In this document: positions 1-64,000 of the stretch, one piece after another
How the letters are laid out: each line of letters starts with the position of its first letter
Numbering within the stretch: the stretch's first letter is position 1
Assembly (NCBI RefSeq): GCF_964204645.1
Contig: NC_134031.1
Coordinates: forward strand, 186,001-250,000
Direction of reading: 5' to 3'
From: Tubulanus polymorphus
Taxonomy: Eukaryota > Nemertea > Palaeonemertea > Tubulaniformes > Tubulanidae
DNA: 64,000 bases
Notes under the pieces: model-generated
Databases searched by the model: none
Told to the model about the DNA's origin: nothing
Seen by the model: the letters and a program-made list of their open reading frames with translations, nothing else
Made by a program: the position numbers and the translations under genes

Positions 1-96
1 AGCATTCGAGTCACCGATGATTGGTTTAGAGAAACTTCTCCTGAGGAAACCACAGCAACAGCAGCAGCAGGTGCAACAATCGGCAACAATGAATAA
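1..96 (+). CDS. 3' terminal exon of an unidentified upstream gene (partial)
   Basis: Frame 1 is open from the first base to a TAA at 94-96 and gives 31 residues beginning SIRVTDDWFRETSPEE and ending in an Ala/Thr-rich tail. The start lies outside the window, so no acceptor site can be checked. The call rests on the protein-like composition, the same strand as the next gene, and an AT-rich 3' flank with two overlapping AATAAA signals about 600 bp downstream. I do not recognise the family. The alternative is a chance open frame, which is quite possible at this length. Confidence 0.45.
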   Translation, partial: SIRVTDDWFRETSPEETTATAAAGATIGNNE

Positions 97-720
97 ATCA
101 CATGATTAACGCGATACTTTCCTCCTGCGGACACCGAGCACCAAACATGACACATTGACGTCGTCTACAGATAATTATAATTATAATCATGTGATATTTA
201 TAAATGTAATTTACATATTTTAATAATCATTCGTTTATGACAAAAAAATGCAAATCAGGGTCAATTTTTAAAATGTGTTTTTAATGAATCATGAATATAT
301 TGATGTGTTTTGGAAATTATATGAATATTTGAATATTATTTATAGATTCGACTAGGCTTAGTAAGGATCAAAATAAGATTAGTTTGGAGGGAGGATTGAG
401 GGAATGTTGTATTATGGTAATTTGAATAATGTTTGGATATTTTGAATAATTGATAATTGTGAGATGGTAAGGGAGGGAGGGCAGAAGTTTTAGAATCACT
501 TTATATTATCACCAGAGTTAATATTATTTCACCTCAATATTAAATATTATAAAATGGCTTCATTTAATCAATGATTTATTTAATGATCTAATTTTCGAGT
601 GAATTCAATTATTATCAGATTTCTAATTTTGGCTGTCGATCGTTTTGTTAATTGTGATATCATGTATTGAAATGTTTGAATTTGATGAATAAAATAAACC
701 TGACAGTTTTTACTACATAA
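97..720 (+). other. Probable 3' UTR of the upstream gene
   Basis: AT-rich, with no open frame of note. It ends with overlapping AATAAA signals at 688-698. Composition changes to GC-richer sequence at about 770, which fits a boundary between a 3' UTR and the next gene's upstream region. Confidence 0.45.
688..698 (+). terminator. Polyadenylation signals (two overlapping AATAAA)
   Basis: Two AATAAA hexamers overlap here, followed by T-rich sequence. They would serve the gene whose coding end is at 96. Confidence 0.5.
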
Positions 721-1357
721 TTATAACTTATTGTCAGTCTGGTTAAATTGAATAAGGAGAGTTCTTTGAAGACGTCCCCGGTCCAGCTGGGTCGACTCCC
801 GCGCCAGCTCTAGTTCGGTTCAGCTCAGAAGTCCGCCGGCCCAGACAGTACGGGTTAGCTCAGTCACTGAGCTCTGCTCTGCCAAGTTGGATGCAAATTG
901 CTAGGAAAAAACCCTAAATCAAACCAGATCTATTAATCAGATAGTTAATGGAGACAAATATATCAAAAAGAGAAATATCCAATGCTGTCCGGCCCGCTTT
1001 TTTTATTTTTGTCCGGTTCGTTGCCACAATCAATTCCGTTACTCAGTCCGCGCATCCTCCTGCCATCTTGCGGCAAATCAGTGAACTAACTCGTAAACAC
1101 GGAAGTGAAAAGTTGGAAAAACAACCGAGAAAAAGTTTTTAAAAGTTTGTTACTTGGTAGAGAATTGCTTTAACTTTAGTAAACGGGTGGAATAGTGTGG
1201 ATGAGTGGATAGCGATGTGTTTTATTCGCTGAGATTGAGACCGGCTCCGAAATATGCGCGCTACACACGGAAAAAGTTCGTTGACATTTTTTGAAGAAAA
1301 GGCGAAAAAGCCCAGATTTCTTGACAACTGATAAGATTAAATGAATTCTGAGGTAAA
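721..1357 (+). promoter_or_regulatory. Upstream region / 5' UTR of the RhoGEF gene
   Basis: A GC-richer stretch at 770-890 with several CpGs sits between the polyadenylation signals of the previous gene and the RhoGEF start codon. No TATA box is obvious and no conserved coding sequence is seen. The 5' UTR boundary and any upstream noncoding exon cannot be placed. Confidence 0.3.
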
Positions 1358-3025
1358 ATGTCTGGAGATGATAAAACTGGGACTGGTACAGCTCCTCACG
1401 AGGGCAGCAGTAGAGCTGTGCCTTGTACAGCTCCTCACGAGGGCAGCAGCAGAAATGTTCAAGATTTAGTGAAGAAATTCTCTTCAGAAACAGATATCTA
1501 TGAAGATGATAAATTAACGACGTCAACATTTAAACAACAACAAATCAAATATTCTACTACAACAATAGAAACCAGTAGTACTAGTACTACATTCATCGGC
1601 ACGGCAACCAGATTAGGATCTCCGCAACAATCGATAAGACGACCGTATAAACAACATTCAATCGGTAGTATCCGTAGAAAGTTTGAGAACTCAGCAGCAG
1701 CCTGGGACCCAGCCCGCGACGCAGCCCGCAGCCCAAGGGCTGATTTACCATCTACCAGTACAGTTGTTAAAAATCAGACAACCACAGAAACGAGGAGTAC
1801 AGAGATATCAAGTGTAGCAGAGGTAGCTGAAAGCAGTCAGGTGCGCACTGTACTTGTTGAGGTAGCTGATAGTCTGAGTCAGGTACCCACTGAGACAACT
1901 GAAAGGAAGCAGGTGCAGGTGCCTGCTGATAACTCTTCAAATCGTAAATCTATTGACCTAATTCCAAATAAAAGTTTTTTACATTTCTCAAAACCGAGAC
2001 TGACTCCAAAACCAAATATAGAGAAACAGAAAGTAAATCAGAATAGCGACGCTTGTGAATATTCTCTAGAGCGGATAGTTTGGGAATCCCCGGAGTGTAG
2101 AAAAGGGGAATCCCCGAAGCAAATAGTTGGGGAATCCCCGGAGGAAGATGAGTTATACACAGATGCGACTAGTTATCTGATAACTGATGATATTTACAGT
2201 GATGCAACAAGTTTAACAATTCCCGGACTATCGAGTTTAGGGGACGAAAACCTTGAAATATCTTACGCAGATAATGTCAAGAGTGAAGAGGAAGGAAGCT
2301 GCTCCAGGGAGGAGGAGGAAAAGAGCAGCTCCAAGGAAAAGGAGGAAGATTACTATGAAATAGTGAAACTAAGAGAACAAAATAAAACTCAGTTGATAAA
2401 AAGTGAAGATAAAAATGAAGAAGAGAATGAAGAGGATATATATGATGATGTAATTATTGGTGAACTGATTCCTGCTGAAGGTAAACAGAATCGTTATTTA
2501 GATTCCTGATGTTCAGATTCATTGATTCAGTTTGTGATTGATTCATTGTGTTTGTGTGTTTAATAGAATCCACTGAAACTGGAGAAAACAATGAAGTTCG
2601 GAGGAAATCGTTTACCGGAGGGCTCCGGAAAAAAAAATTCGGTTCGAATCGTAGAAAAATGTTATCAACTCAAAGCGAACCAACGCAATCAGTAAGTGAA
2701 TCGGAGAATCAGTGATTCATTGATTGATGAATCTGTATGTAAGTCCGTAAATATAATCTGTAAAATCTCTGCACACTAGGAATAATTACTATAGGGTGTG
2801 AAATGTTTCCTAAAGCTTTTAGTTTATTCTACGTTTCAACTATATTCCTGTCATCTTCAGGAATACTTCTTTGGAGACCGTTGACAATCTAAGTCCGTGT
2901 TGTAAAGATAAATCCCTGCACGATGAGAAATGAATTTGAAATGTTTCATGGACCTCTCTGATAACACAGGGGCTCGTATTAGAATTTTGTGGGTGAACCG
3001 TAGGTTAGATCATCCATTATCCCTG

Positions 3026-3092
<67 letters not shown>

Positions 3093-6000
3093 ATAGTACC
3101 AGGGATACTATGCTAGGGACAACAGTTCACCTCCAAACTTCTAATGCGAGCCCCTGTGACTGATAATAAATACTCAATAATTGCTAGCACATTATAACTA
3201 GCTAGAAATACTTGCTCAACTCAAGGAAACATTTCAAATTTTTGTATCACGAATCTGCTGTATTTGTTCCAGGATGAAGAAAGTTTAAGTTCTGACGATG
3301 GAGAGTATGAACCTGTTGATGTCGTTCCCATGACGATCGCTCAGCTAGCAGACGTTACTCCGGATGAACAGATTTACTCCGATGTAATTTACTCCGACTC
3401 CGTGACGCAATTAAACAACAATCGATCATCATCCACGGCGACAATTATTGATAAACTCACGGCTAAACATCAATTTGATTCATCGGAGAAAAAATCAAAA
3501 ACGTCCTGGTTCATGAGTCGATTTATGAGAGGTGATATAAACTCATCGAGTTCCAGATCGACTGGTATAAACTCATCGAGTTCCAGATCGACTGATATAA
3601 ACTCATCGAGTTCCAGATCGACTGATATAAACTCATCGAGTTCCAGATCGACTGATAAAAACTCATTGAGTTCAGAGACTGAAATACTGAGTAAAACTCG
3701 AAGTTCATCTGTGCCAAATATATCTCCATCAGTTTCACCTCGATTGGATCATCATACAGCTCCAGATCAGTCCCCTTCTTCACCCCCTGATCAGCCCCCT
3801 TCTTTACCCCCTGATCAGCCCCCTTCACCCCCTGATCAGCCTCCCTGTTCACCCCCAGATCATTCCCCTTCTTCACCCCCTGACCAGTCATCTGATCAGC
3901 CCCCCTGTTTGCCCCCTAGAGGTGCCCTAACTGCTGAAAATAGCCCAAAACTTCCACCCCGTAAATCTAGTCCTGATGCATCTCCACTGGACATCAGTCC
4001 GATAACGACCCCGTGTGCGGGAACCAGTCCGAGCGGAACTCTACGTTCAGGAGGAACCAGTCCGATCCCTCCACTTCGGCGACCTAGAACATCGGATATT
4101 ACATCAAATACACTAGTGCCCCCTAGTGGTGGTTTAAATAGGTTAGTACTACATGGTTTATCTCTGTCTGTCTCTGTTTGTCAGATATAAATCTATAATA
4201 TTTGAATTTATTACAGCTGTTTTAAACTATTGGTGGCTGGTTATAGATGAATGTAAGGCTCAATGTTGCATGTTGTTTTATCATCACAGTGTGTATTCTG
4301 TTGTATTTACTGTGCAGGGTCTGGGATCGATACGAGATTTTTGTAATTAATTTATTCTGGAACAGTGAAATAGATCTCTCAGAATCCAGATTCTTGTGTT
4401 AATATTAGTTATACTTGTTTTGCATGATGATTTAGTATTAAACACTGTAGTGAGACTCAGTTTAATGTGTCCGTCCATACTGTAGTGAGACTCAGTTTAA
4501 TGTGTCCGTCCACACTGTAGTGAGACTCAGTTTAATGTGTCCGTCCACACTGTAGTGAGACTCAGTTTAATGTGTCCGTCCATACTGTAGTGAGACTCAG
4601 TTTAATGTGTCCGTCCACACTGTAGTGAGACTCAGTTTAATGTGTCCGTCCACGCTGTAGTGAGACTCAGTTTAATGTGTCCGTCCATACTGTAGTGAGA
4701 CTCAGTTTAATGTGTCCGTCCACACTGTAGTGAGACTCAGTTTAATGTGTCCGTCCACGCTGTAGTGAGACTCAGTTTAATGTGTCTCTTTCACCTGAAG
4801 AGTTGCACTGTTTACTGGTTTCAACATGCATGTTATATCAGGCAGATAATTACGGCTTATTTTGTTCATATTTCGTTTGGTTTTATATTTGTGAATTGAC
4901 ACAACTGACTGTTGATTGGACTGGATTAGCTAAATACTAGTTTTTGATAATCTGTAGTGAGAAGAGGATCTCCAGCACCAGCAGCAGCAGCAGTACTGGT
5001 ACCGGTACCGGTAATATTGATATGTTATATTTATCTCCACCAGTTCCACCTAAAACCAGTAAAACCAGTGAGTTTTCCATCTTAATTAATATTAATCATC
5101 AAACTCTGAATTACATATCGTATAATTTGTGACCCAACTATTTCAGGGCCGTCGCTGAATAGTGTGCCACTAGCTCCATCTATAGTTGGTAAGTTAAACC
5201 TCTACGTCTATCTGTCTCCGTGTACACTATAGGGTTACGATATATGATTGTGTTTGGATGTTTCAGTAGATGAAAGATTATACTATGTTCCACCTGATGG
5301 AGGAGTATCGGTATTTGTTGATAAACATGGATATATTGATATGGATCAACAAAAACCCGACAATGATGAATACCTGGACATGTGTGGAGCAGGTCGACAG
5401 GCTGATGAGTACCTGGACATGTCTGGAGCAGGTCGACAGGCTGAAGAGTACCTAGACATGTCTGGAGCAGGTCGACAGGCTGATGAGTACCTGGACATGT
5501 CTGGAGCAGGTCGACAGGCTGAAGAGTACCTAGACATGTCTGGAGCAGGTCGACAGGCTGAAGAGTACCTAGACATGTCTGGAGCAGGTCGACAGGCTGA
5601 TGAGTACCTAGACATGTCTGGAGCAGGTCGACAGGCTGAAGAGTACCTGGACATGTCTGGAGCAGGTCGACAGGCTGATGAGTACCTAGACATGTCTGGA
5701 GCAGGTCGACAGGCTGATGAGTACCTGGACATGTCTGGAGCAGGTCGACAGGCTGATGAGTACCTAGATATGGATCAACAATCAAAACTGAACAACAATA
5801 AACCGATAAATCTCCATGGCGACGATGGTTATATCGATATGGATGAAACGGTCAGGAATAAACACAACAGGTGGCGCTCATATCTATATTACTAAAACTA
5901 AACCGATTGATTTTAGACACTACAGTGTTTTAATTGAATGTTTATAATGTTACAGCGGGAGCAGTGAGGATTATATACATCCTGAATGTATCAACAATAA

Positions 6001-9000
6001 ACAACCGTTATCTCCGACGGCAACCACTCAACGTCCGTTTACCGGTATCTGGTCGATGCCTAAAACAACTGCACCAGCTGCTGCGGCTGTGCATGATCAA
6101 CAATATCTAGAAATAGTAAGTTGTACATGTGTATTTACAAATCTTTATTCTTTACGTGTATCTGTGTGATACATGTATCTGTGTGATACATGTATCTGTA
6201 TCTGTATCTGATTTATAGATTAATGATGTAAAGAGAATCAAGAGAACGTCGCGGTATCAGTCTAAATTCGGTGAGAGGGCACCGCTGTATCAGATGTATC
6301 ACGAAGACTACAGCACGCGGAAAACTCTAACGCGTCGTCCAATCAGTGAGTACCTCTCTCTCTCTACAGTGCTGCCACCTTTAATATCATCGTGCTGCCA
6401 TCTATATATCTATTATAGATTTAAAACCATCTGGTCTGATATCTGACAATTCAATTTACACCGACCCGACAATACTAGTTACTCCTGGATTACCAGTTAC
6501 TCCTGGATTAGACGATTACGACGACGTCAGTTCTAGCGATTCAGATGATTATCAATTAACTCCTGATTTAAATAAATCCACGTCTAGCGCCGATAGATTC
6601 TCTAAATGTACCGGATCAGGGTTACGTACATTATGGGCCGAGATGCCCGAGGTAGGTATAATCGTATTTAATTCGGAGTAATCGCTTGGTGCTGATTGAG
6701 TGAGGTTTAATCCCGGTTTATATTATACTATCAGGTGAAGAGCAGCGGAGTATTAACGAGTGTTGATTCGGTAAAACGTAAACTCCAGGAGTCGATGTTT
6801 GAAGTGATAACATCAGAGGCGTCTTATCTAAAGAGTTTACACATATTCCTCAATGTATTCATGTGTTCTAATGAGTTCTCTAACGAGCGTTCGTATTCCT
6901 GTATCATCAATCAACGAGATCGACACGTTTTATATTCTAATATCATCGCTGTCATGGAAACCAGTGAACGGTTCGTATTGTTAAAACCGGTTTGAATAAT
7001 CCGTCGAAGAATCCATATTTGATTTATATCGATTTACATAATTTTACAGCTCAGTACATGTTATTGCTATGCTAATTCAATGTGATTTTGATGTCAACCT
7101 CTTGTATAATGATGTAATTGTTTTATTTGCAGAATGTTGTCAGATTTAGAAACGAGATGGATAAAGGAGAATCCGGTATTATCGGATGTCTGTGATATTA
7201 TCTGTGAACACGCCAGTAAACATTTTGATGTTTATATTAAATATTGTACGAATCAAATTTATCAGTTACGAATTCTGGACAAGTTGATGTAAGTAGCAGC
7301 AGTCTGATGTCTGATGATTTAACACAATGTCTGATGATGTCTGATGATGTTACGCGATGTCTGATGATGTCTGATGATGTTATGCGATGTGTGATGATGT
7401 ATGAAGTATGGGGAGTTAATGTGTGTTTTGTCCTATATTTTAGGGATGAAAGTAAAGTATTTGCGGAGACGGTGCGCAGGTTACAAGCTCATCCCGATTG
7501 TCAGTTTCTACCGCTCAGATCATTTCTAACATTACCGATGCAACGGATTACTCGCTTGCCACTGCTGATAGATGCCATACTGAAGCGCACGACAGAAGGA
7601 ACGTCATTGTTTGAATCGGCCAGTAAAGCATTTCAAATTGTACAAAATGTAAATAGATTCAATTCTAATGTTGTGATAACATTGAACTCTGAGTTAAAAA
7701 CAAGTTTATTTTCCATGAATTAACTCTGAATCAAATCATGTTCTTGTATCTATTACTCAGAAGGTATCAATCTTAATGATACCTTGATACTAATTCGTAA
7801 GCAGTGTTTGAATGTTTAAACTGGATTTATTTATATATATTGTGTAGATTGTTCTACAATGTAACGAAGGAGCTCGAAGCATGGAACGCATGGAACAAAT
7901 GCTCGAAATTGATAAACAGCTTAACTTTTCCAAACAAAAGGTAAAAATTGACACGAAATCTTTAACAAACTGATGCTAATAATTCTGTAATTGCGATACT
8001 GAATTCTGTAATGATTTATATCGTTTAGATGATTCCATTGATTTCTTCATCGAGATATCTGATAAAGAAAGGAGAAGTCACTCGAATTCTTACCGAACAA
8101 AGATCGAAATTTGGAAGTTTATTAAAGAAATCAACGCGTACCATTCATCTGTTTCTGTTCAATGATTTACTCGTTATTGCTACCAAGAAAAGGTCGGTAT
8201 CAATGTGGCTGTTACTATAGATTCCTATCAATGTGGCTTCTTCTTATAATATCGTCATCCAATAACTTCATAGATATCGCTATTCAATTCAATTTGTTCA
8301 TTTCAACAATAACAACTACAGTTGTGATCCTTCAAGATGGCTACCTCCATCCTTTGTGACATGGTTATATGTCTTATGTGTCCTGCTCTTTTTTCAAGAT
8401 GTCTGCCTCCGTGATTCCCCCTATGACATCACACTGTGTTTTATTGTATATTTCAGCGAGGAGTCGTATTTAGTATTTGATTATTGTTCGCGTATATCTC
8501 TACACACTGAACTCATTGATGATCCCGTTAATGATCCACGTCTGCCGAGCCATCTACCGAGTAACTGCACCGAGAATCTGTTTATTCTCGTGTTACTGGA
8601 GAATCACGACAATAAAACTGTAGAATTCATCGTCTCCGTCCCGAGCCCGTAAGTTTTATCACTGTTACCTCCCCCCCCCCCCCCCCCCGTCGATCCCGAC
8701 CCTGACTCTAACCGACGTGTCTGTTGTTCGTTGCTAGGAGCGACCGAGCGAGATGGATCGAAGTTTTATCTCCGGCTGAAGAGGAGAATGAGGATGAGAA
8801 AATCTATGAAACGTGGGGTAAGATTCTATTGTTAATACGAATAGTGTTCGTTGTAGAATATGAATAATAGGTGGCTCTGTATGTTATAATTGATAGATTG
8901 TCCTCAAGTTCAAGCTGTTTACTCTTATGAGGCTCAACAACCGGATGAGATCGGTCTAGAACCATCAGACGTCATTAAAGTTCATAAAAAGATGGCTGAC

Positions 9001-9724
9001 GGTGAGTAGATTGTGACCGGTCCTGTCCAAATCCTCGTTTTAGTTTTAGTTTCCTAGCCATCTCATCCTCGCTTGCCAGGGTTTGTTTGCCTGCTGCAGC
9101 TCACTTTGTGTTTGTATGAGCTTGTGAGGGAGGCACCCCTGGCGAGGGATTTCGAGATCGGGGCTAAACATAAATTGATTCTATCCCTGATATAATTTAC
9201 AGCAGAATAAGAAATCCCAGGGGTAGGTTGTAAAATATATACCTCATTTACTTTTATCACTGCATGGAATTTGTCTAAATAAATGAAATCGAAAATTCTC
9301 TGATTTCAGGAAGATTTTACACATTTTTCTTCATGATTTGAATATAATATGCAAATATTTTATCCATCTTTGAATTAATGATATTCAAATGAACTCCACC
9401 TGTTTCAACACCCCCTGACAAAACCACCTCCCACTTCCCTTTTTGTTACCTCCCTCTCCATCTTATTATATTATTTGTTCAACATCTAACTACTGAAAAT
9501 TTACAATTTTAGTCAAAGTAGAACTGGAGATATATTAAGATATTGATTGTGTGTGTTATCTAGGTTGGTTTGAAGGAGAAAGAATCCGCGATGGTCAGAG
9601 AGGTTGGTTCCCTTCGAATTACGTCACAGAAGTCTCCAATCCGCGGCAGCGCAGACGCAACCTCGTTCAGAAACATCGTCTGCTTAACTTGGCAATGAGC
9701 CATTTAAATACTAAATATTCTTAG
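1358..9724 (+). CDS. Ephexin-family Rho guanine nucleotide exchange factor (DH-PH-SH3), 18 exons
   Basis: Exons: 1358-2480, 2567-2691, 3273-4141, 4958-5067, 5147-5188, 5267-5870, 5956-6115, 6219-6345, 6419-6651, 6735-6970, 7133-7288, 7444-7648, 7848-7940, 8029-8192, 8457-8648, 8738-8817, 8897-9001, 9564-9724. The sum is 4785 nt, or 1594 aa, and phase is consistent at every junction. The C-terminal third has the ephexin order: an LWAEMPE-type entry, DH domain (about 1145-1360, LQESMFEVITSEASYLKSL and LPMQRITRLPLLI), PH domain (about 1375-1500, PLISSSRYLIKKGEV) and SH3 (about 1508-1565, ending in GWFPSNYV). By family knowledge it catalyses GDP/GTP exchange on Rho GTPases at the cell cortex. The long N-terminus has acidic Tyr motifs, a proline-rich segment and a YxxM array. 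It is much longer than the roughly 700-870 aa vertebrate ephexins. I cannot say which vertebrate paralogue (NGEF, ARHGEF5/16/19/26) is closest. The exact start ATG is inferred. Confidence 0.93.
2929..3250. mobile_element. Foldback (MITE-like) element with a (TA)n core in RhoGEF intron 2
   Basis: Left-arm words CACAGGGGCTCG (about 2966), GGTGAAC-like, and CCCTGGTAC (about 3021) recur as reverse complements on the right: GTACCAGGGA (about 3095), GTTCACCTCC (about 3124) and GCGAGCCCCTGTG (about 3146). An outer pair, TTTGAAATGTTTC (left) and GAAACATTTCAAA (right), extends the symmetry. The centre is about 65 bp of TA dinucleotide. There is no coding capacity. The pattern fits a nonautonomous foldback DNA element; no target-site duplication was defined. 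Confidence 0.6.
3533..3672 (+). repeat. Coding 30-bp tandem repeat in RhoGEF exon 3
   Basis: About 4.5 copies of a 30-bp unit encode DINSSSSRST-type decapeptides. A proline-rich stretch of PPDQPPS-like units, plausible SH3 ligands, follows at about 3760-3920. Both are within the continuous reading frame of the RhoGEF. Confidence 0.8.
4444..4787 (+). repeat. 35-bp minisatellite in RhoGEF intron 3
   Basis: About ten near-identical copies of a 35-bp unit with the core GTAGTGAGACTCAGTTTAAT. The array lies between the exon 3 donor and the exon 4 acceptor and shows only single-base variants (CAC, CAT, CGC). Confidence 0.9.
5367..5771 (+). repeat. 39-bp coding minisatellite encoding a YLDM (YxxM) array in RhoGEF exon 6
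   Basis: Ten full copies plus a partial eleventh copy of a 39-bp unit are translated in the gene's frame as EYLDMSGAGRQAD or -E. Each unit contributes one YLDM. A GYIDMDQQ precedes the array and a GYIDMDET follows it, giving 13 YxxM motifs in about 165 residues. YxxM is the known consensus for p85 SH2 binding when the Tyr is phosphorylated; phosphorylation here is inference. Copies differ mainly at the Asp/Glu codon and at synonymous CTG/CTA. Confidence 0.9.
8671..8689 (+). repeat. Poly-C tract in RhoGEF intron 15
   Basis: An uninterrupted C run lies just after the exon 15 donor. It is simple sequence with no gene content. Confidence 0.85.
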
Positions 9725-10430
9725 ACGTTGGTCAGGATCCAGTTCTACAGTTGTGGGTCCAGTTTCTGTGATTTAGGTTTAACTGAGTTAAAATCATTTA
9801 ATTGTTATAACTGCGAAGTGAAATCCTGTAGGGTTCTCCTGTTGGGTTTTCCTGTAGGGTTCTGTTGGGTTCTCCTGTAGGGTTCTCCTGTAGGGTTCTC
9901 CTGTTGGGTTCTCCTGTAGGGTTCTGTAGGGTTCTCTGAGTAGAGATCAGGATGTTTGTTCTGTTTATACATACATGTACCGTATATAGGCCGATCCTCA
10001 CATACAAATATTTATTGATTTGTTATAAAATGTATTAAAGTCTAAATAATTCGAATCAATTGTAATTAATTTATCTCTGAAACTATTGATGAAAGTATTA
10101 ATGTTATATTGTGATAAACATTGATTAAAGATGTATAAATATAGATATTATTGTAATGTATGGGGGATTGGGGTGAGAGGGGAGGGGGGGGGTTGAATGC
10201 CCCACTGTAATCTATGGGGGGAGGTGGGTTGATTGTTTTGGAAACAGTAATTCAAATTGATCCTAGGTTCAAACCCAGTATATTTTGTATATTTTTGAAA
10301 TCTATTCAAATCTATTTTAAAAAATATTTCTAGATTTTTCTATTTTAGATTTAAGTATTATTAATTTGCACTTTGTGTGTTTTATATTGGATGATTTTAT
10401 AAATAAATTCTAAATACATTTCAATTGTTC
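9725..10430 (+). other. Probable 3' UTR of the RhoGEF gene
   Basis: This follows the TAG at 9722-9724. It contains a small array of a 13-bp unit (GGGTTCTCCTGTA) at about 9828-9942 and G-rich tracts near 10170-10225. It ends with AATAAA at 10402-10407. Confidence 0.55.
10402..10407 (+). terminator. Polyadenylation signal of the RhoGEF gene
   Basis: An AATAAA hexamer about 680 bp after the stop codon, in AT-rich sequence just before the repeat block. Confidence 0.45.
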
Positions 10431-10620
10431 ATTTGAACCCAGTTATTACTGACACTAATTCATTCAGAGTTGATCCTGATGCTGAATAGAGGATGTACAG
10501 GGGTGTCCCTGGTTCGAACCCAGAAGTTACTGATACTGGTTCAGAGTGATACTGATGCTGAATAGAGGATGAACACACGTGTCCGACGAGGAGAGGATAT
10601 CAAGATTTCCTAACGTTATC

Positions 10621-10857
10621 GCCATCTATTGGAATTTTGCTGAACTGACTAGTTAGCTCTTACTCGTCTCACTGAGTCTTCTTTAATCCGTTAGAATCAC
10701 ACTCGCCATCTGGTGGATATAACCATCATTAAACTGTAGTAGCATAGAAATACACCAGATGGCGAGTGTGATTTCAACCCACTGAAGAAGACTCAGTGAG
10801 ACGAGTAAGAGCTATCTATTCAGTTCAGCCAAATTCCAATAGATGGCAATCATAGCA
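10621..10857. mobile_element. Foldback MITE, copy A
   Basis: Arms of about 95 bp face each other. The left arm begins GCCATCTATTGGAATTT and contains CTCTTACTCGTCTCACTGAG; the right arm carries CTCAGTGAGACGAGTAAGAG and ends AAATTCCAATAGATGGC. The loop is about 40 bp. A half copy of the right arm sits at about 10915-10985. Confidence 0.85.
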
Positions 10858-11340
10858 TTATTATTCTATGCAGTAGAGTAATAAAATTATCTTATCTTAT
10901 CTTATCTTATCTCATTAAAGAAGACTCAGTGAGACGAGTAAGAGCAATCTAGTCAGTTCAGCCAAATTCCAATAGATGGCGATCATAGCATCATTATTCT
11001 ATGTACCAAAAGTTTTGGTTAGAGTGTAATAAACTATTTTATCTTATCTTATCTTATCTTAAACTAAGCGGATGTCCCGGGTTCGAACCCGATAATTACT
11101 GACACTGATTCAGAGTGGTCCTGATGCTGAAAAGAGGATGTACAGGGGTGTCCCGGGTTCATACCCAGTAATTACTGACACTGATTCAGAGTGGTCTTGA
11201 TGCTGAATAGAGGATGTACAGGGGTGTCACGGGTTCGAACCCAGAAGTTACTGATACTGGTTCAGAGTGGTCCTGATGCTGAATAGAGGATGTACACACG
11301 TGTACAACGAGGAGAGGATATCAAGATTTCCTAACGTTAT

Positions 11341-11569
11341 CGCCATCTATTGGAATTTGGCTGAACTGACTAGTTAGCTCTTACTCGTCTCACTGAGTCT
11401 TCTTTAATCCGTTAGAATCACACTCGCCATCTGGTGGATATAACCATCATTAAATTGTAGTAGCATAGAAATACACCAGATGGCGAGTGTGATTTCAACC
11501 CACTGAAGAAGACTCAGTGAGACGAGTAAGAGCTATCTAGTCAGTTCAGCCAAATTCCAATAGATGGCG
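11341..11569. mobile_element. Foldback MITE, copy B
   Basis: Same arm sequences and spacing as copy A, with few substitutions, beginning CGCCATCTATTGG and ending CCAATAGATGGCG. A (TTATC)n tract follows. Confidence 0.85.
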
Positions 11570-11928
11570 ATCATAGCATTATTATTCTATGCACCAAAAC
11601 TTTTGGTTAGAGTGTAATAAACTATCTTATCTTATCTTATCTTAAACTAAGCGGATGTCCCGGGTTCGAACCCGATAATTACTGACACTGATTCAGAGTG
11701 GTACTGAAGCTGAATGGATGATATAGAGGGGTGTCCCGGGTTCGAACCCAGTAATTACTGACACTGATTCAGAGTGGTCTTGATGCTGAATAGAGGATAG
11801 GATGTACAGGGGTGTCCCGGGTTCGAACCCAGAAGTTACTGATACTGGTTCAGAGTGATACTGATGCTGAATAGAGGATGAACACACGTGTCCGACGAGG
11901 AGAGGATATCAAGATTTCCTAACGTTAT

Positions 11929-12157
11929 CGCCATCTATTGGAATTTGGCTGAACTGACTAGTTAGCTCTTACTCGTCTCACTGAGTCTTCTTTAATCCGT
12001 TAGAATCACACTCGCCATCTGGTGGATATAACCATCATTAAACTGTAGTAGCATAGAAATACACCAGATGGCGAGTGTGATTTCAACCCACTGAAGAAGA
12101 CTCAGTGAGACGAGTAAGAGCTATCTAGTCAGTTCAGCCAAATTCCAATAGATGGCG
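11929..12157. mobile_element. Foldback MITE, copy C
   Basis: Third copy with the same arms. An extra right-arm half copy lies downstream at about 12225-12290, as with copy A. This shows that the flanking module was duplicated together with the element. Confidence 0.85.
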
Positions 12158-12570
12158 ATCATAGCATTATTATTCTATGCAGTAGAGTAATAAAATTATC
12201 TTATCTTATCTTATCTTATCTCATGAAAGAAGACTCAGTGAGACGAGTAAGAGCAATCTAGTCAGTTTAGCCAAATTCCAATAGATGGCGATCATAGCAT
12301 CATTATTCTATGTACCAAAAGTTTTGGTTAGAGTGTAATAAACTATTTTATCTTATCTTATCTTATCTTAAACTAAGCGGATGTCCCGGGTTCGAACCCG
12401 ATAATTACTGACACTGATTCAGAGTGGTCCTGATGCTGAAAAGAGGATGTACAGGGGTGTCCCGGGTTCATACCCAGTAATTACTGACACTGATTCAGAT
12501 TTATCCTGATGCTGAATGAGGATGTACAGGGGTGTCCCGGGTTTGAACTCAGTAATTACCAGAGTGTGAT

Positions 12571-13030
12571 TTCAACACAGTCCCTCAATTAATTAATTTT
12601 TAAAATATACAATTAACAATTAACTATTTAAAAAAAGTTTCTATTTCCCTCATTGTGAACTTAGGTAATAATACGTATCGATGAGACCCATTCCCAGAAT
12701 TAGGCCCAGTTACACAGGGCCAAATTCTGACTATCTTACGGGAACTGCTGTTAGACTCAAAGCTTTTTTATGACAATATATTGTTTTTAGAAATATGGAT
12801 ACTATTCTGTATTGTTCAACGAATTTGTACTATACTCTATTCAAAAAAAGTTTATATTTTCCTCATTGTGAACTTAGGTAATTCATCTACATCTGTCGCA
12901 ACGCTACCGAATAAAGCGGCGTGTACCGGATAAATAAACGATTTGTGTAAAAAAAACAACAATTCAGCAGTCAACTAATAAAAGAAAAACCTTTGCAATC
13001 ACTGTATGAACACCTCAGCGGCCGCAAAAA
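12571..13030. other. AT-rich spacer, possible SINE body
   Basis: No gene seen. A phrase around TTTCCCTCATTGTGAACTTA occurs twice (about 12642 and 12853), suggesting a local duplication. The right part may be the 3' body of the adjacent minus-strand tRNA-like element. Confidence 0.35.
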
Positions 13031-13031
13031 T

Positions 13032-13104
13032 ATACCCGGCGGGATTCGATCCTGCGACCTGCACCATGGTAGTCATGCACGCTAACCACTAGACCACTGA
13101 ATTG
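13032..13104 (-). mobile_element. tRNA-like sequence, probably the head of a tRNA-derived SINE
   Basis: On the minus strand the sequence has an A-box-like TGGTCTAGTGGTTAGCG and, about 45 bp on, a B-box-like GGATCGAATCCCG. The acceptor stem is not well paired, so a functional tRNA is unlikely. A SINE head or a tRNA pseudogene fits better. No identical second copy was noticed in this window. Confidence 0.6.
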
Positions 13105-13239
13105 TAACGGTTAGGATAGTTTGTGAATACGTCCGGTCAGTGTGCTGTGCTGACCAGTCGATACCATAATTACCAAGTTATTCTTTATTACACGTATCGA
13201 TAACATGTCATTGCACGGCATTCCGGCATTCCCTAGTGA

Positions 13240-13345
13240 TTCAAAATTATCCTGATGCTGAATAGATGATGTACAGGGGTGTCCCGGGTTCGAACCCAGT
13301 AATTACTGACACTGATTCAGAGTGGTCCTGATGCAGAATAGAGGA
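13240..13345 (+). repeat. Isolated copies of the 76-bp B-box-like unit
   Basis: One full and one partial copy of the unit with CCCGGGTTCGAACCCAGTAA lie about 700 bp from the main composite block and just upstream of DNAJC11. Confidence 0.8.
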
Positions 13346-13515
13346 TGTAAAAGTGTTATTAAAATTCTCCCGTGCGGCGCAAATGGGAGGAAAATGCATC
13401 AAAGAAGATGATAAGTGTCCCGCTGCCCGGGAGGCCGGTTGATCGGGAGATGCTGCCCTCTACTGGCGAATTGGTTTTTTATTGTGGCTTCAGCTGAAGA
13501 ACTTTGCTTTCCAAG
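13346..13515 (+). promoter_or_regulatory. Promoter-proximal region / 5' UTR of DNAJC11
   Basis: A moderately GC-rich segment (TCCCGTGCGGCGC, CCCGGGAGGCCGG) immediately precedes the DNAJC11 ATG. There is no TATA box. The transcription start is not defined. Confidence 0.35.
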
Positions 13516-16500
13516 ATGTCAGCGACCATGGATGACGAAAATGTACAGGAAACAGATTTATATGGGTGTTTGGGTATATTTAAAGAGGTAAAGGTGTTAA
13601 AATGTTACTTTCAGAAATCTATAGATAGTTATGAATTACAATATTGACGGTTAAAACCGATGATCGCTATGGTAACGCCTATCGGACACCTGTCAGTGTC
13701 GATTATCAATCAATTCAATGTCGATCAAGATTTATTTATTCTCAAACTTTGGTTTAGGCTTCGACTGAAGAAATCAATAACGCGTTTCGTCGTTTGAGTC
13801 GAATGTATCATCCTGATAAACACATAGAACCAGATCGCAAACAGAAAGCTGTTTTAATGTTTAATAAAATCAAATACGCTCATGAAAGTAAGTAAAGTCT
13901 GTCCGTCTGCCCGGCGTCCTGCTGGGTGAGTCAGGGAATGATCACTAGGGGGCAGCACGTATATCTCTCAGTCTATTCTCTATTGTAGTATTAATGGACC
14001 CTTATAAACGAGCGATCTATGACACCCTCGGATTGAAAGCATTAGAAACAGAGAGTTGGGAGGTATGTTTTACCGCGGCACCCCCCTTCCGGGATAGCAG
14101 CTAACAGACACCCTCCCCCTTCCGGGATAGCAGCTAACAGACACCCTCCCCCTTCCGGGATAGCAGCTAACAGACCCCCTCCCCCTTCCGGGATAGCAGC
14201 TAACAGACACCCTCCCCCTTCCGGGATAGCAGCTAACAGACACCTTCCCCCTTCTGGGATAGCAGCTAACAGACACCCTCCACCTTCCGGGATAGCAGCT
14301 AACAGACACCCTCCCCCTTCCGGGATAGCAGCTAACAGACCCCCTCCCCCTTCCGGGATAGCAGCTAACAGACCCCCTCCCCCTTCCATGATAGCAGCTA
14401 ACAGACCCCCTCCCCTTCCGGGATAGCAGCTAACAGACACCCTCCCCCTTCCGGGATAGCAGCTAACAGACACCCTCCCCTGGATAGCAGCTAACAGACC
14501 CCCCAATACCAGATAGGGGCTAACAGACACCCAACCTCCACCGGTATGTCATGCAATAAAACAATTGTTTTTTCAGATTGTTGCTAGGCGACAAACTCCG
14601 CAGGAAATCCGAGAGGAATACGAAAGATTATTGATTGAGAGAGAGGAACGAAGATTAAATCAACGAACTAATCCTAAGGTTTAATTCTAATCCTAGTTTA
14701 ATTCTAGTGTTTATAGTGTATTTTACTGTAAGGTAATGATGTATGATTTCAGGGTTCTATAACAGTAGGAATCGATGCTACCGATTTATTTGATCGTTAC
14801 GTCGACCAGTACAGTGGCGCCACCGCTGCTGCAGGTTCTGAATTACCAACTATTGAAGTCAGTAGTATGTCTATATCACAGTCTATTGACTGTCCGTTAA
14901 CCAATCAGGATACAGCGATTTTAGGAGGCAATTTATCCACTCACAACGGAACTGGTTCAGGAACGATAACGGCTTCAAGCAGACGCATTCTATCTGATAA
15001 AGGATGGGCCGAGGTTAGTGAGAGATTGAGATATCTGATGAGAGTTTGATCGAGATATCTGATGACAGGTTGATCGAGATATCCGATGAGAGTTTGATCG
15101 AGATATCCGATGAGAGTTTGATTGAGATATCTGATGAGAGTTTGATTGAGATATCTGATGAGAGTTTGATCGAGATATCTGATATTTATTATTGATATTG
15201 ATGAATTATTTGTCCACAGTTAGAAGTATCGGCTGGTAACGGACCTATGATTCATTTAAAAGGTTTTCGGACATTCACTAAACATCTGTAAGTTATAATC
15301 GATCAGATTTACGTTAATTATTGAATATTTAACGAGTATTGTTAATTGTTGTAGTTAATTGTTATAGATTTGGAACGATGTCAGGATTTTTACAGTTTTC
15401 TCGAGGTGGAATTCAGCCCGGTGTTTCTACCAGTAAGTCGTCCACACTCCGTTCAATCTTCAATTCTATAAGGAGTAATAAATCAATGAATTGTGATTTG
15501 TTATTGTTTCAGTGTTCGCCGCTCAATTAGATAAATCTCTTCAAGGTCGAATATCTATAAATCTAGGATTAATGACCTCTATAACGACGACTGTTGTTCA
15601 TGATTATAAAGATAATCATTTAGTTTTTGGAATTCAGGTAAAAATCAATAATCCCCAAATCACTGTTATAATTATACGCCTTGTTGGTAACTATAGTAAC
15701 CATCTGTTACAGTTAGGAATACCGAATTCATTTGTAACGGCCGGATATACCAGACGATTCCCGCAACAAGAGGCTAAGATTAAACTAGCTTTAAAGTAAG
15801 TGAAAGTTAACTAAATTGTCGGTTTGAATTCTGTGATACCTGATTGTTTAAACGGTCGTTTTGTTAACGCGATTGTTTGAATGGTTGTTATGGCAACACG
15901 ATTGTTTAAGCGGTTGTTATGGCAACACGATTGTTTAAGCGGTTGTTATGGTAACTCGATTGTTTAAGCGGTTGTTATGGCAACACGATTGTTTAAGCGG
16001 TTGTTATGGTAACTCGATTGTTTAAGCGGTTGTTATGGTAACACGATTGTTTAAACGGTTGTTATGGTTACTTTAGATTCGGAACATTCGGAGGAATAGT
16101 TGAATACGGAGCTGAAAAGAAAGTTTCACAGTTTAGTGTTTTAGGAGCTCATGTTGTTATCGGAGTCCCCACAGGAGTTCTACTGAAAATCAAGTACAGT
16201 TTAAAACTTCACGTTTCACCGCTGTCCGTCGTTGATATGGTTACCGGTATAACTGTTTATATTGTTGTAGATTACACCGTGGAAACCAGACGTATAATTT
16301 TCCGATTCATTTATCGGAATCAATGAATCCGACGGCGATCTTCTACGGTACTCTCGTCCCATTGGTCGCTTTCATAGTCGTTAAAAATCTGCTGATTAAA
16401 CCGTTTTTAGAACAACAACGTGAAAGGTACGACTAGTGGCGCAGTACTGTGGCGGTATTGTGAACTAGAAAACAGCCTGCTTCATGCGTTTCACTTGTGT

Positions 16501-17748
16501 TTCTCTTCAATTTCAGAGATCTTGAAAAGAAAAGACAAACAAATTCAGAAATGATGGCGGAAAAGAAAAGGGAGGCAGAGGCAGCAGTAAGTGTTATTCT
16601 CATGGGGTAGGGTGTGTGAGGGTGTGTGGAGAGGAGTGTCAGGGGGTGTGTGGAGAGGAGTGTCAGGGGGTGTGTGAGGGAGGAGTGACAGGGTGTGTGT
16701 GGGGCTGTGCTGTCAGGGTGTGAGGGGAGTGTGGGGTAGGGGTATCAGGGTGTGTGTGGGGGAGGGATGTCTAAATTAACTGTCACTTTCTCTACTTTGT
16801 TATAGAGAGATTTAATGAAAGAATCAGTGATAAGAATTCGTGAATTTGAAGAAGGAAGAAAAGGTTTAGTTATTGTTAAAGCTGTATTCGGAAAACTGAT
16901 ATCTACTGAAACTAAGTAAGTTACTGACCACTGGTCACTCACAACTGGTCACTCTAGACTGGTCACTGACCACTATGAAACATCTCTGATGCGATTAATT
17001 ATGTTTCAGACCAGGAATATTTGTAAAAGTTTTATTAGTTCCCAAGAGAAAGAGGTATCAGTCATCCCACACAAAACTCTGTTTGTTCAAGTTCCTTTAT
17101 TTCTGAATTTTGTTGTGTTTTTGTGTCAGTTTTTGACTTTAATTCGATATTTTACGATTGATTATAAACTCGAAGAAACGGAAACATGTTTAACTCGTAT
17201 CTATAAGATCCACTGGCTCCAGGTGCACTATCGAGACTCGAGTCCACAAGTGGTCGGACCACTTTTGGACTCGAGTTTGGATTTGAGACCGTCTCAAATA
17301 TCAAGACTAATCTTAAGTGTTAGATTTAGAACTAGGATGGTTTTATACTGGTCTTAAATCTAAGCTATGTTAGTTTTTCACGTGATATTAGATTGCTCAG
17401 TGTATTGTATGATGTATATATATTGTAGTGATATAGATGAAAGTGTATGTGTTGATGTAACTGATCCGATTCAGTCACTAGTGAAGAACTCTCAGTTAAT
17501 TATACCCGGAGATCAGTTAAAGAGCGGTTTACCGGGATTCTACGATCCCTGCATCGGAGAGGATAAAGTATTATACATCAGATATAGATTCAGACAACAA
17601 TTACATCACGTAACGGTCGGTGAAATAGAGGAACTACGCTGCCCTCTACAGAGTAAGTTTCATATCTAGATCCCTCTCATGGTTCTAGTATCACTGGTCT
17701 ATATTCAATTTTCTATTTTCAGGGCATTTAATAACAAGTGAATCATAG
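13516..17748 (+). CDS. DNAJC11: DnaJ homolog subfamily C member 11, 15 exons
   Basis: Exons: 13516-13587, 13758-13887, 13989-14062, 14577-14678, 14753-15013, 15220-15287, 15368-15432, 15513-15637, 15713-15795, 16077-16193, 16271-16426, 16517-16586, 16806-16915, 17429-17652, 17723-17748. The sum is 1683 nt, or 560 aa, essentially the vertebrate length (about 559). The N-terminal J domain (about 14-83) has HPD at 42-44. The DNAJC11 signature [13 protein letters not shown], the [12 protein letters not shown] segment, a hydrophobic stretch at about 385-405 and the C-terminal DUF3395-type region ending near [10 protein letters not shown] are all present. The family protein associates with the mitochondrial outer membrane and the MICOS/SAM assembly that shapes cristae. 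All junction phases agree. Several introns carry short tandem arrays. Confidence 0.96.
14081..14500 (+). repeat. 33-bp minisatellite in DNAJC11 intron 3
   Basis: About 12-13 copies of a 33-bp unit with the core GGGATAGCAGCTAACAGACA and a C-rich remainder. The unit length is a multiple of three, so it leaves long but meaningless open frames on the minus strand. Confidence 0.9.
15030..15185 (+). repeat. 24-bp minisatellite in DNAJC11 intron 5
   Basis: About six copies of a 24-bp unit GAGATATCTGATGAGAG plus TTTGATC, starting a few bases after the exon 5 donor. Confidence 0.85.
15860..16072 (+). repeat. 29-bp minisatellite in DNAJC11 intron 9
   Basis: About seven copies of a 29-bp unit with the core GATTGTTTAAGCGGTTGTTA. 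The last copy runs to within a few bases of the exon 10 acceptor. Confidence 0.88.
16605..16770 (+). repeat. GT/GGAG-rich imperfect repeat in DNAJC11 intron 12
   Basis: Repeated GTGTGTGGAGAGGAGTGTCA-like words with variable spacing, between the donor at 16587 and the acceptor at 16805. Confidence 0.75.
17225..17275. repeat. Inverted repeat in DNAJC11 intron 13
   Basis: ACTCGAGTCCACAAGTGGTC faces ACCACTTTTGGACTCGAGT and gives a strong hairpin with a very short loop. It lies inside a 513-bp intron that also shows a spurious open frame. Confidence 0.6.
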
Positions 17749-18430
17749 CATTTAGAAGTAGGATTAATTGAATGGATTTAGCTGGAGTAGAGGAGAGAGA
17801 AGAGACAAGTGTTTAATTCAGTTGGTGCCAGTTTTAATTGTTAATAAGTAGTAGGACATTGTTATAATGAATTCCACTGACAGTAAACAATCGTTTGTTT
17901 CAGTCTCTTTTGTTTTTCTAGTGTTTGTAAAGAAATATGTAAATATTAAACATTGAATGAAGAGGATTTCAGTTAATTTTATCAAATTATACTCTTCAGA
18001 CTTATTTATTTGATGGGTCACTCTACTACTGTTGCAGCTGCTGCTGAGAGGTCTCTGCTGCAGATAGGTAACTATTGTAGCTGCTGCTGCTGCCGAGGGG
18101 TCACTCTGCTGCTGCTGGGTCACTGTACTGCAGCTGAGGGGTCACTCTGCTGCTGCTGCTGATGGGTCACTACTGCTGCTGCTTCCGAGAGGTCACTGCT
18201 GCAGTAACTGCTGATAGGTCACTATTGTAGCGGCTGCTGCTGCTGCGGCATCTGGGTCACTCTGCTGCAGCTCTCCCACAGGACTCCTTCGTCCTCCATC
18301 TCAAGATATAGCTGAATATGAGTTCGATATTTCAACCGTCTGCTGTTGCTATGGACTGTATCCAATCTTGTGGTAGCTATGGTGATATCATTACAGAAGA
18401 TCCGATCAAATTAAATAAAGATTTTATTTT
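17749..18430 (+). other. Probable 3' UTR of DNAJC11 with CTG-rich repeats
   Basis: Follows the TAG at 17746-17748. From about 18010 to 18270 it has runs of CTG interleaved with GGGTCACT words, an imperfect array of roughly 25-40 bp units. AATAAA at 18414-18419 is the best polyadenylation signal. Confidence 0.5.
18414..18419 (+). terminator. Polyadenylation signal, probably of DNAJC11
   Basis: An AATAAA followed by T-rich sequence, about 665 bp after the stop codon. Confidence 0.45.
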
Positions 18431-18515
18431 TCGTGTATATGGAATTTATTCAATAAGGGTCTCACTATCTCCCCTTGTTTAACATTCTTTGTACAAGCTT
18501 CAAGCTAAATCAGAA

Positions 18516-18704
18516 ATGAGTCCGAAACAAATCAAACACCGACCCTGGCAAGTGAGTTTACCTCACTCATATACATCACCCACTTCAACTCTAATCAACC
18601 GAGCATCAACAGAAAGTGACATAGATGGCGCTAGTATCAAACGACTGATATTTGATCGGACACATTTAGATTTTAACGATGATTATTTTCAGCGGCGCGG
18701 CTGA
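18516..18704 (+). CDS. Small hypothetical ORF (62 aa) downstream of DNAJC11
   Basis: ATG to TGA encodes a basic, non-repetitive peptide (begins MSPKQIKHRPWQV, ends LDFNDDYFQRRG). The frame stays open upstream to at least 18489 and follows a pyrimidine-rich tract with an AG, so it could instead be the last exon of a gene. Composition is more protein-like than the surrounding repeat frames. I do not recognise a family. A chance open frame cannot be excluded. Confidence 0.3.
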   Translation: MSPKQIKHRPWQVSLPHSYTSPTSTLINRASTESDIDGASIKRLIFDRTHLDFNDDYFQRRG

Positions 18705-18819
18705 GCGAGCGAGCGTTCTCAGTTAGCTTGGATATAGAATAACTATATAGAGAGGTCACTATGCATTGATTAAGCATCGCAGTTTGTTGAACACTATGTT
18801 TTACAATGAAAGCCTAGCA

Positions 18820-19195
18820 GACAGTACTGCCTAGCAGACAGCGCTGTCTAGCAGACAGTACTGTCTATCTGACAGTGCTGCCTAGCAGACAGAGCTGCCT
18901 AGCAGACAGCGCTGTCTAGCAGACAGTACTGTCTATCTGACAGTGCTGCCTATCTGACAGTACAGTCTATGATGTGACAGTGCTGTCTAGCAGTGCTGTC
19001 TAGGAGACAGCACTGCCTAGCAGACAGTGCTGTCTATCTGACAGTGCTGCCTAGGAGACAGTACTGTCTATCTGACAGTGCTGCCTAGCAGACAGTGCTG
19101 TCTATCTGACAGTGCTGCCTAGGAGACAGTACTGCCTAGCAGGCAGTGCTGCCTAGCAGACAGTACTCTCTATCAGACAGTACTGTCTATATTCA
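18820..19195 (+). repeat. Imperfect CAGACAGTGCTGTCTA repeat
   Basis: Roughly 18 copies of about 21 bp built from CTAGCAGACAG and TGCTGTCTATCTGACAG words. The unit is itself self-complementary (CAGACAG / CTGTCTG), so each unit can pair with its neighbour. Confidence 0.85.
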
Positions 19196-19433
19196 CACCT
19201 AACATACACGATATATCGCTGCTTACTTTTAGCGTGCTTTCAACTTCTAAATGAATTTTCATGAGAATCTAAATGAAATACATATATATCTTATATGACT
19301 AGAGATTAAACAATAAGCCAGCTAGTGCTTCCCTCTAGTGGTAATAATATACAACAATAAAACCGTAGGCATACTGATACACAATGATTTCAATTCAATG
19401 AATAAATAGTGAAACTAGAACACGACCCTCAGA

Positions 19434-19795
19434 CCCTTACAGGACCCTCTGAACCTTACATGACCCTCAGACCCTTACAGGACCCTCTGAACCTTACAGG
19501 ACCATCGGACCCTTACAGGACCCTCAGACCCTTACAGGACCCTCTGAACCTTACAGGACCCTCAGACCCTTACAGGACCCTCTGAACCTTACAGGACCAT
19601 CAGACCCTTACAGGACCCTCAGAACCTTACATGACCCTCAGACCCTTACAGGACCCTCTGGACCTTACAGGACCCTCAGACCCTTACAGGACCCTCTGAA
19701 CCTTACAGGACCATCAGACCCTTACAGGACCATCAGACCCTTACAGGACCCTCAGACCCTTACAGGACCATCAGACCCTTACAAGACCCTTTGAG
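19434..19795 (+). repeat. 19-bp minisatellite
   Basis: About 19 copies of GGACCCTCAGACCCTTACA with CTC/CAT and GACC/GAAC variants. Confidence 0.9.
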
Positions 19796-20962
19796 TCTCA
19801 CCAGTGAGACCTACTAGAACAGGACCCTTTGACTATCACTAGCTCTCAATATACAGAAGCCTGCTATAGGCCTACATAACTATGATCAGTGAGTTGAAAC
19901 AGGAAGTGAGTGAATTGAGGGTTATATGATTATAAATATATTCAAACCAATATTGTGCGCAATTCCTACCAAACAATACACCAGAGGGCGGTTGGGGGGG
20001 GGGGGGTATTTAGTGGGGGTATTCCTGTAGTTAACTGGGGCCAGTTACATTGGCCTGGGCACAATTTACCTAGAGGTCAAATTCACTGACCCTATGTTGG
20101 ATGTCTGGGTCTGGGAAAAAGATCCAGCATTATCTCTAGGAAACTGGGTGTCTGGGTTCCTCCCTACTAACCCCTCCCCAAAACCCCCTCCCCCCATTTC
20201 AATGTTACGTAATTTATACAAAGATAATGAATTCAATGTTTTTAGATTCAATAAATGAAAAACAAAAAAAAAGTAAGGTGTAAAATGTAAAGGAATGACG
20301 AACTGCGATTTGTCTTTTGATGAAATAATCAGCTTGCGAACATATCACACATCAAGGTTTTATAAATATTAGTTTGTTATTTTTACTGATCTGTTTTTTT
20401 CACCAGTTCAAATACCTTCGCGAGAAGAAAATTCCGTTGCGAATTTTTTAAAGGAATGCGTTTCCAACTTGATCTGATCAGAGCTAAGTAAACTGTCAGT
20501 GAGTTTAAACGAGGGCTGCATTCATGAACTGGTTAAAAAAAATCAGTTTCTCTAATTCTTTCAAACAAAGTTTCAAACAAATTCAAATTGTTTACAATAA
20601 TACCGGTAATACATTTCAGTTGAAAGGTCATCGTCGTTATGATTACAAAAACAAACAAAAAACAAATTATCAACAAAATAAAATTAAAATTTTAACAACT
20701 AACTTTTTAATAAGGAGACTTCTGAATTCAGTAGATTCACATGATTATAGCAATAATTAAATGTAATTTGGCGACTGATTGTTTCAGTTAACTGACTGCT
20801 AACAGGGAACAAATTTTTCAATCAAAATTTTGAATGTTCAATTTAGAGTAACCGGTTTGTGGGGGGGGGGGGTTAAGGGGGGCTGGTATGATGTAAGTAG
20901 CTAAGCAAACTATGAAACCATCAATAAACGTAACAACAAAAATATACATGATTTAACAGAAA

Positions 20963-20998
<36 letters not shown>

Positions 20999-22109
20999 TC
21001 ATTATTGATTATTCAATTATGATAATTATTAATTGATTAGACTTTTAAAAACGTTGTCCAAAGAGAAAATAAAGAAAAGCTTTTTTCTTTGATACCCGCT
21101 TGAAAACACCTTTTTAAATTCAGTGAATTTGATTTTGAAAAATGTCTTAATTATTCGAAATAACAAGAATAAGAGTGCGAACAATAAAGACAGATATAGA
21201 AAGAGGGAGAGAGAGAGAGAGAGCGGAAAGAGTTGGAGGAAGAGTGCGACTGCTACTGCGTTTAACAATACTAACCGTTATCGCCATGGTTTCAACCGTT
21301 GGCACACTTCCAAACAAGTGAATATTTGAATATTCTTTGCTTTCAAAACCACACACAACATTCAAATGCAAATTGAAAACATGTTTTATGTAGATGTAAT
21401 GTTTAAATGAGCCATATTTTAACCCTTCGATATCCGAACCATTGACAGCAGATCAAAAACATATATAGTCACAAATATTGAAATTATTTCCCTCCGAAAT
21501 TATCGGTAAAATTAGTTGAAGATTCTGGTCAGGCGAGAGAGACGGAGAGAGATTGGGAAGATGGAGATGAGATGTTGATGATGCAGTATTTACAGTCAAT
21601 CTATGACACCCTGATAACCTTGTATAATACATGAAGAGAATAGTAGTAGTAGGCTGTGGCATGCAAGTATTAACAATATTTCTAGAAAATTCATCAGTTT
21701 TTTATTTGGTTCGAAAAAGAACATAGTTCTAAATCGCCGTGGATTTCACCGTTATATTTCAAACGGTTGAAATTCAAATTTTGAAAATAACCAATAATAG
21801 TCCGGAGAAATAGATAAATATGTCAGTTGTGTCAGTTGAGTTTGAAATTCGAAATGTTCGATATATTTCGATAATTAACTCTCGTCGTTGTTGAAAAAAA
21901 TTCAATCGAAAAAATCACGAAATTACGAGAAATAAATTAACATCATCGTTACGATATAATATTCATCGTCATGGTAACAACACGTCCAGACGCGAATCGA
22001 TCGGTCGAATTAGAAACGAAATATAAACCTCCCTCGCGTTAATGAGAGGGAGAACGAAATCATTCTAATTATTCGCTTATTAATTAATTACCTAATTATT
22101 TAAATATCG
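19796..22109. other. Gene-less AT-rich spacer between the small ORF and TRIM-NHL
   Basis: Contains a G run at about 19994, another at about 20862, a (TA)n tract at about 20969-20996 and a GA tract at about 21200-21222. The open frames inside are short, low in complexity or K/N-rich, and I do not support them as genes. The right end is the 3' UTR of the minus-strand TRIM gene. Confidence 0.6.
21701..21706 (-). terminator. Possible polyadenylation signal of the TRIM-NHL gene
   Basis: AATAAA on the minus strand about 400 bp after the TRIM-NHL stop codon. Only the hexamer supports it. Confidence 0.3.
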
Positions 22110-25100
22110 TTATTTATATCGATATTTTTTAACGCAGTCGTTGCCGAGGTCGACAACAATGACGTGTCCGTCGCTAAGACACGATAATCCGCTCGGTCGT
22201 TTCAGTTTATCGTCGTTACTGTCGATATTAAACGCGTGTTTCCCGTCCGAACCAAACACCTGAACGAAACTCCGCCCCTTTTCTGTACGAGTGGCTAAAA
22301 CAGCTCCCGATTGGTCGACGGTTACTCCTCCGTATTGACCTTTAGTATTATTAGACTCTGATATTATTTGTTTGATATATTTACCGTCTCGTGTAAACAC
22401 CTGTAATCTGTTATCGGCAACAATGATCTCGTCTCTAACGGTTACAGCCATCGAACTGATTAGTTTAAATTGTCCCGGTTTATCTCCTTTGATTCCTATT
22501 TTACTGATTAAACGACCGTTAGGTGTAAACACCAGTAATTTACCGATACCGTTATCAGCGACTATAATCTCACCTCGACTGCTTACGGCTACGTTTATCG
22601 GCTCCACAAATTCGGCAGACGTGAATCTCTGAATTTGTTCTCCGTTTCGCGAGATCTCCGTGATATGTTTAGTACGCCAGTTGACCACTAGGAGGTTACC
22701 GGTAGGTGTCATGGTGATACCCGTACCGCTCTGATGTTCCAGTCCGGTATCCGTGATATGATGTTGAAATGTTAATTCCGCGTTCAGTATTTTGATACGA
22801 CTGTTACCCGTATCTAACACGTATATATTATCGTCGCTATCGGTTACCACATTAACCGGTTGTATAAAGTTTAAACCGTTCGATCCTCTCGTTCCTAGTT
22901 TATAAATCGGGTTGTTATGTTGCGATATATTGATAATAAACGGACTTTCTTTAATCGGTCGATCGAAGATATTGATATTGAGAGTATGTTTACCTCCCGC
23001 TAGAGGAGTATAACAGATTTTATATGTTCCGTCGTCGCAGTCCGTTACTTTCACCGGAATCAGTTCATTTCTCTCGTTTCTTAATTCTACGACGATCGGA
23101 TCACCGCCGGTAGTACGAGGGTTACCGTGGTAATCTACCGTCGATACGTGTACCGTTGATCGTAGATGCGTTACGGCTGATCTGATTTGAGCGAATGAGA
23201 GCGCCGGGTAAGTTGTACTGATACGGATACGACCGAACGAGTTTAAACCGGTTATAATTCCCTGTAACGCCGTATTGTGTTTAAACTCGAATCGTAAGAA
23301 CGCGTTCTCGCGAGGTTCCGATAATAAACTCAACGCGTCCAGTTTCTCGTTTAAATCTCCGATTTTCTTCGTGATATTTCGAACTTCAACTTGATATTGC
23401 AAACCTTCGCATTCGTTTTGAACTTTAGATTTTTCGGCTTGTATCAAATCGAGTTGTTCTTTCAGACATTTTTTCTTGTCTTCGCGTAGTTTTCGACACA
23501 TTTGTAAAACGTCGTGACGTCTTTTATCGACCGTGTTGATTAAATCCTGAAATGTGCGATCGATAGCTTCCATCGTTTTATCGACGTTCGAGTCTAATTT
23601 CGTCATCTCGTCACTAACTATTTCACACGCGTTGTTTAAATTATGGATACATAAATGTGCTTTATACAGTAATATTTCCGACATACGTTTAATAGCGATA
23701 GAGAAAGGAATAACGGTATGTTCGAGGGCTCCGCGTCCGTTATGAGTTCCGCCCGTACATAGCGTGCAGAATACAGTATCGCACGACTCGCAGAATAATA
23801 ATTCCTGATTAGAATGATTCGAACATTTCGGGATGACGTCTCGTCGCTGAGACGCCATTAAATCTAGTAGTTGATTAACGATGAAACTAGGGGGCAGCGC
23901 GGTCACTCCTCCGCGAGGTATCGTGATAGTCTCGCGACATATCGGACATCGAAACGTTCCCGTATCTCGTACCTGTGATTCGGCGATACGAATTAAACAG
24001 TTTTTACAGACGGTGTGCGAACACGTGAGTAGTTTAGGCGTGTGCTCTCCGCTATCGTACTGACATAAACACGTTCCGCACGTCAGGAAACTATCGTTGA
24101 AATCCTCATAGTTTATGGACACGGTTTCTACGAGCGTAGACGACATTCCAGATTCTGAAACGATACAAAATATAGAAAACAATTAATCATAGAATGAGCA
24201 CATCGGGCACACCTCAGAGTACACGCCCTAGTATTCAGGGCACACGCCCTAGCATTCAGGGCTCACGTCCTAGTATTCAGGGCACACGTCCTAGTATTCA
24301 GAGCACACGTCCGAGTATTCAGGGAACACGTCTTATCACTCAGATCTGCACACCTCAGGTTCAGTTTTAAATGAAACCACATTTTTGAAAAGAGGTTTTT
24401 GATACAGTAGCGTAGGATAGAAGAATGTGTTAGCAGGAATGTAATTATATTTGATTGAGGAGATGGTAAGGGGTAGAGGGAGGGATAGCACACAGTGAGA
24501 CAGGTGTAGAGGGAGGGATAGCACACAGTGAGACAGGTGTAGAATACAAACAGGTTATTACTGTACACAGTGAGAAACTGTTTAAACACCTACTCAGTAT
24601 TGATAACAATCGCATGAGGAGCTCAAGGAGGATGAGGAGCTCAAGGAGGAGGAGGAGCTCAAGGAGGATGATGTTGACGATGATGTAGAGGATGACAAGG
24701 ATGAGTTGGTTTTGATAATTCACCAGTAGCTCCCACCTCCTCGTCGCCGACCCAAGTCAGAGATAGTACGCTGGATTCATACAATGTGTGCAATCTGATT
24801 TTATTTTGTTTATCAATAATTATTTGGTTTATTCTATTTCATTGAATTAATGTTTAGAATTTCAATCAGCTCAAACAGTCAGTCAAGCTAGTGGTCAGTG
24901 TTTGTTGACATCAGGTGACCAGTTCCACCAATCACAGCTAGGGTTAGGGTTAAGGGCTGTTTGTTGATATCAGGTGACCAGCTCCAGCCAATCACAGCTA
25001 GGGTTAGGGTTAAGGGCTGTTTGTTTACATCAGGTGACCAGCTCCAGCCAATCACAACTAGGGTTAGGGTTAAGGGCTGTTTGTTTACATCAGGTGACCA

Positions 25101-27490
25101 GCTCCAGCCAATCACAGCTAGGGTTAGGGTTAAGGGCTGTTTGTTGACATCAGGTGACCAGCTCCAGCCAATCACAGCTAGGGTTAGGGTTAAGGGCTGT
25201 TTGTTGACATCAGGTGACCAGCTCCAGCCAATCACAGCTAGGGTTAGTGCTGATTATTTCAAATTAGATGCCAGCTCGTGTTGTATAGCTAGTGTTGTTT
25301 AGATTAGGTGACTGGTATAGATAGAGAATTACTGATACCACGTATAAAAATATTATTATGTAAAATAATAATTGCACACTAGGGGCTGATAATATAATAC
25401 ATGTATACACAAATATATAGAATAGAGATAACAATACAATATAACATCAATACATCATCTATACATCACACATCTATACATCAATACATACATCTATACA
25501 TCATCTATACATCATCAATACAACAAAACATCAATACATCATCTATACAATATACATCTATACATCATCCATACATCACACATCTATACATCAATACATC
25601 ATCAATACAACATAACATCAATACAACAAAACATCTATACATCATCAATACAACATCTATACATCAATACAACATCTATACATCACACATCTATACATCA
25701 ATACATCATCTATACATCATCAATACAACAAAACATCAATACATCATCTATACATCAATACAACATCTATACATTTTAAAGTGTTGAGATATTTCACTGT
25801 CAGATCAAATTAATTGAATGATTCAACTTCATGTCACAATAGATTCAGTACAGAGTCCTTTACCTCTCCTAACTCAACCTCCCTCTTTACCTCTCCTAAC
25901 TCAACCTCCCTCTTTACCTCTCCTAACTCAACTTCCCTCTTTACCTCTCCTAACTCAACCTCCCTCTTTACCTCTCCTACACTCAACCTCCCTCTTTACC
26001 TCTCCTACACTCAACTTCCCTCTTTACCTCTCCTAACTCAACCTCCCTCTTTACCTCTCCTAACTCAACCTCCCTCTTTACCTCTCCTAACTCAACCTCC
26101 CTCTTTACCTCTCCTAACTCAACCTCCCTCTTTACCTCTCCTAACTCAACCTCCCTCTTTACCTCTCCTAACTCAACCTCCCTCTTTACCTCTCCTACAC
26201 TCAACTTCCCTCTTTACCTCTCCTAACTCAACCTCCCTCTTTACCTCTCCTACACTCAACCTCCCTCTTTACCTCTCCTAACTCAACCTCCCTCTTTACC
26301 TCTCCTAACTCAACTTCCCTCTTTACCTCTCCTAACTCAACCTCCCTCTTTACCTCTCCTAACTCAACTTCCCTCTTTACCTCTCCTACACTCAACCTCC
26401 CTCTTTACCTCTCCTAACTCAACCTCCCTCTTTACCTCTCCTAACTCAACCTCCCTCTTTACCTCTCCTAACTCAACTTCCCTCTTTACCTCTCCTAACT
26501 CAACCTCCCTCTTTACCTCTCCTACACTCAACCTCCCTCTTTACCTCTCCTACACTCAACTTCCCTCTTTACCTCTCCTAACTCAACCTCCCTCTTTACC
26601 TCTCCTACACTCAACCTCCCTCTTTACCTCTCCTAACTCAACCTCCCTCTTTACCTCTCCTAACTCAACTTCCCTCTTTACCTCTCCTACACTCAACTTC
26701 CCTCTTTACCTCTCCTAACTCAACCTCCCTCTTTACCTCTCCTACACTCAACTTCCCTCTTTACCTCTCCTAACTCAACCTCCCTCTTTACCTCTCCTAC
26801 ACTCAACCTCCCTCTTTACCTCTCCTAACTCAACCTCCCTCTTTACCTCTCCTGGCTCAACCTCCCTCTTTACCTCTTCTGATTTAACCTCCTCCCTGAG
26901 AACCCATTCCCCTCGGTCTGTCTGTATCTGTCTGTATACTGCAAACTCATCAATATTACAGACTAGTTTAACTGAACAAACAGTGAACTTTACATCTGAC
27001 CAAATTCTAAACTCATTCAATTAGACTCATCATATAAACACTGAAATCTGACAGCAGACCGGGAGTGAAAGGGGAGTCACAGGGGAGTGAAAGGGGAGTC
27101 ACAGGGGAGTGATAGGGAGTGAGGGGGAGTGATAGGGAGCGAGGGGGAGTGATAGGGAGTTATAAGGAATGATGGGGAAATTGGGATTGAGGGGGAGTTA
27201 TAAGGAATGATGGGGAAATTTAAGGTTGGCACAATCTCGTGACTATTGACACAGTGGTTGTAGGGTTACATAAGCGGGCATTGCTGCTGCTGCTGCTGCT
27301 GCTGCTGCAATATCATCACGCAATAACCAATCATTCTCCAAACCCCCCACATGTAACAAGGAGGGAGGGGGTTAACCTGTTGGGGAGGGGGTAACCTGTT
27401 CTTACCTGTACTACAGAACCTCTGCATTCTATTCCTGCCTCGTTCTAGACGTAACCGTGGAAATGTATCTCCTCGTTTAGATAGAGCCAT
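22110..27490 (-). CDS. TRIM-NHL E3 ubiquitin ligase (RING, B-box, coiled coil, filamin-type Ig, NHL), two coding exons
   Basis: Exons (minus): 27490-27406 and 24154-22110, joined in phase 1 to give about 709 aa. The RING (about 54-100) has C3HC4 spacing starting CGTCLCQYDSGEHTPKLLTC. A B-box type 2 (about 135-180, CESCDTVFCTLC), a coiled coil (about 190-300), a filamin/Ig-FLMN domain (about 345-440) and a six-bladed NHL propeller (about 445-709, YVLDTGNSRIKI, IIVADN) follow. By family knowledge it ubiquitinates substrates chosen through the NHL propeller. It most resembles the invertebrate thin/abba and nhl-1 group related to TRIM32, but the exact orthology is not settled. The large exon also has an ATG after the acceptor (24146) and one inside the intron (24182); the spliced start has a better context (ACAATGG) and a perfect CAG/GTAAG donor. 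Confidence 0.92.
24205..24335 (-). repeat. 21-bp minisatellite at the 5' side of TRIM intron 1
   Basis: About six copies of a 21-bp unit with CACACGCCCTAGTATTCAGG, close to the acceptor of the main TRIM exon. Confidence 0.85.
24600..24670. repeat. GAGGAGCTCAAGGAGGATGA short tandem repeat
   Basis: Three to four copies of GAGGAGCTCAAGGAGGATGA in TRIM intron 1. Confidence 0.7.
24900..25248 (+). repeat. 60-bp minisatellite carrying telomere-like TTAGGG words
   Basis: Nearly six copies of an exact 60-bp period. Each unit contains CAGGTGACCAGCTCCAGCCA, then ATCACAGCTAGGGTTAGGGT and TAAGGGCTGTTTGTTGACAT, so two TTAGGG-type repeats per unit. It lies in TRIM intron 1. Confidence 0.92.
25430..25775 (+). 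repeat. Irregular CATCTATACATCAATA repeat
   Basis: Dozens of ATACATC, ATCTATACATC and AATACAACA words without a fixed period. It gives a spurious Ile/His/Tyr-rich frame. Confidence 0.85.
25856..26875 (+). repeat. 27-bp pyrimidine-rich minisatellite (about 1 kb)
   Basis: About 38 copies of a 27- or 28-bp unit, CTCAACCTCCCTCTTTACCT plus CTCCTAA or CTCCTACA. Nearly pure pyrimidine on the plus strand. It lies in TRIM intron 1. Confidence 0.92.
27050..27220 (+). repeat. GGGAGTGA-type short repeats
   Basis: Repeated AGGGGAGTGA and GGGGGAGTGATAGGGAG words of about 14-18 bp, in TRIM intron 1. Confidence 0.75.
27282..27309 (+). repeat. (GCT)n microsatellite
   Basis: Nine uninterrupted triplets, about 100 bp inside TRIM intron 1 from the first exon's donor. 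Confidence 0.9.
27406..27490 (-). CDS. First coding exon of the TRIM-NHL gene
   Basis: ATG at 27490 encodes MALSKRGDTFPRLRLERGRN and on to RFCST, then a CAG/GTAAG donor with GT at 27405-27404. Joined to the acceptor at 24156-24155 it gives an uninterrupted frame into the RING exon (codon G/AA = Glu). The exon is Arg-rich and codes for 28 residues before the split codon. It could be missed because it is short and 3.25 kb from the main exon. Confidence 0.7.
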
Positions 27491-28087
27491 TGTTGGAGAG
27501 ATGGTAGATGAACCGGTCGGGAGAGCGCTGGGGTTTTAACCTGGTTTACCAGGGCCTCAATGAGTCACTGTATTAAATACCCTCGATATTCATCACAGAT
27601 TAACCTATAAAATTCACTTCTAGAATTCGTGAAATTTGTCGACAGTTTCACAACCTTGACCCTTATATTCACGCGGAAACCTCGACCTCGAGACCACACG
27701 AGCGACCTTGACCTTGAGACTGAGAGCAGACGTCAGCATCGATCGAACGAGAATTATCGGCAACACACGAGATCGGAAAAAAATATACCAGTATCCACGG
27801 TTACCGCGTAATAATCAGTCGTCACGGTAATATCCTGTAACAATTAATCGTCACGGTTACGATAGCCGCGAACAATCCATCGTCACGGTAACGATATCCT
27901 GTAACAATGTTTCATAATCAAGTGCCATGACAACGATCTGTTTCAACTCTTACTTGTTGAATCTGATCAAAGAAAGAATTTCAAAATTAGAAAGAGGAGA
28001 GAGAGGAGTAATACCAGACTAAGAGTTGAAACAGTGGCACAGTGACTGACTGACTGACAGTACCAGCAGTAACAGCAGCAGCAGTAA

Positions 28088-28118
<31 letters not shown>

Positions 28119-28560
28119 TACCACTGAGAGAGCTAGTACTGACTGCCGTACAAACACTAATACAGCTCTCAATCTATTTTTATATCTCTCTTCCTCCCGA
28201 GAGAAAGACAGGAAGAATTCATAACAGCAATCAGCAGCAAAAACCAACGAAACCTCCTCAATTCATTCCAACAGTCAGAAAATCAGCTAGTCCTGAGGAG
28301 GGGGCTAGTCGTAAGTGGGGACGAGGGGGGCTAGTTGTGAGGAGGGGGGCTAGTCGTGAGTGGGGACGAGGGGGCTAGTCCTGAGGAAGAAGGGAATATA
28401 GCGTCCTCTGAGTGAGGTATATCCAAATCACAAAGAATCCTTTATATCCTAGATATTGATGAAATAGTGAAGAATATTTAGAATCCTGTGTTAGTGTCGT
28501 TATTGCGCAGTAACTCACACACACACGAGACACACACTGAATGGTGTTTGTCAGGGTGAT
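27491..28560 (-). promoter_or_regulatory. Upstream region of the TRIM-NHL gene
   Basis: No gene seen on either strand. The minus strand upstream of the ATG contains TCAAGGTCA (27717-27709), which matches the ERR/FTZ-F1 extended half-site. A TCACGGTAAC-like word recurs at about 27810-27895. A CAG-rich tract lies at 28060-28121 and GGGGGCTAGTCGTGAG words at 28290-28385. Confidence 0.3.
28060..28121 (+). repeat. CAG-rich microsatellite
   Basis: Interrupted CAG triplets with AGTAACAG interruptions, ending in seven to eight pure CAG. Confidence 0.88.
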
Positions 28561-28796
28561 CTATCGCAACCCCACAGTACTGTACTGTACTGTACTGTAC
28601 TAACACAGCAGATGTCTCCAATCAAATATCGATAATCAATACATTTATATCATATCAAATATATCTATCAAACTGATGATTCAAAAAAAAATAATGAACG
28701 GATCATGAAAAAGCATTCTCTCTTAAATATAATCGAATAGAATTCTATAAGAAATCAAACTATCCTCATTTTGACGTCAATGTGTCAACTATATTC

Positions 28797-29068
28797 AGTC
28801 CAGGGGGTTCAGTCAGGGGGGTTCAGTCCAGGGGGGTTCAGTCAGGGGGGTCAGTCCAGGGGGTTCAGTCAGGGGGGTCAGTCCAGGGGGGGGGGGGGGG
28901 TTCAGTCAGGGGGGTCAGTCCAGGGGGGGGTTCAGTCAGGGGGGTCAGTCCAGGGGGGGTTCAGTCAGGGGGGTCAGTCCAGGGGGGTTCAGTCAGGGGG
29001 GTCAGTCCAGGGGGTTCAGTCAGGGGGGTCAGTCCAGGGGGGGTTCAGTCAGGGGGTCAGTCCAGGGA
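28797..29068 (+). repeat. G-rich minisatellite of TTCAGTCAGGGGGGTCAGTC
   Basis: About ten copies of a 25-28 bp unit made of runs of 5-14 G separated by TTCAGTCA and TCAGTCCA. Every unit has at least two G runs, so G-quadruplex formation is plausible. Confidence 0.9.
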
Positions 29069-29581
29069 AGGTTAAGATTTTAATAGAATTCAAACCAACC
29101 TCATTTTTATCCATAGTCGAGTTATGGTCTATTCCGAATTCCAAGCAGCACCGAATTAAAGAACAGCTTCAACAAACAAACAAACAACAAACAAACAACA
29201 CACAGATATAAACAGAATTCTACTCACGAGAATCTGAACAGAGAATCGGAAGCAGCGAATCGGAAGAGTCAGCATCGATTCCGTCTCAAGATTCACAACT
29301 AGTTATTATCAATGATTACTTCAATATTTCCCATCAGTGTCTATTACTCACTAAACTAAAATACATCGTCTGAAATCATGCTTCCAGTTTTATATCAATA
29401 AATATTCAACATTCTTTCATACACGGCTTAACAAGAATTATAACCTTTCATAAAAAACTATTTATTCTCGTTACAAACACGAGAAGCTATTTCCAGCGCT
29501 GATCAACGTTGAATATTTCCTCATGTTTGAAAATATCAATGCTTTAAAAAAAATGTAAATATGGAACATATCATTGATAAT

Positions 29582-30360
29582 AAAAAGGTTCCGATATAGC
29601 GTACGGATATAAAAAGGTTCCGATATAGCGTACGGATGTAAAAAGGTTCCGATATAGCGTACGGATGTAAAAAGGTTCCGATATAGCGTACGGATGTAAA
29701 AAGGTTACGATATAGCGTACGGATGTAAAAAGGTTCCGATATAGCGTACGGATGTAAAAAGGTTACGATATAGCGTACGGATGTAAAAAGGTTACGATAT
29801 AGCGTACGGATGTAAAAAGGTTCCGATATAGCGTACGGATGTAAAAAGGTTCCGATATAGCGTACGGATGTAAAAAGGTTCCGATATAGCGTACGGATGT
29901 AAAAAGGTTCCGATATAGCGTACGGATGTAAAAAGGTTCCGATATAGCGTACGGATGTAAAAAGGTTCCGATATAGCGTACGGATGTAAAAAGGTTCCGA
30001 TATAGCGTACGGATGTAAAAAGGTTCCGATATAGCTTACGGATGTAAAAAGGGTCCGATATAGCGTACGGATATAAAAAGGGTCCGATATAGCGTACGGA
30101 TGTAAAAAGGGTCCGATATAGCGTACGGATATAAAAAGGGTCCGATATAGCGTACGGATGTAAAAAGGGTCCGATATAGCGTACGGATGTAAAAAGGGTC
30201 CAATATAGCGTACGGATATAAAAAGGGTCCGATATAGCGTACGGATGTAAAAAGGGTCCGATATAGCGTACGGATATAAAAAGGGTCCGATATAGCGTAC
30301 GGATGTAAAAAGGGTCCGATATAGCGTACGGATGTAAAAAGGGTCCAATATAGCGTACGG
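29582..30360 (+). repeat. 29-bp minisatellite (about 27 copies)
   Basis: Unit AAAAAGGTTCCGATATAGCG plus TACGGATGT. The left half of the array mostly has GGTTCC and the right half GGGTCC, so two subfamilies are arranged in blocks. The unit has no stop in any minus frame, which produces a 270-codon open frame of no evident coding value. Confidence 0.93.
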
Positions 30361-30599
30361 ATGTTAAAAGAGAGGTCGTGTGGATGATAAAGGGTTAATA
30401 ATGTTTACCAGGTAATTCACAGACTGATGACTAATACAAACAACAGCTTGCTTAAAAAATTCACAATCTGTCAAATAATTTTGATGGATGATATTTCTCC
30501 AAACGAGTCATCGCTGCTCATTTAATTCAAATTCAACCATTTCAGCTGTTTAATGTATAAAAACAGCACTGCCAGTCTGGAAACCTGTACACTGTAAAC

Positions 30600-31385
30600 C
30601 TGTACACTGTGGAGAGAGTGGGGGAGAGAGAAGAGAGTGGGGGAGAGAGAAGAGAGTGGGGAGAAAGAAGAGAGTGGGGGAGAAGAGAGTCAGAGAGAGT
30701 AGAGAGTGGGGTAGAGAGAAGGGGAGAGAAGAGTCAGAGAGAGTAGAGAGTGGGGTAGAGAGAAGGGGAGAGAAGAGTCAGAGAGAGTAGAGAGTGGGGG
30801 AGAGAGAAGGGGAGAGAAGAGTCAGAGAGTGGGGAGAGTGGGGTAGAGAGAAGGGGAGAGAAGAGTCAGAGAGAGTGGGGAGAGTGGGGTAGAGAGAAGG
30901 GGAGAGAAGAGTCAGAGAGAGTGGGGAGAGTGGGGTAGAGAGAAGGGGAGAGAAGAGTCAGAGAGAGTGGGGAGAGTGGGGTAGAGAGAAGGGGAGAGAA
31001 GAGTCAGAGAGAGTGGGGAGAGTGGGGTAGAGAGAAGGGGAGAGAAGAGTCAGAGAGAGTGGGGAGAGTGGGGTAGAGAGAAGGGGAGAGAAGAGTCAGA
31101 GAGAGTGGGGAGAGTGGGGTAGAGAGAAGGGGAGAGAAGAGTCAGAGAGAGTGGGGAGAGTGGGGTAGAGAGAAGGGGAGAGAAGAGTCAGAGAGAGTGG
31201 GGAGAGTGGGGTAGAGAGAAGGGGAGAGAAGAGTCAGAGAGAGTGGGGAGAGTGGGGTAGAGAGAAGGGGAGAGAAGAGTCAGAGAGAGTGGGGAGAGTG
31301 GGGTAGAGAGAAGGGGAGAGAAGAGTCAGAGAGAGTGGGGAGAGTGGGGTAGAGAGAAGGGGAGAGAAGAGAAAAGGGGAGAGAG
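30600..31385 (+). repeat. 46-bp purine-rich minisatellite
   Basis: About 15 copies of a 46-bp unit with GAGAGTGGGGAGAGTGGGGT and AGAGAGAAGGGGAGAGAAGA. Nearly pure purine for about 780 bp, a candidate for triplex (H-DNA) formation. Confidence 0.92.
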
Positions 31386-31499
31386 GCAAAAAAGCCACCA
31401 GTAAAACTCTCAGAATTAAATTCAAATTGTTTTTATTGGTAGTGTTTTGATTACATCACAAGAGACTGTAATAAATAACTATAAACTGGTGAGACGGCT

Positions 31500-31570
31500 G
31501 TGCTCCATGACGCACAGCGCTGTGCTCCGAGACGCTCAGCGCTGTGCTCGGTGACGCTCAGCGCCGTGCT
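31500..31570 (+). repeat. Short GACGCTCAGCGCTGTGCTC repeat
   Basis: Four copies of a 22-bp GCTGTGCTCCGAGACGCTCA-like unit; AGCGCT is self-complementary. Confidence 0.75.
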
Positions 31571-32189
31571 GTGTGGTGGCCCACCGATCAGTCTGACAAA
31601 CATTATCATTACCATGGTAACAGTATTGCTGTCTGTAGGGTACGATAAAAAACCGATAATCACCACCAAAATGAGGCTCTCTTTAATTGATCATTTCACG
31701 CTTCACTAATTTCATTCCTCGCAGTTTTTTTACAAATTTTAAACGATATCGATATAAAATCCACGGTGGAACCAGGATCCAACTGTGGAACTGGGACCAG
31801 AAATGTGGAACAGTGACAGTGTAGAGAGAGATGAGAAGATGTAGTTTGTATAATGATGATTTTTTCTAGGTGGATAGAAACACGTGGATACAGCACACAC
31901 ACAGGTATGTAACGCACTATAGTGTGAGTGAATGGAAGATCAGGTGATGTTAGAATGATCCGATGTTTAAAACATGTTTAACACTATTTCTATCTTCAAA
32001 CAAAACGATGTCTTTTTCTTGTTGTTTCCTCTTTACACAACGTAAAACATTCAACAATTTCTCGGTAAAATGTTAACTTTTAAAATCTGAGAATCGTAAA
32101 CTAACAATGTGAAGGTCACTGAACTAAAAATTGGATACATTTCTTCACCAGGGTAGAATTTGATTTGAAGGTCAACAAGTTGTGGGAGA

Positions 32190-32302
32190 GCAGAACGTGG
32201 AAGAGTGGAACGTGGAAGAGAGAAACGTGGAAGAGTGGAACGTGGAAGAGGGGAACGTGGAAGAGTGGAACGTGGAAGAGTGGAACGTGGAAGAGGGGAA
32301 GT
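32190..32302 (+). repeat. 15-bp minisatellite GAACGTGGAAGAGTG
   Basis: Seven to eight copies of the 15-bp unit with AGTG/AGGG/AGAG variation. Confidence 0.9.
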
Positions 32303-32411
32303 TTGATAAGTTGAAAAGAGTTTGAAAAAACCACTGTACAGTGCTGCCATCTAGCAACGGTCTTACAGCTTACATGTCAGTGCAAATATGAATGGCTAGA
32401 ATCACATATGT

Positions 32412-32728
32412 TGGGCTGGTCAGTTGACTGGTCACTGTGGGAACGGGCTGGTCAGTTGACCGGTCACTGTGGGAACGGGCTGGTCAGTTGACCGGTCACT
32501 GTGGGAACGGGCCGGTCAGTTGACCAGTCACTGTGGGATCGGGCCGGTCAGTTGTCCGGTCAGTGTGGGAACGGGCTGGTCAGTTGACCGGTCAGTATGG
32601 GAACGGGCCGGTCAGTTGTCCAGTCAGTTGTCCGGTCAGTATGGGAACGGGCCGGTCAGTTGTCCGGTCAGTGTTGGAACGGGCCGGTCAGTTGTCCGGT
32701 CAGTGTGGGAACGGGCCGGTCAGTTGAC
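32412..32728 (+). repeat. 32-bp minisatellite GGTCAGTTGACCGGTCACTG
   Basis: About ten copies of the unit GGTCAGTTGACCGGTCACTG plus TGGGAACGGGCT. GTCAGTTGAC and GACCGGTC give local dyad symmetry. Confidence 0.9.
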
Positions 32729-33235
32729 TAGATTATCTAATCTAAATCTAATGAATACTTACTCTTTTTTTGCTGTAGTTTAAGTAGAGTATGAAGAGGG
32801 CTGGGAGCAGAAACTACAGCTGTGACAGGGCTGCCGACGAGGCTGCTGACAGGGCTGCTGACAGGGCTGCTGGGATTCACTGTGTCACTCGACATTGAGA
32901 TCTGATAATACAACTACTATCAAATAAATTACTGAAAATACAGAAAATAAAGCAAAAGCTGTACATTCATCGGCAACATTCAAAGCAGAAAAGGTTCAGT
33001 GGGTATAAACAGCAGCGGACGCAGCTCAGCACAACTGTTGTGGAACTGTGGAACTGAGTCCTAAAATATAACAGTTTTATAAAAACTTCGAGGCATTCAA
33101 ATTTCATAGCAAATAAAATGTATTTGTGTGATAGAGATTAAGAGTGTGAGGGAGGATTCAACCATTAATTATAAAAAACAAATACATTTCTGTCGATGGA
33201 AATTACATGCATCATGCTAGGTATATACATACATC

Positions 33236-33718
33236 ACCCTCCCCAACTCCCTCTCCCCCTCCCCAACTCCCTCTCCCCCTCCCCAACTCCCTCTCCTCAA
33301 CTCCCTCTCCCCCTCCCCAACTCCCTCTCCTCAACTCCTCTCCTCAACTCCCCTTCTCAAACCATCTCCCCTCATCAACTACCTTTCCCCAATTCCTCCC
33401 CTCAATTCCCTCTCCCCTCCAACTCCCTCTCCCCAACTCCCTCTCCTCAACTCCCCTCCTCAAACCATCTCCCCTTCTCAAACGATCTCCCCTCTTCAAC
33501 TCCCTCTCCCCAACTCCCTCTCCCCCTCCCCAACTCCCTCTCCTCAACTCCCCTTCTCAACTCCCTCTCCCCCTCCCCAACTCCCTCTCCCCAACTCCTC
33601 TCCTCAACTCCCCTCCTCAAACCATCTCCCCTTCTCAAACCATCTCCCCTCATCAACTACCTTTCCCCAATTCCTCCCCTCAATTCCCTCTCCCCTCAAA
33701 CTCCCTCTCCCCAACTCA
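33236..33718 (+). repeat. CTCCCCAACTCCCTCTCC pyrimidine-rich repeat
   Basis: Irregular CCCTCTCC, CCCAACT and CTCAACT words, with a duplicated segment (AACCATCTCCCCTCATCAAC at about 33360 and 33635). No fixed short period. Confidence 0.85.
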
Positions 33719-33829
33719 GTTCATGCACAGTTTTATTTATGTAATGAAAGGCAAAAATCTTCAAAGCATCTTTTTTCACATCTGTACAAATTATTATCAC
33801 AATAACAGCAGCAATAGCGGCAAGCAAAT

Positions 33830-33940
33830 GTTGGGTGTGGTGTGGCGGGGGGTGTGGTGTGGCGGGGGGGTGGGGTGGGTGGGGGTATGGCGGTGTGTGG
33901 TGTGGCGGCGGGGGGGGGGGGGGGGTGGTGGTGGGAGGGC
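33830..33940 (+). repeat. GGTGTGGTGTGGCGGGG G-rich tract
   Basis: GT/GGCG-rich words followed by a long G run. A G-quadruplex candidate. Confidence 0.85.
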
Positions 33941-34407
33941 TTTACGTACACATACACGCATGTTTATCCCTACAAGTAAATTCTCTGAGTTCTCAGAGTG
34001 TTTCACACTTAATCAACACGTTTAAATCATGTCTAGACCTGACTCCTCAATGACTCCTCAATGACTCCTCAATGACTCCTAGATGATACTAATTGTTCGA
34101 GAGTACTAGAAATTATATCCATAGAAATTTATTCATAATGAATAAACGCTTTTATATTCTGAAAACCAAATCACATCAACTGGATGCCTCTTTATCTGAC
34201 AGAAAAATGTTCCATAATTCAGTATTTTTGAGAGGAGAGTGAGAGTAGAGAGTGAGAGAGGAGAGTGAGAGAGAGAGGAGAACAGCATCTATTATTGGAA
34301 AAATGTCACTAGATGATTTTTCTGTTGCTGCTGCTGATGATCATCTTGTTATAATCAGTTTTTGCTGATTCGCAGAATAAGTGGAACGCAAGAGTATTGG
34401 ATACATA

Positions 34408-35235
34408 CAGAATACAGCAGCCCCGCGGGCAGTCCAGTTACAAATACAGAATACAGCAGCCCCGCGGGCAGTCTAGTTACAAATACAGAATACAGCAGCC
34501 CGGCGGGCAGTATAGTTACAAATACAGAATACAGCAGCCCCGCGGGCAGTCTAGTTACAAATACAGAATACAGCAGCCCCGCGGGCAGTCTAGTTACAAA
34601 TACAGAATACAGCAGCCCCGCGGGCAGTATAGTTACAAATACAGAATACAGCAGCCCCGCGGGCAGTCTAGTTACAAATACAGAATACAGCAGCCCCGCG
34701 GGCAGTATAGTTACAAATACAGAATACAGCAGCCCCGCGGGCAGTATAGTTACAAATACAGAATACAGCAGCCCCGCGGGCAGTATAGTTACAAATACAG
34801 AATACAGCAGCCCCGCGGGCAGTATAGTTACAAATACAGAATACAGCAGCCCCGGGGGCAGTATAGTTACAAATACAGAATACAGCAGCCCCGTGGGCAG
34901 TCCAGTTACAAATACAGAATACAGCAGCCCCGCGGGCAGTATAGTTACAAATACAGAATACAGCAGCCCCACGGGCAGTATAGTTACAAATACAGAATAC
35001 AGCAGCCCCGAGGCAGTATAGTTACAAATACAGAATACAGCAGCCCCACGGGCAGTCTAGTTACAAATACAGAATACAGCAGCCCCGCGGGCAGTATAGT
35101 TACAAATACAGAATACAGCAGCCCCGTGGGCAGTCCAGTTACAAATACAGAATACAGCAGCCCCGCGGGCAGTATAGTTACAAATACAGAATACAGCAGC
35201 CCCACGGGCAGTATAGTTACAAATACAGAATATAG
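34408..35235 (+). repeat. 39-bp minisatellite (about 21 copies)
   Basis: Unit AGTTACAAATACAGAATACA plus GCAGCCCCGCGGGCAGTAT. The unit is a multiple of three and free of stops in several frames on both strands, which explains long repetitive open frames (TNTEYSSPAGSIV-type). No start, splice or domain context supports translation. Confidence 0.93.
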
Positions 35236-35514
35236 TGGGGAGTCCAGCTCCAGATTGAATTGCCCACCAAGCACAATCCAGTTACAGTAAGAGTGCCTCA
35301 GCTCAATCTCTTACAGGACGGGGATGGAGGGCGGGGGCGGGAGGGGGAGCGTGGGATCAGCTACTGTTGTCAGTTGATTGAATCTAAATATAATCAATAA
35401 ATGAATGAATATATAACTGATATGAGAGTGATTGATTATTGATTGATTATTGATCTGTTTAATGATGTATAACAGGTATCCATGATGTTACAGCATTATA
35501 TGCACCTAATATAA

Positions 35515-35715
35515 CACTGGTACTGACCACTACTGACCATCATTAACCACTATTGGCCAGTAAACCAGCACTGACCATCACTGAACACTACTGGCAATCA
35601 CTGACCACTACTGACCATCACTGACCAGTACTGACCAGTACAGACCAGTACTGACCATTACAGACCAGTACTGACCAGTAGAGACAAATACAGACTAGTT
35701 ATGACCAGTATGGAC
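35515..35715 (+). repeat. GACCAGTACTGACCATCACT repeat
   Basis: About 18 imperfect copies of a 10-bp ACTGACCA[G/T][T/C]A-type unit, ending in a G run. Confidence 0.85.
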
Positions 35716-36234
35716 CAGGGGGGGGGGGGTTCAGGGGACTAAACACACAGAGCTGTGTACAAGTTATTTTCATGATGGAAAATTTCTTTTTTCTCCTCAT
35801 CACAATTTCATGATCTGTTGCGCAACAATCAATGACACTTTGTTGTTGCCAAGGTCTTATAGGGCGCGAATGGCCGGCGCGGGACGGGGGAGGGGGGAGG
35901 TAATCACAGCTGACACACAACATCATCATCATCATCTAGACCGCCTGTCCGTTACCGTAGTAACGCAAATACAACTATCGAAAAGAGAGAAGAGTATAGA
36001 TACAGGGTGCTTCAAAAACCTCATCACGTCACAGATTTATAAGTATAATTACGGGGTGCTTCAAAAACCTCATCACAATTACATTTACAATTGTCGGTGT
36101 ATGTTATAGAGGGTTATATAGATATTCAGGTCTTATAACTTAGATTCATTTAACTGTGAAAATTGAAGTTATAACTGTCAATGAATTGCTCATATCATGA
36201 GACACAATGGATGAACAAGGTGAACAAGTGACCT

Positions 36235-36455
36235 AGAACAGCCAGATCAGCTGACCACCTGTGACATCATAACCCTAACCCGAGCCAATCAGAAACCCTA
36301 ACCCTAGGTCACCTGACCATCTATGACATCATATCCCCAGGCATCCGACCACTAACCCTAACCCTAGGTCATCTGACCACCTGTGACATCACAAGCCTAG
36401 CCAGCCAATCACAGCTAACCCTAGGTCAGGTGACCACATGTGACATTTAGCTGAC
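36235..36455 (+). repeat. AACCCTAACCCTAGGTCA repeat related to the 24.9-kb array
   Basis: Four imperfect copies of a unit combining CCTAACCCTAGGTCA, TGACCACCTGTGACATCA and GCCAATCA. GCCAATCACAGCTA and CAGGTGACCA also occur in the 60-bp array at 24.9-25.25 kb, where the telomere-like word is TTAGGG; here it reads CCCTAA. Confidence 0.8.
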
Positions 36456-36529
36456 AGGTGATCATGTGATGTAAACAACATGTCAACTGCACAGCGACAG
36501 TCACAGAATAGAGATACAATAAAATACTG

Positions 36530-36650
36530 GAGTAGAGAGTGGAGAGAGTGGAGAGAGTGGAGAGTGGAGAGAGTGGAAGGTGGAGAGAGGAGAGAGGAGA
36601 GAGGGAGAGAGTGGAAAGAGGAAGGAGAGAGGGGAGAGGGAGAGCGGCAA
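36530..36650 (+). repeat. GAGAGTGGAGAGAGTGG purine tract
   Basis: Purine-only tandem of GGAGAGAGT-like words. Confidence 0.85.
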
Positions 36651-36711
36651 CACTTATTGACAGACATATGATATGTCACCAGCAGTAAGTGGTTATACTG
36701 TGACCATTAAC

Positions 36712-36840
36712 CCTCTCTCCCTTACCTAGAACTCTCCTCCCTGTCTCTCTCTCTCTCCTGGCTCTCCCGCTCTCCTTTCTCCTCCCTCTCTCTCCTCCCT
36801 CTCCCCTCTCTCTCCCCTCTCTCTCTCCTCCCTCTCTGTT
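36712..36840 (+). repeat. CTCTCTCCTCCCTCTC pyrimidine tract
   Basis: Pyrimidine-only low-complexity sequence close to the purine tract at 36530-36650; the two could pair as inverted polypurine/polypyrimidine arms. Confidence 0.85.
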
Positions 36841-36949
36841 GTGTGTCTCTGTTATCACACTGCTCCACTGTTATATTGATCTATAAATACATTCATTGTG
36901 CAACTCTGTCTCCTCTCTCTCCATCACATACACAATCAATGATTATATA

Positions 36950-37045
36950 ACACTCTCACTCATCACAGATACAGAACACTCTCACTCATCACAGATACAG
37001 AACACTCTCACTCATCACAGTTACAGAACACTCTCACTCATCACA
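36950..37045 (+). repeat. 26-bp repeat ACACTCTCACTCATCACAGA
   Basis: Four copies of a 26-bp unit. Confidence 0.85.
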
Positions 37046-37131
37046 GTTAGTTCACCATCTCAAATATCTTCAATATTCACACATACACTCAGTGACAACA
37101 GTTTCACATCTACACCAGTACCCCAGTATCA

Positions 37132-37535
37132 GCCCGATTGGTTTCACCAGTAACACCCCGATTGGTTCACCAGTTACATCCCGATTGGTTTCACCAGTAA
37201 CATCCCGATTGGTTTCACCAGTAACATCCCGATTGGTTCACCAGTAACACCCCGATTGGTTCACCAGTAACATCCCGATTGGTTTCACCAGTAACATACC
37301 GATTGGTTTCACCAGTAACATACCGATTGGTTTCACCAGTTACATACCGATTGGTTCACCAGTTACTGTCCGATTGGTTCACCAGTTACATCCCGATTGG
37401 TTTCACCAGTAACAGACCGATTGGTTCACCAGTAACAGACCGATTGGTTCACCAGTAACAGACCAATTGGTTCACCAGTAACAGCCCGATTGGTTCACCA
37501 GTAACACCCGATTGGTTCACCAGTAACACCCATAA
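37132..37535 (+). repeat. 23/24-bp minisatellite CCGATTGGTTTCACCAGTAA
   Basis: About 17 copies of the unit CCGATTGGTTTCACCAGTAA plus CATC, with one-base length variants. Confidence 0.92.
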
Positions 37536-37904
37536 TGGATATGATCCCAGCTGTTTGTTATGATTCTCAGGAGTATAGCAATATAACAATTCATTTCATT
37601 TTGAAATGAATATTTCTATTGATATTAAAAGTTTTTAATGCTGATTAGAATATAACATTGAGTCTCATTAAAACATTCGAACGACTGCCTGCTATTTTAT
37701 AAATGAAACTAGATTAAATTCAATGAAAATGTTTCTTGGAAAATTGCGCTGAAAGCTTGTAGTCGATACTGAGTGAGTTGTATGACACCAGTGAGCTGTA
37801 TCACTAGAATCTGCTACATCCAGACTAACGTAATAAAAATGATTGAATGACTGAAACAGTGAATTTATGAGTGAGTGATAAAAACTGTACTGAGCTGAGA
37901 GCAG

Positions 37905-38612
37905 TGAGAGAGAGCAGTAAGAGTAGTAAGAGCAGTGAGAGTAGAGAGAGTGGTGAGAGTAGAGAGAGTGGTGAGAGTAGAGAGAGTGGTGAGAGTAGAG
38001 AGAGCGGTGAGAGTAGAGAGAGTGGTGAGAGTAGAGAGAGTGGTGAGAGCAGTGAGAGTAGAGAGAGTGGTGAGAGTAGAGAGAGTGGTGAGACTGGAGA
38101 GAGTAGAGAGAGTGGTGAGAGTAGAGAGAGTGGTGAGAGTAGAGAGAGTGGTGAGAGTAGCGAGAGTGGTGAGAGTAGAGAGAGTGGTGAGAGTAGAGAG
38201 AGTGGTGAGAGTAGAGAGAGTGGTGAGAGTAGAGAGAGTGGTGAGAGTAGAGAGAGTGGTGAGAGTAGAGAGAGTGGTGAGAGTAGAGAGAGTGGTGAGA
38301 GTAGTAAGAGTGGTGAGAGTAGAGAGAGTGGTGAGAGTAGAGAGAGTGGTGAGAGTAGAGAGAGTGGTGAGAGTAGCGAGAGTGGTGAGAGTAGAGAGAG
38401 TGGTGAGAGTAGAGAGAGTGGTGAGAGTAGAGAGAGTGGTGAGAGTAGAGAGAGTGGTGAGAGTAGAGAGAGTGGTGAGAGTAGAGAGAGTGGTGAGAGT
38501 AGAGAGAGTGGTGAGAGTAGAGAGAGTGGTGAGAGTAGAGAGAGTGGTGAGAGTAGAGAGAGTGGTGAGAGTAGAGAGAGTGGTGAGAGTAGAGAGAGTG
38601 GTGAGAGTAGCA
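37905..38612 (+). repeat. 18-bp purine-rich minisatellite GAGAGTAGAGAGAGTGGT
   Basis: About 39 copies of the 18-bp unit. All frames are open because the unit has no stop codons, which gives Arg/Glu/Ser/Gly frames on plus and Thr/Leu/Ser frames on minus. I do not support translation. Confidence 0.93.
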
Positions 38613-38704
38613 GGCTGCTGAACAGTACTCACTGAAATCAGTTCACCTATATCTACTGTACTCAAATGACTCTCATCACAATGTGACACCGGTACAAACT
38701 ATCA

Positions 38705-39165
38705 CATTACAAACACCCCTCCCCTCCTCCCTATACACGCTGCTGTCACGTTACAACACCCCCTCCCCTCCTCCCTATACACGCTGCTGTCACGTTACAA
38801 CACCCCCTCCCCTCCTCCCTATACACGCTGCTGTCACATTACAAACACCCCCTCCCCTCCTCCCTATACACCCTGCTGTCACATTACAAACACCCCCTCC
38901 CCTCCTCCCTATACACCCTGCTGTCACATTACAAACACCCCCTCCCCTCCTCCCTATACACGCTGCTGTCACGTTACAACACCCCCTCCCCTCCTCCCTA
39001 TACACGCTGCTGTCACATTACAAACACCCCCTCCCCTCCTCCCTATACACGCTGCTGTCACGTTACAACACCCCCTCCCCTCCTCCCTATACACGCTGCT
39101 GTCACGTTACAAACACCCCTCCTCCCCTCCTCCCTATACACGCTGCTGTCACGTTACAACCCCCT
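38705..39165 (+). repeat. 44/45-bp minisatellite CCTCCCTATACACGCTGCTG
   Basis: About ten copies of a unit made of CCCCTCCCCTCCTCCCTATA, CACGCTGCTGTCACGTTACA and AACA. Confidence 0.92.
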
Positions 39166-39582
39166 CTGACAAACTGTCACATTACACCCTACCCCCTGAC
39201 ACACTGTCACATGACCCCCCCACAAACCGCCCCAAAGTGTCATTCCCCAAACTGTGTCTGATAAGCGTTCAAAAAGTTTCTGAATTGTAAAAAACACGAT
39301 AAAACTAAAACTAAGGGCTCAACTACACGACTAAAATTCCTCTGTGTAATAAAAATAAATACTATTTTTTCCTGATGATATTTGAGGCCATAAAATAGTG
39401 ACTACAGAATATGATACTTACTGAATAAATCAGTGATCAATAAACTGATTAATCCTTGTAATGGTTAAATCCTTATCTAACTAATATCCATCAGACAGAC
39501 AGAGAGAGAGAGACTTCAATCTAGTGAAATAGAAAATGTTTTAAATTTTGTAGAATATTTTGAACTGGTGTTTACTGCAGTA

Positions 39583-39616
<34 letters not shown>
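39583..39616 (+). repeat. (CTG)n microsatellite
   Basis: Eleven triplets, uninterrupted. Confidence 0.92.
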
Positions 39617-39617
<1 letters not shown>

Positions 39618-39709
39618 AACAGTAGCGCGTGTCAATGTGACATACACATCGTACATGCATTGATTTTATACTCAGTACTCGCGCGCGCGAGCGAGCGGTA
39701 GCACGTGAC

Positions 39710-39800
39710 TCACCAGAGAGAGAGAACTCACCAGTGAAAACTCACCAGTGGAACTCACCAGCGACAACTCACCAGCGACAACTCACAACCGTCAACTCAA
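39710..39800 (+). repeat. ACTCACCAGCGACA short tandem repeat
   Basis: Five to six copies of ACTCACCAG[C/T]G-type units of 13-18 bp. Confidence 0.75.
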
Positions 39801-39954
39801 ACATAGCGTAACGCCCTCTAGTGACAGGAATGGTGGGTTCCCTCCAGCAGGACACTGATGTATATGTACATTATGTTCATATCTTGTTGTTATGGGAATT
39901 TCTCTGAAATATTTTATTAAGTATGACTATTCTAGAACCCCTCACAGCCCACAG

Positions 39955-40150
39955 GTGGTAGCCCGTAGCCCGCAGCCTACAGCCCGTAGCCAACAGCCCG
40001 TAGCCTACAGCCCGTAGCCTACAGCCCGTAGCCTACAGCCCGTAGCCCATAGCCAACAGCCCGTAGCCTACAGCCCGTAGCCTACAGCCCGTAGCCTACA
40101 GCCCGTAGCCTACAGCCCGTAGCCAACAGCCCGTAGCCTACAGCCCGTAG
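39955..40150 (+). repeat. 14-bp minisatellite AGCCCGTAGCCTAC
   Basis: About 14 copies with CCTAC/CCAAC variants. Confidence 0.92.
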
Positions 40151-42480
40151 CACACATCTGTTAGTTCATTCTAAATTCACTGTAATAATTATCATTTAGA
40201 AACAGCTGACTATTAAAACCAGCATGTGTTACACTGCGTTCTGAATGCAAAACAATTTGAACCCCTAGGAATTAATTTCTACATAAAAACTGAATATGTA
40301 ATTGTATAAATAATGTGCGGGTTGTTTCACATTTCCTTTCGTAATTCAATAGTCACTAAACAAATTTTCATAGTAACCTAAACAAACGACTGAGAACTTA
40401 AAATATATCGCAACTAATTCACATATTTAATTTCATATTTCAAAAATGAATTTCCTCAATAACAGAAATAAATGGAAACAGTAAAAGTTTAATCGATGCT
40501 ATCATCCCCTAACACGACCTCGTATAAACAACTAGTGAACCTAGACCTATAGACCAAAACCCTAGACGTGTCCTTTTAACCGTCAAAGAGCTGAAAAAAC
40601 AAACGTTAACAGAACAGACTGTAGCCAACATACGATGGATTAATGGAAAGTAGATTCTCTAGAGAGATTAACAGCAATAATTCATTTTACTCAGACAGAC
40701 CTTTTACCAAAACTATTAGCAAACAATTCTAACATCGTTTCCCTTTATCATTGACTGTTTTAACAGTTAATTCCCCTGGGAATAAACTCATTTTAATTCC
40801 TGGAGACAGAACTGTGGAACTGGGTCCGATATTGTGGAACTGGATCCAGAACTGCAGGGTACAGATCTGTGTATCTGTGTCTGATGTGGTAGAAGTTTAT
40901 ATCTATACAACTAATTAATAATAAAAGAATAATTTCAGGGTGATCAGAGAGAGAGGAACAAGTTCTTATCACAACTCAGCAAAACAAACAAAATATGCAA
41001 TATACTTCACTGTGAAGAGTGGGTAAGAAAATATTATAAATAGAGAGAGAGAGAGAGAGAGAGAGAAACATTGATTAATTATTGAAGAGGAAATGTTAAC
41101 CCCCACCACAACCATACCCCCCTCCTCCTCCTCCCCCCTCCCCCACACACACACACCCGAGATGATCAGCTGATTACTGATACTAGTTTTTAAATCATTA
41201 ATTATTTACGCCTCAGAAAATGCATGAAGTTTCTTTCTAAAAATAGGATGAAGATAATTGATGGATCCCAATAGAGGCATTCATCACTAACCTCAATCGT
41301 GACCTCAATCGTGACCTCACTCATAGCCTCACATTTGGGAATCATTTCTCATAATGTTTTTGAATCAGTTTTTATCAGATTTTCTCAGAATTTCAGTCTT
41401 TAAGGATTTCAATTAGCGCGATATTTACTGTTTAAATCTATGGATCCCTGAACGCACAGTTCATTAATTTGTTTGGATAAATCTAAAGACTGAATATTTT
41501 TGTTCTTTCAGCTCAGACATCAATTACATCAATTTAGTCCAGTCACGCGTACATGATTTAATGTCAAAGATGTCTCCTCGAAGTCTGATTCGATCTTAGA
41601 TGTGTCCAAACAACTCAGATATCACTCTCTTGAGTCGGACTAATCTCGCCCTGTCCAAAAATATCAGAGTTAACAGTATAACTGTAGAATTATCTCAAAC
41701 TACATTCAAACTAGACCTATACGTGTAGGCCTTCCACACGTATCCACAGTTTGACGTTAGTGGCAACGTTCACCCTCATAGAGGCTTCAGATATTTCATA
41801 AGGGGTCACTGATTGTCAGAAGGGTGGATGTAAAAATGAAAGGAGAATAGTGACTGCAGATAGAACTGGTAGCTCCACATCCACAGTTCCACACAGTTCC
41901 ACACATTTCAACTTTAAATAGTTAAAATATCAGAAATGCACTGATTGAACTCATGTGGAATCAGATAAATCTGATGTGACTGCGGAGCTGGATCCTGAAG
42001 GCGATAGTTTTGTGTAAATATTTATAACTCATTTTCGTCGTAAATCTCGTAGTGAGTTTCAAGCTGTAAGAACTCTTTAAGAACTCTTTATCGAGAGATG
42101 AAGTTAGCAGTTTTTACTACGAACAGTTAAAAAATCAAATTTACAATTCACTCCAGAAATGTGTCACAGTCATTAAACTAAATAAATAGAAAACTATTAT
42201 TTGCTGCAGTTTCTAGATTTCAGTTTATCTGAAGGAGGCTTCATTCATACGGTACTACAGTCACTGAGCCTCACGGAGGAGAGAGAGGAGAGAGAGGGAG
42301 GAGAGAGGAGAGGGAGAGAAGGAGAGGAGAGGGGGAGAGAGAGCCCTCATATTTCAGAATACACAATGATGCCTGCACTAGTTGTGACGTTTATTATGTT
42401 GATGACTTATCAAAATGATGAGTTAAACTTTGTAAATTCAATTAGAAAACCATAAATCATAAAAAGATGACTTCGGTACA
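40151..42480. other. Gene-less stretch
   Basis: AT-rich, with a GA microsatellite (41043-41066), a CCTCAATCGTGA repeat (about 41290-41330) and a purine tract (42275-42345). A CAGAACTGTGGAACTGG word at about 40806-40855 belongs to a family seen elsewhere in the window. I see no supportable gene. Confidence 0.6.
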
Positions 42481-42494
42481 ATACATGTGACGAC

Positions 42495-42778
42495 TTATCA
42501 GAGATGACTTCAGTACTATGTGACGACTTATCAGAGATGACTTCAGTACTATGTGACGACTTATCAGAGATGACTTCAGTACTATGTGACGACTTATCAG
42601 AGATGACTTCAGTACTATGTGACGACTTATCAGAGATGACTTCAGTACTATGTGACGACTTATCAGAGATGACTTCAGTACTATGTGACGACTTATCAGA
42701 GATGACTTCAGTACTATGTGACAACTTATCAGAGATGACTTCAGTACTATGTGACGACTTATCAGAGATGACAAGTTA
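42495..42778 (+). repeat. 33-bp minisatellite GATGACTTCAGTACTATGTG
   Basis: About 8.5 copies of the 33-bp unit GATGACTTCAGTACTATGTG plus ACGACTTATCAGA. Its minus strand has an open frame that is repeat-derived. Confidence 0.93.
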
Positions 42779-42917
42779 AAGCATGAGTATATATTTAGAA
42801 TGAAGCTAATGGATGTCTTACCTAACTGGATAGGCAGGCCAAAACCTGCAAACACTGCTGACATCTTCAATACACTGATAGATCCCTGACCGGCTCACAG
42901 AACAACCACAGTCAACG

Positions 42918-42985
42918 AATACTAGTACGAATACCAGTACGAATACTAGTACGAATACTAGTACGAATACCAGTACGAATATGTG
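42918..42985 (+). repeat. 12-bp repeat ACGAATACTAGT
   Basis: Five to six copies of ACGAATACTAGT or ACGAATACCAGT; ACTAGT is self-complementary. Confidence 0.9.
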
Positions 42986-43089
42986 AGAATAGTCTGAAAT
43001 TATATCATAAAAAAACCTCATACATTATCAATCAACTACGAGACTCAGTTAAATTACAATCTTTAGATTTAATTCAACTACAGTTTACA

Positions 43090-43285
43090 GGGAGTATTTA
43101 TAGGGAGGGGATGTTTAGGGGAGGGGGTGTTTAGGAGGAGAGGGTGTTTAGGGGGAGAGGGTGTTTAGGGGGAGGGATGTTTAGGGGGAGAGGGTGTTTA
43201 GGAGAGGGTGTTTAGGGGAGGGGGTGTTTAGGGGGAGAGGGTGTTTAGGGGGAGAGGGTGTTTAGGAGGAGAGGGTGTTTGTAAA
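43090..43285 (+). repeat. GGTGTTTAGGGGGAGAG minisatellite
   Basis: About eleven copies of a 16-20 bp unit with GTGTTTAGG and G runs. Confidence 0.88.
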
Positions 43286-44364
43286 GAGGAGGTTAAAGGA
43301 CGTGTTTATTCTAAGGTCATTGATCTGTACTAAGTACACAGTAAATAAATATAAATATAGTTAAATATATTTATCAATATTCAATATTTATTGTTATTAT
43401 AAATATAAAGAGACAAGTTCAAACACAGCTTAAACTATTAATCAATTACTGCGCTGTATGGTGTCAGGGGAGGGTCACGGGGGTCAGGCAGGCATGAAAT
43501 CATAATCTATATTCAAATCCCTGTCGATTTATTAATTCAAACATATGTTTCACGGAGCAGAATTTATTAATCCAGACACACACAAAATATCATGCTTAAA
43601 TTCTGAACGCTTAAAACTATAATTTATTGATCCACACTTTATCTGTATCAGAGGCTAAATTAGGGTTTTTCATGGAATTGTACAAATCATAAATCTCTTA
43701 AATTTTAGCTTTTAGAAATGAGATATCAAATATTTTATTACATCAAAAGTATTTACAAAAAATGTCTAATTGAAACATCTAACGGAGATATGAAGAACAC
43801 AGAGATATAAAGGCTGTAATCGCTAACACTGAGTTTAAATAGTGTTAAACAAGCTACTGGTTTAGATATACAACATTAGTTTGAACAGTAGGACACCGAG
43901 CCAGCCAGCAGCCAGCAGCCAGCAGCCAGGTAACCACTGCCTCTATTTTTATCTATGCACCTACCTGGCTTCAAATGACCTCTAAATCCAATCTCTGAAC
44001 AGCAGTTCGACAGAAAAAAAACACCTGAAAAAATACCGAAAATAATCAGACGTTTACAAAAATAAACACAAATTCCGATGTAACGTTTGTGATCGGGAAT
44101 CGATATTGTTTCTATGAGAATTTCTCGAAACGCGACAAGTTGTAAGTTGTATTGAGTGTGAGGAATACAGTCCAGTCACACGTGATGTTTATAGATCTAT
44201 AAATAATCAGCAGGTATCAAAAACTGGAAACTCTTATCAATAAGAGTCAATACTACATTTATATTTACTCAGTCAATAATATAATATAGAAGTTGTATTG
44301 CACTGGCAAGTGAGGGAGAGAGGTGGTGGCGGTGTGATAACTGGAACTGGAACAAGCAGTCTCT

Positions 44365-44456
<92 letters not shown>

Positions 44457-46980
44457 TAGATCTCCATAAATAAATAGAGTATCATTGAAAAGTTTTTAAC
44501 AATAACTGAAATATTCTTCAAATGACCGAATTATCAGAACAAATCTATAATGCAGTCTCTAAAATAAACAATAGTTTAATATTCATTTCAGAAAATCACA
44601 GTTTTCTATAGATAAAACATTTAATTCTGTAAGAATACTGACCTAATTATTAAATAAATCCGTTATTATAATAGTGAATTAAAGATAGCTGAAAGGAACG
44701 CACGCACAGTGGTATATAGTCGACTAAGTGTACTTTATCCATAAAAACCTCAATTGTATTTTAATAATTCATTTCAATCAATAATTATTTTCATTTATTC
44801 AAACTCTTTCAAACAATTCCATTTTTTACGACGCAGATGACCTAAAAATTCTCCGAAACTCTTTTCATTTAAAGAAGAATCTTGTAAGGATTGATTTCAA
44901 TCGGTCGTCATAGTCAAGTATTCATTGTGTTTATAAACACTGTGTCATAGAAACCTTCACATTCATACGACCTTGACCTACGAGTAAACATACTAAATCA
45001 GCTGATAATGGATCAGGTGATTCCTAGCGGTATTCAATAAAGAGCTGTCCACCGCCGGGCGGAGTGGAGTGAGAATCTGCTGTTCACCCATATCTGTTTG
45101 GTGTCATCACAAAAACAACTTCAAATTCCACTCAAATAAAAACCTCCACAATCTAGACTCGAACAGTGATGAAACAGACTATAGTCCTATTTAGTGAAGA
45201 TGATTATTAGGATAAAGTTGAAATATTGAATAAACTACTATTAACTCAAGGAAGATCATTTCACACTCATCTTAACTCTCAGTGTGTGCAGGGATTCTAT
45301 ATAATCTAGACAACACGGACTCAGGTTCCGTCCTGGGATCACAATTATCATATCAAATCATCTTCAAATATCATTGAGAAAAAATAAATCAATTATTATG
45401 AGCGAAAATTTTATTCGGCCGAATAAAAAATTAATAAAAATGTTGTAGGTCTCTTTTTTTACGGAGCAAATTTACACAATCGATTTTCAATAAATGGCTG
45501 AACATGAGTCGAGTCGAGAATTGGCTTCGTTCCCACATAACGACCACGGCTTTCAATGTGACATGACAATAATCTCTATCATTCTCTATTCATAAACAAC
45601 AAACTGTGGAAATTATCATTCTATAAAATTTCCGAAAAACCACTGAATTAACCATTTGATTCCGATATAAAAATTTATCTAAAAAATTATAATGAATATT
45701 TGTGAGGGAGATGATAGGAACAGTAAAACTCAAACCTGTCAAACACTGCCATATTTGTTTAAGCCTCTCACTTTTCAGTAAACCCATTGTTTAGGTTTCT
45801 GTAGGATTAAAAAAACAGCACCGGGAGTTTGAGAGTAGACAGGTAGACCTTGAATAATAAATCATATTCCATTAAAAAATAACAGATTAATGAGCCTATA
45901 TTAACTGAAGCTATTTGAGGCGTCAGCTTGGTCCAGGTACCCGGGCCCGCTGTATCTCTGGTTCACCCACGCCCAGGGGCCTGATACCACTCTCCTCCCT
46001 CTCCATCCTCCTCTCTACCCGTATCACTAGACAACAACGATGAAAATGAAACTAATGATAAGAGAAATAAAATTTAATTGATGTAAAAATAGACGATATT
46101 TATTTCACACAGCAACAAAAAACTGAAACAAAGAATGAATGAATTACCTGAATTCAAACGGCGTTCAATAATCCTTCAGTTTCCTCAATTACTGCTGTCT
46201 ACAATAAAATATCGAAATGTTTCAGCGAAAAAACTCAATGAACCTGTCAAGTCGTGTCGAGTCACAGTGTTAGGTCCGGTGCCGCGCCGGGGTGGTCCGG
46301 TGCCGCTAGTCCGGACCGTAGTCCAGTTGGGGCCTTTCGTATACGAAATACACTACTTAAACACTTTTTGATAATAGGGAAATAATCAATGAATCCGTAT
46401 TGATGCTCGCAGAAGTTTGGAGTCGAAAAGAGATATTTCTTATTCGTTTCGTCGTTTCAGTTCGTTTAGAACCTAGAGGGCAGCACCGGACAGTGAATGC
46501 AATTCAATTCAAAGAATTTATTACAAATCAATTTACTTTTATTGACAGCTGACAGGAGTTTAGGTTTAAAATGATATTTCTACGCATGCAGTCGAGGTAA
46601 TTATTATAACCCCATAAAAGCGTGATCCTCCTCACTATAAAGTGTAGTTTGTGACAATGACTGCCCAAGTTTTACACGCGCAGGGACCAGGCAGCACTGA
46701 CCGGCAGTGACTTGGATGAGGCGGCGAGCTGCACTGTGGTGATGTCTCACTCCTTTTACAGTGTGACAGTTGTGGAGTTGATTCAATCAGGAGCCTTGAT
46801 AGATAAAAGGGGCCCTTGTTGATTGCCGCCAAAAATGCAATAACACCTGCATTCTGTGTGGACGTGTGAAATGTTACGGTCCAAGTTGTAAGTCACATGT
46901 TGTAACACTTCATTGCCGTTTACTTTTACAGCCTAATGTTAGGGTCATAGGGAGCAGCGAGTTTTATATCGAAGACAACG
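43286..46980. other. Gene-less AT-rich stretch upstream of REV1
   Basis: Includes CAGCCAG repeats (about 43895-43928), a (TA)n tract, and CpG-rich words near 46260-46325. A moderately GC-rich segment at about 46600-46840 may be an old dispersed repeat. No domain or exon chain was found on either strand. Confidence 0.55.
44366..44451 (+). repeat. (TA)n microsatellite
   Basis: About 43 TA dinucleotides with almost no interruption, a likely cruciform/instability site. Confidence 0.95.
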
Positions 46981-47011
46981 GGAGCAGCGAGTTTTCACTT
47001 ACACAGTAATA
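46840..47011 (+). promoter_or_regulatory. Likely promoter/5' UTR of REV1
   Basis: Immediately upstream of the REV1 ATG; contains two GGGAGCAGCGAGTTTT words about 35 bp apart. No TATA box seen. Start site not defined. Confidence 0.3.
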
Positions 47012-50000
47012 ATGTCATCCACTAGTAGAGGAGGACGAGGAGGAAAGAAAAAGAGGAGAGATGACAACGGTTGGGAACAATTTGTAAGTTTATAAGTTAG
47101 AGAATACCGGTTTATATCTCCCCTGATACCCCCCCTCCCCTGATACCCCCCTCCTAGTTAGTATCACGAGCGGATATTTTCACAAACCACATCTGATTAT
47201 AAAAGCTTACCAACAACGATTAGGTGATTAACAAGAATCCCTCCCCAAATCCTGTGATCCCTCCTGCGACCCTGTGATCCCGACCCTATGATCCCTCCCC
47301 GACCCTGTGATCCCTACCCCGACCCTATGATCCCTCCCCCGACCCTATGATCCCTCCCCGACCCTGTGATCCCTCCCCCGACCCTGTGATCCCTCCCCCG
47401 ACCCTATGATCCCTCCCCCGACCCTATGATCCCTCCCCGACCCTGTGATCCCTCCCCCGACCCTGTGATCCCTCCCCCGACCCTGTGATCCCTCCCCCGA
47501 CGCTGTGATCCCTCCTGCGACCCTGTGATCCCTTTCCGACCCTGTGATCCCTTTCCGACCCTGTGATCCCTCCCCGACCCTGTGATCCCTCCTCCGACCC
47601 TATGATCCCTCCGCCGACCCTGTGATCCCTCCCCCGACGCTGTGATCCCTCCTGCGACCCTGTGATCCCTTTCCGACCCTGTGATCCCTCCCCCGACCCT
47701 GTGATCCCTCCCCCGACGCTGTGATCCCTCCTGCGACCCTGTGATCCCTTTCCGACCCTGTGATCCCTCCCCCGACCCTGTGATCCCTCCTGCAACCCTG
47801 TGATCCCTCCCCCGACCCTGTGATCCCTCCCCCGACCCTGTGATCCCTCCTGCAACCCTGTGATCCCTCCCCCGACCCTGTGATCCCTCCCCTCCCTCCC
47901 TCCCTCCCGCGACCCTGTGATCCCCTCCCTCCCCACTGATACAAAGTTATATATTTACAGGGTGGCTATATGGCTGCGAAGATTAAAAAGTTGGAAAATC
48001 AATTTACATCAGAGAAAGAAGAAACTTCTAAAAGTCATATATTTAAAGGAGTTTCTATATTTGTGAATGGATATACAAGTGAGTATTATACAGATCGATT
48101 TCACACGGTTCAACAATCACTCAATAGAGGGAGTTATCGTTGTTTTATATAGATCCATCGTCCGATGAATTGAGACGTTTAATGACGACTAACGGCGGCA
48201 GATTTATTCATTATTACGATCGTCTCAAGGTCACTCACATCATAGCCACAAATCTACCAAATAGTAAGATTAAAAACTTGAAACGTGAATTAGTGGTGAG
48301 TCCGAACTGGATAACAGACAGGTCAGTCGCACCCAGACCCAGCGTGGGTAATCTTGATACTAGATTAGATTCAATTGATATTTCAATCGATTGTTTTGTA
48401 TTTATTGTAGCGTTAAAGCAGGGAAACTGCTGCCTTACAGTGACTATCTACTCTACCGTAAACAATTTAAAAAATTAGATGTCATCAGCGCGAAAAGTAA
48501 TCCATCTAAAACTGACAACGCAGAGGACCGTGTCGTTACTACTGCATCAACTGGAAATCCTACTGTCAAATTAGACGATTCACAAACCACCAGTGTTAGT
48601 TCTAAAGTTCAAACTAGGAATCTACCGGACTCAGAAACCAGCGGTGTTAGTTCTAAAGTTCAAACTAGGAATCTACCGGACTCAGAAACCTGTGGTGTTA
48701 GTTCTAAAGTTCAAACTAGGAATCTACCGGACTCAGAAACCTGCGGTGTTAGTTCTAAAGTTCAAACTAGGAATCTACCGGACTCAGAAACCAGCGGTGT
48801 TAGTTCTAAAGTTCAAACTAGGAATCTACCGGACTCAGAAACCAGCGGTGTTAGTTCTAAAGTTCAAACTAGGAATCTACCGGACTCAGAAACCTGCGGT
48901 GTTAGTTCTAAAGTTCAAACTAGGAATCTACCGGCCTCAGAAACCAGCGGTGTTAGTTCTAAAGTTCAAACTAGGAATCTACCGGACTCAGAAACCAGCG
49001 GTGTTAGTTCTAAAGTTCAAACTAGGAATCTACCGGACTCAGAAACCAGTGGTGTTAGTTCTAAAGTTCAAACTAGGAATCTACCGGACTCAGAAACCAG
49101 TGGTGTTAGTTCTAAAGTTCAAACTAGGAATCTACCGGACTCAGAAACCAGCGGTGTTAGTTCTAAAGTTCAAACTAGGAATCTACCGGACTCAGAAACC
49201 TGTGGTGTTAGTTCTAAAGTTCAAACTAGGAATCTACCGGACTCAGAAACCTGTGGTGTTAGTTCTAAAGTTCAAAATAAGAAAACAACGGCCTCAGAAA
49301 CCTGCAGTGTCAGTTCTAAAGATACGAGATTTCTCTCAGAATTTTATGCTAATTCACGTTTGCACCATCTGTCCACTTGGGGCGCTGAGTTTAAACAATA
49401 CGTCAATAAACTACAGACAGAAAATGATCAATTCCCGGGACGTGATAAACTCAATGAGTTTGTACAATCAACTGCTGGAGAACCATGCGATAAACTCAAT
49501 GAGTTTGTACAAACAGCAGTGGCTGGAGAACGTGTTATAATGCACATTGATATGGATTGTTTCTTTGTGTCAGTTGGATTGAGATCTAGACCACATTTAA
49601 AAGGTTTGTATCTCGCTATCTTCACTTAACAGCAGGATCCAGTTTCACAGTTGTCTCTGACTCAATTTAATTCATTTGAAATAAACCTATAAGTGAACCA
49701 GTAGCAGTTTTATTGTATTTATAGGTAAACCAGTAGCAGTCACTCATTCTAAAGGAAAATCTGAATTACATAAACGAGAAGGAACAGATATTCAATATGA
49801 ACGAGCTTTATGGCAACACAGGTAGATTTAGAAAGAGCTGGAACTGAATTCCAGAGAACAGACTGAATTCAAACTGGTTTATTTTCACTGCATGTTGTTT
49901 ACTTTCAGGAAACGTTCTCGATTGTCAAAAGGTGGCGCTGCTGCTGCTGCTGTATTTGTTAATGATAATCTAGATGAAGATTCTGAGGATGAATTTCAAC

Positions 50001-53000
50001 AATCTGAAACCAAACGTCATCACAATTCTGCTGCTGCTACTGCTGCTGTTTCTGATACAACAGCTGAAAAAATTCCTTCATTTGCTGAAATAGCATCGTG
50101 TAATTACGAAGCAAGACAGGTATTAACAAATACCAGACTGGCCAGGCTAGGGTAGGCTAGGGTAGACTAGGGTAGACTAGAGTTCAGAATTTGTGATGTT
50201 TGATATTGTGTTTATCGTTCAAGGCTGGTTTAAGGAATGGAATGTTTATTGTTCAAGGCTGGTTTAAGGAATGGAATGTTTATTGTTTAAGGCATGTTTA
50301 AGGAATGGAATGTTTATTATTCAAGGCTGGTTTAAGGAATGGAATGTTTATTATTTAAGGCTGGTTTAAGGAATGGAATGTTTATTGGTGAAGCGATGAA
50401 ATTATGTCCGAATCTCGTCACAATTCCGTATGATTTTGACAGTTATAACGAAGTATCTCGACAACTTTATGATATAGTTGCCAGGTAACAGTAGCAGAAT
50501 GAAACCGATCTGTCTGTTGTAAGAAGCACATACTGTTCATATTGAACTGTCTCTATTTTTAGTTATACTCATTGTATTGAAGCTGTAAGCTGTGATGAGA
50601 TGTTTATTGATTGTACCGATTTATTAGAACACACCAGCGCGACACCTGATCAATTCTCTTCGATGTTACGTTCTGAAATACAATCATCTACTCATTGTGC
50701 GGCATCATGCGGTATGGGTAAGTGTTGGTAAGTGGGGGTAAGTGTTTATCCACTTCCACAGTGGAACAGCCCTTTCACGATGCAAGTTATTGTAAATTTT
50801 GAATCTATTTATAGGTACGAATATATTACTAGCCAGAATGGCGACTAGAATTGCTAAACCAAATGGACAATATTATCTACCTTCAAGTGATGTTCAAGAA
50901 TTCATTGTTAAACAACCAGTTAAACATTTACCAGGCACGTACAGTAACCGAGACCAGGGGCTACTGGACCCAGTTCCACAGTTCTGTGTACAGTAACCGA
51001 GACCAGGGGCTACAGGACCCAGTTCCACAGTTCTGTGTACAGTAACAGAGACCAGGGGCAACAGGACCCAGTTCCACAGTTCTGTGTACAGTAACAGAGA
51101 CCAGGGGCTACAGGACCCAGTTCCACAGTTCTGTGTACAGTAACAGAGACCAGGGGCTACAGGACCCAGTTCCACAGTTCTGTGTACAGTAACAGAGACC
51201 AGGGGCTACAGGACCCAGTTCCACAGTTCTGTGTACAGTAATAGAGACCAGGGGCTACAGGACCCAGTTCCACAGTTCTGTGTACAGTAACAGAGACCAG
51301 GGGCTACAGGACCCAGTTCCACAGTTCTGTGTACAGTAACAGAGACCAGGGGCTACAGGACCCAGTTCCACAGTTCTGTGTACAGTAACAGAGACCAGGG
51401 GCTACAGGACCCAGTTCCATAGTTCTGTGTACAGTAACAGAGACCAGGGGCTACAGGACCCAGTTCCACAGTTCTGTGTACAGTAACAGAGACCAGGGGC
51501 TACAGGACCCAGTTCCACAGTTCTGTGTACAGTAACAGAGACCAGGGGCTACAGGACCCAGTTCCACAGTTCTGTGTACAGTAACCGAGACCAGGGGCTA
51601 CAGGACCCAGTTCCACACTTCTGTGTACAGTAACAGAGACCAGGGGCTACAGGACCCAGTTCCACACTTCTGTGTACAGTAACAGAGACCTGGGGCTACA
51701 GGACCCAGTTCCACAGTTCTGTGTACAGTAACAGAGACCAGGGGCTACAGATGCTCAACAGTTGGTTAAAGATAACCGGCGGATATATACAATAATAACA
51801 ATGAACTTGTCACTAGTCAACTAACCACTTGTAAACTGTAACCAACTTTTGAGCAACTGCAGCTCCAGAGGTCTTATGTCCTGTGAATAATCCTAAATTT
51901 CAGTTGATCTGATTTGTTATATTTTCTAGGTGTCGGATCGGCTACAAATGTAAAACTAAGAGAATTAGGTGTTGAAACTTGTGGACACTTACAGCAGATC
52001 GGTTTATCAACTTTACAGAAAGAATTCGGCCCAAAAACTGGACAATGTTTGTATAATTACAGTCGCGGTGAGGACAGTCGCCGACTTAGAGTCGAACATC
52101 AGAGAAAATCAATATCGGCAGACGTTAATTACGGTATTCGTTTTACTGAGGTAACTTTAGATAAATCTGGATAGAGTTTACATTGATATTCTGTATGGAG
52201 ATCATTGAATCAGTTTTCTGATCATTGAATCAGTTTCCTGATCATTGAATCAGTTTTCTGATCAATGAATCAGTTTTCTGATCGTTGAATCAGTTTCCTG
52301 ATCATTGAATCAGTTTTCTGATCATTGAATCAGTTTCCTGATCATTGAATCAGTTTTCTTATCAATGAATCAGTTTTCTGATCGTTGAATCAGTTTCCTG
52401 TTCATTGAATCAGTTTCCTGATCATTGAATCAGTTTTCTTATCAATGAATCAGTTTTCTGATCGTTGAATCAGTTTCCTGATCATCGAATCAGTTTTCTG
52501 ATCAATGAATCAGTTTTCTGATCATTGAATCAGTTTTCTGTTGTATATTCGTAGAATTCAGACGTTGAGAAGTTTATATCTGAACTTTCTACGGAAGTCG
52601 AAGCTCGATTAAAGAAATTAAACTCAAAAGGGAAAACTATAACGATAAAACTGAAAATCAGGGCTTCAAATGCACCGAAAGAAACTGCAAAATTCATGGG
52701 TAAACAATTCATAACTGTTATAGAATCTCTATCTGTCACTATCTGTCACATATGTCTGTCTGACGTCTATCTGTCACTGTCTGACGTCTATCTGTCACTA
52801 TCTGTCACATATGTCTGTCTGACATCTATCTGTCACTGTCTGTTTGTCTGTCTGTTTGAATGTTTTCTATTTTTCTTCACAGGTCACGGAGTTTGTGATA
52901 ACGTTACCAAATCAGTAACATTACCGATAGCAACCGACGATAATAAGATTATCAGTTCGAAATGTATGGATATGATTCGACCGATGAAGATATCAGCTGA

Positions 53001-55555
53001 AGATTTCCGTGGGGTAAGAACTCCTTCCCCGGGGGGTTACTGGGTCCGGACTCATCTTAAGGAATTTGAGATTGCAATGTTTTCTATGTTTTGTAGGTTG
53101 GAATTCAGATTCAGAAATTAGAAACTCAGAAAAATCGATCAAATATTACGAGCATTTTGAACTTTACTAGAAAATCCAGTGAAATCCCAGCTACAGCAGG
53201 TAGTGATACTAGTGGTAAACCGGTATCATCAGAATCAGATAAAACTCCCAGCAGCAGCAGCAGGAACAGCAGCAGCAGCAGGAACAGCAGCAGCAACAGC
53301 AACAGCAGCAGCAACAGCTGCAGGAAGAAGGGAATCCTGAAATTCACTACAGACAAACAACAAATAAAGTCTCATATGAAGTAAGTTTTATATTTTCATA
53401 TTAGGTTCACAAAATTGTGCAGGGGCTGCAGTTTGAAGGAATACTGCAGTAATTCACTATATCAACGATCCACTGTTTAACTGTAACTGCTGCCCCTGGT
53501 ACACACAAACCTGATTGTGTGTATTTCTGTATGTATATTTATAGAAATTCACTGCCTCCACTTCCACAGTTTAATCCACAAACTCCACATGTATCGACAA
53601 AACCTCCAACTACAGACTTCCTACTCTCTCCATCTCAGGTAATTAATCATTACATGCGCCTGTGTGACTGACATGTGCCTGTAACATGGAGTATTATATC
53701 TCTAACTAGGTCGATCTCGATGTTCTAAAAGAACTCCCTCCAGAAATTCGTCGACAAATTGAAAACGATTTGAAAAAATCGAAAAAGAATCAAGTAGAAA
53801 AATCATCGCATGAAAAACCGGCTACAAAACGTGGACTGATTCGGGATTACCAGGAAACTGCGGCCAGTGATAAACCGGGCTGTTCTCATTGGCTAACTAC
53901 ATCAACCAATCAGCAACCAGATGATGAGATCGTTGTATTATCAGAAATCGAGGAACTACCTTCATTTTCACAGGTATCCATTACACTCTGTTCTACAGCT
54001 ATAGCTGTCTATATTAGTGATGTCATAGGGGGAAATCTGTTACATTATTCATAGATCGATCCGGATTGTCTAGCAGCGCTACCTGGTGACATTCAGAGAG
54101 AACTAAACGCAGCTTACAACAATAAACAACGGTCGTCATCGGTAACTACATCAGTAGCTGGAACAGCAGCGGGAACGGGGAAGATGCAGAAATCACCGGC
54201 GAAAACAGTACAGTTACTATGGAAACCAAATGCTGAAAAATCACCCATAAAAGCTGGAACAGGAAAACGAACGACATTCAAATCACCTTCGAAGGTTCGT
54301 AGAAATACAACAATTAAAACCGGTATTTAATTTGAGTGAGACAGAGAGATGTGTTTATATTAGGGTTCACCGGGAAAGAGATACAAATCACCGAACAAAT
54401 ACAAGGTTAAAACCAGTCCGAATAAACCTGTAGAAAGAAGACGCTTTGAAGATGATCTGATGGAAGGGACAGCAGTACCAGAAGTTATCCAGCATCCTGG
54501 AGCAGTCCTCCAGCAACCTGATACTCGTCCTCCTGTTAACATATGTGGTGCAGTTACTTTGCAAGAAGTGAAAGATTTAACTTTAGAATGGATTTTAACA
54601 TCTCCTGGTGAGTTAGGTTTTTAGCTATCTGTAGAAACTCTCCGTCTCCTGGTGACTTAGTTAGGTTTTTAGCTATCTGTAGAAACTCTCCGTGTCCTGG
54701 TGAGTTAGTTAGGTTTTTAACTATCTCTAGAAACTCTCCGTGTCCTGGTGAGTTAGTTAGGTTTTTAGCTATCTGTAGAAACTCTCTGTCTCCTGGTGAG
54801 TTAGTTAGGTTTTTAGTTATCTGTAGAAACTCTCCGTCTCCTGGTGAGTTAGTTAGGTTTTTAACTATCTCTAGAAACTCTCCGTGTCCTGGTGAGTTAG
54901 TTAGGTTTTTAGCTATCTGTAGAAACTCTCCGTGTCCTGGTGAGTTAGTTAGGTTTTTAGCTATCTGTAGAAACTCTCCGTGTCCTGGTGAGTTAGATAG
55001 GTTGCTGGGTATCTGTAGGAACTCTCCGCAATATATTTAAATGGAGTTGTTTATATTTGTCAGTTCCAGAAGTTGAAGATGTTGTGAGATATCAGTGCTA
55101 TCTGGATGAACTTGTGAATGACTGTAATTTAGAACAAGTTGATCTTCTATTGCATTATCTATACAGGTAACTCTTTCTCCTCCCTCTCCCTCCCTCTCCC
55201 TCCCTCTCCCTCCCTCTCCCTCCCTCTCCCTCCCTCTCCCTCCCTCCCTCTCCCTCCCTCTCCCTCTCCCTCTCCCTCTCCCTCTCCCTCTCCCTCTCCC
55301 TCTCCCTCTCCCTCTCCCTCTCCCTCTCCCTCTCCCTCTCCCTCTCCCTCTCCCTCTCCCTCTCCCTCCCTCTTGCTCATCTCTCTTTTCATCAGTTGTG
55401 TAATGATTATTATCTATTTTAGGAGATGTAGTCGGCTTGATTCTGAGGTGTGGATTCAGTGTTTAACTGATATCATTAAATCAGTACAGAACAGTGTTCT
55501 TATTAAACATGGTGCTAAATTAAAACTCAAATTTAACTCATCAATCGGAAATTAA
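47012..55555 (+). CDS. REV1: DNA repair protein REV1 (BRCT, Y-family polymerase, UBMs, CTD), 19 exons
   Basis: Exons: 47012-47083, 47961-48078, 48153-48321, 48411-49603, 49725-49821, 49909-50119, 50360-50484, 50563-50717, 50815-50934, 51930-52150, 52555-52699, 52883-53013, 53097-53380, 53545-53638, 53710-53973, 54055-54294, 54364-54607, 55064-55166, 55423-55555. The sum is 4119 nt, or 1372 aa (human about 1251), with consistent phases. The BRCT domain is at about 45-135 ([18 protein letters not shown]). The Y-family core spans about 495-920 with the metal-binding HIDMDCFF and SCDE at about 671-674, and the signatures [16 protein letters not shown] and KEFGPKTGQ. Two ubiquitin-binding motifs ([22 protein letters not shown]) and the C-terminal domain that binds other TLS polymerases and REV7 follow. 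It is a deoxycytidyl transferase and scaffold for translesion synthesis. A 51-bp coding minisatellite explains most of the extra length. Confidence 0.96.
47120..47930 (+). repeat. 20-bp minisatellite CGACCCTGTGATCCCTCCCC filling REV1 intron 1
   Basis: About 38 copies with TGTGATCC/TATGATCC and CCCCCGA/TTTCCGA variants, occupying almost the whole intron between 47084 and 47960. Confidence 0.93.
48590..49285 (+). repeat. 51-bp coding minisatellite in REV1 exon 4
   Basis: About 13-14 copies of a 51-bp unit encode a 17-residue repeat, [17 protein letters not shown], with Ser/Cys variation at the second position (TCGVSSK). It is in frame with both the BRCT exon and the catalytic exon and is Ser/Thr-rich and low in hydrophobics, so probably disordered. 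Confidence 0.93.
50221..50390 (+). repeat. 34-bp repeat made from the 5' border of REV1 exon 7
   Basis: Copies of AAGGCTGGTTTAAGGAATGG start at 50221, 50255, 50289, 50323 and 50357. The last is the true exon border (exon starts 50360, Ala-Gly-Leu-Arg-Asn-Gly-Met). The upstream four repeat the acceptor AAG plus the first 20-odd exon bases. Confidence 0.88.
50942..51752 (+). repeat. 49-bp minisatellite in REV1 intron 9
   Basis: About 16-17 copies of a 49-bp unit, CAGTAACAGAGACCAGGGGC, TACAGGACCCAGTTCCACAG and TTCTGTGTA. It begins within ten bases of the exon 9 donor. Confidence 0.93.
52200..52542 (+). repeat. 20-bp minisatellite GATCATTGAATCAGTTTTCT in REV1 intron 10
   Basis: About 17 copies with TTTT/TTTC and CATT/CGTT/CAAT variants; the array ends about 12 bp before the exon 11 acceptor. 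Confidence 0.92.
52733..52855 (+). repeat. CTATCTGTCAC/TGTCTGACGT repeat in REV1 intron 11
   Basis: Imperfect copies of CTATCTGTCAC and CTGTCTGACGTCTATCTGTC words. Confidence 0.8.
54601..55030 (+). repeat. 48-bp minisatellite made from the REV1 exon 17 donor border
   Basis: The exon 17 end and donor, TCTCCTG/GTGAGTTAG, are repeated about nine times in a 44-48 bp unit with GGTTTTTAGCTATCTGTAGA and AACTCTCCG. Each unit has a donor-like CCTGGTGAGTTAG. The array runs to near the exon 18 acceptor. Confidence 0.9.
55172..55375 (+). repeat. (CCCTCT)n pyrimidine tract in REV1 intron 18, copy 1
   Basis: CCCTCCCTCT then pure CTCCCT hexamers. The equivalent tract in the duplicate (57346-57650) is about 96 bp longer. 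Confidence 0.92.
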
Positions 55556-55580
55556 TTTTGTATTTATTAATTTATTGTGA

Positions 55581-55586
55581 AATAAA
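55581..55586 (+). terminator. Polyadenylation signal of REV1 (first copy)
   Basis: AATAAA 26 bp after the stop codon, followed by a T-rich run. The identical signal is present in the duplicate at 57851-57856. Confidence 0.6.
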
Positions 55587-57237
55587 TCAGTTTATTTTAT
55601 TTTATTTTATTAATATTGAGTCTAGTTCTACAGTGGTTTGGAGTATGTTGGACAAGTTGCAGTATAGCACTAGGACTCTGGAGTCAGAGTGCAGCCTCGG
55701 ACCCCAGTCACTGATCAGCCAATCCTGACCAGTCCATCACTGAACCGGGGCTGCAGTTGCTCAAAACTGGCAGATAAATACCACAGAAACAATGAACTTT
55801 TAATTGTCACTGTGTCAACTGTTTACAATTCAATAGTGATTTGGCTTCAAGCAAAATGCGGGAGTCAGTGGTGGCCCCTTTGAATTGGCGTCCCGTCGAC
55901 TGTAGTAATATCTACAGACTCCGAATCAAAGATCGTCTGAAAGAAAAGTGAGATTCTCATCTATGAATGGTGGCTTTAAAGTCTTAAATCAAGAGAATGG
56001 TTTTATTAGCATTTGAAACAATACAGCCCGCCACTGAAAGAATAGTAATCTCAACCGTCTAGTGCTGCCCCTATGTATAACGATAGCGGAAAAAACGTGA
56101 ACTAACATAATACTCGCTTGCCAGACACTTTTTACGGCCGTACTGGACAAACTATTTACCGACTTGCGGGCCGGAATCAGAGAAAATTCTCAAACTCTTT
56201 GAAAACAGCACTGAAACTAATCAACTGGTGATTCTTATATAAAAGAAGAGTTTTAAAAGAATAAATTTGTATCAGGGTATTTCTAGTGAGGTCGGCGATG
56301 ATATAATGATAATTCATTGGTAAGCAATGGTTTTTGCTAATAAATAGAATAAAGTAACCCAAAAAGATATAGAAATACCATCTAAAATTCATTATATCAT
56401 ATTGTATTAGAATAAGGCGACAAACTGATCCGTATTGTAGGAAATTCATATTCCTCCGGCAGTGCATTATTATTTTAGTTCACAGAAATTCCACTATCGT
56501 TATTCATAGGGGCAGCACCGTACGGTTGAGATCTAACACAGCCTAGCCATTCTACTGTGGCATGTGAGTAGTACAGCTATTTTTTAAATGTCAAAATTCA
56601 TGTATTATTCAACAGAAATGAAAGTTCAAAAATAAAAAAGAGCACTTTTCAGCACTAATTGACATCTTAATGGAAACAAACTGTCGATGATCGAATACAG
56701 TTATTCGCTATGGGTCTAGAAACCACTGACCCTCCCCAGCTGGACCTGATACAGCCATGAATCCATCAAATAAAAGACATTGTTTTTTTACATATAACAA
56801 TTTATAATTCAGTGAATTCCATACATTATTATGATCAATGTTTTACAGTTTTTGTGTTTCTACCACAAACAATTATTTAATTACATTTAATTTATTTTTT
56901 ATCTTTTTTTTAAATTATTATTTACATGATTAATTTTACACATGATATCAATTAATTAATATTTTAAAAACATCACTTTCTCAAAATGAAGGAAGTGATT
57001 TATTTCTATTCTATTCCAATTGTTAGTTAGGTTTTTAGCTATCTGTAGAAACTCTCTGTGTCCTGGTGAGTTAGATAGGTTTTTAGCTATCTGTAGAAAC
57101 TCTCCGTGTCCTGGTGAGTTAGATAGGTTTTTAACTATCTGTAGAAACTCTCCGTCTCCTGGTGAGTTAGATAGGTTGCTGGGTATCTGTAGGAACTCTC
57201 CGCAATATATTTAAATGGAGTTGTTTATATTTTCCAG

Positions 57238-57825
57238 TTCCAGAAGTTGAAGATGTTGTGAGATATCAGTGCTATCTGGATGAACTTGTGAATGACTGTA
57301 ATTTAGAACAAGTTGATCTTCTATTGCATTATCTATACAGGTAACTCTTTCTCCTCCCTCTCCCTCCCTTTCCCTCCCTCTCTCCCTCCCTCTCCCTCCC
57401 TCTCTCCCTCCCTCTCTCCCTCCCTCTCCCTCTCCCTCTCCCTCTCCCTCTCCCTCTCCCTCTCCCTCTCCCTCTCCCTCTCCCTCTCCCTCTCCCTCTC
57501 CCTCTCCCTCTCCCTCTCCCTCTCCCTCTCCCTCTCCCTCTCCCTCTCCCTCTCCCTCTCCCTCTCCCTCTCCCTCTCCCTCTCCCTCTCCCTCTCCCTC
57601 TCCCTCTCCCTCTCCCTCTCCCTCTCCCTCTCCCTCTCCCTCTCCCTCATCCCTCTTTTCATCAGTTGTGTAATGATTATTATCTATTTTAGGAGATGTA
57701 GTCGGCTTGATTATGAGGTGTGGATTCAGTGTTTAACTGATATCATTAAATCAGTACAGAACAGTGTTCTTATTAAACATGGTGCTAAATTAAAACTCAA
57801 ATTTAACTCATCAATCGGAAATTAA
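57238..57825 (+). pseudogene. Duplicate of REV1 exons 18-19 (partial gene copy or alternative 3' exons)
   Basis: 57238-57340 repeats exon 18 and 57693-57825 repeats exon 19, with intact acceptor (TTTCCAG), donor (CAG/GTAACT), second acceptor (TTTTAG), stop codon and polyadenylation signal. The one coding change noticed is Ser to Tyr (TCT to TAT) in RLDSEVW. It has no upstream exons or promoter of its own. It may be inert, or exon 17 may splice to it, or exon 18 of copy 1 may splice to exon 19 of copy 2; all of these keep the frame because the phases are identical. Confidence 0.8.
57346..57650 (+). repeat. (CCCTCT)n pyrimidine tract, duplicate copy
   Basis: Almost pure CTCCCT hexamers for about 230 bp after an irregular start. 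Confidence 0.93.
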
Positions 57826-59524
57826 TTTTGTATTTATTAATTTATTGTGAAATAAATCAGTTTATTTTATTTTATTTTATTAATATTGAGTCTAGTTCTA
57901 CAGTGGTTTGGAGTATGTTGGACAAGTTGCAGTATAGCACTAGGACTCTGGAGTCAGAGTGCAGCCTCGGACCCCAGTCACTGATCAGCCAATCCTGACC
58001 AGTCCATCACTGAACCGGGGCTGCAGTTGCTCAAAACTGGCAGATAAATACCACAGAAACAATGAACTTTTAATTGTCACTGTGTCAACTGTTTACAATT
58101 CAATAGTGATTTGGCTTCAAGCAAAATGCGGGAGTCAGTGGTGGCCCCTTTGAATTGGCGTCCCGTCGACTGTAGTAATATCTACAGACTCCGAATCAAA
58201 GATCGTCTGAAAGAAAAGTGAGATTCTCATCTATGAATGGTGGCTTTAAAGTCTTAAATCAAGAGAATGGTTTTATTAGCATTTGAAACAATACAGCCCG
58301 CCACTGAAAGAATAGTAATCTCAACCGTCTAGTGCTGCCCCTATGTATAACGATAGCGGAAAAAACGTGAACTAACATAATACTCGCTTGCCAGACACTT
58401 TTTACGGCCGTACTGGACAAACTATTTACCGACTTGCGGGCCGGAATCAGAGAAAATTCTCAAACTCTTTGAAAACAGCACTGAAACTAATCAACTGGTG
58501 ATTCTTATATAAAAGAAGAGTTTTAAAAGAATAAATTTGTATCAGGGTATTTCTAGTGAGGTCGGCGATGATATAATGATAATTCATTGGTAAGCAATGG
58601 TTTTTGCTAATAAATAGAATAAAGTAACCCAAAAAGATATAGAAATACCATCTAAAATTAAGGGAAGATTCATTATATCATATTGTATTAGAATAAGGCG
58701 ACAAACTGGTCCGTATTGTAGGAAATTCATATTCCTCCGGCAGTGCATTATTATTTTAGTTCACAGAAATTCCACTATCGTTATTCATAGGGGCAGCACC
58801 GTACGGTTGAGATCTAACACAGCCTAGCCATTCTACTGTGGCATGTGAGTAGTACAGCTATTTTTTAAATGTCAAAATTCATGTATTATTCAACAGAAAT
58901 GAAAGTTCAAAAATAAAAAAGAGCACTTTTCAGCACTAATTGACATCTTAATGGAAACAAACTGTCGATGATCGAATACAGTTATTCGCTATGGGTCTAG
59001 AAACCACTGACCCTCCCCAGCTGGACCTGATACAGCCATGAATCCATCAAATAAAAGACATTGTTTTTTTACATATAACAATTTATAATTCAGTGAATTC
59101 CATACATTATTATGATCAATGTTTTACAGTTTTTGTGTTTCTACCACAAACAATTATTTAATTACATTTAATTTATTTTTTATCTTTTTTTTAAATTATT
59201 ATTTACATGATTAATTTTACACATGATATCAATTAATTAATATTTTAAAAACATCACTTTCTCAAAATGAAGGAAGTGATTTATTTCTATTCTATTCCAA
59301 TTGTTTTTCTATGGCTTGAATTCAGGTGCAGCAAACAGCAGTTATTAATATATTGTATAAAATGTGTCCATAGATATTCAACTTAGAAGAATCTAATTAT
59401 ATGAAGGTTCAGTCAGACTTGTTGAAACTCGGGAGTTGATGAGCCCAGTTTAGTGTGGAACTAGGCCTACTTTTAATTGTTGAGCCCAGAATCCAGTTCC
59501 ACAGTCCCGGACCCAGTTCCATAT

Positions 59525-59875
59525 GAACTGTAGAACTCGACTGGTTCCTGCTGAGGCCCTACTGTAGAACTCAACTGGTTCCTGCTGAGGCCCTACTGTA
59601 GAACTCGACTAGTTCCTGCTGAGGCCCTACTGTAGAACTCGACTGGTTCCTGCTGAGGCCCTACTGTAGAACTCAACCGGTTCCTGCTGAGGCCCTACTG
59701 TAGAACTCGACTGGTTCCTGCTGAGGCCCTACTGTAGAACTGGACTGGTTCCTGCTGAGGCCCTACTGTAGAACTCGACTGGTTCCTGCTGAGGCCCTAC
59801 TGTAGAACTCAACTGGTTCCTGCTGAGGCCCTACTGTAGAACTCGACTGGTTCCTGCTCAGGCCCTACTGCTGAT
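59525..59875 (+). repeat. 34-bp minisatellite TGTAGAACTCGACTGGTTCC
   Basis: About ten copies of TGTAGAACTCGACTGGTTCC plus TGCTGAGGCCCTAC. It starts directly after a CAGTTCCACAGTCCCGGACC word. Confidence 0.93.
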
Positions 59876-59974
59876 TATGTGAATTGATGTCCTGCATTTA
59901 TCAAATCTAACAGAAAATAAAAACTTGAAACAAAAAAAAAAACAAACGACGACAATAGAAATTACAATACATAG

Positions 59975-60162
59975 CCTCAAACAGCAGCCTCACATAGCGG
60001 CCTCAAATATCAGCCTCACACAGCGGCCTCAAATATCAGCCTCACATAGCGGCCTCAAATATCAGCCTCACACAGCGGCCTCAAATATCAGCCTCACACA
60101 GCGGCCTTAAATATCAGCCTCACACATTGGCCTCAAATATCAGCCTCACACATTGGCCTCAT
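59975..60162 (+). repeat. 26-bp minisatellite CAGCCTCACACAGCGGCCTC
   Basis: About seven copies of CAGCCTCACACAGCGGCCTC plus AAATAT. Confidence 0.92.
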
Positions 60163-61489
60163 GAGCAGAAAATAACAAAACATATCATTAGAGAAAATAT
60201 CTACATTAGACAGCAACGATTTCTTCAAAATAACCTCACCTTAATCAGGGGCAGGGTAGGCGTGGGTGGTGGGTATTCCCAGTTCAGTCTGTTATAACAT
60301 ACAGTCATCATTGATACCAATTAGTATTATAGGTGTTGCCAAAGTAACGCTATTATTTACTAATTAAGAATTAGCCAAACCTTGATCAAACTGAACAATA
60401 ATTCCATCGTTTAAAATGGCCATTTCATTGTCACATCATAATTTTTGGATGTTATAACAGACTAACTAACTGTATAGGGCAATAACTAGTGATCAGACTA
60501 TAACTGCTGTAAGTGAATGAAGCCCCTAGAATTCAATATCAATCTTACAGTGATTCTGTGCGCTGTACGAACACGACAGACTTCAGCTGCCTTACAATAA
60601 TCATTATTATATCAATAATTAGCCTCATAATTAATTATTAATCAATTAAACATTGACACAAAAAACTAAAACTCCTTCAAATTGCGATTGACGAAGTTTT
60701 AGTAAAATAATAATAACTTAAAAACAAATATTATCTTGAATTAACTAATAATAATCTATTGGATATTAAAATTACGTTTCTAGGTCGCGGTGACCTATAA
60801 AATCTGTATGAATTACCCGCAAAAATTCAGGTATAACATCAACAATTCCCCGATTCCCCCATCCCTGGTTTACTATTACCCTCTTCCCCGTATTACAACG
60901 TTCTCCGTGCCTGTTTTACAATTACCCCTTCCTGCATCCCCGCTTTATAAGTGGGACAGCGTCCTCTAGAATAGGACCCGTGACAACTAGTGCTCCCCCC
61001 TTCCCCATGTGTTAACCCCTAAACTCAGCAACACTTCGCTTAATCCTCTCAGTTCCTGAGGAGCCTGATGTCTCTCAACCAGAGCGCTAGAATCTGGTGA
61101 TCTAACATTGATCTTAGGTCTATCCGTGTTTAAAACTATCCAACCCATACCAAAAAACAGTTAATTCCTAAACAGTTGTTATTGTTGTGTGATTATTTAT
61201 AAACACATGTAACATGTGAATGTGTTATATAAACATGTGATACACAGTAATCAATAATAAAACAACTGTGAATAAAACTGACCAGAATGTTATCAAAAAC
61301 CCGTCCGTCAAAAACTATCCATCCATGCACTTCTACTGTGTGTCAGTACGTCTGCCAGTGCAGGGCCAAATCTTGGAAAATAGGAAGGCAGGATTCTTCG
61401 AGAAAAGGAAGGACATCCTCGCATCACGCAGCAACGCCGAGGGCCACAAACATCTATTTTCTCGAGGATGAGTTTCAAATTTATACCCG

Positions 61490-61590
61490 GTCTGGACCCC
61501 TGAAACGACCCCTAGTTGTGGACCCCTGAAACGACCCCTAGTTGTGGACCCCTGAAACGACCCCTAGTTGTGAACCCCTGAAACGACCCT
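61490..61590 (+). repeat. 26-bp repeat GGACCCCTGAAACGACCCCT
   Basis: Four copies of GGACCCCTGAAACGACCCCT plus AGTTGT, just downstream of the MAP2K7 stop codon. Confidence 0.9.
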
Positions 61591-61616
61591 TAGTTCCACC
61601 CCTGCAGTATTTAACG

Positions 61617-64000
61617 CTATGATACGCCGGCAGCACTAGTGGCGCCGCCGCTGGTGAATTCAATCATCTGTCTGACTCCGAGGTACCACGACGCCACATC
61701 TACATATATCATCTCGTAATGTAAAATAAACCCGTGCTCCAATAATTTACGATATTTCGGTCGTTTGTGAAAATCTTTCGTTAAACTGAAAAATATTCAA
61801 AATTCAAATCCAATTATTGTTAACTGTTTATCGATGGATTTGAATGTTATTTCAACGGGACTCGATTCTTACCAATCAGTGACGAATGAACAGAAATGCA
61901 ATGAAAAACCTCGACCCGCCGGTAAAGATGGCGGATCTTCCTGTAAAACTCGCGTTAGCACCTCAAAATCTGTTTTACAATTTTTATATGGAAATTCACC
62001 AGTTGCGAGTTCCACCTACAATTAAACAGAATATTCATTAGGGGCAAATGGAGACGGAGTTCTTTGGGGCATAGTTGAGTTCTGTGGGGCATAGTAGTTC
62101 TGTGGGGCTGCTAGGGGTAGTTGGGCTCAGTGGGCTGCTGGGTTTAGTTGCCCTGTAAGGCCCAGTGAGCCACTAGGTCCATTTTGGCCCTGTAGGGCCT
62201 GGTTGAGCTCTGTGCAGCCCGTGGGCTGGTGGGTCCCTGTAAGGCTTGGTTGAGCTCTGTACAGCCCGTGGGCTGTTAGGTCCCTGTAAGACCTGGTTGA
62301 GCTCTGTACGGCCTGTGGGCTGGTGGGTCCCTGTAAGACCTGGTTGAGCTCTGTACGGCCCGGTGGGCTGGTGGGTCCCTGTAAGGCTTGGTTGAGCTCT
62401 GTACGGCCTGTGGGCTGGTGGGTCCCTGTAAGACCTGGTTGAGCTCTGTACGGCCTGTGGGCTGGTGGGTCCCTGTAAGACCTGGTTGAGCTCTGTACGG
62501 CCCGGTGGGCTGGTGGGTCCCTGTAAGGCTTGGTTGAGCTCTGTACGGCCTGTGGGCTGGTGGGTCCCTGTAAGGCCTGGTTGAGCTCTGTACGGCCCGG
62601 TGGGCTGGTGGGTCCCTGTAAGGCTTGGTTGAGCTCTGTACGGCCTGTGGGCTGGTGGGTCCCTGTAAGGCCTGGTTGAGCTCTGTACGGCCCGGTGGGC
62701 TGGTGGGTCCCTGTAAGGCTTGGTTGAGCTCTGTACGGCCTGTGGGCTGGTGGGTCCCTGTAAGGCCTGGTTGAGCTCTGTACGGCCCGGTGGGCTGGTG
62801 GGTCCCTGTAAGGCCTGGTTGGGCTCTGTACGGCCCGGTGGGCTGGTGGGTCCCTGTAAGACCTGGTTGAGCTCTGTACGGCCCGGTGGGCTGGTGGGTC
62901 CCTGTAAGACCTGGTTGAGCTCTGTACGGCCCGGTGGGCTGGTGGGTCCCTGTAAGACCTGGTTGAGCTCTGTACGGCCCGGTGGGCTGGTGGGTCCCTG
63001 TAAGGCCTGGTTGGGCTCTGTACGGCCCTGTGGGCTGGTGGGTCCCTGTAAGGCCTGGTTGGGCTCTGTACGGCCCGGTGGGCTGGTGGGTCCCTGTAAG
63101 ACCTGGTTGAGCTCTGTACGGCCCTGTGGGCTGGTGGGTCCCTGTAAGACCTGGTTGAGCTCTGTACAGCCCGTGGGCTGGTGGGTCCCTGTAAGACCTG
63201 GTTGAGCTCTGTACGGCCCGTGGGCTGGTGGGTCCCTGTAAGACCTGGTTGAGCTCTGTACGGCCCTGTGGGCTGGTGGGTCCCTGTAAGACCTGGTTGA
63301 GCTCTGTACGGCCCTGTGGGCTGGTGGGTCCCTGTAAGACCTGGTTGAGCTCTGTACAGCCCGTGGGCTGGTGGGTCCCTGTAAGACCTGGTTGAGCTCT
63401 GTACAGCCCGTGGGCTGGTGGGTCCCTGTAAGACCTGGTTGAGCTCTGTACGGCCCTGTGGGCTGGTGGGTCCCTGTAAGACCTGGTTGAGCTCTGTACG
63501 GCCCTGTGGGCTGGTGGGTCCCTGTAAGACCTGGTTGAGCTCTGTACAGCCCGTGGGCTGGTGGGTCCCTGTAAGACCTGGTTGAGCTCTGTACAGCCCG
63601 TGGGCTGGTGGGTCCCTGTAAGACCTGGTTGAGCTCTGTACGGCCCGTGGGCTGGTGGGTCCCTGTAAGACCTGGTTGAGCTCTGTACAGCCCGTGGGCT
63701 GGTGGGTCCCTGTAAGACCTGGTTGGGCTCTGTACGGCCCTGTGGGCTGGTGGGTCCCTGTAAGACCTGGTTGGGCTCTGTACGGCCCTGTGGGCTGGTG
63801 GGTCCCTGTAAGACCTGGTAGGTGTACGTACCAATGAGATACCTAAACTCCAAACATCAGCTCTGATATCATAATCTGGTTTAGTTGGATTTGGGGGATC
63901 AATTCTTTCAGGCTGAAAATAAACAAAAATATTTCATCAAATATCTCACAGGGCAGATAATGTCCTAGTCCTAGTCCGGTATTTACTCACAGCCATATAC
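61617..64000 (-). CDS. MAP2K7: MAP kinase kinase 7 (MKK7 / hemipterous), 3' part
   Basis: Minus-strand exons: 64000-63991 (partial, encodes YMA), 63912-63832, 62015-61873 and 61785-61617 (stop TAG 61619-61617). Phases agree. The joined protein reads YMA/PERIDPPNPTKPDYDIRA, DVWSLGISL/VELATGEFPYK, NCKTDFEVLTRVLQEDPPSL and LTKDFHKRPKYRKLLEHGF, a close match to MKK7 kinase subdomains VIII to XI. The C-terminus keeps the DVD docking site (VDVASWYLG), which binds upstream MAP3Ks. The enzyme is a dual-specificity kinase that activates JNK. The N-terminal half lies beyond the right edge. Both retained exons near the 61.6-62.0 kb region are under 170 nt, and an opposite-strand open frame there is only a shadow. 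Confidence 0.95.
62050..63822 (-). repeat. 47/48-bp minisatellite filling a MAP2K7 intron (about 1.7 kb)
   Basis: About 35 copies of a unit GGTGGGTCCCTGTAAGACCT, GGTTGAGCTCTGTACGGCCC and GGTGGGCT, with CCTG/CCCG/CCCGG, GACC/GGCC/GGCT and GAGC/GGGC variants. It occupies nearly all of the intron 62016-63831, ending about 10 bp from the donor of the PERIDPP exon. Stop-free frames over 500 codons on the minus strand are a by-product. Confidence 0.95.

What the first reader, a model, noticed from the sequence alone, without database searches (positions are those of the whole stretch)
5340..5850. A RhoGEF with a minisatellite-encoded array of 13 YxxM motifs (putative PI3K docking array)
Seen: a 39-bp tandem repeat in exon 6 is in frame and encodes EYLDMSGAGRQAD/E about ten and a half times, with YIDM on both sides. 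Known: phospho-YxxM is the consensus for the SH2 domains of PI3K p85, and IRS/Gab-type scaffolds use several copies. Ephexins are regulated by Tyr phosphorylation, but I know of no ephexin with such an array. Inference: the N-terminus acts as a multivalent, copy-number-variable phosphotyrosine platform that couples Rho exchange to PI3K. The acidic residues around each Tyr suit tyrosine kinases.
Basis: partly seen in the sequence, partly recalled or inferred. Interest (0 to 1): 0.8.

Follow-up and report, generated by a model that had tools for sequence, protein, structure and literature searches.

The report
Ephexin gene with repeated YxxM motif
In an unidentified animal, a gene for a protein that switches on Rho GTPases carries a short DNA repeat that spells the same likely enzyme-docking signal over and over, thirteen times with its flanks, so that changes in repeat number could change how much PI3-kinase the protein can hold; the pattern is real, the function is still a prediction.

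Summary
An 18-exon gene (window 1358-9724, +) encodes a predicted 1,594-residue protein with DH, PH and SH3 domains, closest by far among solved structures to human ARHGEF16/ephexin4. Exon 6 carries 10.5 copies of a 39-bp repeat in frame: 11 EYLDM plus two flanking YIDM, 13 YxxM. The 38 tyrosines outside exon 6 give none. LYQMY matches the autoinhibitory motif of human WGEF (VLYQEY). The genome holds one detected ephexin, one detected p85 locus with both SH2 domains, and one detected Eph-type ligand-binding domain.

Three points temper the claim. Tandem arrays fill this stretch (31% of the window; 4% of 13 distant samples), and a random open 39-bp unit encodes YxxM in about 1% of trials. PI3K scaffolding by an ephexin is already reported (ARHGEF5). 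Human ephexin4, the closest solved relative, is reported not to be phosphorylated by Src.

In favour: both flanking YIDM lie beside the array, one exactly in register, keeping Y-x-D-M through different codons; 13-residue spacing suits two-site p85 binding; YLDMS resembles the PDGFR site YMDMS. Best reading: an ancestral p85-docking segment amplified by minisatellite turnover. No phosphorylation, binding, expression or copy-number variation is shown.

The parts
1358..9724 (+). Ephexin-type RhoGEF gene, 18 coding exons, 1,594 codons (model made by eye from splice sites and frames; no RNA support)
   Evidence: splice model with consistent phases and AG/GT at internal borders; RhoGEF, SH3 and SOS1/NGEF-like PH domains
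5267..5870 (+). Exon 6 (604 bp, residues ~757-957) holding all 13 YxxM motifs; length 1 mod 3, so skipping it alone breaks the frame
5332..5370 (+). Left flanking unit YIDMDQQKPDNDE, 13 codons, in register with the array but diverged
5371..5760 (+). Ten 39-bp units YLDM(S/C)GAGRQA(D/E)E, mean pairwise identity 96.7%
5761..5799 (+). Last unit YLDMDQQSKLNNN; shares the 15-mer GATATGGATCAACAA with the left flanking unit
5830..5841 (+). Right flanking YIDM (context DDGYIDMDE), 23 codons after the last YLDM
6219..6345 (+). Exon 8, with LYQMY (residues 1034-1038) matching the ephexin autoinhibitory motif
   Evidence: human WGEF NSVLYQEY in PMC11076555 (passages)
6735..9724 (+). Exons 10-18: DH, PH, SH3
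   Evidence: Pfam; ARHGEF16 structures 7cso/7csp, 326 bits
3533..3673 (+). In-frame 30-bp repeat in exon 3 (DINSSSSRST)
3762..3887 (+). Proline-rich repeat in exon 3, period 24 (also reported as 45), reading PPDQPPxxP

Best explanation
The gene is the animal's only detected ephexin. Its N-terminal region, just upstream of the presumed tyrosine-regulated autoinhibitory motif, carries a p85-docking segment. An older set of Y-(I/L)-D-M-D motifs was already there; minisatellite turnover then amplified one of them into 10-11 near-identical copies. When a tyrosine kinase (Src or Eph type) phosphorylates the segment, pairs of pYxDM 13 residues apart engage the two SH2 domains of p85, so that several class IA PI3K molecules can be held on one GEF. 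PIP3 is then made where Rho is activated. Shown: predicted gene structure, frame, motif count, the LYQMY motif, a p85 with two SH2 domains in the same genome. Inferred: order of events in the array, phosphorylation, p85 binding, PI3K coupling, effect of copy number.
For: Frame and exon fixed by an 18-exon model; ephexin identity, ARHGEF16 326 bits against 102 for the next group; DH/SH3/PH domains; LYQMY at 1034 as human WGEF NSVLYQEY. One p85 locus: iSH2 in two exon matches (in its 14 control genomes one below-cut-off ring), nSH2 136 bits and cSH2 101 bits in the best domain alignments to human p85-alpha, FLVR/FLLR arginine kept in both. One Ephrin_lbd match. No second ephexin among the scored candidates. 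13 of 13 YxxM in exon 6, 0 from 38 Tyr outside it. Flanking motifs keep Y, D and M through 4 of 12 nucleotide differences each; neutral simulation gives 0.2-0.6% (it assumes common ancestry, and the flanks were noticed because they match). Spacing 13: p85 is said to bind pairs 10-30 residues apart (PMC6937578); the PDGFR test peptide holds pYMDMS...pYVPM (PMC11076043). ARHGEF5 Src/PI3K-binding region.
Against: No orthologue could be compared, so conservation of the motif is untested. Arrays are abundant here: 34 minisatellites in the window and 30.5% of its bases in arrays; the one intronic array of this gene that was measured is as homogeneous as this one (35-bp array 97.9%, this one 96.7%). 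One YxxM-bearing unit among many arrays is not improbable. The simulation is open to ascertainment bias. Src is reported to phosphorylate SGEF but not Ephexin4 (PMC4954681, start of abstract in the listing), and Ephexin4 is the closest solved relative. In the ARHGEF5 paper 'p85' occurs 0 times, so whether its PI3K binding uses pYxxM was not seen. The +1 Leu/Ile is acceptable rather than ideal for p85 (recalled).
Confidence: 0.48

Rival explanations
1. Neutral amplification: a minisatellite arose in a disordered, tolerant exon; the unit happened to include one YxDM (perhaps a single real docking site), and the extra copies have no consequence beyond length.
For: High array density, 30.5% of bases in the window and 22% in 66 kb of C7 neighbours against 4.4% in 13 distant 10-kb samples. 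Other in-frame coding arrays without tyrosine motifs: the exon 3 repeats of the same gene and a 51-bp x14.5 array in a REV1 exon. Homogeneity no greater than in the 35-bp intronic array; all four combinations of the two common variable sites occur, as expected of unit exchange. Chance of YxxM per open unit about 1%.
Against: Two YIDM outside the repeat, one of them outside the 39-bp register, flank it, while the 38 tyrosines outside exon 6 give no YxxM. Leu and Asp codons vary only synonymously in 11 YLDM copies, though so little varies that this is weak.
Confidence: 0.37
2. Phosphotyrosine array for another SH2 protein (for example SHP2 or PLC-gamma, which also take an aliphatic +1 and hydrophobic +3), with p85 not the main partner.
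For: Y-(L/I)-D-M also fits loosely the pY-hydrophobic-x-hydrophobic class (recalled); the N-terminus holds many other acidic-context tyrosines.
Against: Met at +3 in 13 of 13 motifs is the p85 consensus (for YXXM; specificity of the others recalled); YxDMS matches the PDGFR p85 site.
Confidence: 0.1
3. Unphosphorylated use: YxxM as a YxxPhi adaptor-binding motif, or the array as a mere spacer or condensate-forming tract.
For: YxxM satisfies YxxPhi (recalled); tyrosines of IRS-1 YXXM motifs contribute to phase separation (PMC9240053, passages).
Against: No Pfam domain in the seven other N-terminal exons scanned; no membrane-spanning part was noticed, though none was formally predicted; acidic flanks favour kinases (recalled).
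Confidence: 0.05

Closest known systems
ARHGEF5 (ephexin3/Tim)
   Same: ephexin with tyrosine-regulated autoinhibitory helix (Y1097, Y1100); reported Src/PI3K-binding region (residues 583-902) N-terminal to the helix, and reported PI3K scaffold (PMC5047960 and PMC6406967, passages)
ARHGEF16 (ephexin4)
   Same: closest solved sequence across DH-PH-SH3 (7cso, 326 bits)
   Different: N-terminus not compared; reported not to be phosphorylated by Src (PMC4954681, start of abstract); no array known to me (recalled)
IRS-1
   Same: C-terminal region, suggested to be disordered, with nine YXXM motifs that recruit p85 (mouse; PMC9240053, passages)
   Different: no RhoGEF domain; motifs dispersed and not minisatellite-encoded (recalled)
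BCAP and PDGFR p85 sites
   Same: p85 is said to bind phosphotyrosine pairs 10-30 residues apart; two pY in the PDGFR peptide
   Different: few motifs (two in the PDGFR peptide, three C-terminal ones named for BCAP), not an array; no GEF
CagA EPIYA segments
   Same: repeatable tyrosine motifs in a disordered tail (listing and starts of abstracts only); their number varies between strains (recalled)
   Different: a bacterial protein of unrelated sequence; SHP2/Csk rather than p85 (recalled)

Membership tests
Ephexin subfamily of Dbl RhoGEFs | DH-PH followed by SH3 | tested here: met
   Pfam RhoGEF 1.7e-37, SH3_1 5.1e-14, SOS1_NGEF_PH 5.2e-07
Ephexin subfamily of Dbl RhoGEFs | closest relatives are ephexins | tested here: met
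   ARHGEF16 326 bits, next group intersectin 102 bits among PDB chains (best 60 of 210 matches shown); only ephexins with a solved chain could compete
Ephexin subfamily of Dbl RhoGEFs | autoinhibitory LYQxY motif N-terminal to DH | tested here: met
   LYQMY at residues 1034-1038 against NSVLYQEY of human WGEF; four of five residues identical, function not tested
Ephexin subfamily of Dbl RhoGEFs | regulation by Eph receptors / Src; GEF activity on a Rho GTPase | not testable with these tools
   one Ephrin_lbd match exists in the genome; interaction and activity need experiments
IRS/Gab-type PI3K scaffold | several YxxM in a disordered region | tested here: met
   13 YxxM; disorder inferred from composition only
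IRS/Gab-type PI3K scaffold | N-terminal PH (and PTB) targeting module as in IRS proteins | tested here: not met
   no Pfam domain in seven N-terminal exons scanned one by one, so a domain split over exons could be missed; two weak, below-cut-off matches to unrelated families in exon 6; exon 5 (42 bp) not scanned
IRS/Gab-type PI3K scaffold | phosphorylation-dependent p85 binding | not testable with these tools
   a p85 locus with both SH2 domains exists

The most novel reading that the evidence does not exclude
A hypervariable coding minisatellite sets the number of PI3K molecules that the animal's only detected ephexin can hold, a genetically tunable gain control joining Rho activation and PIP3 production, possibly differing between individuals and populations.
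Probability: 0.17. Interest if true: 0.82.

Novelty: new variant of a known kind. Interest (0 to 1): 0.5.

Why it matters
SH2-docking platforms such as IRS-1, BCAP or PDGFR carry from two to about nine YXXM sites. Here thirteen p85-type motifs sit in a RhoGEF, eleven of them on a mutable 39-bp unit, in a genome with one detected ephexin and one detected p85 locus. If it works as inferred, repeat number would be a natural titration of docking valency, and the effect of valency on PI3K signalling could be tested with natural alleles. It also illustrates how minisatellite turnover can multiply a short linear motif.

Tried and rejected
Orthologue comparison: no collection of animal genomes is on hand (the named collections hold prokaryotes, viruses, plasmids and metagenomes; the cap for metagenome scans was 0), and G000 has no relatives held, so the most useful test could not be made. 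I ran no scan of viral contigs, genome contigs, phages, plasmids or E. coli. Alternative haplotype: the repeat peptide matches only the window's own locus (9 candidates scored), so no second allele was found. Species: not identified, and not pursued.

IRS-type relatives in the genome: the PTB-family query (PF02174) did not complete. Telomere at the C7 end: the first 600 bases of C7 that I read show no telomere-like repeat by eye, so 'subtelomere-like' rests on position (186-250 kb from the contig end) and array density, not on a telomere. Structure prediction: not run, because the array region looks disordered and a spliced protein may not count as the window's own. NCBIfam, a prokaryotic library, gave no family for DH-PH-SH3.

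Period-multiple-of-three as proof of coding: weak. In this gene the exonic arrays have periods 30, 24 (45), 39 and 18, the intronic ones before the stop codon 2, 35, 17 and 30 (10), but 28 of 55 minisatellites in the sample have periods divisible by three anyway.

Not in print, as far as searched: 0 papers with both 'ephexin' and 'YxxM'; one paper with ephexin, tyrosine phosphorylation and 'PI3K p85' (listing only); no coding-repeat SH2 platform of an animal among the 3 papers listed or the 10 listed of 1,094. These searches cover the open-licence PMC library only. Kuroiwa 2011 and Yohe 2008, primary papers for ARHGEF5/Tim, are not held; I know their content only as cited in PMC5047960, PMC6406967 and PMC8260174. 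All papers cited were seen as passages found by term, or as listings where so marked; none was read whole.

Full report
What is there. The window lies at C7:186001-250000 of a 268-Mb genome in 77 contigs with no name given. A gene on the + strand, 1358-9724, can be spliced from 18 exons with AG/GT at every internal border and matching phases throughout; it gives 1,594 codons and one stop. The model was made by eye and has no RNA support; the start codon is the weakest part. The last nine exons encode a RhoGEF (DH) domain, an SOS1/NGEF-like PH domain and an SH3 domain. Among PDB chains the best match is human ARHGEF16 (ephexin4), 326 bits, followed by intersectins at 102 bits. No Pfam domain was found in seven other N-terminal exons scanned one by one; exon 6 gave two weak, below-cut-off matches to unrelated families, which I take to be repeat artefacts.

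The array. Exon 6 (5267-5870) contains ten complete 39-bp units, TAC CTR GAC ATG TST GGA GCA GGT CGA CAG GCT GAW GAG in IUPAC code, followed by a last YLDM, with YIDM before and after. TRF reports 10.5 copies at 5364-5772. There are 13 YxxM motifs, their tyrosines at residues 779-945. Mean pairwise identity of the ten units is 96.7%; three sites vary among them, and both Leu codons occur with both Asp and Glu codons, all four combinations, as unit exchange would give.

Traces of an older segment. The left flanking motif begins exactly one unit (13 codons) before the first array unit and reads YIDMDQQKPDNDE; the last unit reads YLDMDQQSKLNNN, and the two share the 15-mer GATATGGATCAACAA. The right YIDM stands 23 codons after the last YLDM, out of register. 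I infer that two or three Y-(I/L)-D-M-D motifs were present before the SGAGRQADE-type unit expanded. Y, D and M are kept between flanks and array through 4 differences in 12 nucleotides; random substitution keeps them in 0.2-0.6% of simulations. This assumes common ancestry and is biased, because the flanks were noticed for matching. Two of four non-array tyrosines of exon 6 are YxxM, against none of 38 elsewhere.

How special is the repetition? In a sample of 260 kb (the window, 66 kb of neighbouring C7 and 13 distant 10-kb pieces) there are 55 minisatellites (period 12-100, at least 5 copies): 34, 16 and 5 respectively. Arrays of all kinds cover 30.5%, 22.1% and 4.4% of the bases. Thirty-six of the 55 are open in at least one of six frames, and one, this one, encodes three or more YxxM. 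Random open 39-bp units encode YxxM in 0.6-1.1% of trials; draws of 13 codons from this gene's own N-terminal region do so in 0.35%, and 0 of 906 real 13-residue windows of that region do. I did not compute a genome-wide expectation; my rough judgement is that some such unit in some exon is likely by chance, and that its place in the ephexin, between two other YxDM, is what raises interest. Coding repeats are not confined to this exon: exon 3 has two, and a REV1 exon at 48.4-49.6 kb carries a 51-bp x14.5 in-frame array next to conserved REV1 sequence.

Partners in the genome. One PI3K p85 locus was found on C2 (iSH2, two exon matches; of its 14 control genomes one rang, below the cut-off). In the 10 kb around it lie exons reading as nSH2 and cSH2, which align to human p85-alpha at 136 and 101 bits with the FLVR-type arginine kept. 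One Ephrin ligand-binding domain match was found on C7. A search with the DH-PH-SH3 protein found nine exon matches at this locus and twelve weaker matches elsewhere (41 bits or less) to SH3 or partial DH stretches, so no second ephexin was detected among the 40 candidates scored.

Mechanism. Ephexins are held off by an N-terminal helix whose tyrosine Src phosphorylates, as reported for mammalian ephexin1 and ephexin3 and for C. elegans EPHX-1 (PMC6406967 and PMC8260174, passages); human WGEF has NSVLYQEY (PMC11076555, passages). Against this, Src is reported to phosphorylate SGEF but not Ephexin4, the closest solved relative here (PMC4954681, start of abstract). This protein has LYQMY at 1034-1038; the last YxxM tyrosine is 945. 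p85 is said to bind paired phosphotyrosines 10-30 residues apart (PMC6937578, passages), tandem pYXXM motifs to activate PI3K more than single ones (PMC3613897, passages), and the PDGFR peptide used for two-site binding holds pYMDMS (PMC11076043, passages), close to YLDMS here. With units 13 residues apart, 13 motifs could in principle seat up to six p85 molecules (arithmetic, not a measurement). The same eLife paper reports that pY docking and Rac1-GTP act together on PI3K-beta, which would suit a GEF that also docks PI3K; whether this ephexin acts on Rac, RhoG or RhoA is unknown. ARHGEF5 gives the nearest precedent: a region whose deletion is described as removing the Src/PI3K-binding domain, and a description as a PI3K scaffold (PMC5047960, passages); the passages do not say that YxxM motifs are used.

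Verdict. The sequence claim holds in every part that could be checked except a start coordinate off by eight bases. The functional claim is plausible and specific but untested, and the neutral rival is serious. I rate p85 docking in some form at about one half, and valency set by copy number at about one sixth.

Noticed in passing
48379-49629 (+): An exon of a REV1 DNA-repair polymerase gene (human REV1 3gqc, 74 bits) carries a 51-bp in-frame array, 14.5 copies, encoding [17 protein letters not shown], shortly before conserved REV1 sequence.
   Followed up: partly
whole window; L004-L023: Tandem arrays cover 30.5% of the window and 22% of 66 kb of C7 neighbours, but 4.4% of 13 distant 10-kb samples; GC also tends to be higher near this contig end.
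   Followed up: partly
62173-63933 (-): A short MAP2K7-like kinase stretch (PERIDP...DVWSLGISLV, 52 bits to human MKK7) runs into a long array rich in TGTHQP / SYRDPPAH; probably exon then intron.
   Followed up: partly
22110-24182 (-): Single-exon TRIM-type protein: RING, B-box, filamin and NHL repeats.
   Followed up: no
54611-55555 and 57022-57825: Two similar stretches, each a 48-bp array followed by a CTCCCT-type hexamer array and an ORF ending alike; looks like a local duplication.
   Followed up: no
10440-12560: Repeated ~76-bp units with a tRNA B-box-like GGTTCGAACCC and TTATC pentamer runs; SINE-like by eye.
   Followed up: no
1358-6651 (+): Beyond YxxM, the ephexin N-terminus has many acidic-context tyrosines, several of the form (I/L)Y(S/T)D (residues 267, 280, 451, 456, 1067), perhaps a second docking class.
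   Followed up: no
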